The position numbers and the translations under genes were made by a program. Under the pieces are notes generated by a model. It made no database searches. It was not told where the DNA came from and saw only the letters and a list, made by a program, of their open reading frames with translations. From assembly GCF_900106535.1 (NCBI RefSeq), contig NZ_FNOH01000002.1:496001-560000 (forward strand): 64,000 bases of DNA, given 5' to 3'. Origin of the DNA: Myxococcus xanthus. GTDB taxonomy: Bacteria > Myxococcota > Myxococcia > Myxococcales > Myxococcaceae. This document shows, in pieces, positions 1 through 64,000 of this stretch (within the stretch, counting starts at the first letter, position 1; every line of letters starts with the position of its first letter).

Positions 1-188
1 CCTGGGACAAGCTGGTGGACGTGACGGTGTACCTCACCGACATGAAGAAGGACTTTCCCACCTTCAACCGGCTGTGGGCGGAGTACTTCAAGGACAACCC
101 GCCGTGCCGCACCACGCTCGAAATCAACCGGCTGCCCACGCCGATTGCCATCGAGCTCAAGTGCATCGCCACCATCGGAGGTGAATGA
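1..188 (+). CDS. RidA/YjgF-family deaminase, probable 2-aminomuconate deaminase (3' end only)
   Basis: Only the last 61 codons are in the window; the reading frame is entered at base 3 and ends with TGA at 186-188. The fragment has the typical C-terminal half of RidA/YjgF proteins: a V-x-V-Y-L-T-D-M strand, then F-N-x-x-W-x-x-Y-F, then C-R-T-T-x-E-I-N-x-L-P with the conserved substrate-binding Arg, and an I-E-x-x-C-I-A end. RidA-fold proteins hydrolyse enamine/imine intermediates, and one branch serves as 2-aminomuconate deaminase in the 3-hydroxyanthranilate pathway. The next gene starts directly after the stop and encodes 3-hydroxyanthranilate dioxygenase, which favours that role. The family is clear; the specific substrate is inferred from context. 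Confidence 0.8.
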   Translation, partial: WDKLVDVTVYLTDMKKDFPTFNRLWAEYFKDNPPCRTTLEINRLPTPIAIELKCIATIGGE

Positions 189-713
189 ATGGGCCGCCTG
201 ACCCCCATCAACTTCAAGAAGTGGATTGATGAGCACCGCCACCTGCTCAAGCCCCCCGTGGGCAACCAGCAGGTGTGGGAGGACCGGGAGTTCATGGTCA
301 CCGTCGTCGGCGGGCCCAATGCGCGCACGGACTTCCACATCAACGAGGGCGAGGAGTTCTTCTACCAGCTCGAGGGCACGATGAACCTGCGGGTCATCGA
401 CGAGGGCCAGGTGCAGGACATCCCCATCCACGAAGGGGAGATATTCCTGCTGCCGCCCAACGTGCCCCACTCGCCCCAGCGTCCCGCGGGCACAGTGGGC
501 CTGGTGCTGGAGCGCCGCCGCCAGCCGAAGGAGCTGGATGGCTTCATGTGGCTGTGCCCGCAGTGCGGCGAGAAGCTCTACGAAGAGTTCGTGCATGTCA
601 CCAACCTGGTGACGCAGCTTCCGCCCATCTTCGAGCACTTCTACGGCAACCCCGACAACTGCACCTGCAAGAAGTGCGGGACGAAGGTGGTCAAGGGAGG
701 TCCCGCCCGTTGA
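189..713 (+). CDS. nbaC: 3-hydroxyanthranilate 3,4-dioxygenase
   Basis: A 174-residue cupin that opens the ring of 3-hydroxyanthranilate with Fe(II) and O2 to give 2-amino-3-carboxymuconate semialdehyde. The expected iron ligands are visible as His50, Glu56 and His94, and Arg46, Arg98 and Glu108 sit where the substrate-binding residues lie. A C-terminal rubredoxin-like site (Cys123-x-x-Cys126 and Cys160-x-x-Cys163) marks the short bacterial form of the enzyme. The ATG directly follows the previous stop codon, with a GGAGG ribosome site overlapping the end of that gene. The next gene's TTG start overlaps this stop, so translation is probably coupled. Confidence 0.95.
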   Translation: MGRLTPINFKKWIDEHRHLLKPPVGNQQVWEDREFMVTVVGGPNARTDFHINEGEEFFYQLEGTMNLRVIDEGQVQDIPIHEGEIFLLPPNVPHSPQRPAGTVGLVLERRRQPKELDGFMWLCPQCGEKLYEEFVHVTNLVTQLPPIFEHFYGNPDNCTCKKCGTKVVKGGPAR

Positions 714-1726
714 AAGTCGACATCCACACGCACCTCCTCCCCGCCCACCTGCCGCGCTTCGCCGAGCGCTACGGCTACGGCGGCTTCATCACCCTGGACC
801 ACCATGCGCCCTGCCGCGCGCGCATGCTCCGGGATGACGGCAAGTTCTTCCGCGAAATCGAAAGCAACTGCTGGGACCCGGTGAAGCGCATCGAGGAGTG
901 CGACGCGGCCGGCGTCCACGTCCAGGTGCTGTCCACGATTCCCGTCATGTTCGGCTACTGGACGAAGCCCGAGCACGGCGCGGACCTGGCGCGCTTCCTC
1001 AATGACCACCTCGCCTCCGTGGTGCACGCGCACCCCAAGCGCTTCGTGGGCCTGGGCACGGTGCCGCTCCAGTCCCCGGAGCTGGCGGTGCGCGAGCTGG
1101 AGCGCTGCGTGAAGGAGTTGGGGCTGGCGGGCGTGCAGATTGGCTCGCACGTCAACGACTGGAACCTGTCCGACCCGGCGCTGTTCCCCTTCTTCGAGGC
1201 CGCCAGCGAGCTGGGCGCGTCCGTCTTCGTCCACCCGTGGGACATGATGGGCGAGGCGAAGATGCAGAAGTACTGGCTGCCGTGGCTGGTGGGCATGCCG
1301 GCCGAGGTGTCGCTGGCCATCTGCTCCGTCATCTTCGGCGGCGTGCTGGAGCGGCTGCCCAAGCTGCGCTTCGCCTTCGCGCACGGCGGCGGCGCGTTCC
1401 CACACACGCTCGGCCGGATTCAGCACGGCTTCGAGGCCCGGCCTGACCTGGTGGCCGTGGACAACAAGGTGCCGCCCCGGGACTACCTGGGCCGCTTCTG
1501 GGTGGACTCGCTGGTCCACGACCCGGAGGCGCTGCGCTACATCGTCCGGCTCTTCGGGCAGGACAAGGTGGCGCTCGGCAGTGACTACCCCTTCCCCCTG
1601 GGCGAGGACCGCCCGGGCACGCTCATCGAGTCCCTGACCGAGCTGGAACCCGCCGCGCGGGAGCGGCTGCTCTGGCGCAACGCCTTCGATTGGCTGGGAC
1701 GCGCCCCCGAGGACTTCGCACCATGA
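710..1726 (+). CDS. nbaD: 2-amino-3-carboxymuconate-6-semialdehyde decarboxylase (ACMSD)
   Basis: An amidohydrolase-fold decarboxylase that converts the unstable product of the preceding dioxygenase into 2-aminomuconate semialdehyde, steering carbon to full oxidation rather than to quinolinate/NAD. I start it at TTG 710, overlapping the previous stop, which gives 338 residues, close to the usual 330-340. Metal ligands are visible: His6-x-His8 right after the start, His175 in F-V-H-P-W-D, His225 in F-A-H-G-G-G, and Asp292 in G-S-D-Y-P. The metal motif at residues 6-8 requires a start this close. The stop overlaps the kynU start (ATGA). Confidence 0.93.
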   Translation: MKVDIHTHLLPAHLPRFAERYGYGGFITLDHHAPCRARMLRDDGKFFREIESNCWDPVKRIEECDAAGVHVQVLSTIPVMFGYWTKPEHGADLARFLNDHLASVVHAHPKRFVGLGTVPLQSPELAVRELERCVKELGLAGVQIGSHVNDWNLSDPALFPFFEAASELGASVFVHPWDMMGEAKMQKYWLPWLVGMPAEVSLAICSVIFGGVLERLPKLRFAFAHGGGAFPHTLGRIQHGFEARPDLVAVDNKVPPRDYLGRFWVDSLVHDPEALRYIVRLFGQDKVALGSDYPFPLGEDRPGTLIESLTELEPAARERLLWRNAFDWLGRAPEDFAP

Positions 1727-3003
1727 CGACGCCGTACCTCTTCGAGGACTCCGAGTCCTTCGCGCGGAAGTTGGACGCGGAAGACGCGCTGCGCGGCTAC
1801 CGCGACGCGTTCCACTTCCCGCCCGGCCCGGACGGCAAGCCGGTGGTGTACCTGGCGGGCAACTCGCTGGGCCTCCAGCCGCGCAACGCCGCGCGCTACA
1901 TCCAGGAGGAGCTGGAGGACTGGGCGCGGCTGGGCGTGGAGGGACACCACCACGGCCGCCACCCGTGGCTGCACTACCACGAGCTCGTCACCGAGCATGC
2001 CGCGCGGCTGGTGGGCGCCAAGCCGTTGGAAGTGGTGGTGATGAACACCCTGTCGGTGAACCTGCACCTGATGATGGTGTCGTTCTACCGGCCCACGAAG
2101 CAGCGCTTCAAAATCCTGGTGGAGGCCGGCGCCTTCCCGTCGGACCAGTACGCCGTCGCCTCCCAGGTGCGCTTCCACGGCTACGACGCGCGCGAGGCCG
2201 TGCTGGAGCTGAAGCCGCGCGAGGGCGAGGAGACGCTGCGCACCGAGGACATCCTCGAAACCATTGAGCGTCACGGCCACGAGGTGGCGCTGGTGATGCT
2301 GGGCAGCGTGAACTACCTCACCGGGCAGGCGTTCGACCTGGCCGCGATTACGAAGGCCGCGCACGCCAAGGGCTGCTTCGTCGGCTTCGACCTGGCGCAC
2401 GGCGCGGGCAACCTGAGGTTGTCGCTGCACGACGACGGACCGGACTTCGCGGTGTGGTGCTCGTACAAGTACCTCAACGCCGGCCCGGGCGCGCTGGGCG
2501 GCGTGTTCGTCCATGAGCGGCACGCGCACACGAAGGACCTCCCCCGCTTCGAGGGCTGGTGGGGCCACGACAAGCAGACGCGCTTCCAGATGGGGCCCAC
2601 CTTCAGCGCGCTGCCGGGCGCGGAGGGGTGGCAGCTGTCCAACCCGCCCATCTTCCAGCTCGCGGCGCTGCGCGCGTCCCTGGAGCTGTTCGACCAGGCT
2701 GGCATGGCGGCGCTGCGCGCCAAGAGCGAGCGGCTCACCGGCTACCTGGAGTTCCTGCTGGACCGGCTGCCCGAGGGATTCGTGCGCATCACCACGCCCC
2801 GGGACGTGAAGCAGCGCGGGGCCCAGCTCTCCCTGCGCTTCCGCGGCGAGCCCCAGGGCCTGCTGAAGCGCCTGGGAGACGCGGGCATCATCTGCGACTT
2901 CCGCAAGCCGGACATCATCCGCGCCGCGCCCGCGCCGCTCTACAACTCCTTCACGGACGTGTACCGCTTCGTGAAGACGCTGGAGGGCCACGCCCGTGAG
3001 TGA
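1723..3003 (+). CDS. kynU: kynureninase
   Basis: A 426-residue PLP-dependent fold-type I hydrolase that cleaves 3-hydroxykynurenine (or kynurenine) to 3-hydroxyanthranilate (or anthranilate) and alanine. Recognisable blocks are the Y-L-A-G-N-S-L-G-L-Q-P motif near residues 43-53, G-F-D-L-A-H-G-A-G-N near 221-230 with the cofactor-binding Asp, and the S-Y-K-Y-L-N motif whose Lys249 should form the Schiff base. The length matches the family. The start ATG overlaps the ACMSD stop by ATGA. The end overlaps the next gene by 8 bases. Confidence 0.96.
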   Translation: MTTPYLFEDSESFARKLDAEDALRGYRDAFHFPPGPDGKPVVYLAGNSLGLQPRNAARYIQEELEDWARLGVEGHHHGRHPWLHYHELVTEHAARLVGAKPLEVVVMNTLSVNLHLMMVSFYRPTKQRFKILVEAGAFPSDQYAVASQVRFHGYDAREAVLELKPREGEETLRTEDILETIERHGHEVALVMLGSVNYLTGQAFDLAAITKAAHAKGCFVGFDLAHGAGNLRLSLHDDGPDFAVWCSYKYLNAGPGALGGVFVHERHAHTKDLPRFEGWWGHDKQTRFQMGPTFSALPGAEGWQLSNPPIFQLAALRASLELFDQAGMAALRAKSERLTGYLEFLLDRLPEGFVRITTPRDVKQRGAQLSLRFRGEPQGLLKRLGDAGIICDFRKPDIIRAAPAPLYNSFTDVYRFVKTLEGHARE

Positions 3004-4390
3004 GGCGCGCAAGGACACCGTCACCGTGGTGGGCGCGGGGCTGGTGGGCTCGCTGCTCTCCATCTACCTGGCGCGCCGGGGCCACACCGTGGAGCTGCTG
3101 GAGCGACGCCCGGACATGCGGCGCGAAACAGTCGACGGGGGCCGCTCCATCAACCTGGCCATCTCCACGCGCGGGCTGCATGCGCTCCGGCAGGTGGGCC
3201 TGGAAAACGAGGCGCTGAAGCACGCCATCCCCATGCGCGGGCGGATGATTCACCCGCCGCAAGGCGAGCTCGTCTACCAGCCCTACGGCAAGGACGACTC
3301 GCAGCACATCAACGCGATGTCGCGCGGGTGGCTGAACGCCTTCCTCATGACGGCGGCGGAGGCCACCGGGAAGGTGCGCATCCGCTTCAAGCAGCGGGTG
3401 ACGGATGTGGACTTCGGCTCGGGCGCGCTCACGGTGCACGACGACGCCACCGGAGAGGCGCGCCAGGAGCCCGGCCGCGTGGTGTTCGGCACGGACGGCT
3501 CCGCCTCCGCCATCCGCCAGGCCTTGGAGAAGCGGCCGGACTTCAAGGGGACGCAGGAGCAGCTCGGCCACGGGTACAAGGAATTGACGATTCCGGCGGG
3601 CCCCGGCGGCGCGTTCCAGATGGAGAAGCACGCGCTCCACATCTGGCCTCGCGGCACGTTCATGTTGATCGCGCTGCCCGACGAGGAAGGCAGCTTCACC
3701 TGCACGCTGTTCCTGCCCTGGCAGGGGCCGGTGAGCTTCGCGTCCCTGGACACGCCCGCGAAGCTGGAGGCGTTCTTCGGCGCGCAGTTCCCAGATGCGA
3801 AGGCGCTCATCCCGGACCTGGTGGAGGCGTTCTTCTCGCGTCCCACGGGCAGCATGGTGACGGTGAAGGGCGCGCCCTGGCACGCGGGTGGGCAGACGCT
3901 GCTGCTGGGCGACGCCGCGCACGCCATCGTCCCCTTCTTCGGCCAGGGGATGAACTGCGGCTTCGAGGACTGCGTCGTCCTGGACCAACTGCTGGGACAG
4001 GGCGCCGGCTGGGAGCAGGTCTTCACGGACTTCGAACGCCTGCGCAAGACGAACGCGGACGCCATCGCCGACATGGCGGTGGAGAACTTCGTCGAGATGC
4101 GCGACAGCACTGGCGACCCGCGCTTCCTGTTTCGGAAGGCCGTGGAGAAGGTGCTGCTCAACGCCTTCCCGGGCGAGTTCGTCAGCCGCTACTCCCTGGT
4201 GAGCTTCAGCCACGTGCCTTACCGGCTGGCCTATCAGATGGGTGCGCTGACGGACGGCATCGTCTCCGAGCTGAGCGAGGGCCTGCCTCGGGCGGAAGAC
4301 GTGGACCTGAAGCGCGCGGCGGAGCTCATCCGGAGCCGGCTGACACCATTCATGAAGGAGCACGCTGATGGATTTCGGACTGAAGGGTAG
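2996..4390 (+). CDS. kmo: kynurenine 3-monooxygenase
   Basis: A 464-residue group A flavoprotein monooxygenase that hydroxylates kynurenine to 3-hydroxykynurenine using NADPH, FAD and O2. The N-terminal dinucleotide motif G13-A-G-L-V-G18 follows a beta strand, a G-T-D-G-S motif lies near residue 165, and G-D-A-A-H-A-I-V-P-F-F-G-Q-G near 303-316 contacts the FAD ribityl chain. The Y-x-Y-G-K and N-A-M-S-R-x-x-L-N segments are typical of KMO. The start is GTG at 2996, inside the end of kynU, giving frame-shifted overlap and probable coupling. KMO is uncommon in bacteria and marks the complete 3-hydroxyanthranilate route here. Confidence 0.95.
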   Translation: MSEARKDTVTVVGAGLVGSLLSIYLARRGHTVELLERRPDMRRETVDGGRSINLAISTRGLHALRQVGLENEALKHAIPMRGRMIHPPQGELVYQPYGKDDSQHINAMSRGWLNAFLMTAAEATGKVRIRFKQRVTDVDFGSGALTVHDDATGEARQEPGRVVFGTDGSASAIRQALEKRPDFKGTQEQLGHGYKELTIPAGPGGAFQMEKHALHIWPRGTFMLIALPDEEGSFTCTLFLPWQGPVSFASLDTPAKLEAFFGAQFPDAKALIPDLVEAFFSRPTGSMVTVKGAPWHAGGQTLLLGDAAHAIVPFFGQGMNCGFEDCVVLDQLLGQGAGWEQVFTDFERLRKTNADAIADMAVENFVEMRDSTGDPRFLFRKAVEKVLLNAFPGEFVSRYSLVSFSHVPYRLAYQMGALTDGIVSELSEGLPRAEDVDLKRAAELIRSRLTPFMKEHADGFRTEG

Positions 4391-5105
4391 ACGCGCGCTG
4401 GTGATGGGCGCGTCCGCGGGGCTGGGTTACGCCATCGCGGAGGCGTTGGTGAAGGAAGGCGCCACGGTGGCCATCTGCTCGCGCGGTGGCGAGAAGCTGG
4501 AGCGCGCGGCGAAGGCGCTGGGCGCGGCGCTCGCGGTGCCGTGCGATTTGACGCAGCCCCAAGCCGCGAAGGCGCTGGTGGAGACTGTCACCGCGAAGCT
4601 GGGCGGCGTTGATGTCCTCGTGGTGAACACGGGCGGGCCACCGTCAGGTGGCTTCGAATCCCTGACGGCAGAGCAGTGGCAGCTCGGCTTCCAGAGCCTG
4701 TGGATGGCCGCGGTGGATGGCATCCAGGCGGTGCTCCCGGGGATGAAGGAGCGCCAGTGGGGCCGCATCGTCCTGGTGACGTCGCTGGCGGCGCGCGAGG
4801 CGATGAACAACCTGACCATCTCCAACGGCCTGCGCGCGGGCCTGCTCGGGTTGGTGAAGACGGTGAGCAACGAGGTGGCGCAGCACGGCGTCACGCTGAA
4901 CGCGGTGCTGCCGGGCTACCACGCCACCGAGCGCATGCAGCAGCTCGGGCTGACGGACGAGAAGGTGGCGCCGCAGATTCCCGCGCGGCGGCTGGGCCGC
5001 CCGGAGGAGCTGGCCGCGCTCACGGCGTTCCTCGCCTCCGAGCAGGCGTCCTACATCACCGGGCAGTCCATCGCGGTGGACGGCGGCGCGCAGCGAGGCT
5101 TCTGA
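4368..5105 (+). CDS. SDR-family protein without the catalytic Tyr, last gene of the kynurenine operon
   Basis: A 245-residue Rossmann-fold protein. The N-terminal nucleotide motif reads G-A-S-A-G-L-G (residues 14-20), and the N-T-G-G and C-terminal I-T-G-Q-x-I-x-V-D-G-G motifs are those of short-chain dehydrogenases. The active site is altered: after the conserved Ser in V-T-S-L-A-A, the usual Y-x-x-x-K is replaced by N-G-L-R. Such SDR-like beta-ketoacyl-reductase relatives form a known branch of unclear activity. The ATG lies 23 bases inside kmo, so it is surely co-transcribed. It might act on a semialdehyde or oxo-acid of the pathway, or be non-catalytic; I cannot decide. Confidence 0.85.
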   Translation: MDFGLKGRRALVMGASAGLGYAIAEALVKEGATVAICSRGGEKLERAAKALGAALAVPCDLTQPQAAKALVETVTAKLGGVDVLVVNTGGPPSGGFESLTAEQWQLGFQSLWMAAVDGIQAVLPGMKERQWGRIVLVTSLAAREAMNNLTISNGLRAGLLGLVKTVSNEVAQHGVTLNAVLPGYHATERMQQLGLTDEKVAPQIPARRLGRPEELAALTAFLASEQASYITGQSIAVDGGAQRGF

Positions 5106-5128
5106 GCGCGTCCAACGACGCGGGCCTG

Positions 5129-5152
5129 GCCGGGCGCCTCGTCTGGCCCGGC
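5129..5152. terminator. possible bidirectional hairpin between convergent genes
   Basis: GCCGGGC at 5129-5135 and GCCCGGC at 5146-5152 can pair across a 10-base loop, between the SDR stop and the stop of the minus-strand gene. There is no T-run on either side, so this is only a weak terminator candidate. Confidence 0.3.
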
Positions 5153-6052
5153 TCAGTCCGCGGCGGCCCGAGTGAACAACCGGCCGCCCTGCTTGCGCCG
5201 GCGATAATCCTCCTCCCACGCCGCCATTTCCGCGGCATGCGCCTCGGCGACACGCCGCGCATCGGTCTCGCGCACGTCCTCCATGAGCTTCTTCATGTCC
5301 GCGACCTCCACGGCGCTCTCCTCCCCGTCCGACGCGACTCTGACGTAGCTGCCGTCGTCGAGCTTCCGCATACGGCCCGCCGCGACTTCCTCGTCGAAGT
5401 TGACCGCCTTGGCCTCGGAGAGCGCCGCCAGGAGCTCAAGCTGCGAATCAAAGCTCTCCCGCGGAAGGAGCGGCATGTCCGGGAAGTCCCTTTCGTACAC
5501 GCTGCTTCGAGGCTCCCCGCCCACCTCCTTCCGAAGCGGCACCACCACGGTGGTGAGGTGATGATTGAAATGCGCGATGAGGAGGTCGCTGCTCAGCCAC
5601 CCGAGCGGCAGGCCCACGAGCGCCACGGTCACCATCGTCCCCACCCACGGCATCCGCCAGCGCACCATGAGCTGGGAGCACACACCGAACGTCATCAGGA
5701 TGCCTCCCACCAACGTCGACTGGCTGAACATCACGATGGGGTCACGGAAGAGCTCGAACTGAACCCATCCCGCGAGCAGGGGCCCGGCCCACATGGCGGC
5801 GCACCCCCAGATGAGGTGACGCTTCATCTGCGGCATCACACTGGGTTTTCCCTCCTTCAGTTGCCGCCGTATCGCCAGCACATGCAACAACCCCGCGAGG
5901 CCGATGGCCCCGACCCCATAGAGGAGCGTTGGGACCGCGGCGCCCACCGGCGAGCCCTCGAACACGGCCTGGATGCCCCGGGAAAGGCCCATGGTCACCA
6001 AAGCGCTCCCAAGGATGTAGACCAGCAAATAGACGATGCCCACGCCCCACAC
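5153..6052 (-). CDS. multi-pass membrane protein of unknown function
   Basis: A 299-residue protein not assigned to a family. Residues 1-150 contain about five hydrophobic spans, starting immediately with V-G-I-V-Y-L-L-V-Y-I-L-G. The C-terminal half is soluble and charged, ending in a Glu/Ala/Arg-rich segment that should be helical and possibly coiled. The start codon appears to be GTG, so the first membrane span begins almost at residue 1. It stands alone between the convergent kynurenine operon and the hydrolase gene behind it, which lies upstream on the same strand about 45 bases away and could be co-transcribed. Confidence 0.75.
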   Translation of the reverse strand: MWGVGIVYLLVYILGSALVTMGLSRGIQAVFEGSPVGAAVPTLLYGVGAIGLAGLLHVLAIRRQLKEGKPSVMPQMKRHLIWGCAAMWAGPLLAGWVQFELFRDPIVMFSQSTLVGGILMTFGVCSQLMVRWRMPWVGTMVTVALVGLPLGWLSSDLLIAHFNHHLTTVVVPLRKEVGGEPRSSVYERDFPDMPLLPRESFDSQLELLAALSEAKAVNFDEEVAAGRMRKLDDGSYVRVASDGEESAVEVADMKKLMEDVRETDARRVAEAHAAEMAAWEEDYRRRKQGGRLFTRAAAD

Positions 6053-6096
6053 TTACCGTGGATTTCAGGCAAACCCAACCGCGCCCATGCAAAGCC

Positions 6097-6903
6097 TCAC
6101 ATCAAGGACTGCACCGCGGCCACGACGTGGGGCCACTCCCGCGAGCGCGGGTCGATGACCTCGAAGTGCCCCGCTCCCGGCAAGGTGACGCAGCGGACGT
6201 CGTCTCCCAGCTCACGGCCGCGCGCACAGAAGTCCTCGCTCATCGACACGGGCACGGTGTCGTCCTCCGTTCCGTGGACGAGCACCTGGGCCACCCCGAG
6301 CGGCTGGAGCGACGCGGGCGAGGCGGTGCGGTAGCGCTCCGGCACCGAGGACGGCGTGCCGCCCAGGAAGGTCTCCACGATGCCGTCCCCCAGCCGGTGC
6401 GCGAACGCGCGCGGCAGGTCCACGACGCCCGCGAGCGGCACCACGCCATGCAGGGGCAACGGCGCCGCACTGTAGAGCGCATCGCCGGGCCGCAGCCGGT
6501 GCCTGGCCCCCAGCCACGCCGCCAGGTGCCCTCCCGCCGAGTGGCCGAGCGCCACGACGCGTGAGAGGTCCAGCGCATGGGCCTGTGCGAGCGTGCGCAG
6601 GAAGTCAGTGCCGCGCGCCACGTCCTCCAGCGTGCCGGGCCAGCCACCGCCGTCGTGCCCCACGCGCCGGTACTCCAGACTCCACGTCGCGAAGCCGCGC
6701 CGGGTCAGGTCCGCGCACAGGTGCCCGGCATGCTCCAGGTCGTACTTCGCGCGCCAGAAGCCGCCATGGATGACGACCACCACCGGGTGCGGCCCAGGTC
6801 CTTCGGGCATTCGCAGGTCCCCGAACTGGTGGGGTTCCCTGCCATACGCCATGCGCGCATCCGCGGTGGGAGCGGGCGTCTCCAGGACCCACATCGAACT
6901 CAT
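6097..6903 (-). CDS. alpha/beta hydrolase, candidate kynurenine formamidase
   Basis: A 268-residue serine hydrolase. The oxyanion segment H46-G-G-F-W50, the nucleophile elbow G-H-S122-A-G-G-H, an Asp in G-T-E-D-D and His in G-A-G-H-F form a complete catalytic set. H-G-G-(Y/F)-W with G-H-S-A-G is the pattern of the BD-FAE/arylformamidase group, which includes the eukaryotic-type formamidase that turns N-formylkynurenine into kynurenine. That step is not supplied by the visible part of the neighbouring kynurenine operon, and this gene lies only 1 kb away on the other strand. Function is therefore inferred from motif plus context; a general carboxylesterase is the alternative. Confidence 0.8.
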   Translation of the reverse strand: MSSMWVLETPAPTADARMAYGREPHQFGDLRMPEGPGPHPVVVVIHGGFWRAKYDLEHAGHLCADLTRRGFATWSLEYRRVGHDGGGWPGTLEDVARGTDFLRTLAQAHALDLSRVVALGHSAGGHLAAWLGARHRLRPGDALYSAAPLPLHGVVPLAGVVDLPRAFAHRLGDGIVETFLGGTPSSVPERYRTASPASLQPLGVAQVLVHGTEDDTVPVSMSEDFCARGRELGDDVRCVTLPGAGHFEVIDPRSREWPHVVAAVQSLM

Positions 6904-7236
6904 GCGGACATCCTACTCCGCGGCATCCGCCCGCCTGCCTGGCGCCGACCGGGGAGCCCTCCCCACGGCGTGCGGCCCACGTCCCAGACGCCCGCAACGG
7001 GCCTATCCAGACCGGCCGCCCCCGGCCGCCCCAGTGCCCCCCCGGCCATCCATCCGAGGGCTCCCTTGGTAGGCGTGAGTGTCATCCAGCGGGCTCCGAA
7101 GGTTTCATCGCCAAGATTTTATGCTCCACATCTCCAGATTTGGGCTTGATTTCCGCTCGGCAAATGTAAATACCTGGGCCCACGGACTCATCCCGCCGCA
7201 CCGACGGCGAAGAATCCGGCCTGGGAGGCACGAACA
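6904..7236 (+). promoter_or_regulatory. intergenic region with probable glnA promoter
   Basis: This 333-base gap separates divergently transcribed hydrolase and glnA. The first 170 bases are very GC-rich and show nothing I recognise. From about 7100 to 7175 the sequence becomes AT-rich for this genome, with TTGATT at 7146-7151 and TAAATA at 7167-7172, a sigma70-like pair with a short 15-base spacer. A strong GGGAGG ribosome site precedes the glnA ATG by 7-8 bases. I saw no -24/-12 element. Confidence 0.4.
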
Positions 7237-8676
7237 ATGGACGCGAAGGGGCTACGGACGTTCCTGGAGATTCCCTACGACGAGCTCGAGGAGCGCAACC
7301 TCAAGGTCAAGGAGCAGCGCCTCAAGCACACCGCGTCGGAGAAGCTCCGTGACGAGCGCATCGAGTACCTGACGAAGGAACGCGCCATCAAGGCGGTCAC
7401 CGTGTGCTTCACCGACCTCGAGGGTCGGCTGCACATGCTGGACTACGACAAGAAGTTCCTCATCAAGAGCGCCGACAACCTCACCTTCGACGGCTCCTCC
7501 ATCCGGGGCTTCTCCGCGCAGCAGGAGAGTGACCTGCGGCTGAACATCGACTGGAGCGCCTTCTATTGGCTGCCCTCGGACATCTTCGGTCCGGGCAAGG
7601 TGCTGGTGTTCAGCGAGGTGCACGAGCGTGACGGCACGCAGTACCACTCCGACCTGCGTGGCAGGCTGAAGCTGCTCACCGAGTCGATGTACCAGAAAGA
7701 CGGCACGGTGGTTCACGCGGCGCCTGAAATCGAGGGCTTCCTCTTCAAGGGCCGCGACGCCGAGCACCACTTCCACGAGAAGGGCCACTTCGACTTCATC
7801 TCCACCGGCGGCTACTACCACTCGCTGCCCGGTGACGTGCTGCGCACGTTCATCGACAAGGTGGCCGAGGCCCAGCGCGCCATGGGCTTCCAGAACGAGA
7901 AGGACCACCCCGAAGTGGCGCCCAGCCAGTTCGAGATCAACTTCTCGTACAGCGAAGCCCTCATCGCGGCCGACCAGATTCAGCTCTACAAGCTGCTCAG
8001 CCGCCAGGTGGCCGCGCAGTTGGACTGCACCGCCAGCTTCCTCCCGAAGCCGGTGACGGGCGTCAATGGCAACGGCATGCACATGAACCTGTCGCTGTCC
8101 AAGGGCGGGAAGAACCTCTTCCACGACCAGAACGGCCCGGACGGCCTCAGCCCCATGGGCTGGGACTTCATCGACCGCCTCCTCACCAGCGCGAATGACA
8201 TCTGCCTCACGCTCAACTCCAGCGTGAACGCGTACCGCCGCCTGGACCCGCACTTCGAGGCCCCCAACCAGATCAAGGCCAGCGCCAACAACCGCGGTGC
8301 CATGGTGCGCATCCCCTTCGGAAACGAGCGCAGCGCGCGCATCGAGTGCCGCTCGGTGGCGCCGGACGCCAACCCCTACCTGGTGCTCTACACCCTGCTG
8401 CGCACCGGCCTGGAGGGCCCGCAGCCGCAGGAGGACGCGGAGGCCAAGCGCAGCCGCACCCGCTTCCTGCCGGACAACATCTTCGACGCCATCCGCATCT
8501 TCAAGGGCAGCCAGTTCGTGGCGTCCATCCTGGGTGAGGGCGTGCAGAGCAAGTTCGCCGAGCTCAAGACGACCACGGCCGAGCGCAGCCCGAAGCAGCT
8601 GGGCACCCGTGTGAAGTACTCGGAGGTCAAGTTCCACCACGAGGTCACCAACCAGTTCCTCTGGAACCAGTTCTAG
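7237..8676 (+). CDS. glnA: glutamine synthetase
   Basis: A 479-residue glutamine synthetase making glutamine from glutamate, ammonia and ATP. Family blocks are D85-G-S-S-I-R-G-F, the metal-binding E-I-E-G-F-L-F and Q-F-E-I, N-G-N-G-M-H-M-N, R-R-L-D-P-H-F-E-A-P and R-I-E-C-R-S. DGSSI falls at about residue 85 against about 50 in the E. coli enzyme, so there is a charged N-terminal extension of roughly 35 residues. The adenylylation loop with Tyr397 seen in enterobacterial GlnA is not recognisable, suggesting control by other means. Several motif positions differ from classical GlnA (D-P-H-F for V-P-G-Y, for example), so it belongs to a divergent class. Confidence 0.9.
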   Translation: MDAKGLRTFLEIPYDELEERNLKVKEQRLKHTASEKLRDERIEYLTKERAIKAVTVCFTDLEGRLHMLDYDKKFLIKSADNLTFDGSSIRGFSAQQESDLRLNIDWSAFYWLPSDIFGPGKVLVFSEVHERDGTQYHSDLRGRLKLLTESMYQKDGTVVHAAPEIEGFLFKGRDAEHHFHEKGHFDFISTGGYYHSLPGDVLRTFIDKVAEAQRAMGFQNEKDHPEVAPSQFEINFSYSEALIAADQIQLYKLLSRQVAAQLDCTASFLPKPVTGVNGNGMHMNLSLSKGGKNLFHDQNGPDGLSPMGWDFIDRLLTSANDICLTLNSSVNAYRRLDPHFEAPNQIKASANNRGAMVRIPFGNERSARIECRSVAPDANPYLVLYTLLRTGLEGPQPQEDAEAKRSRTRFLPDNIFDAIRIFKGSQFVASILGEGVQSKFAELKTTTAERSPKQLGTRVKYSEVKFHHEVTNQFLWNQF

Positions 8677-8707
8677 GAACGGACGTCCGCACCGCCGGAC
8701 TTCAGGA

Positions 8708-8742
8708 GCCGCCGCCCTCCCGCGACATGGGGAGGCGGCGGC
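8708..8742 (+). terminator. probable glnA terminator hairpin
   Basis: A GC-rich inverted repeat of about 13 base pairs with one bulged C: left arm 8708-8721, right arm 8729-8742, loop about 7 bases. It begins 31 bases after the glnA stop and is followed by TTCGTCC rather than a clean T-run. It lies just before the end of the convergent permease gene. Confidence 0.6.
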
Positions 8743-8750
8743 TTCGTCCG

Positions 8751-10076
8751 TTACAGCGGCTCGCCGCGAAGCGCCGCTGACGGCTCGGAAGCCCGGGGCC
8801 GCGACAGCCGCAGCAGCACCACGCCAGCGATGAGGGTGAGTGCCATGGTGACGCCTTCACGCGGGTTGGCGCCGAAGGCCACCAACGTCAGTCCCAGCCC
8901 CAGCGTGGGCACCGCCAGCAAGGCGTGAAGCGGACGCAGCCCCCGCTCGCGCCGCCAGGCCAGCGCGGCCAGCGCAGCGGACGTGACGCCGTACTGCATC
9001 AGCACCGCGATGCTGGAGAGGGCGAACAGCTCCGACAGGTCGCCCAGGTTGACGAACAGCAGGACCAGCGCCCAGGTGACAGCCAGCGCGCGCACCGGCA
9101 CGCCTCCGGCGGACATCCCGTCCAGCCCCAGCAGCGTGTGCGCGCCCGACGCCAGCGCGGACAGGTAGCGCGGCGTCGTCACCATCATCCCCAGGCAGAT
9201 GCCCAGCGCGGACACGCTGGTGCCCGCCTTCACCCACCCTTCGAGCCCGGGCCCGCCCCACACGCCCGCCGCCGCGGCCAGCGGCGCGGCCTGTGAGGCC
9301 AGCTCCGGCAGCGCGGCCACGCAAGCCCATACCAGGCCCACGTACAGCAGCACCGCCACCAGCAGCGAGCCCACCGTGGCCAGCGGCACGGTGCGCGACG
9401 ACGAGCGAACCTGCCCCGCAATCACCGGGACGATTTCGAAGCCCTGGTAGGCGAACATCACCGTCAACCCCGCACGCAGCCACGACACGTCCACGACCGG
9501 GCCCGCGGCCACCGCCGCGGCGGGAGGTGGCCCCGACAGCGCCAGGAAGGCCACCAGCAACGCGGCCAGCGGCAGCAGCTTGAAGACGGTGAGCGCCGTC
9601 CAGGTCCCCGCCGACACGCGGATGCCGGACGCCACCACGCCCGCCAGCGCCGTGACGAGGACGGAGGCGAGCACCGACCGCCCCAGGGCGCCCTCCAGGC
9701 CCAGGGAGGGCGCCACCGCCTGGGAGAGGCCCGCCACCACCGCGGCGGTGCTCAGGAACGCGCTGACGTAGGCCACCCACCCCACCAGGAAGGACGCCCG
9801 CTCTCCAAAGGCCGCGCGCGCGAAGAGGACGGGCCCGCCGTCCGCGTCAAAACGCCGGCCCAGCACGGCGAAGGCCAGCGCCACCGGAATCAACGCGAGC
9901 CCGGTGAGCGCGAAGGCGGCAATGGCGCTGGCACCCGGCGCCAGCGCGGCGACCTCCGCCGGGGCGAAGAAGATGCCGACGCCGACAATGCCATTGACGC
10001 CGAGCGAGAGGAGCTGGAACGGCCCCACCGGACGCGACGCGGATGCGACAGCGGGGGCGGAGGAAGGAACCGGCAC
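8751..10076 (-). CDS. APC-superfamily amino-acid permease
   Basis: A 441-residue integral membrane transporter with about 12 hydrophobic helices. The first carries G-V-N-G-I-V-G-V-G-I-F, the broken-helix signature with which APC-family amino-acid/polyamine antiporters bind the substrate backbone. A Y-Q-G-F-E motif lies in the sixth helix, as in that family. It is convergent with glnA and its stop lies just beyond the glnA hairpin. Substrate cannot be read from the sequence; the glnA neighbourhood is compatible with amino-acid uptake. Confidence 0.88.
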   Translation of the reverse strand: MPVPSSAPAVASASRPVGPFQLLSLGVNGIVGVGIFFAPAEVAALAPGASAIAAFALTGLALIPVALAFAVLGRRFDADGGPVLFARAAFGERASFLVGWVAYVSAFLSTAAVVAGLSQAVAPSLGLEGALGRSVLASVLVTALAGVVASGIRVSAGTWTALTVFKLLPLAALLVAFLALSGPPPAAAVAAGPVVDVSWLRAGLTVMFAYQGFEIVPVIAGQVRSSSRTVPLATVGSLLVAVLLYVGLVWACVAALPELASQAAPLAAAAGVWGGPGLEGWVKAGTSVSALGICLGMMVTTPRYLSALASGAHTLLGLDGMSAGGVPVRALAVTWALVLLFVNLGDLSELFALSSIAVLMQYGVTSAALAALAWRRERGLRPLHALLAVPTLGLGLTLVAFGANPREGVTMALTLIAGVVLLRLSRPRASEPSAALRGEPL

Positions 10077-10209
10077 GGAGGTAGTTCACTACAGCTGAGC
10101 GCCGGACACCAATGCACCGGGTGGATACCCCCGATATGGTTGTGGGCGCCGAGCGTTTCAGCCCGACATCCAGGCCGTTTGCCTGAGGCACGGCCCTGAG
10201 GAGGGTTCG

Positions 10210-11733
10210 ATGCGGCTTCACGGTGCGCTGATGGGACTGACTCTGATGTGCGCTGGCTGCGCGACGCTGAGCCGGGGGTTCGGCGCCACGGCCAACGAGG
10301 ACACGGGCGAGTACGAAACGCCGGAAGAAGAGCTGGTGTACATCGTCCCCGCCGAGGACGCGATGATGGTGGCGCGCCGCATCCTGGAAGAGCAGCGCTA
10401 CGACGTCATGGAGAAGGAAGGCGGGCTGGAGATGTTCTCCTCGGCCCATGAGCCCGGAAAGAACATGCCGGGCCTGCGCACCATCGAGCGCTACTACATC
10501 AAGGGCGAGCGGCTGGGGCCGCGGCAGACCGTCGTGCGCGTCTTCCGGCTCAGCTACAACGAGATGGAGACCCAACTGGAGATTCCGCCACAGGCGGCGG
10601 GCAAGCGGGAGGCGGCCATGTTCGCCGTGCTGGATGCCCATCCCTTTGACGCCACGCGGGACGCCTTCACCTACGCGAACGGTCCCAATGGCCCCCGGGC
10701 GGTGCCCATGGAGGACCCGTTCAAGAACGCGCCGGGCATGGAGCGCATGCGAATGGTGCGCGGCGTGCGCGACCTGGACATCGAGCGGACCTTGCTGCAA
10801 CGGCTGGAGATGGTGCCCGCCCTGGAACTGGTGGGCAGCAACGCGCCCGTGCCCATCCGCTCCGTGACGCCAGAAGGAGGACAGACGGAGCAGGCGCAAC
10901 AGGCGCCGGAGTGTGGCACCCCGGTGGACGGCGCCGGCCCGCTGATGGCGCCAGGGCACGTGCTGCTGCTGGCGGACCCCCTGGGCACGCGGGAGTTGCC
11001 CGCGGCGGCGCTGCGGATGCTCTGTGAAGCCACGGCCCAGGGCCTGCCGGTGACGCTGGCGCTGTCGCTGCCCGCCTCCGAGCAGCCGCTGCTGGAGACC
11101 TACCTGGCGAGCCCGGGACAGTTCCAGGACCTCCAGACGATGATGAGCGAGAGCCCCTTCTGGCGCCGCACCTATCAGGACGGCCGCAGCAGCAGCGCCA
11201 TGCTCTGGCTCATCGAACAGGCACGCCGGCTGCGCGCCTCTGGCAAGGACATCTCCGTGGTGGCCTTCGACGCCGAGAAGGCCCAGGGCAACGAGCGCGA
11301 GGCGGAGATGGCCCGGCACCTGCTGGCCCACCAGCAGACACGCGCCCAGGCCTGGACGCTGGTGCTCGCGGGTGGCACGCACGTGCGGACGGCGGGCGTG
11401 AACTGGGACAGCGACTATGCGCCGCTGGGAGCGCGGCTGGCCCAGGTCCTCCCGTCAGTGCGCGCGCTCGACGTGGGCTTCACGCGAGGCACGCAGTTCT
11501 CCTGCCGCTTCAACGTGTGGGACGCGGTGGAGTGCAACGTGTTCGCCATCAGTCCCACGAAGGAGGTCCGGCAGAAGCCCGACATCGCCTCCGGGGTGCG
11601 GCTCTTCCCGCAGCCGCTCGCGGAAGGCTTTCACGGCCGCCTCTACGTGGGGGCGCTGAGCGCGTCACCTCCGGCGCTCCATCGGCTGGCCCCCACCACC
11701 GCCGCCCAGACACCGCCCGCCACCTCGCCGTAG
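10210..11733 (+). CDS. putative lipoprotein, C-terminal region resembling ChaN/EreA-type proteins
   Basis: A 507-residue exported protein. The N-terminus has a short signal sequence ending in L-M-C-A-G-C, so Cys17 is the likely lipidation site although the -3 residue is unusual. Residues about 40-200 form a small domain beginning E-E-E-L-V-Y-I-V-P. From about residue 255, blocks such as H-V-L-L-L-A-D, the N-E-R-E-A-E-M-A-R-H-L segment and L-V-L-A-G-G-T-H-V-R are reminiscent of the ChaN/EreA/TraB superfamily. This likeness is by eye and weak, so function is unassigned. A GAGGAGG ribosome site precedes the ATG. The gene ends just before the palindrome array that precedes the signalling operon. 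Confidence 0.75.
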   Translation: MRLHGALMGLTLMCAGCATLSRGFGATANEDTGEYETPEEELVYIVPAEDAMMVARRILEEQRYDVMEKEGGLEMFSSAHEPGKNMPGLRTIERYYIKGERLGPRQTVVRVFRLSYNEMETQLEIPPQAAGKREAAMFAVLDAHPFDATRDAFTYANGPNGPRAVPMEDPFKNAPGMERMRMVRGVRDLDIERTLLQRLEMVPALELVGSNAPVPIRSVTPEGGQTEQAQQAPECGTPVDGAGPLMAPGHVLLLADPLGTRELPAAALRMLCEATAQGLPVTLALSLPASEQPLLETYLASPGQFQDLQTMMSESPFWRRTYQDGRSSSAMLWLIEQARRLRASGKDISVVAFDAEKAQGNEREAEMARHLLAHQQTRAQAWTLVLAGGTHVRTAGVNWDSDYAPLGARLAQVLPSVRALDVGFTRGTQFSCRFNVWDAVECNVFAISPTKEVRQKPDIASGVRLFPQPLAEGFHGRLYVGALSASPPALHRLAPTTAAQTPPATSP

Positions 11734-11737
11734 AAAC

Positions 11738-11803
11738 GGCAAGTCCTGCCGGGGTTGGCAAGCCTTGCCGCACCGGAATGGCGCGGGCGCGGCAACATCT
11801 GCT
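11738..11803 (+). promoter_or_regulatory. array of GGCAA-N3-TTGCC palindromes, probable activator (enhancer) sites
   Basis: Three copies of a 13-base inverted repeat lie here: GGCAAGTCCTGCC (11738-11750), GGCAAGCCTTGCC (11757-11769, perfect arms) and GGCAACATCTGCT (11791-11803). Their centres fall about 128, 109 and 75 bases before the predicted start of the sigma54 promoter at 11845, the usual distance for enhancer-binding activator sites. The same motif recurs at 18986-19072. I infer they bind the sigma54 activator encoded at 13133-15055. Confidence 0.65.
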
Positions 11804-11844
11804 TCACCTGCCATGGATTCCCAGGCACGGACGCCGTGCAATGG

Positions 11845-11861
11845 CTGGCATCCGGGTTGCT
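11845..11861 (+). promoter_or_regulatory. sigma54 (-24/-12) promoter of the signalling operon
   Basis: CTGGCATCCGGGTTGCT has GG and GC separated by exactly 10 bases and matches the sigma54 consensus at TGGCA and TTGCT. Transcription would begin near 11872, 66 bases before the first gene of the operon (11938). Confidence 0.75.
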
Positions 11862-11937
11862 CTTCCCCTGCTCGCCACGCTCCGCCGGCCCGCATGACGC
11901 GGTGCCGCGACGAGGGCGTGAAGCCAGGAAGAGCTCC

Positions 11938-12450
11938 ATGAAGAAGTCGCTTTCGTTCGTGTCGAAGTCCGTTGCCGCGCTCGCGATGCTCAGCACCCTG
12001 CCCGCCTTCGCGGGGACCGCGACCTACTCGGGCGCGCTCTGCACGTCGGTCTCGGGATTCCACAGCCCGACCGTCTTCCGCAGTGGCCGCCTCCTCAATT
12101 CCAACGCGAACACGCTCGAGGTCGTCTGCCCGATTCAGCGCAACGTCGCCGTGCCCTCCCTCAATGAATCACTGTCCGTCAGCGTCACCGCGCTGGACCC
12201 GCACCTGACGGAGAATGTCTGCTGCACCGCGACGGTGGCCGAGAAGGACGGCACTTCCCTGGCTTCGTCCTCCGCGTGCTCCAGCTGGGGTGCGGACACG
12301 GCCAACCACAACTCCTTCTCCATCAACCTCCCGTCGGTGTTCGCGAACATCAACGGCTACGTGAGCCTGCGCTGCGTTCTGCCGGGGCAGTACACCAGCG
12401 GCTCCAGCACGTACGCGTCCGTCCTCGCCAGCTTCGTCGTCACGGAGTAG
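11938..12450 (+). CDS. small secreted protein, first gene of the sigma54 signalling operon
   Basis: A 170-residue protein with a typical Sec signal peptide: M-K-K-S start, hydrophobic core, cleavage expected after A-F-A near residue 25. The mature part is about 145 residues, rich in Ser/Thr/Asn/Val, with Cys residues at intervals, so disulphides outside the cytoplasm are likely. I do not recognise the family. The start is chosen from an AGGA ribosome site and the signal peptide. It lies 66 bases after a predicted sigma54 start and 5 bases before the next gene, so it is probably the most strongly made exported product of the operon. Confidence 0.82.
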   Translation: MKKSLSFVSKSVAALAMLSTLPAFAGTATYSGALCTSVSGFHSPTVFRSGRLLNSNANTLEVVCPIQRNVAVPSLNESLSVSVTALDPHLTENVCCTATVAEKDGTSLASSSACSSWGADTANHNSFSINLPSVFANINGYVSLRCVLPGQYTSGSSTYASVLASFVVTE

Positions 12451-12455
12451 CCACC

Positions 12456-13132
12456 ATGCGACAGGTTCGTTGGGGACTCCTGGGTCTGGCCACGGCCGCC
12501 GTTGCCGCCGCCGGTGGGTGGAGCATGTGGGGGGCCACGCCCGAAGCCACACCGGCGCGCGCGGAAGCCGCCGAGGCCCGGCCCGGGTCCCCAGCGGACC
12601 TGACGTCGGAGGTGCGGGCATTGCGCGCGGAGTTGGAGGCGCTGCGCCGGGGACACGGGCACCTGCTGCAACGCGTGGAGTCCGTGGGGCGCCCCGCGCC
12701 GCTGCCCGGGCCCGAGGAGGCGGCAGCGCCCGAAACCCGGGCGGCAGCGCCCACCGCGCAAACCCTGGCCACGCTGGAGGTTGCTCGCGAGGAGCGGCGA
12801 CAGGAGTTGGAAGCCGAGCTGCAGGCCGCCGCCCATACCGAGCCGCGTGACAGGGAATGGGCGGGACCGACGGAGGCGCTCGTCACCCGTGCGTTCAGCG
12901 GTCCGGACTTCGCGGGCTCACGTCTGACGCGCGTGGACTGCCGCACCCGGATGTGTGTGCTGGAGGTGGAGCATGACGCAGCCGAGGCACGCGCGGAATT
13001 GCTGTCATCCCTGCTGATGGTGAACGGCCTGCAGGGACAGGCGGTGATGCGGCTCGCGGACGACGGAAGCCGGCTGGCCTCGCGCATCTACCTCTCGCGT
13101 GCGGGGGAGTCTCTTCCCATGACGCTGCGACC

Positions 13133-13136
<4 letters not shown>
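12456..13136 (+). CDS. membrane-anchored coiled-coil protein of unknown function
   Basis: A 226-residue protein. Residues 6-26 form one hydrophobic segment, probably an uncleaved anchor, followed by an Ala/Pro/Glu-rich linker and a heptad-like stretch (D-L-T-S-E-V-R-A-L-R-A-E-L-E-A-L-R-R) predicted to be coiled coil. A second Glu/Arg-rich helix lies near 105-125. The C-terminal domain has two close cysteines in V-D-C-R-T-R-M-C, which could form a disulphide. The gene begins 5 bases after the secreted-protein stop and overlaps the activator start by ATGA, so it belongs to the signalling operon. No function can be named. Confidence 0.78.
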
Positions 13137-15051
<1,915 letters not shown>

Positions 15052-15055
<4 letters not shown>

Positions 15056-18000
15056 AATCCTCCTCCGGGCGATTGGATCCCCCCGCGGAGTTCGAGGAGT
15101 ACCGGCTGCTGCGCCCCCTGGGGCACGGCGCCATGGGACAGGTGTTCCTGGCGCAGGACACGCTGTTGGACCGGCAGGTGGCGGTGAAGTTCATCGCCAC
15201 GGCGCAGGGCCGGCTGCCGGACGCGGCGGCGCGCGCGCGCTTCTTCCAGGAGGCACGCGCCATCGCCCGGCTCCAGCACCCCAACGTGGTGGCCATCCAC
15301 CGCGTCGGCGAGGTGCGCGGTCAGCCCTACCTGGTGTCCGAGCTCATCCGAGGAGAGCCGCTGGACCGGTTGCAGCGGCCGGTGGATGCACAGCAGGCGC
15401 TCGCGTTGGGCCTTGGGCTCGCCAGAGGGCTGGCCGCGGCGCACCGGCGCGGCATCCTCCACCGCGACATCAAGCCCGCCAATGCCATCCTGTCCGAGGA
15501 CGGCGAGGTGAAGCTGCTCGACTTCGGACTCGCGGAGTCCGCGTTCGCGGAGGAGGAGCTTCCCGCCTCGGCGGCGGGCACGGACGTTCCGGCTTCACCA
15601 GGGCCGAGCCCCAAAGACACCCGGCCGATGCCTGGGCCACGGCCCGTGGATACCCGGCTGCCTGCCGCGCCGGGTGTCACGGATGCGGTGTCCTCGCCGG
15701 GCCCTCGCCCCACGGACACCCGGCCACTCTCCGTCATGCTGGGGCGCGATACCGGCCCGCGCGCCGATGAGGCCCGCCAGGATTTCGTTCCAGGCACGCC
15801 GCTCTATCTCGCACCCGAGCTGTGGCGCGGTGAGCCCGCCAGCCGGGCCAGCGACGTCTATGCGCTGGGCATCCTCCTCTACGAACTGTGCGCGGGCCAC
15901 GCGCCCCATGAAGGCGTACCGTTGGAGCAGCTCGGGGCCGCGATACAGGAGCGTCCCCCACCGCCTCTCTCCGAGCGCGCACCAGGGCTGTCGCCAGCCT
16001 TCGCCGCCATCGTGGACCGATGCGTCGACGCGGACCCGGCCCGGCGCTACGAGTCGGGTGACGCACTTCGGGAAGCACTCGAAGCGCTCAGCACGCCCAC
16101 GCGCGCCAGTGCCATCCCCACCGGCAATCCCTACCTGGGACTGCGGGCCTTCGATGCCGCGCACCGGAGCGTCTTCTTCGGCCGCGAACCCGAGCTGCGA
16201 GAGGTCCTGGACCGGCTGCGCGGCGACACCTTCGTCCTGCTGGCGGGCGACTCCGGCGTGGGCAAATCCTCGCTGTGCCGGGCAGGCATTCTCCCTGCTG
16301 TCAGCCAGAGCGGCCTGGAGGATGGCGGGCCCGCCTGGGCAGTCATCTCCGGGACACCCGGGCGCCGTCCGCTGGAGACCTGGGTGGAGCTGCTAGCCCC
16401 CGTGGTCGGAGAGAGCGCGGATGCCTTGCGCGCACGCCTCACCACCGAGGAGCCCGGCGTCCTGGCCCGAGCCCTGCGCCGCCGGCCAACGAACGCTCCA
16501 CCCCTGCTCCTCTTCATCGACCAGCTCGAGGAGCTCGTCACCTTCTCGGAGTCCACGCAGGCGGCCCGGCTCGCCGAGGAACTGGCCCTGGTGCTGCGCC
16601 GCGCGCCCCGCTTCCGCCTCCTCACCACCGCTCGCAGCGACTGCCTCACACGGATGGTGGCCCTCCCGGGTCTGGGTGATGAACTGCCGCGCGCGCTCCA
16701 CCTGCTGCGCGCCCTCTCCGAACACGGGCTGCGAGAAGCCGTGGCAGGCCCCGTCCGCGTGCTGGGCATGCGCTTCGAAAGCCCCGCCATGGTGGACGCC
16801 CTGGTCGCCTCCGCGGCCCGGGCCGAGGGAGGACTGCCCCTGCTCCAGTTCGCGCTGGAGGCACTCTGGGAGGCACGAGATTCCCAACGCCAGCTCATCC
16901 CCGCCGCCGCACTGGAGGCCCTGGGCGGCGTGGAAGGAGCGCTGGCCCGTCACGCGGACGCCGTGGTCGTCCGTCTCCGGCCCGAGCAACGGCCTCGCGC
17001 CCGCGCAATGCTCCTGGAGTTGGTGACGCCCGAGGGCACGCGCCTGCGCCGTACCCAGGAGGAGCTGCTGCGTGGCCCCGACGACGACGCCGGACGCGCG
17101 GTGCTGGACGGACTGGTGCGCGGCCGGCTGCTCACCGCGGGCGAGGCGGAGGACGGAGACGGCGTGTACACGCTGGCCCACGAAAGCCTCGTCACCGGCT
17201 GGGACACCCTGCGCGGGTGGTTGGGGCAGGACGAGCAACGCCGTGCCGTGCGAATGCGCCTGGAGCGCGCCGCCGCGGAGTGGGAACGGCTGGGCCACCC
17301 GCCCGAACTGCTCTACGGCGAGCGGCAGCTCACCGAGAGCCGCGCCGCGGGCCTTTCCCATGTCGAGAAACCGCGGGAGCGCGACTTCCTCTCCCGCTCA
17401 CGAAGAGCCGTGCGTCGGCGCCGGGTGACGCGCTGGCTGGCCGTGGCCCTGGTGCCCCTGGTGCTGGGAGGCGTGGTGGGCGTCACGCGCGTGCAGGCCC
17501 GGGCGCAACTGGATGCCCGCATCAACCGCCACCTGGACGAGGCCAAGGTGCAGCAGGTCGCGTTGGACATGCGCCGCGCCGAGCTGGACCAACTGAGCGC
17601 CGAAGCCTTCACCCTGTTCGACACGCCGGGCCCTCAGAACCGCGAAGCAGCCGAAGCCGTGTGGAGCCGCGCCCAACAGACCCGGCAGGCGGTGGAGGAG
17701 ACCGCGCTGCGCGCCATGTCGGAGCTGGAGGCCGCCTGGGGCCTGGCGCCCGGAAACCCTCGGGTGAGCCCGCTCATGGCCAACTTGTTGGTAACGCGCG
17801 TGGAGTTCGCCGAGCAGGAACGCCAACCCGAGCAGCGCGCGCAGTGGCTCGCGCGGCTCGGGGCCCACGACCCCATGGGCGAGCTGCGCCGGGGGCTGAC
17901 GGCACCGGCACGGCTGACGCTCACCAGTGAGCCCGCGGGCGCTCGCGTGCGGCTGCTGGAGCCCACGCCAGAGGGAGAGCCCGTCCCGGGACGCGACCTG

Positions 18001-18969
18001 GGACAGACGCCCCTGCACGAGGTGGCACTGCCCGCGGGGTCCCACCTCCTGGTGATGGAAGCGCCGGGCCGGTTTCCGGTGCGCGTCCCCGTGCTCCTCG
18101 CATCCGGCGAGCGGCTGGCGCTGGACGTGCCCCTTCCAGCCGCGGGGTTGGTACCCGAGGGCTTCGTGCACATCCCCGCCGGACGCTTCCTCCAGGGCGC
18201 GTCGGAGAGCGAATATCTGCGGCGTGCATTCTTCTTCGCGCCGCCACTGCATCGCGTGGACACGGGCGCGTACCTCATCGCGCGGCACGAGGTGACGTTC
18301 GCGCAGTACATCGCCTTCCTGGAGACGCTGCCCCCCGAGGAGCGCGCCGCGCGGATGCCGGGCTCGCGCCGCCGCCTCACCGTGGTGGACCTGGCCCACG
18401 AACCAGATGGCCGCTGGCGGCTCACCCTGCGCCCCGCGTCCGCAAGCTACAGCGTGAGGGACGGTGAACGACTGCGCTACGGCAAGCGGGACCGTCGGCA
18501 GGAGCAGGACTGGCTGCGCTTCCCCGTGTCCGCCGTCTCCTTCGACGATGCCCTGGCCTACGTGGCGTGGCTGGGCCGCACCGGCCAGGTGCCAGGCGCG
18601 CGCATGTGCACGGAGCGGGAGTGGGAACGGGCCGCGCGAGGCGCGGACGGCCGCCGCTACCCTGCGGGCGACTGGCTGGCGCCGGACGACGCCAACCATG
18701 ACGCCACTTATGGCCGGGAGCCCTGGGGCTTCGGCCCCGACGAAGTGGGCAGCCACCCGCGCTCGCGGAGCCCCTTCGGCGTGGACGACATGGTGGGCAA
18801 CGTGTGGGAGTGGACGCGCTCCGACGTGGCCCCGGAGAAGCCGTCCGCCCAGGGCGGAAGCTGGTACCAGAGCGACCTGACGGCCCACACCGCCAACCGG
18901 GACCGCGTGGAACGAACGCAGCGAGAAGCCCTCATCGGCTTTCGCGTCTGCGCCACGCCGCGCCCCTGA
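15052..18969 (+). CDS. Ser/Thr kinase - STAND ATPase - TM - FGE-like fusion protein
   Basis: A 1305-residue sensor kinase. The kinase domain (about 17-345) has G-H-G-A-M-G-Q-V, Lys46, H137-R-D139-I-K-P-A-N, D157-F-G and A-P-E256. Between D-F-G and A-P-E lie 97 residues instead of about 20-30, an insert carrying repeated P-x-D-T-R motifs with Thr190, Thr201 and Thr223. Residues about 360-780 are an nSTAND-type NTPase with Walker A G-D-S-G-V-G-K405-S and an L-L-F-I-D-Q-L-E-E Walker B near 484. A membrane span lies near 794-813. Residues about 1036-1303 are a formylglycine-generating-enzyme/sulfatase-modifying fold, but the GGSW segment lacks the catalytic Cys pair, so it is probably a binding domain outside the cytoplasm. 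Confidence 0.92.
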
Positions 18970-18985
18970 ACGGGCGTCCCCTGCC

Positions 18986-19072
18986 GGCAATCCCTGCCAG
19001 CCCCCTGGCAATCCTTGCCGTCCATTCCTGCTCGCAACGCATGCCAGGACACGGCTGCCTGCAAGTCTTGCC
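18986..19072 (+). promoter_or_regulatory. second array of GGCAA-N3-TTGCC palindromes
   Basis: Copies of the same motif as at 11738-11803: GGCAATCCCTGCC (18986-18998), GGCAATCCTTGCC (19007-19019, perfect arms), a degraded CGCAACGCATGCC (19033-19045) and TGCAAGTCTTGCC (19060-19072). They are spaced 21, 26 and 27 bases apart and centred about 140, 119, 93 and 66 bases before the start predicted from the -24/-12 site at 19105. They probably bind the same activator. Confidence 0.65.
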
Positions 19073-19104
19073 AGGGACACCGGCCACCGGGCGGCACGCG
19101 CTGG

Positions 19105-19121
19105 GTGGCATGGCGGATGCT
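19105..19121 (+). promoter_or_regulatory. sigma54 (-24/-12) promoter of the ADYC lipoprotein gene
   Basis: GTGGCATGGCGGATGCT keeps the invariant GG and GC with exactly 10 bases between them and the TGGCA block of the sigma54 consensus; the -12 element is ATGCT rather than TTGCT. Transcription would start near 19132, 28 bases before the chosen GTG start at 19160. Confidence 0.65.
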
Positions 19122-19159
19122 CTGTCACCGCGTACTCCACGATGACCGAGGTGTCTCAC

Positions 19160-20587
19160 GTGACGCTCCGCCTCCGCATGCTCCCGCCCTGTCTCGCCAT
19201 CTACCTGCTCTCCGCCTGCGCGCCCCCCGTGGACGAAACGGACACGGCGCTGACCCAGCAATCCTTCGCGGGTGACGAGGACGACCCCGACTCCCACTCC
19301 CAAGGTACCCAGCTTCACGCAACTCCCGTGCGCACCGTGATGTACGACGAAGCACTCGTGCAGCACGACGGTGCGCTCCGGGTCGCCAACCTGAAACTGA
19401 CGCGCGGGGAAATCGTGGCCAACATGCCCCTCTCCGTGGATGGCACCACGCCGAGCCTGATGTTTTGCGGCGGGGGAGCGCCCGCGAACGAGAAGCGAAG
19501 CTGTGGCTTCGTCGTGGACGGACAAGGCGTCTGTTCGCCAGGAAGTCTCGTCACGCTCATGGGTGGCGACAGCGGCTCCCCTCGAAACCGGTGCACGGGG
19601 GCCCCCGTGGTCCGCGTCTGCGCGGGCGAAGCCCCGTGCGAGCACCAGGGGCCGGGCTATCTCGCCTCCGCCAACAGCAGCTTCTCCCTCAACAACTGCC
19701 CCGCCGTCACGTTCACCTGTCCCTCCAGCGGCGTGTACACCGCGCTCGCGGGACCGGGCACGCCCAACACCACCTGGCTGATGCAGCTCACGAGCCGGTC
19801 GAGCACCTACCCCACGACACGCAAGATCCTCCGAGGCGAGGAGCTGATTGGCGCGCGGCTCCGTCAGCCGTCCATGGGCCCCGCCCTGGTGGTCGAGGAC
19901 GTCATCAACGCGAACGCGCTCCCCAACACCGAAGGCTCCGGCATGTGGGAGCCGAGCGGGCACACCTTCCTCTACCAGGTGCGCTACACGACGGCGTCCG
20001 TGCCCCTGTGCCCGACTGGGGCGAACTGGGCCGTGCCAGTGAAGGGACTCTTCGACCTGCAGGGCGACCGGTACGAGAGCCCCCGGGCCTTCACGCTGGG
20101 CTGTGACGCGGGCGTCATCGCCAAGTGCTACCGCTGGGGCTACCACCCGTGGCTGGACGGCGCGACATCCGGGCCCATCACCGAGGCTCACTGGTCCTGC
20201 ACCCGCATGGCGCGCGCCGACTACTGCGGCCAGGGAACGTCCTTCACCCTGGACGGCACCCGCATCCGTCCCTGGGACGCCCTGACGCCGGCCATCATCT
20301 CCGCGCCCTCGCCGGACTCCAGCTCGAATGACCTGACCTTCGAGGCGGGTTGGAACACCGCGGGCCCCGCGTGCCTCAGCCACCTGCGCTGGAAGCACCT
20401 GACCGCGCCCTGCGTGCCGCTCAATCCCCCCATCTACGATGCGAACGGCAACATCGTGAACGATTGCAGGGACCCGAACACGCCCTACGCCCCGGGCAAG
20501 TGCGCGGAGATTTGCGACAACGCAGAGGAGGCCGCCCAGTACTACGGCAGCCGCGTCTTCAATCACTCCGCCATCAACACGCCCTGA
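19160..20587 (+). CDS. ADYC-domain outer-surface lipoprotein
   Basis: A 475-residue protein. From GTG 19160 (ribosome site GAGG 8 bases upstream) it has a textbook lipoprotein signal, M-T-L-R-L-R followed by a hydrophobic core and L-L-S-A-C, with lipidation expected at Cys19. The ATG at 19142 would leave only a 10-base leader. The C-terminal half holds K-C-Y-R-W-G-Y-H-P-W and, shortly after, R-A-D-Y-C-G-Q-G, the hallmark of the ADYC domain found mainly in myxobacteria and of unknown function. Many Cys pairs suggest disulphides. It has its own sigma54 promoter and palindrome array, so it appears to be a target of the upstream activator. Its stop is one base from the carH stop. Confidence 0.87.
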   Translation: MTLRLRMLPPCLAIYLLSACAPPVDETDTALTQQSFAGDEDDPDSHSQGTQLHATPVRTVMYDEALVQHDGALRVANLKLTRGEIVANMPLSVDGTTPSLMFCGGGAPANEKRSCGFVVDGQGVCSPGSLVTLMGGDSGSPRNRCTGAPVVRVCAGEAPCEHQGPGYLASANSSFSLNNCPAVTFTCPSSGVYTALAGPGTPNTTWLMQLTSRSSTYPTTRKILRGEELIGARLRQPSMGPALVVEDVINANALPNTEGSGMWEPSGHTFLYQVRYTTASVPLCPTGANWAVPVKGLFDLQGDRYESPRAFTLGCDAGVIAKCYRWGYHPWLDGATSGPITEAHWSCTRMARADYCGQGTSFTLDGTRIRPWDALTPAIISAPSPDSSSNDLTFEAGWNTAGPACLSHLRWKHLTAPCVPLNPPIYDANGNIVNDCRDPNTPYAPGKCAEICDNAEEAAQYYGSRVFNHSAINTP

Positions 20588-20588
20588 C

Positions 20589-21488
20589 TCACGTACCCGC
20601 GAGGCGGTCCCAGTCCTCCTCGCCCTGGAAGACGTGCACCGCCAACCGCTCGCACACGGCCTGGTGCGAGCGCGCGGCGGCGCCGCCCACCCAGACGGGC
20701 AGCCCCCTGGGCAGCGCCTGCCTCAAACGCGTCAGGGTGTCCTCGAAGTCCTCTGCGCTCCGGCTGGCCACCGTGGACAGCCCCACGAAGTCGGGCCGCA
20801 GCGCCAATACCGCGCGGCCCAGGTCCTCCGCGGGAACGCGCTGCCCCAGCAGCGTCACCCGCACGCCCAGGTGCCGCAGCCGCAGCGCCGCTCCCAGCAG
20901 GCCCATCTCGTGCTCCTCTTCCGGAAAGCACGCCAGGACACCATGCCGGTGCCGCCCCAGGGGCGCCGCGTGCAGCAGGCTCACCAGCCGCGCCCGCACC
21001 ATCTGCGACACCAGGTGCTCCTGCGCCACTGTCAGCGTGCCCGACTCCCAGCGCTCGCCCACGTCGCAGAGAAGGGGCGCCAGCACCTCATCGAAGGCCT
21101 TGAGCGGGGGCAGCGCGGCCAACACCTCGTCGAGCACGTCCGACACGCGCGGCTGGTCATACGCCTGGGTGGCGGCGAGCATGGACTCCCGCCACGTCTC
21201 CGCATGCGGCCGCGCGTCCTGGCTGGCACCCCGCCCCGCGACTTCCGCCTCCAGCCCCTCCATCAACTGAGGCAGCAGCTTCGCCGCTTCGCTGATGGCC
21301 ACGCCTTCGTCGGTCAACCGCTTGAGCTGCTTGAGCACCGCCACGTCCCGGTCCGTATAGGCGCGGTAGCCCGCGGGGGTGCGGCGCGGCGTGAGCACGC
21401 CGTAGCGGCGCTCCCAGGCCCGGATGAGCTCCACCCGGACTCCTGCCAACTCCGCGGCGATGTTGATTCGATAGGTGCGCTCAGCCAT
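20589..21488 (-). CDS. carH: CarH, B12-dependent light-sensing repressor
   Basis: A 299-residue MerR-family repressor and last gene of the carotenoid operon. Residues about 5-75 are the winged helix-turn-helix (I-R-A-W-E-R-R-Y-G, G-Y-R-A-Y). The cobalamin part has the W147-x9-E157-H158 motif of the helical bundle that caps adenosyl-B12, and E191-x-H193-x-x-G196, whose His coordinates cobalt. In the known mechanism, adenosylcobalamin holds CarH as a DNA-bound tetramer in the dark and light breaks the Co-C bond and releases it. All key residues are present, so a functional photoreceptor is expected. It starts 15 bases after carA. Confidence 0.96.
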   Translation of the reverse strand: MAERTYRINIAAELAGVRVELIRAWERRYGVLTPRRTPAGYRAYTDRDVAVLKQLKRLTDEGVAISEAAKLLPQLMEGLEAEVAGRGASQDARPHAETWRESMLAATQAYDQPRVSDVLDEVLAALPPLKAFDEVLAPLLCDVGERWESGTLTVAQEHLVSQMVRARLVSLLHAAPLGRHRHGVLACFPEEEHEMGLLGAALRLRHLGVRVTLLGQRVPAEDLGRAVLALRPDFVGLSTVASRSAEDFEDTLTRLRQALPRGLPVWVGGAAARSHQAVCERLAVHVFQGEEDWDRLAGT

Positions 21489-21503
21489 GTCGCTACGGCA
21501 AGA

Positions 21504-22370
21504 CTACGGGCGATTCTGAGCGTTGCGCACCTGGTTCCAGATGGCCACCAGCTCTTCCGATGACTCCGCGTACTGCGCGCCGAGCGAGAAAATGGCCTTC
21601 AGGTGCTCGCGAGCCCCCAGCCCGCCGACGACCACGGGAAAGGGCGCGCAGGCCCGGAGCGCGTCTTCCAGGACGGACGCGAACTCCTCCGGCGCACGGG
21701 CGCGCACGAAGGACAGCGCCACCACGTCCGGCCGAACCTGCACGCAAGCCCCCTGCAGCGCCGCCGCCGGGGTGTCCGCGCCCAGCATCGTCACCCGCCA
21801 CCCCTTGCGCTTGAGGTGGATGCCCAGCACCAGCAGGCCGCCTTCATGGTGGTCCCCTGACGGACAGGCGAGCAGCGCACGGGGGCCGGCAGGCGCGGGG
21901 GACAGTGCGTCATACACCTGCCGCAGGCGCTGGCGGATGAGGGCGGAGGCCAGGTGCTCCCGCGCGACGTCCAGCCGCACGCCCATCTCCCGCAGCAGGG
22001 GCAGCAGGAAGCCGTCACAGTAGGCCTCCACGTCCATGACGGTCTGTGCGTCATCCAGCACGCGCGTCACCTCGTCCCCTTCCAGGGCCCCCACGGAGGA
22101 CCAGAAGCGCTCGCGCAGGCGCTCGGCTTCGGGCTGCTCACGCGGCGGCTCCGTCTTCACCTGGGCGATGGCCTCGCTCACCGACAGGCCTTCCTCCTGG
22201 ATGAGCCGGGCCACACGGCGGACGGCCTCCACCTCCTCGCGCGAATAGACGCGGTAGTTGTTGCCTTCGCTGCGCAGCGGACGCGGGAAACCGTAGCGCC
22301 GCTCCCAGGCGCGCAGCGTCGCCTCGCGGATGCCCGTCATGCGCGCGATGGTGCGGATGCGCAACGTCAT
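21504..22370 (-). CDS. carA: CarA, MerR-type repressor of the carotenoid operon
   Basis: A 288-residue paralogue of CarH. The N-terminal MerR domain (L-R-A-W-E-R-R-Y-G-F, N-N-Y-R-V-Y) binds the operator of the crt promoter and in M. xanthus is also the target of the antirepressor CarS. The C-terminal B12-binding fold retains D173-x-H175-x-x-G178 and E138-H139, but the Trp that would lie ten residues before Glu138 is Glu128. This fits the known B12-independent action of CarA. The start overlaps the acyltransferase stop by ATGA. Confidence 0.96.
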   Translation of the reverse strand: MTLRIRTIARMTGIREATLRAWERRYGFPRPLRSEGNNYRVYSREEVEAVRRVARLIQEEGLSVSEAIAQVKTEPPREQPEAERLRERFWSSVGALEGDEVTRVLDDAQTVMDVEAYCDGFLLPLLREMGVRLDVAREHLASALIRQRLRQVYDALSPAPAGPRALLACPSGDHHEGGLLVLGIHLKRKGWRVTMLGADTPAAALQGACVQVRPDVVALSFVRARAPEEFASVLEDALRACAPFPVVVGGLGAREHLKAIFSLGAQYAESSEELVAIWNQVRNAQNRP

Positions 22371-23044
22371 GACGCCAGCCCCCGGGCCGCGTCCCAGCGC
22401 TCCGCCACGCCTCGCGCACCGGACACCCTGCGCGTGAAGCCCTCCATGGACGTCACCGCCGCCAGTCGCCGCACCACCGTCTCCAATCCCTCCTGGAAGA
22501 CGGACATGTCACCGGGCGGATGCGGGGTGCCCACCTCCAGCAACACGTCTGGACGCTCGTGTTCGAAGAAGCCGTAGCGCACCGCGATGGGCAGGCACTC
22601 CACCTTCGACACCCGCGCCAGTAGCTCCACGCCCCGCTCCAGTCGCAGTGGGAGCACGCCGAAGGGGCGGTGCTCGCCCTCCGGGAAGACGAACACCACC
22701 GCGCGGGGCTTTCGCAGCAACTCCTTCGCGTAGCGCAGCGACGCCACCGGCGACGTCGCGTCCTTGCGCCGGATGCTGAAGGCGCCAATGCGCGTGAGGA
22801 AGCGGTAGCGGCGCAGGTTCTCCTCATCCATGAGGCAGTAGCCGTCCCAACCCGCCGTCTGGCAGAGCTGGTTGAGCACGAAGCCGTCCCACCAGTTGGA
22901 GTGGTTCAGGTACACCAGCCGGCCCGGCCCTCCCGGCGGAAGCGCCCCACGCACCCACAATCCCCGGAACGCCGAGCGGAACTTCCATCCGATGTACCGG
23001 TCCCACGCCCAGCCCAGCGGGCCTCCTTTCGCCGCGTGAATCAC
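22367..23044 (-). CDS. PlsC-type acyltransferase of the carotenoid operon
   Basis: A 225-residue membrane-associated acyltransferase with the N-H-S-N-W-W-D (HX4D) catalytic motif near residues 48-54 and F-P-E-G-E-H-R further on, both typical of the PlsC/lysophosphatidate family. By position (ORF9 of the M. xanthus operon) it probably adds the fatty acyl group to the glycosylated carotenoid, as in the esterified myxobacton-type pigments. The start is GTG, overlapping the crtYd stop (GTGA). Substrate is inferred from the operon. Confidence 0.88.
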   Translation of the reverse strand: MIHAAKGGPLGWAWDRYIGWKFRSAFRGLWVRGALPPGGPGRLVYLNHSNWWDGFVLNQLCQTAGWDGYCLMDEENLRRYRFLTRIGAFSIRRKDATSPVASLRYAKELLRKPRAVVFVFPEGEHRPFGVLPLRLERGVELLARVSKVECLPIAVRYGFFEHERPDVLLEVGTPHPPGDMSVFQEGLETVVRRLAAVTSMEGFTRRVSGARGVAERWDAARGLAS

Positions 23045-23391
23045 GACGCCCGGGCCTCCCCCAGCAGCGCCACCAACCCGGTGAACAGCGCCAGGCCCAG
23101 CGACACCAACACGCTGGTAATCAGGAAGAAGACCACCTCTTCCAGCGGCACCACGCCCAGGTACACGCCCAGGTGCTTGCCTTCACCAAAGTTCCAGATG
23201 CCGGTGGAGATGGCCAGGTGGTCCGCGATGGACAGGTACAGCCCCATGATGAAGGCCGGCGGCAGCACCGCCTTGAGCACCGCGCCGGAGCGTTCCTTGT
23301 AGTGGCGCACCAGCACCACCAACTGGAAGGCGATGACCGGCAGCGTCCAGCCCAACAGGTGGATGAGGTATGCCCACTTCGTCTCCATCAT
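23041..23391 (-). CDS. crtYd: lycopene cyclase subunit CrtYd
   Basis: A 116-residue membrane protein with three hydrophobic spans and the P-L-E-E-V-V-F-F motif of the heterodimeric lycopene cyclases (CrtYc/CrtYd, related to the carotenoid cyclases of Actinobacteria and fungi). It cyclises one or both ends of lycopene-type carotenoids to beta-rings together with CrtYc. The start overlaps the crtYc stop by ATGA, as expected for stoichiometric subunits. Confidence 0.93.
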   Translation of the reverse strand: MMETKWAYLIHLLGWTLPVIAFQLVVLVRHYKERSGAVLKAVLPPAFIMGLYLSIADHLAISTGIWNFGEGKHLGVYLGVVPLEEVVFFLITSVLVSLGLALFTGLVALLGEARAS

Positions 23392-23774
23392 GGCGCCACC
23401 TCCCGAGCCGTCAGCGCGCCTTCGCGGCGCTCACCCGTCTCCGCCGCGGGCCGAGACGCCTGGGCATCCGGCGCCAGCGCACGCGCCAGCCGGGCCTGGG
23501 CCCACAGCCCCACCAACAGCGTCTGCAGGCCGAAGAAGAGGTACTCCTCCAGAGGCAGGTACCCCAGCTTGATGCCCCAGATGCGCTCGGGGTCGAAACC
23601 CCACAGGCCCCACTTCACCGCCAGGTTGTCCCAGGGCGACGTCGCCGCGTACACGACGATGAGCAGGAGCCCCATGGGCGCCAGGCTCCTGGCCGTGAAG
23701 GTGCGGCGGTAGCGCCACGCCAGGAAGAGTATGGGCACCACCACGAACAGCCCGAGGAATCGCGCGTACGTCAT
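23388..23774 (-). CDS. crtYc: lycopene cyclase subunit CrtYc
   Basis: A 128-residue partner of CrtYd. It has three predicted helices and the matching P-L-E-E-Y-L-F-F motif (residues 74-81), preceded by D-P-x-R-I-W-G-I-K-L-G-Y. The last 30 residues form a polar tail. ATG 23774 overlaps the glycosyltransferase stop by ATGA, and its own stop overlaps crtYd in the same way. CrtYc and CrtYd are similar to each other, as expected for half-size subunits. Confidence 0.93.
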   Translation of the reverse strand: MTYARFLGLFVVVPILFLAWRYRRTFTARSLAPMGLLLIVVYAATSPWDNLAVKWGLWGFDPERIWGIKLGYLPLEEYLFFGLQTLLVGLWAQARLARALAPDAQASRPAAETGERREGALTAREVAP

Positions 23775-24895
23775 CCGGGTCCTCCACTCAGCTCCGGAGC
23801 CACCCGTATCATTCGGCCCCCGGGTCGCAACACATAGGTCTGCCCCCGCCACGTCACCGTTCCCTGCCGCCACAGCGAGCGCAGGAAGGCCGCAAGCAAG
23901 AGCGCTTCGCCCAACAACCAGTCCGTCACCGCATAGGCCCTCCCCGCGTCCGCCACCGGCGCGTGGAGCCCGGCCAATCGAAGCGCCAGCAAGGTTCGCA
24001 CGGCAACCAATCCCACCACCGAGCCCGCCAACACGGGCGACCCCAGCGCCGCGGCCAGCACCGTCAGCGGCAGCGTCGGCGTGAAGAGCAGCGGCACCGT
24101 GGGATACAGCGCGGGCCGGTGACTGGCCAGTACCTGCATCCAGCGCGTGAAGCGCGACAGGGGCGCCGCCCAGAGCACCTCGGCGTCCAGGGGGACCACC
24201 GCCGGGGCGCTGCTCAGCACCACGCCCAGTCCCTGGGCGTGAAGACGCTTGGCCAGCTCCAGGTCCTCGCCGATGTGGTCCGCGAGCCGCCGCAGCGACT
24301 CCACGGCCACGGGAGACAAGCCCAAAGCCTTGCCACACACGGCCTTGGCGCCCGCGCTCATCGCATCCAGGGCCCGGAAGCTGTGGTGGGTGTAACGCAG
24401 CAGGCCCGCCATGGCCCGGCTCGCGCCGTCCCGAGGCCCTACTGGCAGCGGCGCCGCGGTGCTCAGCGCGGCGCCCGCGGCCACTGGCACGGCCAGGCCT
24501 TCCACCAGCGCGCCCGTCACCGCCACGTCCGCGTCCACCGACAGCACCACCCGGTCGCCCACGGGCAACACATCCAGCGCATAAAGCAGGTGTCCCACCT
24601 TCCGGTTGGGCGTCAGCGGCTCGCTCGGAAGCCACCGCACGCCCGGGGCGAGCCGGGGACGGTAGGGCGACACCACCACCTGCTCCAACGGCCCGGCGTA
24701 GTCGATGGACTGCGCCAGATTCTCCAGCTCTCGAGGCGTGGGCGCGTCCACCGGGCGCAGCAGCAACACTGGCGGCAGCGCGCCGGGCTGGGGAGCAGCG
24801 CCAGCCCGCGCGCGCGACAGACGCACGCACGCCACCGCGCTGAAGCCCGTGGCCACGGCGCACCACGCCAGGGACGCGAGGACGAGCGCGCTCAT
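23771..24895 (-). CDS. membrane glycosyltransferase of the carotenoid operon
   Basis: A 374-residue GT2-like protein (ORF6 of the M. xanthus operon). An N-terminal hydrophobic helix is followed by a nucleotide-sugar domain with S-V-D-A-D-V (the D-x-D metal motif near residues 125-127) and a later R-F-x-R-W-M-Q region like the Q/RxxRW motif of processive and ceramide-type transferases. Two or three C-terminal hydrophobic spans anchor it. It probably glycosylates the hydroxyl placed at C-1' by CrtC. Overlaps of ATGA at both ends show translational coupling. The donor sugar cannot be read from the sequence. Confidence 0.85.
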   Translation of the reverse strand: MSALVLASLAWCAVATGFSAVACVRLSRARAGAAPQPGALPPVLLLRPVDAPTPRELENLAQSIDYAGPLEQVVVSPYRPRLAPGVRWLPSEPLTPNRKVGHLLYALDVLPVGDRVVLSVDADVAVTGALVEGLAVPVAAGAALSTAAPLPVGPRDGASRAMAGLLRYTHHSFRALDAMSAGAKAVCGKALGLSPVAVESLRRLADHIGEDLELAKRLHAQGLGVVLSSAPAVVPLDAEVLWAAPLSRFTRWMQVLASHRPALYPTVPLLFTPTLPLTVLAAALGSPVLAGSVVGLVAVRTLLALRLAGLHAPVADAGRAYAVTDWLLGEALLLAAFLRSLWRQGTVTWRGQTYVLRPGGRMIRVAPELSGGPG

Positions 24896-25818
24896 GCCGC
24901 CCGTCCCATGCGCGTGCGGAAGTGCGCCATCCAGCGGATGAAGGGCGAGTGGAAGCGACGGAAGTCCGCCACCTCGCCCAGGGAGTCCAGAGGCCCCTGG
25001 CGCGCCTCCAGTCGTGCATAGAAAGGCGACGACTCCAGCAGCTTCGGCTGTCCCACCACCACGTTTCCCGCGTGCAGGCGTGACGGCACGCGCAGGCCCC
25101 AGCCGGTGATGTGGGTGGGCCGCGACTCCACCAACGTGGGGCCCCGTTCGCAGCGCACTCCGCGCGCGCCGGCCACCACTCGCAGCGGCGCGACACCTTC
25201 AGGCAGGTGGTAGTCCACCACCGTCTCGTCCTCGCGGTGCGTGCGAGCCCAGTGCCACCCCGACAACCGCGCGCCCAGCAGCTCTCCGCCGTGGTTGGTG
25301 TCGTGGTAGCCCAGGCCGCTCGCCTCGATGCCCAGCGAGGACACCTCCAGCCGTGCCTGCGAACGAGGCGCCAGCGCCTGCCAGTAGTGCGGCAGCCCCG
25401 GCATGAGCTGCACCACCTCGCCCACGGGCGTCATCGGCTCCAGCGTCAGGCTCGCGCGCACGGGCCGGCCCCACGGCGCCGTCCCGTCGTCCACGGCCAT
25501 CCGCACCGTGCCGTCCCCCTCGTACGACAGCGTGGAGCGACCGATGCGCAGCCGGCCCGGAGCATCCAACTCCGCGCGCGCGTACTCGCTGAGGACCCAC
25601 AGCCGCCGCACCCCCGCGTGGTACAGCGCGAAGTTCACCGCGCTGTGCTCCAGCGGCCGTCCGCCCCGCCGCGCCGCCACCGAGTACCGGGGCGAGAACA
25701 GCGAGCCCAGCATGAAGATGCACACCGCGCTGTAGGGTCCCGCGGTGACGTCCGCATAGAACCAGCGGTAGGTGCCCGCCGCGTCCGGCAGGGCGGGGAG
25801 TTTCGCCAGGCGCATCAT
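24892..25818 (-). CDS. crtC: carotenoid 1,2-hydratase (hydroxyneurosporene synthase)
   Basis: A 308-residue protein of the CrtC family, which hydrates the terminal double bond of acyclic carotenoids to give a 1-hydroxy end group. Characteristic blocks are W-F-Y-A-D-V near the start, F-M-L-G-S-L-F-S-P-R-Y and H-D-T-N-H-G-G-E-x-L. The frame stays open for 270 bases further upstream, but ATG 25818 overlaps the preceding crt stop by ATGA, follows a GGAGGGATGC ribosome region, and gives the normal family length. The product's hydroxyl is the likely attachment point for the sugar added by the next gene product. Confidence 0.92.
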   Translation of the reverse strand: MMRLAKLPALPDAAGTYRWFYADVTAGPYSAVCIFMLGSLFSPRYSVAARRGGRPLEHSAVNFALYHAGVRRLWVLSEYARAELDAPGRLRIGRSTLSYEGDGTVRMAVDDGTAPWGRPVRASLTLEPMTPVGEVVQLMPGLPHYWQALAPRSQARLEVSSLGIEASGLGYHDTNHGGELLGARLSGWHWARTHREDETVVDYHLPEGVAPLRVVAGARGVRCERGPTLVESRPTHITGWGLRVPSRLHAGNVVVGQPKLLESSPFYARLEARQGPLDSLGEVADFRRFHSPFIRWMAHFRTRMGRAA

Positions 25819-27272
25819 GCATCCCTCCGGAGGTGCTGCGAAGCCAGCTCCGCGGCGAAGCGACCGGACAACATCACCAGCGGCACGCCGCCGCCTGGAT
25901 GCGTGCCACCGCCCGCGAAGAACAGGCCCGGCGTGTTGCCGCGGATGCGCGGTCGGCGGAAGGGGCCGAACTTCCCGTGCGGCAGGAAGCCGTAGATGGA
26001 GCCGCCCGGAGCGCCCTGCGCGGCCAGGTCCACCGGCGAGCGCTGGCCGATGACACGCACGCGCCCCTTGAGCGCCGGGTAGTGCCGGCACAGGCGCTCC
26101 AGCATCTGCGCCTTCACGCGCTCGGCGCCTGCTTCCCAGTCGCGGGTGGCCTGCTCCGCGCCGCGCGCATCCACGGGCAGCGCGGGCGCGTTCACCATGA
26201 CGAACAACCCGGTGCGGCCCGGAGGCACCATGCTCTCGTCGGTGGCGGAGGGGTTGCAGAAGTACACCGTCGGGTCGGACGCGAGCTGCCCGCCGAACAG
26301 CTCGTCGAACTCGCGCCGGTAGTCACCGCCGAAGAGCACCGTGTGGTGCGGTAGAGCCATGCGGCCCTCCACCTCCAACAGCAACACGAAGCCAGACAGC
26401 GCCAGCGGCTCCTCCGCGCGAGCGAGCCGCTCCAGCGGGTCCGCGTTCACCACCACACTGTCGAAGCGCTCCGTGCCCTCCTGCGGGCCCACCTGGTAGC
26501 CCTCGCGCGTGCGCTCGAAGCGAACCCGCGTGTCCAGGTGGATGCGCATGCCCAGCCGGCGCACGGCCTGCCCCAGCGCGTCCACCAGCGCACCGATGCC
26601 GCCGCGGACGTGGTGCACGCCATAGGCATGCTCGATGTGGGGAATCAGCGCGAAGGCCGCGCTGGCCTCGTAGGGGGACGCGCCCGTGTACGTGGCGAAG
26701 CGGCCCACGTACTGCCGCAGGTGGTCCGTCTTGAAGTGCCGGGCCGCCAGCTCGTGCAGCGTGCCCATCTTCATCCCCGCCATGACGGCCCCCACGCCAC
26801 GCTTCGCCACGCGCGTCATGAAGCCCGCCATGCCCTCGAAGGGGGCCTCCAGGTATGGCTCGCCCGCGGCCCGCCAGATGGCCGCGGCCTCCGTGTAGAA
26901 GCCGCGGATGCCGTCGCGCTCACCCGGGCGGACACCCGCCGCGCTCTCCGCCATCCGCTCCACGTCCTTGTAGGCCGTGAAGTCACACCCGTCCTCGAAG
27001 CGGTAGGCACACTGCGGCTCCAGCTCCGTGAAGCGCGGCAGCAGGTCCTCGGCGCCCAGTTGCTGGAAGGTGCCACGCACCAGGTGCGGCAGCGTCAGCA
27101 ACGTGGGCCCCGTGTCCAGGGTGATGCCATTCACGATGACGGCCTGGGCCTTGCCGCCCAGCGAGGCGCCCCGCTCGAACAGCGTCACCTCATGCCCGTC
27201 CTTCGCCAACAGCCCGGCGGCCGTCAGTCCACCGATGCCGCCGCCTACCACCGCGACGCGGGTGCGCTTCAT
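25815..27272 (-). CDS. crtIa: carotenoid desaturase CrtIa/CrtD type
   Basis: A 485-residue FAD-dependent desaturase. The dinucleotide motif V-V-G-G-G-I-G-G-L opens the protein, and the C-terminal carotenoid dehydrogenase signature G-G-G-T-H-P-G-G-G-V-P near 453-463 is intact. It is the second of two phytoene-desaturase homologues in the operon. In M. xanthus the pair acts together in the steps from phytoene to more desaturated carotenoids, with CrtIa/CrtD-type enzymes acting later. There are 60 bases between the crtB stop and this start, the longest gap inside the operon. Confidence 0.93.
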   Translation of the reverse strand: MKRTRVAVVGGGIGGLTAAGLLAKDGHEVTLFERGASLGGKAQAVIVNGITLDTGPTLLTLPHLVRGTFQQLGAEDLLPRFTELEPQCAYRFEDGCDFTAYKDVERMAESAAGVRPGERDGIRGFYTEAAAIWRAAGEPYLEAPFEGMAGFMTRVAKRGVGAVMAGMKMGTLHELAARHFKTDHLRQYVGRFATYTGASPYEASAAFALIPHIEHAYGVHHVRGGIGALVDALGQAVRRLGMRIHLDTRVRFERTREGYQVGPQEGTERFDSVVVNADPLERLARAEEPLALSGFVLLLEVEGRMALPHHTVLFGGDYRREFDELFGGQLASDPTVYFCNPSATDESMVPPGRTGLFVMVNAPALPVDARGAEQATRDWEAGAERVKAQMLERLCRHYPALKGRVRVIGQRSPVDLAAQGAPGGSIYGFLPHGKFGPFRRPRIRGNTPGLFFAGGGTHPGGGVPLVMLSGRFAAELASQHLRRDA

Positions 27273-27332
27273 GCTCCACCTCCCATGCGCCGCCGAAGCT
27301 CCGTCTTCATTCCCTCGCCACGCATGACGCCC

Positions 27333-28343
27333 TCACCCTCCCGCCCCGGTGGGAAGCAGCGGCATGCGCACCTCGCCCTGGGGGGCGGGCAGCACCGCGG
27401 CGGGCCGCACCATGGCCGCGGAAGCCAGCGCGAGCTTGCGGCGCGTCGTCACGTGGGCCCGGGCGCTGAACACGTCGTAGTCGCGCGCTTCGATGTCGCG
27501 CAGGATGTCGCCGTAGATGGCGCCCATCAGCCGCACCATCCGCTGACTGCCGAAGCCCGTCAGGTAGCGCACCCCGGCCGCCGCCCGCGCGTAGTACGCC
27601 CGCGAGCGCTCCACCTGGAAGCGCATGAAGGACCGCCAGCGCGCGCCCACCTGTCCGCGCCGCAAGTCGTCCTCCGACAATCCGAAGGCGGCCAACTCCT
27701 CCGCGGGCAGGTACACCCGGCCGCGCTCCAGGTCCTCGCGCACGTCGCGGAGGATGTTGGTGAGCTGCATGGCCCGGCCCAGGTCGGCCGCGGGCTCCAC
27801 CGCCGCCGCGTCCGAGCACCCCAGCACCGGCGTCAGCATCAGCCCCACCACGCCCGCCACCCGGTAGCAGTAGAGGTCCAGCTCCTCCCAGGTGGCGTAG
27901 CGGTGCTTCGTCAGGTCCATCTCCATGCCGGAGATGAGGTCCTGGAAGGGCTGCTCCGGAATCCGGAAGTGGCGCACCGTGTGCTCGAGCGCAGCGAACT
28001 CCCGCGCGTCCCACGGCGTCGCGGCCTCGCTGCCCTTCACCCGGTCCGCGGGCGGCCCCAGCTCGCGCGAGGCCAGCTCCGGCATGGGCAGGTACAGCTC
28101 CGCCACGCGCTGCCGCGCCCGCGCCAGCCGCACCGGCAACGCATCGGCCGCGCTCGCCGCGTCGTCCCCGTCCACCATGTCGTCCAGGCGCCGGCAGAAG
28201 GCGTAGAGCGCGAACGCCGCCCTCCGGCGCAGGCCGAAGAGCAGGTACGAGGCGAAGAAGAAGCTCTTGGCGTGATGGCGCGTCACCTGCTTCGCCAGCA
28301 CATAGCCGCGCGCCACCAGCGCCTTGTCGACAGGCGGGCTCAC
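27333..28343 (-). CDS. crtB: phytoene synthase
   Basis: A 336-residue head-to-head prenyl synthase joining two geranylgeranyl diphosphates into phytoene. Both Asp-rich motifs are present: D-D-M-V-D and D-V-R-E-D-L-E-R-G-R-V-Y-L-P. The start is GTG at 28343, overlapping the crtIb stop as GTGA; the frame is open further upstream, but that stretch lies inside crtIb. The length is slightly longer than usual because of a Pro/Ala-rich tail. Confidence 0.95.
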   Translation of the reverse strand: MSPPVDKALVARGYVLAKQVTRHHAKSFFFASYLLFGLRRRAAFALYAFCRRLDDMVDGDDAASAADALPVRLARARQRVAELYLPMPELASRELGPPADRVKGSEAATPWDAREFAALEHTVRHFRIPEQPFQDLISGMEMDLTKHRYATWEELDLYCYRVAGVVGLMLTPVLGCSDAAAVEPAADLGRAMQLTNILRDVREDLERGRVYLPAEELAAFGLSEDDLRRGQVGARWRSFMRFQVERSRAYYARAAAGVRYLTGFGSQRMVRLMGAIYGDILRDIEARDYDVFSARAHVTTRRKLALASAAMVRPAAVLPAPQGEVRMPLLPTGAGG

Positions 28344-29893
28344 GCGGCCACCCCTTCCAGTGGCGTGGCGGCGGCCGTCCGAGGCGACAACGAAACGCCC
28401 TGCGCGTGGGCCCACGTCATCAGCCGCTCCGTCACCAGCCGCGCGGAGATGAGCACCGTGGGCAGCCCCGTTCCCGGCTGCGTGGAAGCACCGACGAAGA
28501 AGAGGTTCTTCACCCGCGCGTCCTGGTTGGACGGACGGAAGGGGCCAATCTGCGTGAAGTTCTGGGACAGACCGAAGGCGCTGCCACGCGCCAGGTTGAA
28601 GGTGCCGGCCCAGTCATCCGGGGTGAAGACGCGCTCCACCTCGATGTCCGACTCCAGCGACGGGAAGCCCAGCTCCGCCATGCGCGCGAAGAACTTCGCG
28701 CGCACCTTCGGCCCCTCCACCTTCCAGTCCAGGTCCGGGTGCTGGTGCGGCACGGGCACCAGCACATAGAGCGCATCCTTGCCCTCGGGCGCCAGGGACG
28801 CGTCGGTGCGCGTGGGCGCGTTGACGTAGAAGCTGGGGTCCTCTGGCACGCGGAAGCGCTCGAAGATGTCGTCGAAGGAGCCCTTGTAGTCCCGGCCGAA
28901 CACCACGTTGTGGTGCAAGAGCTCCGGGTAGCGCCGCTTCATGCCCAGATAGAGCATGTAGCCGCTGGACGTGTAGCGCAGCTTCTCCTTGCGCTTGAGC
29001 GTCGTCGCCTTCGGGTCCAGCAGCTTCTCGTACGCGTAGGGCAGGTCCGCGTTGCACAGCACCGCGTCCGCCTCCACCACCTCGCCGCCCTCCAGCCGCA
29101 CGCCTCGAGTCCGGCCGCCATCGGTGAGGATGCGCTCCACGGGCGCGCCGTAGTGGAAGCGCACACCCTCCTCGCGCGCCAGCCGCTCCAGGGCCTGGGG
29201 AATGGCATACAGGCCGCCCTTCGGGAACCAGATGCCCACACCCAGCTCGGTGAAGGGCAGCAGGCCGTACACCGCGGGCGACGCGTAGGGTGACACGCCC
29301 AGGTACATCGTCTGGAAGGTCATCGCCGCGCGCAGCCGCTCGTCCTGGAAGAAGCGGCTGACGTCCGCGTACATTCGGCGGTGAGCGCGGACCTGGAAGA
29401 TGCGCGCGAGCACGCGCGGCGAGAGGTAGTCACGCAGGCCCGCGTAGTTGCGCCCCACCAGGTGGTCCAGGCTCGTTCGATACTGGACGCGGCCCTGGGC
29501 CAGGAAGGCGAGGTAGCGCGCGTAACTGCCGGGCTCCACGCGCTCCAACTCTCGGCCCATGGCGCACAACTCTGACGTGAAGGTGACATCCGAACCGTCC
29601 CGGAAGTGGACCCGATAGTTCGGGTCGCACCTGAGCAGCGTCAGGTAGTCCTCGATGCGGCGGCCCACCGCGCGGAAGGTCTCCTCGAACACCTCCGGCA
29701 TCAGCACGATGGTGGGGCCCAGGTCCCACGTGAAGCCATCCACCTGCAATCGGTTGCAGCGCCCACCCGGTCCCTGCGTCTTCTCGAAGACCTGGACGTC
29801 GAAGCCCTGGTGCGCCAGCCGGGCAGCGGCGGCCAGCCCGCCCACGCCCGCGCCCACCACCACGATGCGCCTGCCCTGTGTCGATGCACTCAT
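28340..29893 (-). CDS. crtIb: phytoene desaturase CrtIb
   Basis: A 517-residue FAD-dependent desaturase with G-A-G-V-G-G-L-A-A-A near residue 14, followed by the Glu that binds the adenosine ribose, and the C-terminal G-A-S-T-Q-P-G-T-G-L-P signature. It removes hydrogens from phytoene stepwise. It starts 7 bases after the crtE stop. The last 30 residues form a short extension ending in Ala-rich sequence that overlaps the crtB start. Confidence 0.94.
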   Translation of the reverse strand: MSASTQGRRIVVVGAGVGGLAAAARLAHQGFDVQVFEKTQGPGGRCNRLQVDGFTWDLGPTIVLMPEVFEETFRAVGRRIEDYLTLLRCDPNYRVHFRDGSDVTFTSELCAMGRELERVEPGSYARYLAFLAQGRVQYRTSLDHLVGRNYAGLRDYLSPRVLARIFQVRAHRRMYADVSRFFQDERLRAAMTFQTMYLGVSPYASPAVYGLLPFTELGVGIWFPKGGLYAIPQALERLAREEGVRFHYGAPVERILTDGGRTRGVRLEGGEVVEADAVLCNADLPYAYEKLLDPKATTLKRKEKLRYTSSGYMLYLGMKRRYPELLHHNVVFGRDYKGSFDDIFERFRVPEDPSFYVNAPTRTDASLAPEGKDALYVLVPVPHQHPDLDWKVEGPKVRAKFFARMAELGFPSLESDIEVERVFTPDDWAGTFNLARGSAFGLSQNFTQIGPFRPSNQDARVKNLFFVGASTQPGTGLPTVLISARLVTERLMTWAHAQGVSLSPRTAAATPLEGVAA

Positions 29894-29900
29894 GGCGTCC

Positions 29901-30986
29901 TCAGGCGGCGCGGTGGGCCAGCCGGGCGATGAGCGCGTCGAGCAGCTCTCTCACACCGTTGGGATTGGGCAGCGACTGCAACGAGCGGCGGGCGGCCCTG
30001 GAGGCACGCACCACCATGCGCTCACACGCGGCCCGGCCTCCGCAGGACTCCACCAGCGCGCGGGCCCGCGCCAGCGCGGCGGCGTCCTTCTGCTCCACCG
30101 GCAGCGCCCACAGCGCCTCCAGCTCCGTGCGCTCGGCCTCGGTGGCGCGCGCGAAGGCGGCCAGCACTGGAAAGGTTCGCTTGCCTTGGAGGAAGTCGCC
30201 GTCAGCGGCCTTGCCAGCGACGTTCGAATCACCAAAAAGGCCCAGCAAATCGTCCCGAAGCTGGTAGGCAAGACCGACGTGACGGCCCACGCGCTCCAAC
30301 TCCTCCACCAAGCCGCTGCTGGCACCGCCGAGCATGGCCCCGCACACCAGCGGGGCGCAGAAGCCGTAGCGCGCCGTCTTGAGATGCGCCACGCGCAGCG
30401 TCTGGAAGAGCGTCACCTCCGCCAGCGGCGCGCGGCCCAGGTCCAGGTCCAGGTACTGCCCGGCCGCCGTGTGACGGCACACGCCCAGGTAGTACTGCAC
30501 CACGCCCGCGACGCACGTCAGCCCCGAGCCCAGCATGACCTCCAGGGCGCGCGCGAAGAGGTGGTCCCCCACCACCACGGCCAGGTCCTCGCCCGCGCGT
30601 CCTGGCGCCAGCATCCGGTGGAGGGGCGCGGCGCCCCGCCGCAGCTCCGCCTGATCCGCCACGTCGTCATGGATGAGGAGGAAGGTGTGCAGCAGCTCCA
30701 GCCCCGCGGCGAAGCGCCACAACCCGGAGGGCACCACCGCGCTCCCACGCGCCAGGCAGTGTCCGGCCATCACCAGCGCGGGGCGGAGCCGCTTGGCGGG
30801 CCGCAAGGTATACGCCCGGGCCTGCGTCAGTGCCTGTGTCCAACGAACGTCCAGGCCGGCCTCGTCGGGGAGCTCGAACAACTCCGCCAGCGAGGTCTCC
30901 ACCTCCGTCTGGACCAGTTGCAGCCAGGCCTGCTCCAGAGGAAGCAGGCCCGTCGGCGGCTGCGCATCGGGAAGCGTGAGTGCCAT
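29901..30986 (-). CDS. crtE: geranylgeranyl diphosphate synthase, first gene of the light-inducible operon
   Basis: A 361-residue trans-prenyltransferase making the C20 precursor of carotenoids. The first Asp-rich motif D107-D-V-A-D111 and the second, D-D-L-L-G, are present. The frame is open 102 bases further up, but ATG 30986 follows a CGGAGGA ribosome site 7 bases away and lies downstream of the promoter and operator, so I start it there. It heads eleven genes with gaps of 60 bases or less and seven 4-base overlaps, all probably on one transcript controlled by CarA and CarH. Confidence 0.95.
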   Translation of the reverse strand: MALTLPDAQPPTGLLPLEQAWLQLVQTEVETSLAELFELPDEAGLDVRWTQALTQARAYTLRPAKRLRPALVMAGHCLARGSAVVPSGLWRFAAGLELLHTFLLIHDDVADQAELRRGAAPLHRMLAPGRAGEDLAVVVGDHLFARALEVMLGSGLTCVAGVVQYYLGVCRHTAAGQYLDLDLGRAPLAEVTLFQTLRVAHLKTARYGFCAPLVCGAMLGGASSGLVEELERVGRHVGLAYQLRDDLLGLFGDSNVAGKAADGDFLQGKRTFPVLAAFARATEAERTELEALWALPVEQKDAAALARARALVESCGGRAACERMVVRASRAARRSLQSLPNPNGVRELLDALIARLAHRAA

Positions 30987-31024
30987 GCTTCTTTCCTCCG
31001 AAGAACCCGTTCCTTTGTTTCCTA

Positions 31025-31054
31025 GAGGTAGCGTTTGCGTCCAGAGCTTGTCAA
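31025..31054 (-). promoter_or_regulatory. promoter of the carotenoid operon (PB)
   Basis: On the minus strand a perfect TTGACA -35 box occupies 31054-31049, and 18 bases further TACCTC (31030-31025) is the best -10 candidate, a poor match to TATAAT. This fits what is known of the M. xanthus PB promoter, which uses the housekeeping sigma factor and is blocked by CarA or CarH binding over the -35 region. The crtE ATG lies 39 bases beyond the -10. Confidence 0.75.
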
Positions 31055-31064
31055 GGGTATGTCT

Positions 31065-31082
31065 AAGGTTTGCGATAACCTT
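31065..31082. promoter_or_regulatory. CarA/CarH operator palindrome
   Basis: AAGGTT-TGCGAT-AACCTT: 6-base arms, perfect, with a 6-base spacer, ending 11 bases upstream of the TTGACA -35 box. Position and sequence agree with the high-affinity operator upstream of PB described for CarA; related ACAAG elements overlap the -35 box itself. It also lies only 19 bases before the divergent gene at 31101. Confidence 0.75.
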
Positions 31083-31100
31083 GTACACAGAGGTCCCCTC

Positions 31101-31664
31101 ATGAAGGCGTGGATCGCAGGTGCGCTCTCCATCTCTCTGGCAGCGGGAAGCGCCCTGGGCGCGGCGCCGGCCCCGGAGCCGGTGGACGCGACGTTACGCA
31201 CCTCCGCGGGAAAGGAGGTCCGGCTCTCCAAGTGGCGCGGAAAGCCGGTCATCCTGTTCTATGAGGACAAGGACTCGACCAAGCTCAATTCGACCCTGAA
31301 GAAGGAGCTGTTCGCCCGGGGGCAGGAGCGCGGAATCCTGGACGCGGCCTGGGTGCTGGCGGTCGCAAACCTTCAGAATTTCGACTTTTTTCCGGCCCGG
31401 CAGATTGCCCTCTCCTTCGTCCGGGACGAGGAGAAGAAGGTGGGCGTGCCTATCCTGGTGGATATGGATGGAGCACTGGGAAAGGCGCCGTGGAAGCTGC
31501 CGCTGAAAACGTCCAACATCGTGCTGCTGGACGCCGAAGGGGCCCTGGTCTACCGGCACTCCGGCCGGATGAAGCCGGATGAGCTGATGACCTTCTTCGC
31601 CGTCCTGAGCCGCCTGGTGGGCGTGGACCTGAACAGCCCGGCGCCCTCGGAGCCCTCCCCGTGA
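31101..31664 (+). CDS. secreted thioredoxin-fold protein without redox cysteines
   Basis: A 187-residue protein, divergent from crtE. A signal peptide (M-K-A-W-I-A-G, hydrophobic core, likely cut after A-L-G-A-A near residue 22) precedes a domain with W-R-G-K-P-V-I-L-F-Y-E-D-K-D, I-L-V-D-M-D-G and S-N-I-V-L-L-D-A-E-G, the layout of AhpC/TSA- and YtfJ-like thioredoxin folds. There is no Cys in the mature protein, so it cannot be a thiol oxidoreductase. Start ATG 31101 follows GAGG by 7 bases. Its end overlaps the next gene (GTGA). Its promoter must overlap the carotenoid operator. Confidence 0.82.
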   Translation: MKAWIAGALSISLAAGSALGAAPAPEPVDATLRTSAGKEVRLSKWRGKPVILFYEDKDSTKLNSTLKKELFARGQERGILDAAWVLAVANLQNFDFFPARQIALSFVRDEEKKVGVPILVDMDGALGKAPWKLPLKTSNIVLLDAEGALVYRHSGRMKPDELMTFFAVLSRLVGVDLNSPAPSEPSP

Positions 31665-32566
31665 AGGTGGCCGTCACCGGTGCGACCGGCTTCCTGGGTC
31701 CAGGGCTTGTCCAAGGTTTGCTGGAGCGTGGACACCAGGTCCACGTCCTGGCCCGGAACGTTGAACACGCCCTGGCCCGCCTGCCCGCCGGCGTGACGGG
31801 GGCGCCCTTTACCGCCGGCTCGTCCCTGCCCCCGGAGGCGCTGGCGGACGCGGAGGCCGTCGTGCACCTGGCGGGCGAGCCGGTGGCCCAGCGCTGGACG
31901 CACGAAGGCAAGCACCGCATCCACGACAGCCGGGTGCTGGGCACGCGCGCGCTGGTGGCGGCGATGCGGGGCGCGGGCACGGTGCGGCGCTTCGTATCGG
32001 CGTCCGCCATTGGCTACTACGGCGGCACGCGCGGCGCGGATCCACTGACGGAGGAGAGCCCTCCGGGTGACGACTTCCTGGCCCGCGTGTGCGTGGACTG
32101 GGAGGCGGAGGCGATGCAGGCGCGCGAGTCCAGCATCCCCACGGCGGTGGTGCGCATGGGCGTGGTGCTGCACCCGGAGGGGGGCGCCCTCCACAAGATG
32201 CTGCCCCCCTTCCGCGTGGGCGCTGGCGGCCCGGTGGGCAGCGGCGAGCAATTCGTAAGCTGGGTGCACCGCGAGGACGCCAGGGATTTGCTCCTCTTCC
32301 TGCTGGCCCATCCCCAGGTGGAGGGCATGGTGAACGCCACCGCGCCCACGCCGGTGACGAACGCCTTCTTCGCGCACACGCTGGGCCACGTTCTGGGCCG
32401 GCCGTCCCTGGTGCGGATGCCCGCGTTCATGCTCAAGGCGGCGCTGGGAGAGATGGCGAAGGTGGTGCTGGAGGGCCAGCGCGTGCTGCCCCAGCGCGCC
32501 CATGAGGCGGGCTTCGTATTCCGGTACCCGGAGTTGGAGGGCGCGCTGCGCGACCTGCTGGCCTAG
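31661..32566 (+). CDS. TIGR01777-type epimerase/SDR protein
   Basis: A 301-residue extended SDR of the YfcH/SulA-like group. V-T-G-A-T-G-F-L-G (residues 5-13) is the NAD(P)-binding motif, H-L-A-G-E-P-V and S-A-S-A-I-G-Y-Y-G follow, and the C-terminal DUF1731-like segment L-G-E-M-A-K-V-V-L-E-G-Q-R-V-L-P is diagnostic. Substrate is unknown for the family. The GTG start overlaps the preceding stop. Codons 13-23 are unusually rich in CTT, CAA and TTG and contain a near-copy of part of the carotenoid promoter region. Confidence 0.9.
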   Translation: MKVAVTGATGFLGPGLVQGLLERGHQVHVLARNVEHALARLPAGVTGAPFTAGSSLPPEALADAEAVVHLAGEPVAQRWTHEGKHRIHDSRVLGTRALVAAMRGAGTVRRFVSASAIGYYGGTRGADPLTEESPPGDDFLARVCVDWEAEAMQARESSIPTAVVRMGVVLHPEGGALHKMLPPFRVGAGGPVGSGEQFVSWVHREDARDLLLFLLAHPQVEGMVNATAPTPVTNAFFAHTLGHVLGRPSLVRMPAFMLKAALGEMAKVVLEGQRVLPQRAHEAGFVFRYPELEGALRDLLA

Positions 32567-32575
32567 GGTGCGCGG

Positions 32576-33661
32576 ATGGACGCGAAGACACTGGAGGCGC
32601 GGGCCCGCGCCGAGGGAACGCCCGTCATCGAATCGGACACCGCCACCTTCGTGTGGCGAGGCCGGGGCCCCATCTGCCTCCAAGGTGACTTCCAGGACTG
32701 GCGCGGCAAGCCGCTGCCCTTCAAGCGCGTGGCGCCCGGACTGTGGGCTCGCACGCTGACGCTGCCCGCGGATGCCTACGTCGAATACGCGCTGGAGGAC
32801 CCGCGCGGCCAGCGCGTGGAGGACCCGCTCAACCGCCACCCTTCCGACAACGGCTTTGGCGGCATCAACCACTCGTTCCACATGCCCCAGGCCCGCTCGT
32901 CCCTGCCCGCCCGGCACCCGCGCGGCGCGCCTCGGGGCCGCGTCACCCGGCACGTGGTGGACACAGGAGACGTGGACCTGCCGGGCCAACGCCGGGTGTA
33001 CCTGTACGCGCCGCCCACGGACGCGTCGGTGCCCTTGGTGGTGGTGTACGACGGCGAGGACTATCTGCGCCGCGTCCGCCTGCCGGAGCTGGTGGACACC
33101 CTGGTGGCCGAAGGCCGCATGCGCCCGGTGGCCCTGGCGCTCGTGTGCAACGGCGGTGAGACACGCAGCATGGAGTACGCCTGCAGCGAGTACACGGTGG
33201 GGCTGTTGAAGTGGAAGGTGCTGCCGCTGGCGCGACAGAAACTGTCGCTAGTGGACGAGCGGCGCAGCCCCGGTGCCCACGCGGTGCTGGGGGCCTCGCT
33301 GGGCGGGTTGATGGCGCTCTACACCGGCCTGCGCATGCCGGACGTCTTCGGCCGGGTGCTGTCGCAGTCCGGGGCCTTCGCGGTGGAGGGCCATGACTTC
33401 GTCGTCTTCGACCTGGCGCGGCCCCCACCCCGCCGCCCGCTGGACATCTGGCTGGACTGCGGCCGCTTTGAAGGCTTGCTGGAGGGCAACCGCCGCATCG
33501 CTCCCGTACTCTCAGAAGCCGGGCATCAGGTGGAACTTCGGGAGTACAGCGGTGGGCACAACTACCCTGCGTGGCGTGAGGACCTGGTACACGGCCTGGA
33601 GCGCCACTTCCCTCCCCCGCCCGCCAAGCGCCGGGAGTCATTGCGTTTTTCCGGGCGGTGA
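32576..33661 (+). CDS. Fes/EsteraseD-type esterase with N-terminal E-set domain
   Basis: A 361-residue cytosolic esterase. Residues about 20-105 form an immunoglobulin-like carbohydrate-binding/E-set domain (L-Q-G-D-F-Q-D-W), and the rest is an alpha/beta hydrolase with nucleophile G-A-S-L-G-G and a final S-G-G-H-N-Y-P-A-W, as in enterochelin-esterase-like proteins. No signal peptide is present. It starts 9 bases after the epimerase stop and is probably co-transcribed. A lipoprotein paralogue lies at 47190-48614. Substrate unknown. Confidence 0.87.
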   Translation: MDAKTLEARARAEGTPVIESDTATFVWRGRGPICLQGDFQDWRGKPLPFKRVAPGLWARTLTLPADAYVEYALEDPRGQRVEDPLNRHPSDNGFGGINHSFHMPQARSSLPARHPRGAPRGRVTRHVVDTGDVDLPGQRRVYLYAPPTDASVPLVVVYDGEDYLRRVRLPELVDTLVAEGRMRPVALALVCNGGETRSMEYACSEYTVGLLKWKVLPLARQKLSLVDERRSPGAHAVLGASLGGLMALYTGLRMPDVFGRVLSQSGAFAVEGHDFVVFDLARPPPRRPLDIWLDCGRFEGLLEGNRRIAPVLSEAGHQVELREYSGGHNYPAWREDLVHGLERHFPPPPAKRRESLRFSGR

Positions 33662-33801
33662 CGCGGGCGCGCCCGCCGTGCGGGGACACTCCGGCGGACG
33701 CACGTTAGAGGTGGGACGCAACTGGAGACACACCGCGCCCGATAACCTACATGGGAATTCCCGGAGCTCTGTCCGCACCGGGCCCCATCCCTGGAGCCCC
33801 C

Positions 33802-34395
33802 ATGTCTCGCATTGATGGTGGTAACCGCCCGTCCTCGCCCAAGGGCCCGGCGCATGAGCGCGCCAGCGCTCCGGAGCAGCGGCCGGCCTCCGGCACCGCC
33901 ACCCAGGGGACGAAGGGCGTCCAGGCACACCGCACGGTGCAGACGTTCCAGGGCCGCAGCGACTTCGAGCCCGACCGGCGTCCCGCCCAGCGCGCCGTGA
34001 CGGCGCCGCCTCCGGACGCCACCGCCATCGCGGGTGCTGACGCGGAGTTGGAGCTGCTTTCCGAGTTTCCCGACCAGGCGGATGCCCAGGGCGGGCTCGC
34101 CTCCGCCATGCTGCACGCGCACGCGAACGAGCCCGCCTCGCAGGCCCGCATCGTCGAGCGCCTGAAGCAGGACGGCCGCCTGGAGTCGCTCTTCGGCGAG
34201 GTGTTCCGCGAGGGCAATCCCTATGTCGAGCAGCCGCACCGCAACGCCGTCGTGCGCGCGCTGGGGACCGCCATGGCGCGGGGCACGGTGACGTCCGACG
34301 ACCTGCGCGCCTTCGCTCGCGGCGCCTATGCGCAGGAGTGGCGGCAGATCGGCTCCGAGCTGACGACGCCCCGCCCGCTCACGGAGAAGCCATAG
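33802..34395 (+). CDS. hypothetical protein with disordered N-terminus
   Basis: A 197-residue protein I cannot assign. The first 85 residues are rich in Pro, Ser, Gly and Arg and look disordered; the remainder is Ala-rich and helical. ATG 33802 is preceded by GGAG at a suitable distance; the frame is open 51 bases further up to another ATG without a good ribosome site. Composition and high GC at third positions support coding. Confidence 0.65.
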   Translation: MSRIDGGNRPSSPKGPAHERASAPEQRPASGTATQGTKGVQAHRTVQTFQGRSDFEPDRRPAQRAVTAPPPDATAIAGADAELELLSEFPDQADAQGGLASAMLHAHANEPASQARIVERLKQDGRLESLFGEVFREGNPYVEQPHRNAVVRALGTAMARGTVTSDDLRAFARGAYAQEWRQIGSELTTPRPLTEKP

Positions 34396-34415
34396 CGCAC
34401 GCGCCGGATGCACCC

Positions 34416-34580
34416 ATGAAAGCTCTTCGTCGACGCACCCCCGGCGCGGGCCGCAGGAAAACCATCAGCCGACGCTTCCGCTCGGCCCGGCGCGCGCATG
34501 GCACGTACCGGGCCCGGCTCAGGACGCGCCCGCCCAAGAAGTACCGGGTGCGGCTGCGGACCGCCCGCCGCACCCTCTGA
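34416..34580 (+). CDS. small arginine-rich basic protein
   Basis: A 54-residue frame with 19 Arg and 4 Lys and no acidic residue. Third codon positions are almost all G or C after the first few codons, while codons 2-6 are AT-rich (AAA GCT CTT CGT CGA), a pattern common at genuine translation starts. A hairpin follows within 10 bases of the stop. The ribosome site is poor. It may bind nucleic acid; there is no family match by eye. Confidence 0.5.
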   Translation: MKALRRRTPGAGRRKTISRRFRSARRAHGTYRARLRTRPPKKYRVRLRTARRTL

Positions 34581-34589
34581 ACAGGCCCT

Positions 34590-34609
34590 GCTGCCCGGCT
34601 CAGGGCAGC
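34590..34609 (+). terminator. hairpin between convergent genes
   Basis: GCTGCCC (34590-34596) pairs perfectly with GGGCAGC (34603-34609) across a 6-base loop. It overlaps the stop codon of the minus-strand RCC1 gene. No T-run follows. Confidence 0.35.
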
Positions 34610-37600
34610 GCCACCTGCCCGGGTGACGAGCGGTGCCCCGTGGCGCCCAGGCCCAACGAGCCGTAGAGGCTGGAGCCCCAGCTCAGCACCGTGCCGTCGC
34701 GCTTCATGGCCAGGGAGAAATCCGCCCCGCCCGACACCACGGTGACGTCCGACAGCTCCCGCACGCGCAGGGGCTCCGTCCGGTTCGTGTTGTCCCCCAG
34801 CCCCAGTTGGCCGTGCGAATTGCGTCCCCACGTCCACACCGTGCCCTTGAGCGCCACGGCGAACGTGTGGCGAGCCCCCGCGCCCACGGCGGACACCGAG
34901 GACAGGTTCGGCACCGGCCGGGGCACCAGGCGCATCCGCGTGCCGCTGGCGCCGTCCCCCAGCTGACCGAACGCGTTGTCGCCCCACGTCCACACGGTGC
35001 CGTCGCCCCGCAGCGCCACCGTGTGCGTCGCGCCCGCGCGCACGTCCACCACGCCGTCCACGCCCTTCACCGCCACGCGCGAATAGCGGGTGGTGCCTGT
35101 GCCGTCTCCCAACTGGCCCGACGCGTTGTTGCCCCACGCGGACAGGGTGCCGTCCGAGTGCAGCGCTAGCGAGTAGTGGTCTCCGCCCGCCACGGCCACC
35201 ACGCCCTCCAGCCCCTCCACCCGGGTGGGCAGGGAGCGCGACTCCGCGGTGCCGTCACCCAGTTGGCCGAACGCGTTGTAGCCCCACGTCCACACCGAGC
35301 CGTCCGAGCACACCGCCAGCGCGTGGTAGCCCCCCGAGCCAATGGCCACCACATCCCCCAGCCCGGCCACCTGCACCGGCCTGGTGCGCGGAGTGGACGT
35401 GCCATCCCCGAGCTGACCGAAGCCATTGGCGCCCCACGCCCAGACGGTGCCGTCACTGAGCAGCGCCAGCGAGTGCCAGGCGCCCGAGGACACGGCCACC
35501 ACGCTCGCCAATCCATACACCGTCAAGGGCACCGCGCGTCGCGTGGTGGTGCCGTCTCCCAGTTGGCCGAACGTGTTGTCGCCCCACGTCTGCACGGTGC
35601 CGTCTGACATCTGCACCACCGCGTGCTGGCCCCAGGCGCGCACGGTGCGCACGGGCGGGCGGATTTTCGGTCCTTCGATTTTCACCGCCATCGGCGTCAG
35701 CTGCGGGCCCGTCTTCCCATCACCGAGCTGGCCGTACTCGTTGCTGCCCCAGGCGCGGGCGGTACCGTCCAGCAGCACGGCCACGGTGAACTGCTCTCCC
35801 GCGGCCACCGCCTCCACGCCTCGCAGCTCCGGCACCTGCCGGGGCCACATCCCCGTCGGCGAGGACGAGCCATCTCCCAACTGCCCCAGCGTGTTGTCGC
35901 CCCACGTCCACACCGTGCCGTCGGCGCTCAGCGCCACCACGTGGTGGGCCCCCGCAGACATGGCGCGGATGCCCTTCAAGGAGGTCACCTGATTCGGCAC
36001 GCTCCGCGCGTGGTTGGTGCCATCGCCCAACTGGCCGGACGGGTTCGTGCCCCAGGCCCACGCGGTGCCGTCGTCGCGCACCGCCACCGAGAAGGCACGT
36101 CCGGCCGCCACGGACGCCACACGCTCCAGCCCCTTCACACGCACCGGCGTCAGGCTCGGCGCGGTGCCACCATCTCCCAGTTGGCCCGAGCCATTCGCGC
36201 CCCAGGCCCACAGCGCGCCGTCCTCGCCCACCGCCAGGGCATGCGTTTCGCCCACGGCCACGGCCACCGCGTTGGAGAGGTGCTCGACGTGGGCCGGCAG
36301 GGCGCGGTCCGTGAGGGTACCGTCACCCAGTTGGCCGCTGGCGTTGCCGCCCCAACTCCACACGGAGCCATCCGCGCGCAGCGCCACCGACGCGTCTCCA
36401 CCCGCCGCCAGCGCCACCACGCCCCGAAGCCCCTCCACCAGTCCCGGCGTCACGCGCGGGGTGGTGGTGCCATCTCCCAACTGCCCCCGCGCGTTCGCGC
36501 CCCAAGCCCAGACGGTGCCGTCACACGCCAGCGCCAGCGAGTGCTGTATGCCACTGGCGACAGAGCGGACACAGGGCACGCCGGGCACGGACACCGGCCC
36601 CGTGCGGTGGGTGGAGGTGCCGTCGCCCAGTTGGCCCGAACCATTCTCGCCCCAGGCCATCACCGTGCCATCGGCGCGCACCATCAGCGTGTGCGCGCGG
36701 CCGACGGACAACCTGTCCACGCGGCCAATGCCACGCACCTGCACTGGCACGGCGCTCCAACCCGCGGCGCCCAGGCCCAACTGGCCGAAGCGGTTGTAGC
36801 CCCACCCGCGCAACGTCCCATCCGCGTGCAGCGCGAGCACGTGCAGGTGGCTGGGGTGGAGCGCCTGGATGCCAGTCAGGCCGGGGATGAGGGCGGGCCG
36901 CACGCGCGAGGTGAGCGTTCCGTCGCCGAGCTGGCCGTAACCGTTGTAGCCCCACGCGCGCACCGTGCCATCACCTTGCAACGCCATGGAGTGGGAGCGG
37001 CCACCGCTGACGGCGGTGATGCCCTGCAGTCCCGGCACCTGCACCGGACGGAAGCGGTCCGCCCAAGAGCCGTCCCCGAGCTGCCCTTCCCCATTGTCGC
37101 CCCAGGCCCACACCGTGCCGTCGCCGCGCACGGCCAGCGCATGCGCGGAGCCCGCCGCCACGCGGGTGATGTTCGCCAATCCCTCCACACGCACCGGACT
37201 CAGTCGCTGCACGCCACCGCCGTCCCCCAACTGTCCCTCGAAGCCCTCGCCCCACGTCCACACCGTGCCGTCGGACTGCAGGGCCATGGAGAAGTACGAA
37301 CCGGCTGCCACCGCCACCACCGCACCGAGCCCCGACACTCGCACCGGCGTCAACCGGTCCACCGTCGTGCCGTCCCCCAACTGTCCCAGCGCGTTGTAGC
37401 CCCAGGCCCACACGCTGCCGTCGCTGCGCAGCGCCAGGACGTGACTGCCGCCCGCGGCCACCGCCGTCACCGACGTCAGGCCCGGCACCGCCACGGGCCG
37501 GGCGCGGTCGAGCGTGGTGCCATCCCCCAACTGTCCGGCGGCGTTGCGCCCCCACGCCCAGACCGTCCCATCCATGCCCACGGCGAGCGAATGGTGGGCG

Positions 37601-38973
37601 GCCGAGGCGACGCTGCGAACGCCGCCGAGCCCCTCCACGCGCACCGCGGCGTGGCGCTCGGCGGTGCTGCCATCACCCAACTGTCCATAGGTGTTGCGGC
37701 CCCAGGCCCAGACGGAGCCATCCCCCAGCGCGGCCAGGGAGTGGAAACTGCCCGTCGCCATCGACGTCACGCCCGCCAGGCGCATCACCGGAGCGGGCAC
37801 CACGTGGCGCTCGGAGCCGCCGTGGCCCAGTTGGCCCGACAGGCCTCCGCCCCAGGCCCAGAGCGTGCCGTCTTTTCGCAGGACCAGCGCGTGCTGCGCG
37901 CCGCCCACCACCGAGGCCACCGCATTCAGCCCCGGCACCGGTCCCGGCGTGGCGCGGTCGGTGGTGTCTCCATCGCCCAGTTGGCCGGAGCCATTGGCAC
38001 CCCACGCGAACACGGCGCCCGTGTCGAGCAGCGCCAGCGAATCCGAGTCCATGGAAGCCACGGCCTTCACCCGCTCGAGCCCCGGCACCTGCATGGGTAC
38101 GGCGCGGTCATTCCAAGTGCCATCACCGAGCTGTCCGGAGGCATTGCTACCCCACGTCCACACGCCGCCGTCCTTGCCCAGCGCCAGCGCGTGGTAGGTG
38201 CCCGCCCTCACCTCGGTGATGCCGCTGAGCTCGGAGACCTTCACGGGAGACAGGCGCTGGGTGGAGGTACCGTCACCCAGTTGGCCAGAGCCGTTGGAGC
38301 CCCACGCGCGCACCGTGCCGTCCTCCAGCACGGCCAGGGTGAAGTCGAAGCCCGCGGCGAGCGCGACCACGCCATTCAACCCGGGAACCTGTTCGGGCGT
38401 GAGCCCCGGCTGCGTGTGTCCCCGGCCGAGCTGTCCGTGGAAGTTCGTCCCCCACGCCCACACCGTGCCGTCCTCGCGCAGCGCCAACGAGTGGAAGTCT
38501 CCGGCGGCCACCGCCACCACGCTGTCCAGGCCGGCCACCCGCATCGGCGTCGCGCGATCGGTGGTGGTGCCATCACCGAGCTGCCCGGAGCTGTTGCCGC
38601 CCCACGTCCACACCGAGCCATCCGCGCCCAGTGCGAGCGAGTGGGCGTCTCCGGACACCACCGACACGATGTTCTCCAGCGCCGCCAGCCGCACTGGAGC
38701 CAGTCCCTGGAGGGACGTCTCCGCCCCGCCAAGCTGGCCGGAGCCATTGCCGCCCCAGGCCCACACGTCGCCTCCGGGTGACAGATACAGCGAGTGCTGG
38801 GTACCCGCGGCGATGCGCATCGGCGGGGCCGTGACGACCACTCGCTGGGTGCGCGTGGCGTGTGGAGTCTCCGGCTTGGCGAGCGCCCCCGAGGGCTCGC
38901 AGCCAACCATCAGCAAGGCGCTCAACAGGCACGTCAACAGGCGGCGCGTTCCCGCCATCATGTCAGGGGGCAT
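34600..38973 (-). CDS. giant RCC1-repeat lipoprotein, 28 repeats
   Basis: A 1457-residue exported protein. ATG 38973 has a GAGGAGA ribosome site, unlike the upstream ATG, and opens a lipoprotein signal ending L-L-M-V-G-C. The rest is RCC1 (regulator of chromosome condensation) repeats of about 50 residues, each with a W-(A/T)-W-G strand and a G-Q-L-G-D-G turn; I count 28, the last degraded to G-S-L-G. Each RCC1 propeller needs seven repeats, so 28 would form four. A non-repeat linker (around K-I-E-G-P-K-I-R-P-P) falls exactly between repeats 21 and 22. Likely a surface binding protein; ligand unknown. Confidence 0.92.
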   Translation of the reverse strand: MPPDMMAGTRRLLTCLLSALLMVGCEPSGALAKPETPHATRTQRVVVTAPPMRIAAGTQHSLYLSPGGDVWAWGGNGSGQLGGAETSLQGLAPVRLAALENIVSVVSGDAHSLALGADGSVWTWGGNSSGQLGDGTTTDRATPMRVAGLDSVVAVAAGDFHSLALREDGTVWAWGTNFHGQLGRGHTQPGLTPEQVPGLNGVVALAAGFDFTLAVLEDGTVRAWGSNGSGQLGDGTSTQRLSPVKVSELSGITEVRAGTYHALALGKDGGVWTWGSNASGQLGDGTWNDRAVPMQVPGLERVKAVASMDSDSLALLDTGAVFAWGANGSGQLGDGDTTDRATPGPVPGLNAVASVVGGAQHALVLRKDGTLWAWGGGLSGQLGHGGSERHVVPAPVMRLAGVTSMATGSFHSLAALGDGSVWAWGRNTYGQLGDGSTAERHAAVRVEGLGGVRSVASAAHHSLAVGMDGTVWAWGRNAAGQLGDGTTLDRARPVAVPGLTSVTAVAAGGSHVLALRSDGSVWAWGYNALGQLGDGTTVDRLTPVRVSGLGAVVAVAAGSYFSMALQSDGTVWTWGEGFEGQLGDGGGVQRLSPVRVEGLANITRVAAGSAHALAVRGDGTVWAWGDNGEGQLGDGSWADRFRPVQVPGLQGITAVSGGRSHSMALQGDGTVRAWGYNGYGQLGDGTLTSRVRPALIPGLTGIQALHPSHLHVLALHADGTLRGWGYNRFGQLGLGAAGWSAVPVQVRGIGRVDRLSVGRAHTLMVRADGTVMAWGENGSGQLGDGTSTHRTGPVSVPGVPCVRSVASGIQHSLALACDGTVWAWGANARGQLGDGTTTPRVTPGLVEGLRGVVALAAGGDASVALRADGSVWSWGGNASGQLGDGTLTDRALPAHVEHLSNAVAVAVGETHALAVGEDGALWAWGANGSGQLGDGGTAPSLTPVRVKGLERVASVAAGRAFSVAVRDDGTAWAWGTNPSGQLGDGTNHARSVPNQVTSLKGIRAMSAGAHHVVALSADGTVWTWGDNTLGQLGDGSSSPTGMWPRQVPELRGVEAVAAGEQFTVAVLLDGTARAWGSNEYGQLGDGKTGPQLTPMAVKIEGPKIRPPVRTVRAWGQHAVVQMSDGTVQTWGDNTFGQLGDGTTTRRAVPLTVYGLASVVAVSSGAWHSLALLSDGTVWAWGANGFGQLGDGTSTPRTRPVQVAGLGDVVAIGSGGYHALAVCSDGSVWTWGYNAFGQLGDGTAESRSLPTRVEGLEGVVAVAGGDHYSLALHSDGTLSAWGNNASGQLGDGTGTTRYSRVAVKGVDGVVDVRAGATHTVALRGDGTVWTWGDNAFGQLGDGASGTRMRLVPRPVPNLSSVSAVGAGARHTFAVALKGTVWTWGRNSHGQLGLGDNTNRTEPLRVRELSDVTVVSGGADFSLAMKRDGTVLSWGSSLYGSLGLGATGHRSSPGQVALP

Positions 38974-39283
38974 GGGGGTCTCCTCGAGGAGGTGGTGCAT
39001 GCGCGTCAGCCAGGCGGTTCGCCGTCACACACGCGGCGCCCCTTCAGTGGCTTTCGGGCAGGCCGGTGTATACGGCCAACACGCTGTCGCTTGTATCGCG
39101 AGAACGGCGCAGTCGCTCTCTTGGCTGCATGCTGCAATCGCATGCGACGTGGGTTCGGGTCGCGATTGCCCCAGCTGCGAACACCCCGCGCGGATTGATG
39201 CGATGTCCGTGTACGCGGTGTTCACATTTCTTCACGCGGATTGCATTGCAGCGCGTCGCGCACGGGTCAGGATGGCGCACTGC
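38974..39283. other. divergent intergenic region with an 8-bp inverted repeat
   Basis: 310 bases between the divergent RCC1 lipoprotein and metallophosphoesterase genes. No convincing -35/-10 or -24/-12 pair was seen. GCAATCGC (39134-39141) and GCGATTGC (39162-39169) form a perfect inverted repeat with centres 28 bases apart, and two GCATGC palindromes lie at 39127-39132 and 39140-39145. These could be protein-binding sites. I see no small gene here. Confidence 0.3.
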
Positions 39284-40681
39284 ATGGACACCGCGCGCTT
39301 CATCCTCTTCGCCCTCGTCACCGGCATCGCCACGGTCGCCGTCCACGTCTACTTGTACCGGCGCCTCTTCACGGCCACGTCGGAGCACCGCGCATGGCGG
39401 CGCGTGGGCATGGGCGTCATGACGGTGCTGGGCACACTGCTAGTGCTGTCATGGTCGGTGACGCGCTTCCTTCCCATGGACTCCACCTTCGCCGTGGCCA
39501 CGGCGGTGTGGACGTGGATGGGCATGGCCATCTACCTGTTGCTCGCGCTCGGAGTGTTGGGCGCGGTGCGCAAGGTGGCGGCGCGAATGCAGCGCTCAAG
39601 CGGCGAGCCGGCGGTGGTGGAGCTGCGCGGTGGCGAGACAGCCTCGGTGTCCCATGCGCATGCGGTGGATGGCTCGGCACAGGCTGGCGGCACGCTGGCG
39701 GCGACGGGCACGGAGTCCGTGTCAGTGACTCCGGAAGCCCTGGCGACCAGTGGACATGGCGCGGCGGCGACGCACGCCGAAGCTGCTCCGGTGGCGATGG
39801 CGGAAAGGCCCGGCGGCGCCACGTCCGAGGCTCCAGCACCGGTGGATGTGGAACGCCGACGCTTCCTTGCTCGGGCGACAGCCGGCGGAGCAGTGCTGGC
39901 CGCAGGTGGCGTGACGGGCTTCGGGATGTGGAGCGCCTTCCATCCGCCCGTGGTGAACGAGGTGGCGGTGAAGCTGCCGGGGCTGCCCAAGGCGCTGGAT
40001 GGCTTCAGCATCGTCCACTTGAGTGACATCCACGTGGGGCCGGTCATCCGGCGCCGGTTCATGGACGAGCTGGTGCGCCGCTGCAACGCGTTGCGCTCCG
40101 ACCTGGTGTGCATCACTGGCGACCTGGTGGACGGACACGTCGCGTCGCTGGCCCCAGCGGTCTCGGCGCTGTCCGAGCTGAAGTCACGCCACGGCACCTA
40201 CTTCGTCACGGGAAACCACGAGTACTACTGGAGCGACGCTGCCTGGGCGGAAGCGCTGGAGCGTATGGATGTGCACGTTCTGCGCAACCGTCACGTGCGC
40301 ATTGGCGACACGGCCGCGTCATTCGACCTGGTGGGTGTGGACGACTGGTCGGCGGGCAAGATGGGGTTCTCGCAAGGCTATGACCTGGCGGCGGCGACGG
40401 CGGGCCGGGATTCCGAGCGGGCCTCGGTGCTACTCGCGCATCAGCCGTCGAACTGGAAGGTGGCGGCGCGGGAAGGAATGGGCTTGCAGCTCTCCGGACA
40501 CACACATGGGGGACAGTTCTTCCCCTTCACGCTGGCGGTCTCCGCCATCTGGGAGCACGACGCGGGCTTGTTTCACGAAGGAGACCGGCACCTGTATGTC
40601 AGCCGGGGAACAGGTTTCTGGGGTCCGCCGCTCCGCGTCGGAGCGCCGCCGGAGATCGTCCGGGTGACACTCCTGGCGTGA
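39284..40681 (+). CDS. membrane-bound metallophosphoesterase
   Basis: A 465-residue protein. Three N-terminal membrane helices span about residues 7-105, followed by a polar Ala/Glu/Thr linker, R-R-R-F-L-A-R-A with a fourth hydrophobic segment (twin-arginine-like), and a calcineurin-type phosphoesterase. Metal motifs are complete: S-D-I-H, G-D-L-V-D-G, G-N-H-E-Y-Y, L-A-H-Q-P and G-H-T-H-G-G. The catalytic domain is close to YkuE/YaeI enzymes, some of which act on lipids such as UDP-diacylglucosamine. ATG 39284 is preferred; 39272 in the same frame is possible. The TetR gene follows 18 bases after the stop. Confidence 0.88.
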   Translation: MDTARFILFALVTGIATVAVHVYLYRRLFTATSEHRAWRRVGMGVMTVLGTLLVLSWSVTRFLPMDSTFAVATAVWTWMGMAIYLLLALGVLGAVRKVAARMQRSSGEPAVVELRGGETASVSHAHAVDGSAQAGGTLAATGTESVSVTPEALATSGHGAAATHAEAAPVAMAERPGGATSEAPAPVDVERRRFLARATAGGAVLAAGGVTGFGMWSAFHPPVVNEVAVKLPGLPKALDGFSIVHLSDIHVGPVIRRRFMDELVRRCNALRSDLVCITGDLVDGHVASLAPAVSALSELKSRHGTYFVTGNHEYYWSDAAWAEALERMDVHVLRNRHVRIGDTAASFDLVGVDDWSAGKMGFSQGYDLAAATAGRDSERASVLLAHQPSNWKVAAREGMGLQLSGHTHGGQFFPFTLAVSAIWEHDAGLFHEGDRHLYVSRGTGFWGPPLRVGAPPEIVRVTLLA

Positions 40682-40699
40682 TGCATAGATTCGGCGGGT

Positions 40700-41362
40700 A
40701 TGGCCAGGGAACCCGCCCAACGAGAGCTGAAACAAGAGCGTGCCGCGCGCACGCGCATGGACATTCTGGAAGCGGCCATCCACCTCTTCGCGAGGCGAGG
40801 CTTCCTCGCCACGACGATGGCGGACTTATCCCGCGCCATCCGGATGACGCCCGGAGCGCTGTACTGGCACTTCCCCACCAAGGAAGACCTGCTGCTGGCT
40901 GCGATTGAGGAATTACACCAGCGCTGTCTGAGAGCCTTTCAGCTACCTGGAGACGACCGCGAGCTTCCGGCGCGGGAGCAATTCCAAGCCATCTGCGAGC
41001 GGACGCACCTCCTCCTTCGCGAGCACCGCGAATACGGAATCTTCTTCGCGATGCTCGCGGCCGAGGCCGCCGACTCCAATGACCAGGTAGCGGAGGCCAT
41101 CCGAGACAAGCTGGCCCTCTACGCGACGACGCTGGAGCGCCTCATCCGTCACGGGCAGCAGATGGGGGAGTTCCGGCAGGACGTGGACGCACTCGCCGCC
41201 GCGCACAGCCTCCTGGGCGGGCTCCTGGGCATGCTCGTGCACCAGAACCTCTTCCGCGCCTCCGTGGATTACGACCCGCTGTACCGCGCCGTCATGCGGA
41301 TACACCTGGCGGGACTCGTGCAGGCCACAGGCTTCGACTGCGTCAATGCCAGCCAGTCCTGA
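40700..41362 (+). CDS. TetR-family transcriptional regulator
   Basis: A 220-residue regulator. Residues 18-65 are the TetR DNA-binding domain (I-L-E-A-A-I-H-L-F-A-R-R-G-F, T-T-M-A-D-L, G-A-L-Y-W-H-F-P-T-K-E-D-L), followed by an all-helical ligand and dimer domain like those of efflux regulators. It lies just behind the metallophosphoesterase gene and may be co-transcribed with it. No ligand or operator could be identified. Confidence 0.92.
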   Translation: MAREPAQRELKQERAARTRMDILEAAIHLFARRGFLATTMADLSRAIRMTPGALYWHFPTKEDLLLAAIEELHQRCLRAFQLPGDDRELPAREQFQAICERTHLLLREHREYGIFFAMLAAEAADSNDQVAEAIRDKLALYATTLERLIRHGQQMGEFRQDVDALAAAHSLLGGLLGMLVHQNLFRASVDYDPLYRAVMRIHLAGLVQATGFDCVNASQS

Positions 41363-41419
41363 CATCCCTGACGCGGCAACGCCAGCCAGCGCCCGGATAC
41401 ATGCCAGCTCAAAATGAAA

Positions 41420-41450
41420 CGGGCGGAACCCCATGTCAGGGTTCCGCCCG
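41420..41450 (-). terminator. terminator of the amidohydrolase lipoprotein gene
   Basis: CGGGCGGAACCC (41420-41431) pairs perfectly with GGGTTCCGCCCG (41439-41450), a 12-bp stem with a 7-base loop. Read on the minus strand the stem is followed by TTTCATTTTG, a T-rich stretch, so it should end the transcript from 46035. Confidence 0.75.
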
Positions 41451-41538
41451 CTTGAAGCCTTACGGAGACAGGGCCGGCACTTCAGCCCTGTCTCCATGAT
41501 GCCTGACGGCTACGGCTGCTCCGCCGGGCTCAGCTCAA

Positions 41539-44500
41539 CTACGGCGTCTTCGTGATGACGTTCGCCGCGCCAGGGGTGACGGTCGTGGTGAAGGAGAAGT
41601 CCGCCGCGTTCACGTCCGTGTCGGTCGAGTCCGCGTCCCGGCACAGCGAGCCCTGAGCGGTGTTGCTGTCCGCCAGGGTCTTCGTGTCCGCGTCACCCTC
41701 CCGCAGGTCGAACTTCGTGTCCGTCCCGGCGATGGTGGCGTTCACCACGTGCCCCTCGTAGGAGAGGGAGTCAATCAACGCATCCGTGGCCTCGTCGTAC
41801 AGGGCCACCGCGTCCGGCTCACCGTTCTGGATGAAGTCGGTGGTCCCCCGCTGCAGCGTGTGCACGCCGGCACGCCCCGCGAGCGGCCCGACGACGGTGG
41901 CAGCGCCCACGACCAGATACTCCCGGGGTCCCAGGACGCCGCCGTTGACTTCCGCCAAGGCAATCTTCTGGTAGCTCGACATGTTGCTGCCGTTGACGAA
42001 CACCAGGAACACGCTGCTCAGCGACGCGGGCGTAGAGGAGTTGTTGTAGATCTCCACGAACTCCAGCGAGTCACCCGCGCCGGGCATGTCGTAGTCCACC
42101 TCGTTGATGACCAGTCCGCCTTCCGCGGTCAGGATGACGGACACCTGAGCGGTCCGGTCCACCCCGCCGAAGCTCGCCGTGAGCAGCGCCTCCGCGGGGC
42201 TCGAGACCTCGTCCGCCGTGAAGGTGAAGGTCGCCGTCGTCGCATCCCGAGCCACCCGGACCGAGGCCGGAATGAGCCCGACGCCCGTCGCCGGCTCCAG
42301 CGTCAGCGCAACGTCCGTCTCGTCCGTCTGCGCCGGACGGTCCAGCGTCACCGTGAAGGTGAACGTCCGGCCCGTCAACACCGCTGCGGTGGACGGAGAC
42401 AGCGCGCTGAGCACGGGCGGAGGCGGAAGCACCGTGAGCGCGGTGGTCTGGGTGATGCCGTACAGCGAGGCGTACACCGTGCCCGTGCCCTCGCCCTGCG
42501 CGTCCGCCGTGAAGGTGAAGGTCACCTCCGTGGCGCCCGCCGGAATCGTGGCCGAGGCCGGCACCGTGCCGTAGTTCTGCACGCCCGCCCCCGGCACCAC
42601 CGCCAGCTCAACAACCGTGTCCTGCGCGGCCGCACGGTCCACCGTCAGGGTGAACGTCTGCGTCCCGCCCGCCGGAATCGTCACCGCCGAGGACGGCGAC
42701 AGGGCCGTCAGCCGCGGCGCATTCTGGTCCAGCGTCACAGTGGCGCTCGCGCTGGTCGCACCGATGCTCGCCGTCACCGTGCCGGGCTCGGTGGCCGTGG
42801 CCGCCGCGTCCGTGATGAAGGAGAACACGGCCTCCGTGGCGTTCTCCGTCACGGTGAGCGTGCCGTTCGCCGGAACGAAGGTGCCGAAGCCCGTCGCCGG
42901 ATTCACGCTCAGCGCCACAGTGGCGTTGGCGGGCGCCGGACGGTCCAGTTGCACGGTGAAGACCACCTCGCCGCCGGGCACCATCGTCACGTCACCCGGG
43001 GTGACGCCTACCACCTCGGGCTGCTCGTCGGCACCCAGCACCCGGATGGTGGCCGTCTGCGTGGAGCCGCCCAGCGTGGCCGTCAGCGTCACGCTCTGCG
43101 CGGGCGCCACCGCGTTCACCTGCACCGTCGCGGACGTCTGACCCGCGGGGATGGTGATGCGGCCGTCCTGCACGCTCAGCGCGCTCTCGTTGGAGGAGGT
43201 GATGACGACGTCGAGCGCCTCCGCGTAGGCGGACGACAGCGACAGCGTCAGCGCCTGCGGGAAGGTGTTCACCGGGCCCGTGCCACCCACGCGCGCATAG
43301 CCGTCCGGACCAAAGCCCGTCAGCGACGGCGGCGGCAGCGGCATGTCCGCCTGGAAGCGCGGCACCAGCTTGGAGTCATTGAAGTTGTACGTCAGCACGC
43401 CGCGCAGCGCGCCGAAGCGCGTGCCAATGGACGGGACCTGGAAGGCATAGGCCTGGTCGTCAATCATCAGACCCGGCTGACCGGCGTCACCCGCCTCGTT
43501 CACCAGGAACTGGCCGAACTCGTCCACCCCCGTGTTGACCGCCACGTCGCGGACCTCCACGAGCACACCTTCCAGCGCGGCGGCACGCGGGCCCCCGGTG
43601 CGAATGTCGGCCGTCGTCACCACCACCGGCGCGGGAACCTCGTTGCCGGAGCTGCGCTTGACGTACTTGACCTCGGTCAGCTCGGGCAGGCCGAAGTAGA
43701 CGGTCAGCACGCCCGTGGTGATGTCGATGCGATCACCCGCGGCGAGGTCGCCCTTGGGCGAGTACACATAGAGACCGGAGTTATCCACGCTCGTGCCCGA
43801 AGGCAGCGGATACGTCTGCACCCAGTAGCCCTGGGAGCTCGCGCCGCCCTTCACCACACCGGTGACGACGACGTCCAGGATGGACACCGGCTTGCCCACC
43901 AGCGGCAGGCTGCCGCCCACGGGCGTCTTCAGCTCGTGAATGGTGGCGGGGCAGCCCAGGTCGCCCGGATTCGGAACGCTGGAGCACGCGTCACACGCAT
44001 CACCCTTGCCGTCGCCGTCCGCGTCCGCCTGGTCCGGGTTGGCAACGAACGGGCAGTTGTCCAGCCACGTCACGATGCCGTCGTGGTCATCGTCGCCCAC
44101 GGTGAACGACGTGCAGGCGTTACCCGCCTCCAGCGGGCAGGGGTCGCACGCGTCGCCAATCCCGTCGCCATCCGAGTCCGCCTGCTTGCCATTGTCCATG
44201 GGGCGGATGGGGTTGAAGATGGCAGGGCAGTTGTCGACGGAGTCCACCAGCCCGTCCCCGTCCTTGTCCGCGGCGCGAACCTCACCGGTGTAGCTGGTGG
44301 AGCTGTTCACGACGGCCGGCCAGCGCGAGTCCAGCGAGGCACGGCGGGGCGAGCACGTCGGCTCGTTCTCCGGCGTACCGCACGCGAACAGCGGGTACTT
44401 CGCCGTGGCGCCCGACGTCAGCGCCTCCAGGTTCTTGCCAATCTCGGACTGGAGGCAGACTTCCTTCGAGGCGCCGCACACGTCCAGCGTGTCGCAGGTG

Positions 44501-46035
44501 TCCGCGCCGCGGAGCCCGGCCATCAGCGCCTGGTCACCGTAGAGCGCCTTGCCACCCCGCATCGTGAGCACCACGTGCTCGGGGTTCGAGGTGATGACCG
44601 CGCGGTGCGGCGAGCGGGTGAAGGTCCGCAGCTGGAAGATGGCCAGGTCGGCCACCTTGCCCTCGGCGATGCGGCCCGTCTTCTCGAACGTGTCCACCAG
44701 GTCCGACGCGTTCGACGTCACCATGCGCCAGAGGTCCTCGTCGCTGAAGGTCCGCGCGTAGTGCGAGGTGTTGAGGTAGTCCGCGCACTGGAGCTCGCGC
44801 AGCAGGTTCATGGAGCCGGAGCGCAGCCAGTCGGTGCCCAGCGCGATGGTGACACCCTGGTTCTTGTAGGCCGACACCATGGCCGTATCGCCGTACAGCG
44901 AGATGTTCGAGCGGGGCGACCAGATAAGGCCGGTGCCGTTCTCCGCCATGACGCGAATCTCCTTCGCCGTCAGGCCGATGCCGTGGATGACGGCGGTGCG
45001 CGGCTGCATCACGTTGTTCGTGCCCGTGGACAGGCAGAGGAACTCGTTGAGCGCCGCCGCGGAGATACCCTCGGAGACGTGCGGCAGGTACGCGGCCGAG
45101 CGCGGCAGCGAGCTCGTGGACGGCATCGAGGTGTAGGTACAGCCCGAGGCAACCATGTTGCCATTGGTGTCGCCCAGCGGGAACGTGTCCGAGTTCACCA
45201 CACCCTCGCCCAGGCCCTCCTGGAGCGCGGTGTTGTTCACGTCCACGTTGCGCAGCAGGCCAGCCTGGCCACCCGCGCCCGCCATGGAGGTGGCGCCCGC
45301 CATCATCTGCCGCAGCTCGCCCCAGCGAACGTTGTCCGCGGCGCTGGCCGCGGGGCTGTTGATGCGCGTGTGGCCGTTGCGGCCCGTGCGCCACTCGTGG
45401 CGGTGCTCGTAGCGCTCCTCGGTGCCGACGTACGGCTCCATCGGATACGTGATGTGCTCGTGCGGATTCACCAGGCCCGGGGAGATGACACCACCGGGGC
45501 AGGACACCTGCGTGGCATCGGCGGCGCCCGCCGCGGCGGAGCAGTCACAGGCGGCGCACTGGATGATGCCCTGCGCGTCCACCAGCACCTGGCCGCCCAC
45601 CAGCGTCTCGCCGTCCTTCAGCACCACGCCCGTGAAGAGGCGCGCGGCGGAGCCCGGCTGCGTCACCGCGCAGGTGGCCCCGTCGGGAAGCGCGGGCGCG
45701 TTGGCCGCGGGGCATAGGGTCAGCGTCGGCGTGCAGTCCGCCTGACAGCCATCACCGTCCACCGTGTTGCCGTCGTCACAGACCTCTTCGCCTTCCAGCT
45801 TGCCGTTGCCACATACCGCGGCCGGCGCGGGCGTCCGCGTACAGTCGGACTCACAGCCGTCGCCGTCCACCTTGTTGCCGTCGTCGCACTGCTCGCCCTG
45901 CTCCACGGTGTTGTTGCCGCAGACCGCTTGCGGGTTGCAGCTCGCACCCTCACAGCCAGGCTCGTCGCCGCATCCGGCGTGGAAGAGGAGGACCGCGCCT
46001 AGCGCGGCGAGTAATAAACGTGGGGACATTCGCAT
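41539..46035 (-). CDS. multidomain surface lipoprotein: amidohydrolase, TSP3 repeats, Ig-like repeats, lamin-tail domain
   Basis: A 1498-residue lipoprotein. ATG 46035 has GGGAGA 8 bases upstream and opens a signal ending F-H-A-G-C. Next come two Cys-rich DUF4215-type repeats (G-x-x-C-D-D-G-N-x-x-x-G-D-G-C). An amidohydrolase domain of the cytosine-deaminase/SsnA branch follows (N-P-H-E-H, V-I-H-G-I-G, L-G-T-D-W). Then come calcium-binding thrombospondin type 3 repeats (D-x-D-G-D-G-x-x-D), a domain of the DUF5689/nucleic-acid-binding type, about four Ig/Calx-beta-like repeats of around 90 residues, and a C-terminal lamin-tail domain (I-N-E-V-D-Y-D). An enzyme tied to adhesive domains on the cell surface is likely; substrate unknown. 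Confidence 0.9.
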   Translation of the reverse strand: MRMSPRLLLAALGAVLLFHAGCGDEPGCEGASCNPQAVCGNNTVEQGEQCDDGNKVDGDGCESDCTRTPAPAAVCGNGKLEGEEVCDDGNTVDGDGCQADCTPTLTLCPAANAPALPDGATCAVTQPGSAARLFTGVVLKDGETLVGGQVLVDAQGIIQCAACDCSAAAGAADATQVSCPGGVISPGLVNPHEHITYPMEPYVGTEERYEHRHEWRTGRNGHTRINSPAASAADNVRWGELRQMMAGATSMAGAGGQAGLLRNVDVNNTALQEGLGEGVVNSDTFPLGDTNGNMVASGCTYTSMPSTSSLPRSAAYLPHVSEGISAAALNEFLCLSTGTNNVMQPRTAVIHGIGLTAKEIRVMAENGTGLIWSPRSNISLYGDTAMVSAYKNQGVTIALGTDWLRSGSMNLLRELQCADYLNTSHYARTFSDEDLWRMVTSNASDLVDTFEKTGRIAEGKVADLAIFQLRTFTRSPHRAVITSNPEHVVLTMRGGKALYGDQALMAGLRGADTCDTLDVCGASKEVCLQSEIGKNLEALTSGATAKYPLFACGTPENEPTCSPRRASLDSRWPAVVNSSTSYTGEVRAADKDGDGLVDSVDNCPAIFNPIRPMDNGKQADSDGDGIGDACDPCPLEAGNACTSFTVGDDDHDGIVTWLDNCPFVANPDQADADGDGKGDACDACSSVPNPGDLGCPATIHELKTPVGGSLPLVGKPVSILDVVVTGVVKGGASSQGYWVQTYPLPSGTSVDNSGLYVYSPKGDLAAGDRIDITTGVLTVYFGLPELTEVKYVKRSSGNEVPAPVVVTTADIRTGGPRAAALEGVLVEVRDVAVNTGVDEFGQFLVNEAGDAGQPGLMIDDQAYAFQVPSIGTRFGALRGVLTYNFNDSKLVPRFQADMPLPPPSLTGFGPDGYARVGGTGPVNTFPQALTLSLSSAYAEALDVVITSSNESALSVQDGRITIPAGQTSATVQVNAVAPAQSVTLTATLGGSTQTATIRVLGADEQPEVVGVTPGDVTMVPGGEVVFTVQLDRPAPANATVALSVNPATGFGTFVPANGTLTVTENATEAVFSFITDAAATATEPGTVTASIGATSASATVTLDQNAPRLTALSPSSAVTIPAGGTQTFTLTVDRAAAQDTVVELAVVPGAGVQNYGTVPASATIPAGATEVTFTFTADAQGEGTGTVYASLYGITQTTALTVLPPPPVLSALSPSTAAVLTGRTFTFTVTLDRPAQTDETDVALTLEPATGVGLIPASVRVARDATTATFTFTADEVSSPAEALLTASFGGVDRTAQVSVILTAEGGLVINEVDYDMPGAGDSLEFVEIYNNSSTPASLSSVFLVFVNGSNMSSYQKIALAEVNGGVLGPREYLVVGAATVVGPLAGRAGVHTLQRGTTDFIQNGEPDAVALYDEATDALIDSLSYEGHVVNATIAGTDTKFDLREGDADTKTLADSNTAQGSLCRDADSTDTDVNAADFSFTTTVTPGAANVITKTP

Positions 46036-46082
46036 CTCGTGGGTCTCCCGGCGGAGCCGGCCGGAGGGAAGGTGGCAGGTCC

Positions 46083-46099
46083 TTGGCACGCGAAGAGCG
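46083..46099 (+). promoter_or_regulatory. possible sigma54-type promoter
   Basis: TTGGCACG at 46083-46090 is a perfect -24 element and the GC of the -12 element follows at the correct spacing, but the -12 block reads GAGCG instead of TTGCA/T. It points toward the ATP-grasp gene, whose ATG lies about 220 bases past the predicted start. None of the GGCAA-N3-TTGCC sites is near it. Confidence 0.35.
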
Positions 46100-46330
46100 T
46101 ACCCCTTGAAACATTTCAGCGACACCTGACCGCACAGGTCCAGTTCCCAAGCGTCCGCGCTCGCGAATGTGCCGTGGAGTACGCCGCTCACCTCACCTCA
46201 AGTACGGGGTGTTCAACGCCTACCTGTCGGACTGGCCCGCACCCTGCTCTTGACGCACCGCGAGAGCCCTGCGCGCAGGTGCCGCACGCGCTACAAGCCG
46301 CTGCACGTTTCAACACCGGGAGCCCGCGTC

Positions 46331-47182
46331 ATGGACGTCGCCGTCCTCACCTTCGAAGGCCTGCCTCAACTCGATGCCTTTGACGCATCGCTGCTGCCCG
46401 CGCTCGCGGCCCTGGGCGTGGAGGCCCGGCCCGTCGTCTGGGATGACCCGGCCATGGACTGGAAGACGGTGCGGCTGGCCCTGGTGCGCAACACGTGGGA
46501 CAGCCACCTGCGCCGCGACGCCTTCGTCGCCTGGGCGGACAAGGTGGGCCGCCTCACGCAGCTCCACAATCCCGCGCCCGTGCTGCGCTGGAACACGCAC
46601 AAGCACTACCTGCGCGAACTAGAGGAGAAGGGCGTGTTGGTGACGCCCACCACCTGGGTGCGCAAGGGCGACACGCTCGATGTGGGCGAGCTGGCGCTCA
46701 GGCACAGCTGGGACGCGGTGGTGCTCAAGCCCGCCGTGTCCGCGGGAGCGCTCAAGACGCACGTCTTCCCACGCGCGGAGGCCCCCGCCGCCACCGCCCG
46801 GCTGGCCGAGCTGACCCGCGAGGGCGACGTCATGGTGCAGCCCTACCTCACCGCCTTCGAAACGGAGGGCGAGCGCAGCTACGTCTTCTTCGACGGCGTC
46901 CTCAGCCACGCGGTGCGCCGGCCCCCCACGCTGCTGGACGCACCGCGCGGCTTCTCCGAGCCCACCGCCTTCACGCCCGAGGACGCAGCCGAGCTGCGGC
47001 TGGCGGAGTCCGTGCTGGAAGCAGTGGGACGTCCCCTGCTCTACGCCCGCGTGGACGTGGCCACCGACAACGCGGGCCAGTCGCGGCTGCAAGAGCTGGA
47101 GGCCACCGAGCCGCGCCTGTTCCTGTCGCTCGACGCCGGGGCCGCGGACCGGCTGGCCCGCGCCATCGTCGCGAAGCTGTGA
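46331..47182 (+). CDS. ATP-grasp family protein (DcsG-like)
   Basis: A 283-residue ATP-grasp enzyme. The N-terminus (V-V-W-D-D-P-A-M-D-W) and R-N-T-W-D-S-H resemble the group often annotated as cycloserine ligase DcsG-like or RimK/glutathione-synthetase-like proteins. K-P-A-V-S-A-G-A and R-V-D-V-A-x-D and E-L-E-A-T-E-P at the end carry the nucleotide and metal ligands. ATG 46331 follows GGGAG by 9 bases. ATP-grasp enzymes join a carboxylate to an amine or thiol; the substrates here are unknown, and no cycloserine genes are nearby. Confidence 0.83.
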   Translation: MDVAVLTFEGLPQLDAFDASLLPALAALGVEARPVVWDDPAMDWKTVRLALVRNTWDSHLRRDAFVAWADKVGRLTQLHNPAPVLRWNTHKHYLRELEEKGVLVTPTTWVRKGDTLDVGELALRHSWDAVVLKPAVSAGALKTHVFPRAEAPAATARLAELTREGDVMVQPYLTAFETEGERSYVFFDGVLSHAVRRPPTLLDAPRGFSEPTAFTPEDAAELRLAESVLEAVGRPLLYARVDVATDNAGQSRLQELEATEPRLFLSLDAGAADRLARAIVAKL

Positions 47183-47189
47183 GGCCGGA

Positions 47190-48614
47190 CTACAGGCCGC
47201 ACACCGCCGGGGCCGCGTTGCGGAAGTTGCACAGCAGCTTCGGCAAGCGCCGCTTCCAGAAGGCCCAGTCGTGCTCGGCGCCGGGCTCGTTCCAGTGGGC
47301 CACGCCGTAGCCACGGCCGCGCAGCGCCTCCACGAACTCCAGGTTGGACTGGCAGTCGTCCCCACCCTCCTCGCCGTCCCGCGTGCAGCCCGCCACGGGC
47401 GAGCCGTGGTCCACGTAGAAGCGCACCGGCACCACCGGCTCCTGGCTCGCGCGGACAATCATCGCGTTGCCGTCGTCGCGGTCCACCACGCCGTCATGGG
47501 GCCAGAACAGCGTGCCGGACTGGGATCCCACGAAGCCGAACTTCTCCGGCATCTGGAAGCCCGCGTACACGGAGATGAGGCCGCCCAGCGACGCGCCCGC
47601 GATGCCCGTCTCCTGGGGGCCCGTCTTCACGCGGTAGGACGCCTCCACTCGCGGCATCAGGTCGTCGCGGATGAAGGCCAGGTAGTCATCCCCGCGCGGC
47701 GTGGGCCAGCCCGGCGCGCGCGCGGGCGGGAAGGTGTACTGCGCCAGGCGCACGGACTGGTCCGGCAGCGCCACGAAGACGAGCACCGCCGAGTCCGCCG
47801 GCCGCGCCGCGTAGTGCGAGTCCGCCGCTTCCGCGAAGGACTCGCGCGTCAGGCTCTCGTTGCCGTCGTGGAGGTACATCACCGGCAGGGACGGGCACTC
47901 CGGCCCGTCATACTCCGCCGGCGTGTAGACGAAGACGTCGCGCGCATCCCCCAACACCGTGGCGGGCACGCCGTACCACGCGGTGAGCCGGCCCTTCGCG
48001 GCGTCCTGGAGCTCCGGGTAGATGAGCGAGTTGAACCGCCCCACGTCGTGCCGGTTGAAGTCGTCCCACGCGACGTGGCGCGCGCCCGGGTCCGCGATGA
48101 AGTCGCCGTCCTTCACCAGCTTGTAGGGCTGCGGGCCGGTGCGCGGCACCTCCACCTCCGCCACGTACAGGTCGGTGTCCCTCACCTGCACCAGCGGCGT
48201 GGCCGTAGCGGACCATCCGTTGAAGTCGCCGGCGACGAAGGTGTCCCGGCCGGCCTCACCTCGCACGAAGAAGGCCACGCGAGGATGACCCGCCTTGACG
48301 TCACTCACCAGGGGCCGGCCGCCCTGCTCCTCCACCTCCGCCACGAAGCGGTCGATGGCCTCCGTGCGCTGCGCGGAGGACGTGGCGCGGCTCATCTCCA
48401 GTTGCAGCCGGGTGAGCAGCCTCATGGGCGCGTTGTGCACCGTCGTGCTCCGCTGGCAGGCCCAGGGCTCCTGGGTGCCCGCGTCCGGGCGCGTGCCGGC
48501 GTCCGGGTACGTCTCCGTGGAGGGAGGCGGCGGCGTGGGAGGCGGTGGGGAATCGTCTTCACAAGCCGCCAGCACGACGGCGGCGCAGAACACGGCGGCG
48601 AGCAGGCGACGCAT
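47190..48614 (-). CDS. lipoprotein esterase with E-set domain
   Basis: A 474-residue exported esterase. The lipoprotein signal ends L-A-A-C (Cys18 or so), followed by a Pro/Thr/Asp-rich linker, an E-set/CBM48-like domain (A-G-D-F-N-G-W) and an alpha/beta hydrolase with nucleophile G-A-S-L-G-G, Y-L-H-D-G-N-E and a late E-H-D-W-A-F-W. It is the envelope counterpart of the cytosolic esterase at 32576-33661. ATG 48614 has GGAAGA just upstream. Convergent with the ATP-grasp gene, 7 bases apart. Confidence 0.87.
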   Translation of the reverse strand: MRRLLAAVFCAAVVLAACEDDSPPPPTPPPPSTETYPDAGTRPDAGTQEPWACQRSTTVHNAPMRLLTRLQLEMSRATSSAQRTEAIDRFVAEVEEQGGRPLVSDVKAGHPRVAFFVRGEAGRDTFVAGDFNGWSATATPLVQVRDTDLYVAEVEVPRTGPQPYKLVKDGDFIADPGARHVAWDDFNRHDVGRFNSLIYPELQDAAKGRLTAWYGVPATVLGDARDVFVYTPAEYDGPECPSLPVMYLHDGNESLTRESFAEAADSHYAARPADSAVLVFVALPDQSVRLAQYTFPPARAPGWPTPRGDDYLAFIRDDLMPRVEASYRVKTGPQETGIAGASLGGLISVYAGFQMPEKFGFVGSQSGTLFWPHDGVVDRDDGNAMIVRASQEPVVPVRFYVDHGSPVAGCTRDGEEGGDDCQSNLEFVEALRGRGYGVAHWNEPGAEHDWAFWKRRLPKLLCNFRNAAPAVCGL

Positions 48615-48797
48615 CGAATCTTCCAGGAGGCGGGGATGCCTTGTCCGGGGGACAGGAGGCGGTCGCGGGTGTACTACAGGGGTCAGCCCGGGCGCGAGTG
48701 GGGCATCCCACCCGCATCTGGCCATTCGTTGACATCCCATGGCCCCCCACGCGCACCTTCTCGGGCCGCGACGGGGGAGGAAGGTTATTCAACCCGC

Positions 48798-49334
48798 ATG
48801 GCTCGCGCACTGCTGCTCTCGCTGCTCGTGAGGCAGCACATGGCTCTCAAGGAGAAGTTTCGCGCCAAGTACCCACACCCATGGCTGGTGTGGGAGGCGG
48901 GCGCTTGGAATGTCCCCGAAGTGGTGGAGGGCAACGTGGCCGCCACGCGGCTGCCGCTGACGGACCTGCGGGACTGCCTGCCCGCTGGAGACGCCCTGTG
49001 CTTCGAACTGGTGGGCCAGACGGACGGCAGCCCGCTGCGGCTGGGCCGGGCCTCGAACAACGCGCTGGTCGTCAATGACGCCACCGTGTCGCGCGAGCAG
49101 CTCCACCTGTCCCCCACCCTGGAAGGACGCTGGACGGTGACACGCGTGGCCGCTTCCCGGACGGTGACGCTGGGCGGCACGGCCCTGGAGCCGGAGCAGC
49201 CCACCGTGCTCCAGCCCGGCGTGCAGCTTCACGTGGGTGATGTGCGCCTCACCTTCCACGCGGCGGAGGACTTCGACGAGCGCATTGGCCGCATCGCCGC
49301 TCAGGTGCTCGCCCAGACAGCGGCGCCCCGCTGA
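48798..49334 (+). CDS. FHA-domain protein
   Basis: A 178-residue protein with a C-terminal FHA domain: L-R-L-G-R, S-N-N-x-L-V-V-N-D, V-S-R-E-Q-L, and a later L-x-x-G-x-x-L-H-V-G-D. It should bind a phosphothreonine partner. The N-terminal 70 residues are not a domain I know. ATG 48840 (ribosome site GAGG) is an alternative start. It faces a Ser/Thr kinase gene (49376-50869) end to end, a plausible functional partner. Confidence 0.85.
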   Translation: MARALLLSLLVRQHMALKEKFRAKYPHPWLVWEAGAWNVPEVVEGNVAATRLPLTDLRDCLPAGDALCFELVGQTDGSPLRLGRASNNALVVNDATVSREQLHLSPTLEGRWTVTRVAASRTVTLGGTALEPEQPTVLQPGVQLHVGDVRLTFHAAEDFDERIGRIAAQVLAQTAAPR

Positions 49335-49341
49335 GCGCTCA

Positions 49342-49365
49342 GGCCCCGCCTCCCAGGGCGGGGCC
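49342..49365. terminator. bidirectional hairpin between FHA and kinase genes
   Basis: GGCCCCGCC (49342-49350) and GGCGGGGCC (49357-49365) form a perfect 9-bp stem with a 6-base loop, placed centrally between two convergent stops. No T-run is present on either side. Confidence 0.5.
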
Positions 49366-49375
49366 ACCGCGACAC

Positions 49376-50869
49376 CTACTGCGCGACAGGGCGCTCGCGG
49401 CTCTTCTTGCCTGTGTCTCGCTGCGTCCCAGCCGCAGGCTTCTGCCGGGGCGAAGGCAGCGCCTTCACCAACGGCACCTCCAGCTCGGCGTGCTTGTCCA
49501 GGTCCACCATCCGCTCCAGCGGGGCATAGCCGGCCAGCTCCACGCGCAGGCGCAGCGGCGCGGCCTCACCAGACACCTGCTTCACCAGCGGCGTCACACC
49601 CAGCAGCTCGCCCGTGTCCAGGCGCAGCACCTGCGCGCCCTCCGGGAAGGAGCGCACCGTGAGCGTGACGGGCGGAAGCAGTTGGGGCGCGGCTGCGGGC
49701 CGGCCCACGACGTCGGCCACCTGGGCCACTGGAGCCTCGGCGGGGGCGGGCTCCGGCTGCATGCCGGACCAGGTGACCACCGCGGCCACCACCACCAACG
49801 CCGCGGTCCCCACCGTCACCACCGCCCGGCGGTGCCAGCGCCCCGTCACCGCCACCTGCACCTTGTGCGTGGGCCGCTCGGAGGCCTCCAGCGCCAGCTC
49901 GGCGGGCGCGGGCGTCAGCGCCTGGGCGGACGCGGGCAACAGGAGGAGCGACGTCGTCACCTCCGTCAGGCTCTGCGGCCGGGCCTCGGGCTCCTTCGAC
50001 AGGCAGCGCATCACCAGCTCCGCCAGCTGCGGTGGAACGGGCTCGCCGGACGGCAGGTGCGAGGGCAACGGCGGCGGCGGCTGGGTGATGATCTGCACCA
50101 CCAGATGGCCGAAGGCCGGCGCCTGGAAGGGCGGCTTGCCGGAGATGAGCTCGTAGAGGATGTTGCCCACCGCGTAGATGTCGGAGCGCGCATCCACCGG
50201 CAGGCCCGCGGCCTGCTCCGGCGCCATGTACGCGGGCGTCCCGATGATGGTGCCGTCCACCGTCCCGGTGGTGCTCCCCTCGGCGGTGAGCAACTTCGCC
50301 ACACCGAAGTCCAACACCTTCACGAAGTCCGGCTGGCCCGCGCGGTGGATGACGAAGAGGTTGTCCGGCTTCACGTCCCGGTGCACCACGCCCACCTGGT
50401 GGGCCGCGCCGAGCGCCGCGCACACCTGCACCACGAAGCGCTGGATGCGCGCCAGCGTCAGCGGCTCCGCCTGCGCCAGCGAGCTCAGGCTCTGCCCGCG
50501 CAGCAGCTCCATCACGCAGTAGACGTGCCCGCCCATCGCGCTCTCGTCGACGAAGTCGAAAATCTCCACGATGTGCTCGTGGTTGATTTGATTGACGGTG
50601 CGGGCCTCCTGGAAGAAGCGCCGCACGAAGCCGCCGTCCCGCGCGTGCTCCGGCCGCAGGACCTTGAGCGCCACCTGGCGCCCCAGCCGCGTGTGCCGCG
50701 CCTGGAACACCCGGCCCATGGACCCTTCGCCCAGGAGTTGCTCCAACTGGTAGTTCCCCAGCGTGGAGCCCTCCTGGAGCTCCTCGTCACTGGCTCGGGG
50801 CCCCGCGTCACTCACGGGGGCCTCGGCACTGGACTGCATGGTCTGCATGAAGGCGTCATCGGAGCCCAT
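49376..50869 (-). CDS. transmembrane Ser/Thr kinase with PEGA domain
   Basis: A 497-residue Hanks-type kinase. The kinase domain (about 40-300) has G-E-G-S-M-G-R-V, Lys69, H-R-D-V-K-P-D-N, D-F-G-V-A and A-P-E. One membrane helix (V-V-T-V-G-T-A-A-L-V-V-V-A-A-V-V near 355-375) leads to an outer PEGA domain (F-P-E-G-A-Q-V, G-V-T-P-L) and a basic tail. PEGA domains are common on the outer side of myxobacterial kinases. Start ATG 50869 lacks a clear ribosome site; neighbouring in-frame ATGs at 50920 and 50848 are possible. Confidence 0.92.
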   Translation of the reverse strand: MGSDDAFMQTMQSSAEAPVSDAGPRASDEELQEGSTLGNYQLEQLLGEGSMGRVFQARHTRLGRQVALKVLRPEHARDGGFVRRFFQEARTVNQINHEHIVEIFDFVDESAMGGHVYCVMELLRGQSLSSLAQAEPLTLARIQRFVVQVCAALGAAHQVGVVHRDVKPDNLFVIHRAGQPDFVKVLDFGVAKLLTAEGSTTGTVDGTIIGTPAYMAPEQAAGLPVDARSDIYAVGNILYELISGKPPFQAPAFGHLVVQIITQPPPPLPSHLPSGEPVPPQLAELVMRCLSKEPEARPQSLTEVTTSLLLLPASAQALTPAPAELALEASERPTHKVQVAVTGRWHRRAVVTVGTAALVVVAAVVTWSGMQPEPAPAEAPVAQVADVVGRPAAAPQLLPPVTLTVRSFPEGAQVLRLDTGELLGVTPLVKQVSGEAAPLRLRVELAGYAPLERMVDLDKHAELEVPLVKALPSPRQKPAAGTQRDTGKKSRERPVAQ

Positions 50870-50995
50870 GATGAGAAGAAATTTCCATGTCCGAGGCAAA
50901 CAGCAACCCTGGATCTGCACTCTGTCTTCCCAGGGACGCCACCCACCCTCGGTGAGTGCGGGATGGCGGACATTGACGCACGGAAGCCGACTTCA

Positions 50996-51787
50996 TCACA
51001 GACAGACCCCGTTCACCTGGCAGCGCGGATAATCGTTTTCGCGATCCGACCTGAGGGGCCCGCACTGCGTTTCCGTGGGGCAGTCCGCGCGGTCCGCGCA
51101 GTCCACCAAGCCATCCCCATCATCATCCTCGCCGTTGGTGCAGCTCACCTCCGTCTTCGAGCCCCCCTCGCACACGCACTCCGGACCACACGACTTGCCG
51201 TCGCAGTCCGCGCGGTCCTGGCAGTCCGGGAAGCCGTCCCCGTCGTCGTCCTGGCCGTTGGCGCAGTCTAGCTCCTGACGGCGCACGCACTCGCCATTCA
51301 CGCAGTCCTGGAGGAAGGAACAATCATTGTTGCAGGCGCCGCAGTGGCCCGGGTCCGTCTTCAGGTCGAAGTCCTCGTCCGCCGTCCCGTCGCAGTCGTC
51401 ATCCAGGCCATTGCAGATTTCAGTGCCAGGCAGCACCTGCCCCACGCACGCGATGCTCGCATCCCGGGTACAGATGGACTCACCGGCGTGACAGAGACCC
51501 ACGTCGAGCGTCCCTTCCGGCCCCGTGTAGCAGGCGGTCTCCAGGTTATCGACCAGGCCGTCGCAGTCGTCGTCCAGGCCGTTGCAGACCTCCGTGGGGT
51601 CCGGCAGGCAGCAGTACCGAGGCCCGTTGTCCGGCAGGGACGTGCAGACGTAGCCGTCACCGCCGCAGTCAGCGGTCTCCGTGCACGTGTAGGGCACGTC
51701 GTCCGGGAAATTCACCGTACAGCCCACCGCGCCCGCGACGAGCAACAGGCCACACCACACGCGCAGCCGGGATTCGAAGGTCTTCAT
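50996..51787 (-). CDS. Cys-rich surface lipoprotein with MopE-like metal-binding repeats
   Basis: A 263-residue lipoprotein; signal ends A-G-A-V-G-C. The mature protein has two E-(V/I)-C-N-G-L-D-D-D-C-D-G repeats of the putative metal-binding MopE type and two N-G-x-D-D-D-G-D-G-x-x-D-C repeats, both typical of myxobacterial surface proteins and likely to bind Ca2+ or other metals. It begins 5 bases after the PEGA-protein stop, so the two are one transcription unit. Function unknown. Confidence 0.87.
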   Translation of the reverse strand: MKTFESRLRVWCGLLLVAGAVGCTVNFPDDVPYTCTETADCGGDGYVCTSLPDNGPRYCCLPDPTEVCNGLDDDCDGLVDNLETACYTGPEGTLDVGLCHAGESICTRDASIACVGQVLPGTEICNGLDDDCDGTADEDFDLKTDPGHCGACNNDCSFLQDCVNGECVRRQELDCANGQDDDGDGFPDCQDRADCDGKSCGPECVCEGGSKTEVSCTNGEDDDGDGLVDCADRADCPTETQCGPLRSDRENDYPRCQVNGVCL

Positions 51788-51792
51788 AGGAT

Positions 51793-53001
51793 CTAGAAAC
51801 TCCCGCCGACCATGATGTGCAGGGACGTGGAGGCGCCACCGCCGCTTCCGGGCGCCACGGACGTCGATGCGGGCGCGCTGCGCGCGGGCACCAGCACCAG
51901 CCACGCCACGCTGCCCGCCGTCACCGCGCCGCCGCCCACCAGCAGAGCCGTGGCCAGATTGGCCTGGGACTGCGCGTCCAGCCGCTCCTTGCGAGTGACG
52001 TCGAACATGCCGTCCCCATCCGCGTCGCCCCCGCGCTTCTCCACGTCCTTGGCGGCCATGCCCATCACCACACCCGCCCCGACCGCGGCCAGTCCCACCA
52101 GCACGGTGTAGAGCGCGGGCCGCTTGAAGAGGGACTTCTGAGGCGCCTTCCGGGAAGACGCCACGCCGACCACGGAATCATCGGGAGGTCCATCCGGCGC
52201 CGGACCGGAAATCTCCAGCATGACGTCCACGGTCTCGCGCGCGCCGGGCATGAGGTCCAGGGTACGCGTCTGCGTGCCGTACTCGTCTGCGGACACCTCT
52301 ACCGCCACCGCGCCGGGTGCCTGGCGCACCTCCACGCTGCCCACGCCCACGATGCGCTCGCCCACCTTCACCACCGCCTGCGGCACGTTGACATTCACCG
52401 TCAGCATCGCGCGCGGGCGGGCCAACGCCGTCAGGCGCTTGGACAGCATCGCGGCGGCTTCGTTCGCGAAGTCCTCGTCGCGCGGGTTGCGCCCCGTCAC
52501 GAAGTCCTCGTGCACCACGCGGAGGTCCCTGTCGTAGGTCCACGTCCGCAGCGTCCAGCCCGCATCCTCCAAAGACAGACGCGCGGTGGTCAGCAGGTCC
52601 GCGTCCAGCAACTCCGCGGGCTCGGCGAAGCACGCGGCCTCCGCGCATCGCACCGCCGCGTCGTGACCCTCCGCCAGCCGCTCACGCGTCTCCACCAGGT
52701 CCGACGCCTGCGCCACCATGGCGGAGGACAACGCCCCGCGCGCCAGGGCCTCCAACCAGCTCGACGCCTGCTGCGCACCCGCGCGCTCCGTCGCGTACAG
52801 CCCCACCAACGCGAAGCGAGGCAGGAGGTCCGCGTTGGGATTGCTGGGACGCAGGTCCAACCCCATGTCCATTCCCTGCTGCTCGGCGGGGGCGTCCGAG
52901 GTGAGGTCCAGACCCAGCCCACCCTGTTCCTGAGCCCACGAGGGAGCAGCCAGCAGCACGAGCGCCAGCAGGGCGGTGACGGGAGCAACAGGAATACGCA
53001 T
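51793..53001 (-). CDS. exported PEGA-domain protein
   Basis: A 402-residue protein with a cleaved signal peptide (A-P-S-W-A-Q-E near residue 24). A central PEGA-like segment (V-V-K-V-G-E-R-I-V-G-V-G-S) precedes two hydrophobic helices (about 305-325 and 365-385) with a small D-A-D-G-D-G-M-F-D calcium-type loop between them, so the C-terminus is membrane-anchored. ATG 53001 has GAGGGGG upstream; an in-frame ATG at 53070 gives no signal peptide. It is the first gene of the pair with the MopE-like lipoprotein. Confidence 0.8.
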   Translation of the reverse strand: MRIPVAPVTALLALVLLAAPSWAQEQGGLGLDLTSDAPAEQQGMDMGLDLRPSNPNADLLPRFALVGLYATERAGAQQASSWLEALARGALSSAMVAQASDLVETRERLAEGHDAAVRCAEAACFAEPAELLDADLLTTARLSLEDAGWTLRTWTYDRDLRVVHEDFVTGRNPRDEDFANEAAAMLSKRLTALARPRAMLTVNVNVPQAVVKVGERIVGVGSVEVRQAPGAVAVEVSADEYGTQTRTLDLMPGARETVDVMLEISGPAPDGPPDDSVVGVASSRKAPQKSLFKRPALYTVLVGLAAVGAGVVMGMAAKDVEKRGGDADGDGMFDVTRKERLDAQSQANLATALLVGGGAVTAGSVAWLVLVPARSAPASTSVAPGSGGGASTSLHIMVGGSF

Positions 53002-53198
53002 GGCCCCCTCTTGTATCGCGACGCTCCGCGCAACGGAATGAGGCGCCCGGGGCGCCCCCAGTCCCCGCAAAACCCGTCAACGATGCGCGGCCTGGCTGCC
53101 TGCCCTGCGCTCGGCGTGCGTGCGGCTCGTCTGGGGAAGCTTGCCTTGGCCCGGAGGGGTCCGCATCTCCCACTCTATAGCGCAAGGAGACGCACGAC

Positions 53199-53639
53199 AT
53201 GGCGAATGGGACGCTCTGGATTCTGGTGGGGAACGCAAGCCGGGCCCGCCTCTTCGCGACGGACGCGAAGGCGGAAGAGGACTGGCGGCTGGTGGAGGAG
53301 TTCCACCACGACGAGAGTCGGGCCCGTCAGGCAGAGCTGATTGAGCAGGCGGACAACCCCAATGCCGGCACCCTGCACGGCCCGCCGGCGGAGAACGAGC
53401 CCAATGGACGAAGGGAGCTGGAGCACGACCGCTTCGCCCGCGAGCTGTCCGTGTTCCTGGACAAGGCACATGACCGGCGCGACTTCGACAAGCTGGTCAT
53501 CGCCGCGCCGCCGGGATTCCTGGGGAGGATTCGCCGCTTGCTGAGCGCCCGGGTCCGGCAGCGCGTCCTCCTGGACGTGGACTCGGACTACTCCAACGTC
53601 CCGGCGAAGGAGCTGCCCAACCGGGTGCCTGTCATCTGA
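53199..53639 (+). CDS. host-attachment-protein family (baeRF-like) protein
   Basis: A 146-residue protein of the family called required for attachment to host cells: W-I-L-V-G-N-A-S-R-A-R-L-F at the start, L-V-I-A-A-P-P-G-F-L-G-R-I-R near 98-111 and a C-terminal strand. The fold is related to the archaeal/eukaryal release-factor 1 middle domain, and the family name reflects one early report, not a general function. Strong AAGGAG ribosome site. Divergent from the PEGA gene. Confidence 0.85.
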   Translation: MANGTLWILVGNASRARLFATDAKAEEDWRLVEEFHHDESRARQAELIEQADNPNAGTLHGPPAENEPNGRRELEHDRFARELSVFLDKAHDRRDFDKLVIAAPPGFLGRIRRLLSARVRQRVLLDVDSDYSNVPAKELPNRVPVI

Positions 53640-53736
53640 GCAGGCAGGCGCGGGGGTGCCCTGGAGACGCGGGGCTCTGGTATAGGACGAGGGCCGACCT
53701 TTCTGGGAGGCCCCCGCACGCTGCCCGCCGCGCCAC

Positions 53737-55632
53737 ATGGCCCTTTCTCTTCCTGGAACCAAGTCCCTTCGTGGACGCCTCACGCTCTACGCGACGCTGC
53801 TGTCGGTCGTCCCGCTGCTGACGCTGACCTGGCTCCAGGCCCGCAGCGCGCGGCAGGTGATGGAAGAGCAGATTCACGCGTCGCTGCTGAGCGAGGCCGA
53901 AGGCGTGAAGGACCTGCTGGAGTCGACGCTGGCCGAACGGGAGGCGAGCGCCCGCGGCTGGGCCGAGGACCCCGCGGTCCGCGCCGCGCTGCGAGGTGAC
54001 GTGTCGCCCGCCGACGCCATGCTCGGCGTGCTCCAGAGCCGCTACCTCACCCTCAACGGCATCGTCGTCTTCGACGACACCGGCCGCGCCATCTCCGCCA
54101 ACACCCCTGCCCTGCGCGACGAATACCTGCGCCGGCAGGACGAGGTGCGGCGCAGCCCCTGGTTCGCGGAGGCCCAGCAGGGGCGCACCAGCAGCGAGGG
54201 CATCACCGAGGAGCACCCCATCTTCACCGGCCACGTGCTGTCGCTGGCCTTCCCGGTGCTGGACCCGGTCTCCAAGCACCGGCTGGGCGTGCTGCTGGCC
54301 GCCTTCGACTGGGCGCACGTGGACCAGTTGGTGCAGCCGGCGCTGGCCCGTGCCCATCAGCGCGCCCTGAAGAGCTTCGCGATTACCCTCCAGCGGCCAG
54401 ACGGCACGCCGCTGTACGACTCGCGCGGCGCGAACGCCCAGGGCAATGACGCGCTGCTGGCCGTCACGGCCGTCAACGGCACGGACGTGCGCGACGTGGC
54501 CGACGGCTGGCACTTCGTGGCGCGCGTGGACCCGGCGGAGGCCTACGCCCCGGTGGTGCGCGTGAACCGGGTGGCGCTGCTGATGGCACTAGGCTTCATC
54601 GTGCTGGCCGTCGGGGGCGCGTGGCTGCTGTCGCACCGCATCTCCGGTCCCGTGCTGGCCCTGCGCGCGGCGGTGACGCGGCTGGTGAGCGAGGGCGACC
54701 TCACGCAGACGCTGGACGTGAAGGCCGGCAACGACGAGGTGGGCGAGCTGGCCGGCGCCTTCGGCCTGCTGGTGTTCCAGCTGCGGGAGACGGCGCAGAG
54801 CCTGCACACCGGCACGCGCGTGCTCAGTGAGACGGTGGCGGAGCTGCAGACGGCGTCGACGCAGCAGGAGCGCAACGTGGCCCGTCAGGCCGCGGCCCTC
54901 CAGCAGACGCAGGTGACGGCGCAGGAAATCAAGCAGACGTCGATGCTGGCCTCGGAGAAGGCGGAGGACGTGCTCAATCGCGCCTCCGTGGCCGAAGAGG
55001 TGGGACGCGCGGGCGAAGGGGCCATCCGGGACAGCCTGGGCGGCTTCTCCGAAATCCTGTCCCAGGCCGAGCAGATGACGGAGCGCATCGCCCAGCTCAA
55101 CGAGCGCACGCAGCAGATTGGCGGAATCACCCAGACCGTGAAGGACCTGGCGGACCAGTCCAACATGTTGGCGCTCAACGCCGCCATCGAGTCCGTCCGC
55201 TCCGGCGAGCACGGCAAGGGCTTTGGCGTCGTGGCGCGCGAGATTCGCAGCCTGGCGGACCAGTCCATCCAGGCCACGGACCGGGTCCGCGAAATCCTGG
55301 GCGATTTGAGCAGCGCCATCCTCTCCACCGCGAAGATGACGGAGCAGAGCTACACGCATATGGAGAGCGGCCTGGAGCAGGTGCGCGGCACCGGCGAGCG
55401 ACTGAAGGAGCTGGCCGCCATCATCCAGGACAACGCCACCGCGGTGCGGCAGATTGCCGGCGCGGTGAGTCAGCAGAACGCGGGCATCGCCCAGATTTTC
55501 AGCGCGGTCACGGACCTGTCCTCCATGATGAACGACACCCAGGAGAGCCTGGCGGCCACCACCCGGGCGGCGAAGCTGCTCCAGGATGTGTCCGAGCAGA
55601 TGCAGGACGTGGCCCGCGCTTATCGCATTTGA
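53737..55632 (+). CDS. methyl-accepting chemotaxis protein
   Basis: A 631-residue chemoreceptor. TM1 about 13-32, a periplasmic dCache-like sensor to about 270, TM2 about 272-292 ([16 protein letters not shown]), a HAMP domain (R-I-S-G-P-V-L-A-L) and a long coiled-coil signalling domain. The hairpin tip ([15 protein letters not shown]) differs slightly from the enteric consensus, but the [10 protein letters not shown] core is intact. No CheA or CheW gene is in the window, so it must plug into a distant array. Confidence 0.93.
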
Positions 55633-55642
55633 AGGAGCATGC

Positions 55643-56242
55643 ATGGCGCAGGTGAAGGCAGTGCTGCTGGACCTGGGCAACGTCCTCGTCTTCCACGACA
55701 ACACCCTGCTCTTCTCCCGGCTGGGCGCCCGCGCGGGCCTGGAGGCCGCGGAGGTGGCCCGGCGGCTGACGGGCGCGGGGTGGACGGACGCCAACCGGGG
55801 CGTGCTGGGCGCGGAGGGCATCCGCCAGGACGTGTGTCGCGCGCTGGACGTGGACCTGCCCATGGCGGAGTTCGCCCCGCTGTGGAGCAGCCACTTCACG
55901 CTGCATGATGCCGTGCTGCCGCGCATCGAGTCGCTGGTGGGCCGGGTGCGCCTGGGGCTGGTGTCCAACACCAACGCGCTGCACGTCGCCTACCTGCGTC
56001 CGCTGCTGCCGGTGCTCCAGCGCTTCGACAGCGTGGTGATGAGCTGCGAGGTGGGCCACGTGAAGCCGGAGCCGGACATCTTCCGGCTCGCGCTGACGGG
56101 CGTGGGCTGCGCCCCGGAGGAGGCCGTCTTCTTCGACGACCTGGCCGAGTTCGTCCAGGCCGCCGAGGCTGTGGGGATTCAAGGCCGGCTCTTCACCACC
56201 GCTGACGCCTTCGACGCGCAGCTCAAGGCACTGGGTCTATGA
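55643..56242 (+). CDS. HAD-superfamily phosphatase, YihX-like
   Basis: A 199-residue haloacid-dehalogenase-type hydrolase. The catalytic loop reads L-L-D-L-G-N-V-L as in YihX-type sugar phosphatases, with V-S-N-T-N, V-K-P-E-P-D-I-F and F-F-D-D-L as the later motifs. AAGGAG lies 6 bases before ATG 55643; an earlier in-frame ATG lies inside the chemoreceptor gene. Its stop overlaps the start of the glycosyltransferase gene by ATGA, suggesting a shared role in sugar or lipopolysaccharide metabolism. Confidence 0.9.
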   Translation: MAQVKAVLLDLGNVLVFHDNTLLFSRLGARAGLEAAEVARRLTGAGWTDANRGVLGAEGIRQDVCRALDVDLPMAEFAPLWSSHFTLHDAVLPRIESLVGRVRLGLVSNTNALHVAYLRPLLPVLQRFDSVVMSCEVGHVKPEPDIFRLALTGVGCAPEEAVFFDDLAEFVQAAEAVGIQGRLFTTADAFDAQLKALGL

Positions 56243-57063
56243 AGCTGGGCGGCTACGTCCTCCACCGGAACAACCGGGACACGTTGGAGCCGTGCCTGCG
56301 CGGGCTGCTGGCGCTCTGCGATGACGTGGTGGCGCTGGACTCCGGGGCCACGGATGGCTCGGCGGAGCTGGTGCGTTCGCTGGGCGCGCGCTCCGTGCCC
56401 CATGCGTGGCGAGGCTACGGCGCCGCGCGCGAGGCCGCGGTGAACGCCCTGGCGCCCTGTAACTACGTCTTCTTCCTCGACTCGGACGAGCTGCTGGGCC
56501 CCGAGGCGGTGGAGACACTGCGCGCGTGGAAGACCTCATCGCCCACGGAGGCCGTGTACCGGCTGCCCCGCCGCGACTGGGCTGAGCTGGGGACGCACCG
56601 CTTCCGCTACCGCACGCAGTGGCGGGCGCGGCTGGTGCGCCGGGACAAGGCCGTGTGGCGGCCGGAGCAGATTGTCCACGAGGCCCTGCCGAAGCTGGCG
56701 GGCGGACGCGTCCGCGCCTTCATCGAGCACCGCTTCGCCACGTCGGTGGAGTACCGCGCGCAGAAGGAGGACCGCTATGCCTTGCTGTGGGCCCTGCGCG
56801 CCCATGCCGAGCAGCGCGGCCTCAAGCCCGTGGGCGTGCAGCGCCTGGCGTCCTGGGCGCGCGACTGTCTGCTGAAGGGCGCGCTGTGGCGCGGCGGCGC
56901 GGAGGCCTCCCGCCTGGCATGGGCGGTGGCGGGTTACCACGCCACGAAGTACGCGTACCTGCGCGAGCTGCGCCAGGGCCGCTACCCGGAGCTGGTGCGG
57001 CTCTACGCGGAAGGCCGCTACGACGCGCTGTTCGCGCGCGTGCGCGACGGCGCGCTGAGCTGA
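56239..57063 (+). CDS. GT2 glycosyltransferase, WaaE/KdtX-like
   Basis: A 274-residue family 2 glycosyltransferase with V-L-H-R-N-N at the start, D-S-G-A-T-D-G-S (for the usual D-x-G-S-x-D-x-T), R-G-Y-G-A-A-R-E and F-L-D-S-D-E-L. This pattern is that of the core-lipopolysaccharide beta-1,4-glucosyltransferase group. No membrane span. Coupled to the HAD gene by ATGA overlap. Donor and acceptor unknown. Confidence 0.9.
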   Translation: MKLGGYVLHRNNRDTLEPCLRGLLALCDDVVALDSGATDGSAELVRSLGARSVPHAWRGYGAAREAAVNALAPCNYVFFLDSDELLGPEAVETLRAWKTSSPTEAVYRLPRRDWAELGTHRFRYRTQWRARLVRRDKAVWRPEQIVHEALPKLAGGRVRAFIEHRFATSVEYRAQKEDRYALLWALRAHAEQRGLKPVGVQRLASWARDCLLKGALWRGGAEASRLAWAVAGYHATKYAYLRELRQGRYPELVRLYAEGRYDALFARVRDGALS

Positions 57064-57094
57064 CGGCCATGACCAAAGCGTGACGAAATGACCG

Positions 57095-57116
57095 CACCGC
57101 CATGGCCCTGGCGGTG
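57095..57116 (+). terminator. hairpin after the glycosyltransferase gene
   Basis: CACCGCCA (57095-57102) pairs with TGGCGGTG (57109-57116) over a 6-base loop, 31 bases after the GT2 stop and before the next lipoprotein gene. No T-run. Confidence 0.35.
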
Positions 57117-57173
57117 TGCGGGCTCCCTACGGTGGCGTCCTCTCCTCGACGTCCTCCGAAAGGTCTGCTCGTG

Positions 57174-57695
57174 ATGTCCTCTTCCCTCCTCCCCCGGCTG
57201 TCGATGTGGGCGGCTTGCTGCACCCTGGGGCTGCTCGGCGCGTGCACCAGCGTGAACACCGCCCCCGCTGCCGCGTCGCTGTCCGTGCGTGAGCTGAACA
57301 TCGTCGACGAGCACGGACAGGCGCGCATCCGCATCGCGGCGCCCATGCCCGACCCCAAGGGCCTCAAGCGCGCGGTGAAGGCCTACGGCATCCAGTTCAT
57401 GAATGCGTCCGGGCAGGAGGTCGGCGGGCTCGGGATGCTCGACAGCATCGGCATCAACGCCCTCTGCTTCGACAGCGAGGAAGGCTACGAGGCGATGTGC
57501 ATGGGGCTTATCCAGGGCAAGCCCAACATCACCTTCCGGCACGACTGGAAGGAGCGCATCGTCATCGGCGTGGAGGAGGGCGTGGCGAGCATCGTCCTGC
57601 ATGATGCGAAGGGCACGCCCCACTTGAAGCTCGCGGTGGACAAGGATGGCGCCACCCGGGTCGAAGAGGTGAAGCCGGCCCCCGCGAGCAAGTAG
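57174..57695 (+). CDS. putative lipoprotein of unknown function
   Basis: A 173-residue exported protein with a lipoprotein signal (L-G-L-L-G-A-C, lipidation near Cys24). The mature part is about 150 residues, alternating strands with repeated I-V-(D/L)-x-x-G and L-H-D-A-K-G-T-P-H-L-K-L phrases, perhaps a small beta-solenoid. No family recognised. ATG 57174 with AAAGGT upstream; GTG 57171 is possible. Confidence 0.75.
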   Translation: MSSSLLPRLSMWAACCTLGLLGACTSVNTAPAAASLSVRELNIVDEHGQARIRIAAPMPDPKGLKRAVKAYGIQFMNASGQEVGGLGMLDSIGINALCFDSEEGYEAMCMGLIQGKPNITFRHDWKERIVIGVEEGVASIVLHDAKGTPHLKLAVDKDGATRVEEVKPAPASK

Positions 57696-57712
57696 CGCGC
57701 TGGGCGGAAGGC

Positions 57713-58360
57713 TCAGTCGTACTTCGGGATGCTGGGCTCGCTCCGCCCTTCCTCGGTCCACTTCTGGAGCGCGGGCAGCGCGAGCACCGCGTCGCGGTAG
57801 GCCGCGCTCACCGCGTCCAGCGCCACGTCATAGGTGACGAAGCGGGTGACGACGGGCGCGTAGAAGGCGTCCGCGATGGAGAAGCGGCCGAAGAGGAAGG
57901 GCCCGCCCTGGCCGAAGCGCCCGCGACAGTCATTCCAGAGGGCCTGGACGCGGGCGATGTCCTCCGCCACGCCGGGCGCACGGCCCTTGCCCGGGCTGCG
58001 CGCGCGCAGGTTCATGTTCATGTGCTGCCGGAGCGCGCCGAAGCCGGAGTGCATCTCCGCGGTGACGGCGCGGGCCACCGCGCGAGCCGCCATGTCCTGG
58101 GGCCATAGCTGGGCCTGGGGGAAGGCCTCCGCCAGGTACTCGCAAATGGCCAGCGAGTCCCAGATGGTCAGGTCGCCGTGCTGGAGCACCGGCACGCGCT
58201 TGCTGGGGGAGTACCGGGCAATCCGGTCCTCTGTGTCCGGAACAGCCAGCGGAATCACCACCTCCTGGAAGGGCTGTCCCGTGTGGGCCAGCGCGAGGTA
58301 GGGCCGCAGGGACCAGGATGAGTAGTTCTTCGAACCGACGACAAGTGTGAGCTGGGGCAT
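57713..58360 (-). CDS. glutathione S-transferase family protein
   Basis: A 215-residue GST. The thioredoxin-like half has S-K-N-Y-S-S-W-S-L-R-P-Y near residues 9-20 with the candidate glutathione-activating Ser, P-V-L-Q-H-G-D-L-T-I-W-D-S-L-A-I-C-E-Y-L-A-E (cis-Pro and the gamma-glutamyl site), then an all-helical C-terminal domain (S-I-A-D-A-F-Y-A-P). It resembles the zeta/YfcF-like bacterial group. Stand-alone gene. Confidence 0.92.
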   Translation of the reverse strand: MPQLTLVVGSKNYSSWSLRPYLALAHTGQPFQEVVIPLAVPDTEDRIARYSPSKRVPVLQHGDLTIWDSLAICEYLAEAFPQAQLWPQDMAARAVARAVTAEMHSGFGALRQHMNMNLRARSPGKGRAPGVAEDIARVQALWNDCRGRFGQGGPFLFGRFSIADAFYAPVVTRFVTYDVALDAVSAAYRDAVLALPALQKWTEEGRSEPSIPKYD

Positions 58361-58411
58361 GGGGCGGCCTCTATAACGCCGCTCGCCCAGGCCTGCCCGC
58401 GCTTGTGCGCG

Positions 58412-59011
58412 TCAGTTCGCCGCGCTCCGGCGCCCCCAGAAGGAACGCATGCGCGACAGCAGCGGCATCCGGCGGCGGTGCTCGGGCGGGTCGATGCGGT
58501 AGACGGCCACGGGCAACCGGATGTTCTTCATCTCACCACGGCCCAGGCGAACCGGCGGTGAAGCCAGGCGGCCTTCCACCTGACGCGCCACCGTCTCGCT
58601 GACATAGAGCGTGCCGGGACGGGCCAGCGCCTCGATGCGCGCGGCCAGGTTGACGCCTTCTCCAAACACATCACCGTCTCGGTGGACCACCATGCCCAGG
58701 TGGACACCCACGCGCAAGATGACCCGGCGCTCGGCGGACACGTCTCCGTTGCGGGCGTCCAGGACGCGCTGCAATTCCAGACCGAAGTCCACCGCCGAGG
58801 GGCCGCCTTCGAACTCCAGGAGGAAGCCATCCTCCAGCCGCTTCACCTCACGCCCTCCATGGCGCGGCAACAACTCACGGACGAGCAGCGCATGCTCATC
58901 CCGCATGTCGTTCTGGAGCGATTCGTCACGCCATGAGAGCCCATCAGGGCCTTCAATGCCCGTGAAGAGAATCGCCGATAGTTTCCCGGGTTCTGGAGCC
59001 TCCACCACCAT
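58412..59011 (-). CDS. class III nucleotide cyclase-like protein with altered metal site
   Basis: A 199-residue stand-alone adenylate/guanylate cyclase homology domain. Typical blocks are L-F-T-G-I-E-G, L-E-D-G-F-L-L-E-F, G-V-H-L-G-M-V-V and F-G-E-G-V-N-L-A-A-R-I-E-A-L-A. The first metal-binding Asp of the usual F-T-D-I-E-G is Gly, while the second Asp (E-D-G-F) remains, so cyclase activity is doubtful. ATG 59011 follows GGGGAGA by about 8 bases; the longer frame to 59146 lacks support. Confidence 0.82.
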   Translation of the reverse strand: MVVEAPEPGKLSAILFTGIEGPDGLSWRDESLQNDMRDEHALLVRELLPRHGGREVKRLEDGFLLEFEGGPSAVDFGLELQRVLDARNGDVSAERRVILRVGVHLGMVVHRDGDVFGEGVNLAARIEALARPGTLYVSETVARQVEGRLASPPVRLGRGEMKNIRLPVAVYRIDPPEHRRRMPLLSRMRSFWGRRSAAN

Positions 59012-59298
59012 CGCGCATCTCCCCTTTCCCCCCGGCACTGTCAGCGATGCTACATCACACAGGGCCCCCGGTCCCAGCCGAGCCCCCCTCTCGGCTGGAA
59101 CCGGGCCCTGGACGGCCGTCCGCCCCGGGGGGACGCGGCCGTACACGGTGGGTCCACCGGCGATGACAGGCTCCCCCCGAGGGCCCCTTGCCCTCCCTGT
59201 GCCCGCATACGCTCGGTGTTGGACATGACATGAACCGACGTGTCAGTCCTCTTCAGGATACGTATTCCCTGACGCGCCGCACCAACGCCCTGTTGCGT

Positions 59299-59383
59299 CC
59301 TGTCCGGGCGTGTCGGGCCTCGAACTCAGCAGGTCGGGTTCGGTCCGAGTCCTGACAGGGCACGGCCCCACGGTCCTGTCAGG
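59299..59383. repeat. CCTGACAGG palindromic elements before a small gene
   Basis: In the 406-base gap 59012-59417, CCTGACAGG (59351-59359) and CCTGTCAGG (59375-59383) are reverse complements 24 bases apart, and each is itself a palindrome around its central base. A degenerate copy, CCTGTCCGG, lies at 59299-59307. This could be an operator pair for the gene at 59418. The rest of the gap shows nothing recognisable. Confidence 0.4.
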
Positions 59384-59417
59384 CTGATATTCGAAGAGCG
59401 CTGGAGGGTTCAGTACC

Positions 59418-59756
59418 GTGAAGAAGAAGCACCGGAAGCTGGTGGTCGACGGCATGGCGTACGCGTGGGCCGGGGACTGGCGCTACGTGTCCGGCGTCCG
59501 GGTCGTCCGCATTCGCGCCTGGTTCCAGACGGAGGAGGACCGGAAGGTCGGTCCCACGCTGGCGGTGAATCTCGAAGGGAAAGGCAACGGCATGACGGAC
59601 GACTCGGCTGCCCTGCCACGTGACGCCCGCGAGGCTATCCTGCTGGCCAGGGGGCTCGGCTGGTCGCCCGAGGGGCGAGGCACGTTCTGGATTCAGCCCG
59701 AGCACGGCCTCGAACTCGAGGCACTCTCGGTCATCGCGCCTGACGCATCCACGTAA
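59418..59756 (+). CDS. small hypothetical protein
   Basis: A 112-residue protein with GTG start, GGAGG about 10 bases upstream. It begins with K-K-K-H-R-K and contains several Trp residues (A-W-A-G-D-W-R-Y and R-A-W-F). No signal peptide or membrane span, and I know no family. It stands between two divergent or convergent signalling genes and is preceded by the CCTGACAGG elements. Confidence 0.65.
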   Translation: MKKKHRKLVVDGMAYAWAGDWRYVSGVRVVRIRAWFQTEEDRKVGPTLAVNLEGKGNGMTDDSAALPRDAREAILLARGLGWSPEGRGTFWIQPEHGLELEALSVIAPDAST

Positions 59757-59764
59757 GGAGGACG

Positions 59765-61507
59765 CTACTCCGCGCCAGCAGCGGGCACGGCGTGCTTTCC
59801 GGACGCCTCCACGCGTGGATCCGGCCGTGGCCACACGGCGAAGGCCACGGCGGCGACGAGCGCCACCATCATCGCCACCGTGAGCGGAGTCAGCTTCCGC
59901 TTCGGCTGCGCTGCGAGCACGCCTGGCGAGGCGGACTGGGCCACGCCCGCCTTCGAGCGCAGCAACACGGTCGACCCCACCGCGCCCTCGCCTGGCGAGG
60001 GCGGCCCATTCCGGGCAGCGACCGGCGCGGAGGGGCCGCCTGCCACGGGCGCCCGCGCGATGGGCGCGGGGACCACCTTCGGTGACGCGGCACCGGCCTG
60101 CGCGCCCCCTGCTGGCGGACGTACGGGTGGAGCAGCGTCAGCGCCGCGCGGCAACGGAGCAGGCGCGAGGGGTTTCTCGGGCCCCCGAGACGCCGACACG
60201 CCTTCGTCTGGCACCTGGGCCCCAGCCACAGCCCCGTCCCGAGGCGTCGGTTTCCGGGCGCTCGGCCCTGGAGGCGCCGCGGAGGGCGGCCTCCCCACGG
60301 GCGAACGGGCGATGGGCGCGGGCACGACGTCCGCGGGCGCGACGACGGGCCGAGGCGGGGGCGCCTCCATCTCCGGCAAGGGCATCGCCTCGGCGATGGT
60401 CGCGGCGTCGTGGGATGGGGCCACCGCGGGCGCCGGCGCGGCCAGGCTGACCGTCTCCGACTCCCGGAAGGGCGGGTTCGCGTCCGGAGGATTCACGTCG
60501 ACGTCTTCGTCCTCCGTGCCGCGTCCCGAGCGCCTGCCGGGCACCGTCTCCGGCTTCGACTCCGGAGCCAGCTCCACCGCGAGCCTCGGCGTGCTCAGCG
60601 GCGTGAGCATCGGCACCTCGCCCATCGTCTGGAGCGCGCGTCCCGTCAGCGCGAAGATGAAGCTGGCCACGTCCGGGAAGCGGTCCTCCGGGCGCTTCTC
60701 CAGCGACTTCTCCACCGCCGCGATGACGTGGTCCGGCAGGTCCGGCACCAGCGCCTCCAGGGGCTCCGGCGGATCATAGACGATGCGGTAGATGAGCTCC
60801 GGAAGGTTGCCGTTGTCCCGGAACGGAAGCCGGCGCGCCAGCATCTCGTAGACGAGGCACCCGAAGGCGAAGATGTCCGTGCGCGGGTCCACCTCGCCGT
60901 TCTTCCCGGTGGCCTGCTCGGGCGCCATGTACTGCGGCGTGCCCAGGAGGATGCCGCCCTGTGTGTGCACGCTCTGCGAGTCGATGACCTTGGAGATGCC
61001 GAAGTCGAGCAACTTCACGTGCTCCATCATCACGCCGCCCACCTCGGTGGGCACGAGGAACACGTTGCCCGGCTTGAGGTCGCGGTGGACGATGCCCGCG
61101 CGGTGCGCGGCCTGGAGCGCCGAGCCCATCTGCCGCGCGCAGGAGAACACCTCCTCCAGCGTCATTGGGCCCTTGCGCAGCCTGCGCGACAGCGGCATGC
61201 CGCGCAGGCACTCCATCACCATGTAGGGCGAGCCATCCTCGAGGCTGTCGAAGTCGAGCACCTCGACGATGTTGGGGTGCCCCAGCTTCGAGGCAATCTC
61301 CGCCTCGCGCCGGAAGCGCACGAAGGCCTCGGCCCCCATGCCCGCGTCGTGGCGCAGCACCTTGATGGCCACCTGCCGTCCGCGCAGCCGCAGGTGGTTG
61401 GCCAGGAAGACGGTCCCCATGCCACCTCGGCCGAGGACGCCTGCAATCTCATAGGTCTCCCTCAGCACCGTGCCGAGGGGAATGTCATTGGGTTTGGAGG
61501 GAGCCAT
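59765..61507 (-). CDS. Ser/Thr kinase with long Pro/Ala-rich linker and C-terminal membrane helix
   Basis: A 580-residue kinase. The catalytic domain (about 18-290) is complete: G-R-G-G-M-G-T-V, Lys49, H-R-D-L-K-P-G-N, D-F-G-I-S, A-P-E. It is followed by about 240 residues rich in Pro, Ala and Gly that include two copies of a V-V-P-A-P-I-A-R-(S/A)-P-V phrase, and one membrane helix (M-M-V-A-L-V-A-A-V-A-F-A-V-W) near the C-terminus with a 20-residue tail outside. The sensor outside is thus minimal. ATG 61507 lacks a strong ribosome site. Confidence 0.92.
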   Translation of the reverse strand: MAPSKPNDIPLGTVLRETYEIAGVLGRGGMGTVFLANHLRLRGRQVAIKVLRHDAGMGAEAFVRFRREAEIASKLGHPNIVEVLDFDSLEDGSPYMVMECLRGMPLSRRLRKGPMTLEEVFSCARQMGSALQAAHRAGIVHRDLKPGNVFLVPTEVGGVMMEHVKLLDFGISKVIDSQSVHTQGGILLGTPQYMAPEQATGKNGEVDPRTDIFAFGCLVYEMLARRLPFRDNGNLPELIYRIVYDPPEPLEALVPDLPDHVIAAVEKSLEKRPEDRFPDVASFIFALTGRALQTMGEVPMLTPLSTPRLAVELAPESKPETVPGRRSGRGTEDEDVDVNPPDANPPFRESETVSLAAPAPAVAPSHDAATIAEAMPLPEMEAPPPRPVVAPADVVPAPIARSPVGRPPSAAPPGPSARKPTPRDGAVAGAQVPDEGVSASRGPEKPLAPAPLPRGADAAPPVRPPAGGAQAGAASPKVVPAPIARAPVAGGPSAPVAARNGPPSPGEGAVGSTVLLRSKAGVAQSASPGVLAAQPKRKLTPLTVAMMVALVAAVAFAVWPRPDPRVEASGKHAVPAAGAE

Positions 61508-61559
61508 GAGTAACCGGTTTTCAGCTTTGAACCGGATTCTATCCTGCTCCCTCTGACAT

Positions 61560-61582
61560 GCCTTGGCCACTGCGGCCAAGGC
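61560..61582. repeat. perfect inverted repeat near the kinase start
   Basis: GCCTTGGCC (61560-61568) and GGCCAAGGC (61574-61582), 9-bp arms and a 5-base loop, in the 129-base gap between the S46 peptidase stop and the kinase start. It may be an operator for the kinase gene or part of the upstream terminator. Confidence 0.4.
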
Positions 61583-61607
61583 GTTCAGAAAGCCCAAATC
61601 CAATCCA

Positions 61608-61626
61608 CAAGACCTCTCAGGTCTTG
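61608..61626 (-). terminator. hairpin just after the S46 peptidase gene
   Basis: CAAGACCT (61608-61615) and AGGTCTTG (61619-61626) form a perfect 8-bp stem with a 3-base loop, 10 bases after the peptidase stop on the minus strand, followed by GTGGATTGGATTTGG. Probable terminator. Confidence 0.5.
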
Positions 61627-61636
61627 AGAACCGCGA

Positions 61637-63715
61637 CTACTTCGCGGGCACGACCGCGGCGTCGCTGGCCTTGCGCAGTTCGTCTACCACGCGCCTGGCC
61701 CCGTAGACGTGCTCCAGGCCCGCCAGGATGCCCTCTCCGTGCACGGCGACCGCACGGTTCGTCTCAGGGACGTAGGCATAGCGGCCCCCCAGCGAGTGCA
61801 GGTTCCCATCGAAGATGAGCCCCACCACGCGCCCATCGCGGTCCACCAGGGGCGAGCCGGAGTTGCCGCCGATGATGTCGTTGGTGGTGGCCACGTCGAA
61901 CGGCGTCTGGGGCGGCACCTTGCCGCGCGCCTTCAGCCAGGTGTCCGGGAGCTTGTACGGCTCCTTGCCGGTGTGCCGCTCATACGCGCCGCCAAAGGTG
62001 GTGAGCGCGGCCACGGGGCGGCCATTCTCATCCCAGCCCTTCACCTGCCCCGGGTTGAGGCGGAGGGTGAAGGTGGCGTCCGGATAACCGGAGGTGCCGT
62101 ACACCGCGAGGTGCGCCTTGGCGATGCGCTCGCCATTGCGCTTGAGCACCGCCTCCACGGTGTCCTCGTAGCGCTTGCGCGCGGCGCGGGCCTCCGCGTC
62201 CACCTTGCGCGCGAAGAGAATCATCGGGTCCTTGGAGGCCTCCACCGCCGCCTTGCCGCCCTTGAGCAGCGCGGCGCGCACCTTCACGTCCCGCAGCTTC
62301 GTGCCACGCACCAGGGTGCGCGCCAGGTCGGCGGGCGCCTCGCGTCCGAGCACCTGCTGGACAAAGGGGTCATCCGCGCCCAGCGTCTCGCGCACGCGGG
62401 TGAGGCCGAAGGTCAGCAGCGCCTGGTCCAGCTCGGGCGTCACCGGCGCGTCGCGCAGGAGCTGCTGCTCCAGCGTGGGGAGCTGGGACTGGGTGTACTC
62501 GCGCAGCCGCTCCGCGTTGGGCCGCTCCTTCTCCTCGGCCACGCGCACCAGGTGCCGGGCCATGCGGAAGAGTTCGGAGGGATAGGCGTCCCCGGCCTCC
62601 TTCATGCGGTAGTCGGGCAGCATGCGGCGGTACGCATCCAACGCCTGGGTGATTTCATCCCACGCGCCGTCGGTGGCGGCCTTCACCTGCGCGTTGGCGT
62701 CCACCTTCTGGCGCAGCGCCGCCTCGTCCTGACGCTTGCCGGCCAGCAGCGCCGGGTCCGCCAGCGACTGGTGCCGCCCGCGCAGCGCCTTCAGGCCGTT
62801 CTCCACGCCGCGAAGCATGGAGCGCGTGGTGCGGTAGCGCTCCGCCGAACCCCCGGCGTACTCGCGCAACATGCCGCGCAGCTCGGCGAGCTGGAGCAAC
62901 GTGTACGGCAGGTTGACATCGCGCTGGAACTCCAGCTCGGCGACGGTCGCCTTGCGCTCGGTGCCACCCGGGTGGCCGGAGACGAAGACGAGGTCACCCT
63001 CCTTCGCGCCCTGCTTCGCCCACGGCAGGAAGTGCGGGCTCTTCGCGGGCGCATTGTCCTGCCACACACGCAGGAAGGCCGCGTCGAAGCCGAAGCGCGG
63101 GAAGTTGAAGTTGTCCGGGTCACCGCCAAAGGCGGCCATGGAGAACTCGGGCGCGAAGACGAGCCGCACGTCCTGGAAGCGACGGTACTTGTACAGGTGA
63201 TACTTGCCGCCGTTGAAGAGCGTCACCACGTCACAGCGCACGTCTCCGGACGTGGCGCAGGCGGCCTCCACCGCGGCCGTCTCCTTCTTCAACGCGGTGT
63301 TGAAGGCCGCGCCGGTGAGGCCCTTCGTCGCCGCGTTCATCTTCGCGGTGACGTCCGTCATCTCCACCAACTGGTTGGCCTCCACCTTCGGACAGCGCAG
63401 CTCCTGCGCGGCGCTCGACGCGTAGAAGCCCTTGGCCAGCAGGTCCTTCTTCGGCGAGGACAGGTCCTCGATGCAGCCGCGGATGCAGTGGTGATTGGTC
63501 ATCACCAGGCCCTCTGGCGACACGAAGCTGGCGGAGCAGCCGCCGGCCAGTCGCACCGAGCCGAGCCGGACGTGGTCCAGCCACGCCTGCGTGGGCGTGA
63601 AGCCGTAGGCCTTGTTCACCGTGTCGGAGGGAAAGGCGTCATAGGTCCACATTCCCTCGTCCGCCGAGGCGGGGAGGGACAGGAGCAGGCCGAGTGCGAG
63701 CAGTCTGCGATCCAC
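61637..63715 (-). CDS. S46-family dipeptidyl-peptidase (DPP7-like)
   Basis: A 692-residue exported serine peptidase that releases N-terminal dipeptides. T-N-H-H-C (His76) and G-G-N-S-G-S-P give the catalytic His and Ser of family S46. The residue 18 positions after the Ser is Gly (F-D-G-N), the DPP7 state; DPP11 enzymes have Arg there and prefer acidic residues. A preference for hydrophobic P1 residues is therefore likely. I start it at GTG 63715: AAGGA lies 8 bases upstream and the resulting N-terminus is a clean signal peptide cut after A-S-A. The ATG at 63736 adds seven residues and lacks a ribosome site. Confidence 0.92.
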   Translation of the reverse strand: MDRRLLALGLLLSLPASADEGMWTYDAFPSDTVNKAYGFTPTQAWLDHVRLGSVRLAGGCSASFVSPEGLVMTNHHCIRGCIEDLSSPKKDLLAKGFYASSAAQELRCPKVEANQLVEMTDVTAKMNAATKGLTGAAFNTALKKETAAVEAACATSGDVRCDVVTLFNGGKYHLYKYRRFQDVRLVFAPEFSMAAFGGDPDNFNFPRFGFDAAFLRVWQDNAPAKSPHFLPWAKQGAKEGDLVFVSGHPGGTERKATVAELEFQRDVNLPYTLLQLAELRGMLREYAGGSAERYRTTRSMLRGVENGLKALRGRHQSLADPALLAGKRQDEAALRQKVDANAQVKAATDGAWDEITQALDAYRRMLPDYRMKEAGDAYPSELFRMARHLVRVAEEKERPNAERLREYTQSQLPTLEQQLLRDAPVTPELDQALLTFGLTRVRETLGADDPFVQQVLGREAPADLARTLVRGTKLRDVKVRAALLKGGKAAVEASKDPMILFARKVDAEARAARKRYEDTVEAVLKRNGERIAKAHLAVYGTSGYPDATFTLRLNPGQVKGWDENGRPVAALTTFGGAYERHTGKEPYKLPDTWLKARGKVPPQTPFDVATTNDIIGGNSGSPLVDRDGRVVGLIFDGNLHSLGGRYAYVPETNRAVAVHGEGILAGLEHVYGARRVVDELRKASDAAVVPAK

Positions 63716-63837
63716 GTGCGGGCGTCCTTCTGTCATGACTGGGAGTGGGGGTTGCCGGTTCTGGACTTGACGGCCGGCGCGCGTCAACCCCCGAGCGGAG
63801 GATGCATTCCCCACGGGTATCATGCGCCGCGTCAGAT

Positions 63838-64000
63838 ATGCTGGAGGCAATGCCAGGCAAGCATCGCGTCTACCTCGTCCCCGGTTTCTTCGGCTTCATC
63901 AACCTGGGCGAGCTCATCTACTTCGGCCACGCCCTGGACTATCTGAAGGACGAGCTGGCCCGCAGGCAGGTGGAGGCGGAGGTCATCATCGTCCTCTCCC
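63838..64000 (+). CDS. lipase/alpha-beta hydrolase-like protein (5' end only)
   Basis: Fifty-four codons are visible before the window ends. The start M-L-E-A-M-P-G-K is followed by V-Y-L-V-P-G-F-F-G-F, the first strand and oxyanion loop of a lipase-type alpha/beta hydrolase, then L-G-E-L-I-Y-F-G-H-A-L. The second ATG (63850) has GGAGG too close to serve it well, so 63838 is preferred without certainty. Divergent from the S46 peptidase. Confidence 0.6.
   Translation, partial: MLEAMPGKHRVYLVPGFFGFINLGELIYFGHALDYLKDELARRQVEAEVIIVLS

Follow-up and report, generated by a model that had tools for sequence, protein, structure and literature searches.

The 64,000-nucleotide stretch of Myxococcus xanthus DNA analysed here (the window; contig NZ_FNOH01000002.1, positions 496,001 to 560,000) contains a gene that probably encodes a secreted, lipid-anchored RCC1 protein of four rings (blades 1-7, 8-14, 15-21 and 22-28), orthologous to MXAN_0889, that would act as a multivalent scaffold on the cell surface and on vesicles; we assign this reading a probability of roughly 0.7. 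It is not obvious how a repeat protein that closes into rings could count its repeats, and a nearly gapless array of 28 blades, found throughout a genus, belonging to a family quantised in sevens and having marked ring ends, offers a natural test of what fixes ring register and maintains it. It also supplies a concrete architecture for a protein found specifically in the vesicles of a predatory bacterium.

The longest open reading frame spans 34600-39000 on the reverse strand from its first ATG, but the downstream ATG at 38973, which is preceded by GAGGAG, is likely to be the true start (Table 1). The protein has the N-terminal signal and lipobox (LMVGC) by which bacterial lipoproteins are recognized, so that its earlier description as a lipoprotein is upheld. 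Of the 27 ortholog loci, 26 show the lipobox pattern, and the remaining one is truncated at the 5' end. Both Pfam profiles of the family were exceeded well beyond their curated cut-offs: RCC1 scored 1022.8 bits over 27 stretches (cut-off 21.7) and WD40_RLD 1464.3 bits over 7 stretches (cut-off 150), and because the RCC1 score is so high, the repeats are not a chance resemblance. The Pfam scan of the protein returned RCC1-type domains only, with nothing outside the rings; NCBIfam gave no match to it, and promoter and terminator scans found nothing.

By sequence, the nearest solved chains are UVR8 and the RLDs of HERC proteins, with phmmer E-values running from 2.3e-55 (UVR8) to about 5e-32 (RCC1). 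The GW[RKS]H[TS] motif, a mark of UVR8, was not found in the window protein. The family name, and the presence of RCC1 chains among these matches, might suggest a guanine-nucleotide exchange factor for a small GTPase, as RCC1 is; however, UVR8 and HERC chains outscore RCC1, and the lipobox together with the vesicle location of the ortholog (see below) place the protein outside the cytoplasm, making such a role highly improbable.

Table 1. Features of the 28-blade gene (positions in the window; residues of the 1466-residue form)
Feature	Position	Strand	Basis or remark
28-blade RCC1 lipoprotein gene	34600..38973	(-)	likelier start ATG 38973
Lipoprotein signal peptide ending in lipobox LMVG/C	38899..38973	(-)	sequence and ortholog loci
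Ring 1, blades 1-7	37780..38832	(-)	residues 57-407; spacing and ring-end marks
Ring 2, blades 8-14	36730..37779	(-)	residues 408-757; spacing, ring-end marks and ring-duplication test
Ring 3, blades 15-21, with first part of short linker	35662..36729	(-)	residues 758-1113
Short Lys/Pro-containing linker at the 21/22 junction	35653..35682	(-)	5 residues over the usual spacing
Ring 4, blades 22-28	34603..35661	(-)	residues 1114-1466; ring-end marks; UVR8 chain (15-380) placed by VIA-align on residues 1115-1466 (low-confidence model)

The array comprises 28 blades: 27 have a GQLG turn and one, the last (residue 1447), has the degraded form GSLG, and 28 first halves of the 'AAGxxHSLAL' type match the 28 turns. 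The sequence-only reading had arrived at the same tally, 27 turns plus one degraded repeat, and had made its layout depend on a total divisible by seven, which 28 (4 x 7) is. Pairwise identity among blades averages 0.47 (range 0.26-0.64), and the array starts on a first half-blade and finishes on a last half-blade. Spacing is usually 50 residues, with one extra residue at blades 1 and 20, five at blade 21 and two at blade 26; counted at the ring junctions, the extra residues are 0 at 7/8, 0 at 14/15 and 5 at 21/22. The Lys/Pro linker, once taken to be the only interruption of the repeat pattern, is therefore the largest interruption but not the sole one, since blades 1, 20 and 26 deviate as well.

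Identity between blades was highest at lag 7 (z 4.05), a value reached in 0 of 5000 shuffles, and in this protein lag 7 exceeded lag 1. Pooling all multiples of seven gave z 3.78 (p 0.0005), with lags 14 and 21 not significant when the blade identities of the query were taken singly at each. The signal was also present across 25 orthologs, the window protein included, after correction for blade divergence (z 3.6; the incomplete loci L104 and L124 were dropped), and the lag-7 excess remained when ring-end blades were removed (z 3.03, p 0.0015). Whether seven-repeat blocks were duplicated as units had been raised earlier as a point to check, and the idea finds support in part of the array: whole-ring duplication is supported for rings 1 and 2, whose in-register match gives an inner-blade rank p of 0.008, and marginally so for rings 3 and 4 (p 0.05), but the remaining four ring pairs showed no in-register match by inner-blade rank.

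The assignment of blades to rings draws on marks left at ring ends in other arrays. We assembled gapless arrays of 14, 21 or 28 blades, i.e., those with no gaps of at least 110 residues, and reduced 92 of these to 71 that were non-redundant. Within this set, the greatest divergence from the consensus among internal blades is at ring positions 7 and 1 (summed squared z of 592 and 431, vs. 68-179 for the rest), and the spacing after each seventh blade is non-modal in 52% of cases, compared with 20-37% elsewhere. A ring-end profile recovered the phase in 47 of the 71 arrays when these were held out (chance is 1 in 7) and missed it in 24. For the query, the profile was trained without its orthologs and two other loci, L132 and L133, although some Myxococcaceae paralogs were retained, and phase 0 won at -45.6 vs. 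-74.4 for the next of the seven phases, with boundaries at 7/8, 14/15 and 21/22. Blades 1, 7, 21 and 22 were individually called as ring ends, correctly, and blades 8, 14, 15 and 28 were not so called by the profile; hence, 7/8 and 21/22 are better marked than 14/15. Departures from the consensus at ring ends could set where each ring closes.

Because the count is 28, blade identity peaks at lag 7, the family is quantised in sevens (see below) and ring-end marks fall at 7/8, 14/15 and 21/22, a division into four rings of seven blades is well supported by sequence. The protein would then consist of four RCC1-type beta-propellers in a row, with extra linker residues (five) at the third junction only. 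Of the 3 x 7 + 7 layout suggested at first, the phase stands, being the best of seven, but the idea that three rings are fused and one is set apart is weak, relying as it does on the five extra residues at 21/22; the higher dN/dS of ring 4, described below, is a point in its favour.

An alternative is that the rings close in another register, for instance with a shift of one blade from ring 3 onward, or with closure set by the chain ends or the order of folding. Such a register would accommodate the best fit of ring 3 to rings 1 and 2, which comes at an offset of +1 blade, but it runs against the ring-end marks, which favour phase 0, and against an array that begins with a first half-blade and ends with a last half. 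Structure models bear on both sides of this question. AlphaFold2 was applied to residues 308-1466 (blades 6-28) and 34-1162 (blades 1-22), with four orthologs each, and confidence was low (mean pLDDT 51 and 58, respectively; pTM 0.40). When the chain starts before blade 1, per-blade pLDDT dips at 7/8 and 14/15, and its mean is lowest at the phase 0 boundaries (47.4 vs. 61.5); with blade 6 as the start of the chain, the dips are at blades 6-8, 16-17 and 21-22, not at 14-15, and those at 16-17 would suit the shifted register. Similarly, VIA-align places UVR8 on residues 1115-1466, i.e., blades 22-28, of the low-confidence blades 6-28 model, but in the blades 1-22 model, also of low confidence, it places UVR8 on roughly blades 16-22, a shift of one blade. 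Considering all of these points, we judge a register other than phase 0 to be unlikely.

In the same low-confidence models, VIA-align matched HERC2 RLD2 with Z 20.4 for blades 1-22 (rmsd 5.0, 283 aligned) and Z 18.3 for blades 6-28 (rmsd 3.7, 292 aligned), and Foldseek ranked UVR8 first with TM-scores that were modest (0.49 and 0.63, relative to the target, in the top rows). Structure prediction, which had been recommended as a check, is too uncertain at these pLDDT values to show four rings or to fix their partition, and given the low confidence and modest TM-scores we discarded AlphaFold2 and Foldseek as proof of four rings. The models, which disagree on ring 3, may serve as hints only.

The 28-blade array is conserved throughout the genus. 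Matches occurred in every one of the 27 genomes of the genus, counting the window's own, at 61-100% identity, and the top match in the other 34 genomes of the same search was 52% over 634 residues. All 25 of the complete ortholog loci align blade for blade with the 28. Of the other two, L124 is cut, and L104, cut at its 5' end, lacks one 50-residue blade and has 27; the same single blade (blade 24) is missing from L023 (1-4217), which matches a draft record of Myxococcus vastator AM301. This 27-blade draft gene may reflect either a deletion or an assembly collapse. A neighbouring metallophosphoesterase gene is retained at 25 of the 27 loci, the other two being cut on that side. Values of dN/dS from 0.06 to 0.58 indicate purifying selection in all four rings; in each of five comparisons it was strongest on ring 2 and weakest on ring 4. 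Apart from the 28-blade gene, the window's own genome yielded a single RCC1 gene (L128, 1870-3897, reverse strand), with 7 blades that end a 676-residue frame.

The gene adjoins a carotenoid cluster (20589-31088, reverse strand) that includes two adjacent MerR-B12 regulators along with phytoene synthase-like, amine-oxidase-type and polyprenyl synthase genes. Thirteen genes, two of which (in 23000-23790) we take to be CrtYc/CrtYd-like, separate it from the nearer regulator, which is consequently the 14th gene on. CarA is MXAN_0903 and has an adjacent duplicate, MXAN_0904 (PMC3532121), and the carotenoid cluster is given as MXAN_0889-0906 (PMC4902038). The 28-blade gene is therefore MXAN_0889, and the other flank fits: two genes lie between it and an amidohydrolase, and MXAN_0886 is a metal-dependent amidohydrolase listed as vesicle-enriched in a published vesicle table (PMC4158809). 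That neighbour (41539-46191, reverse strand), by gene order the MXAN_0886 ortholog, encodes a large amidohydrolase-like protein with Cys-rich repeats and thrombospondin type 3 and lamin-tail domains. By gene order, then, the 28-blade gene is the ortholog of M. xanthus DK1622 MXAN_0889.

MXAN_0889, annotated as an RCC1 repeat domain protein, was classed by mass spectrometry as specific to outer membrane vesicles, being detected in vesicles but not in membranes (PMC4158809). It is matched to the window protein by gene order, and the published passages on it give neither a blade count nor a ring partition. Export and the lipid anchor would bring the protein to the cell surface and to outer membrane vesicles, as suggested by the lipobox and this one proteome study, and four closed rings could there form a stiff, multivalent scaffold for binding proteins or glycans, perhaps in contact with prey, kin or matrix.

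The protein might instead be a secreted propeller that inhibits an enzyme, e.g., a beta-lactamase or protease, in the manner of BLIP-II, which belongs to the same RCC1/BLIP-II group (PMC9218822) and which VIA-align, using a low-confidence model, matched to the region of the last ring (Z 15.8, rmsd 3.4, 242 aligned). But UVR8, HERC and RCC1 give similar Z, so the match shows the fold only, and four rings seem more than an inhibitor needs; we regard inhibition as improbable and consider a rigid, multivalent binder of proteins or glycans to be the most likely job of this protein.

Quantisation in sevens extends to other bacterial RCC1 genes, as counted with a single HMM built for this analysis, which may miss or over-call weak blades. 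Among 77 loci from more than one phylum, drawn from the 80 of 246 that best matched this query and so neither random nor free of related rows, 59 of 70 complete open reading frames had a multiple of seven blades; leaving out query orthologs gave 55 of 66, and restricting those 66 further to single gapless blocks gave 45 of 53. The 11 exceptions had 12 (one), 13 (three), 15 (three), 16 (one), 17 (one) or 18 (two) blades. In a second, also non-random set of 40 regions hand-picked from same-genus and same-family genomes among the matches listed, 45 of 46 Myxococcaceae frames were multiples of seven, with 7 (4), 14 (19), 21 (20) or 28 (2) blades, and none of these 45 has linkers separating its rings; the sole exception, L141, has 15 blades arranged as 1 + 14. 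Five loci on contigs labelled Clostridia or Peptococcaceae (L078, L086, L087, L092 and L093) have open frames of 4,276-6,798 residues with 53-81 RCC1 blades; these are grouped, for the most part by sevens, into blocks that longer spacings separate.

We lean toward a counting rule under which linkerless bacterial RCC1 arrays would have 7, 14, 21 or 28 blades, with boundaries written as departures from the consensus at ring positions 7 and 1, and would be kept in whole rings only. If this rule is true, the Myxococcus protein shows the largest gapless size seen here. No description of such a rule was found in the limited collection of papers searched. Multi-ring RCC1 arrays may already have been described by Stevens and Paoli in 2008.

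How such arrays grow may differ from case to case. Two observations speak against whole-ring duplication as their general origin: in pooled arrays lag 1 exceeds lag 7 (Stouffer 10.2 vs. 6.7, 56 arrays), and the number of in-register best matches among 116 ring pairs of the 71 arrays drops from 40 to 24 (p 0.038) when ring-end blades are removed. Growth by single blades followed by selection would, from these same observations, be an equally plausible origin for most arrays. Common descent with other 28-blade arrays was also rejected: L132 (G033) and L133 (G009) have no strong blade-for-blade register with the query, and 28 blades may for this reason have evolved more than once.

UVR8, the RLDs of HERC2 and HERC1, and RCC1 are likewise RCC1-type seven-bladed propellers, but these best-matched solved chains are single propellers of about 370-420 residues, whereas the window protein has 28 blades. 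In highly repetitive beta-propellers, blade numbers are described as forming a continuum that peaks at certain values (7 and 14 for WD40), with amplification mainly from single blades (Pereira and Lupas 2022, PMC9218822). The present array resembles those in having more blades than one ring through amplification of repeats; it differs from the propellers described there in that RCC1 counts are quantised in sevens and that, in the window protein, lag 7 exceeds lag 1. Quantised counts and marked ring ends therefore contrast with the continuum reported for recently amplified propellers, and the window protein joins the RCC1-like propeller family as a member of unusual size and nearly gapless form.
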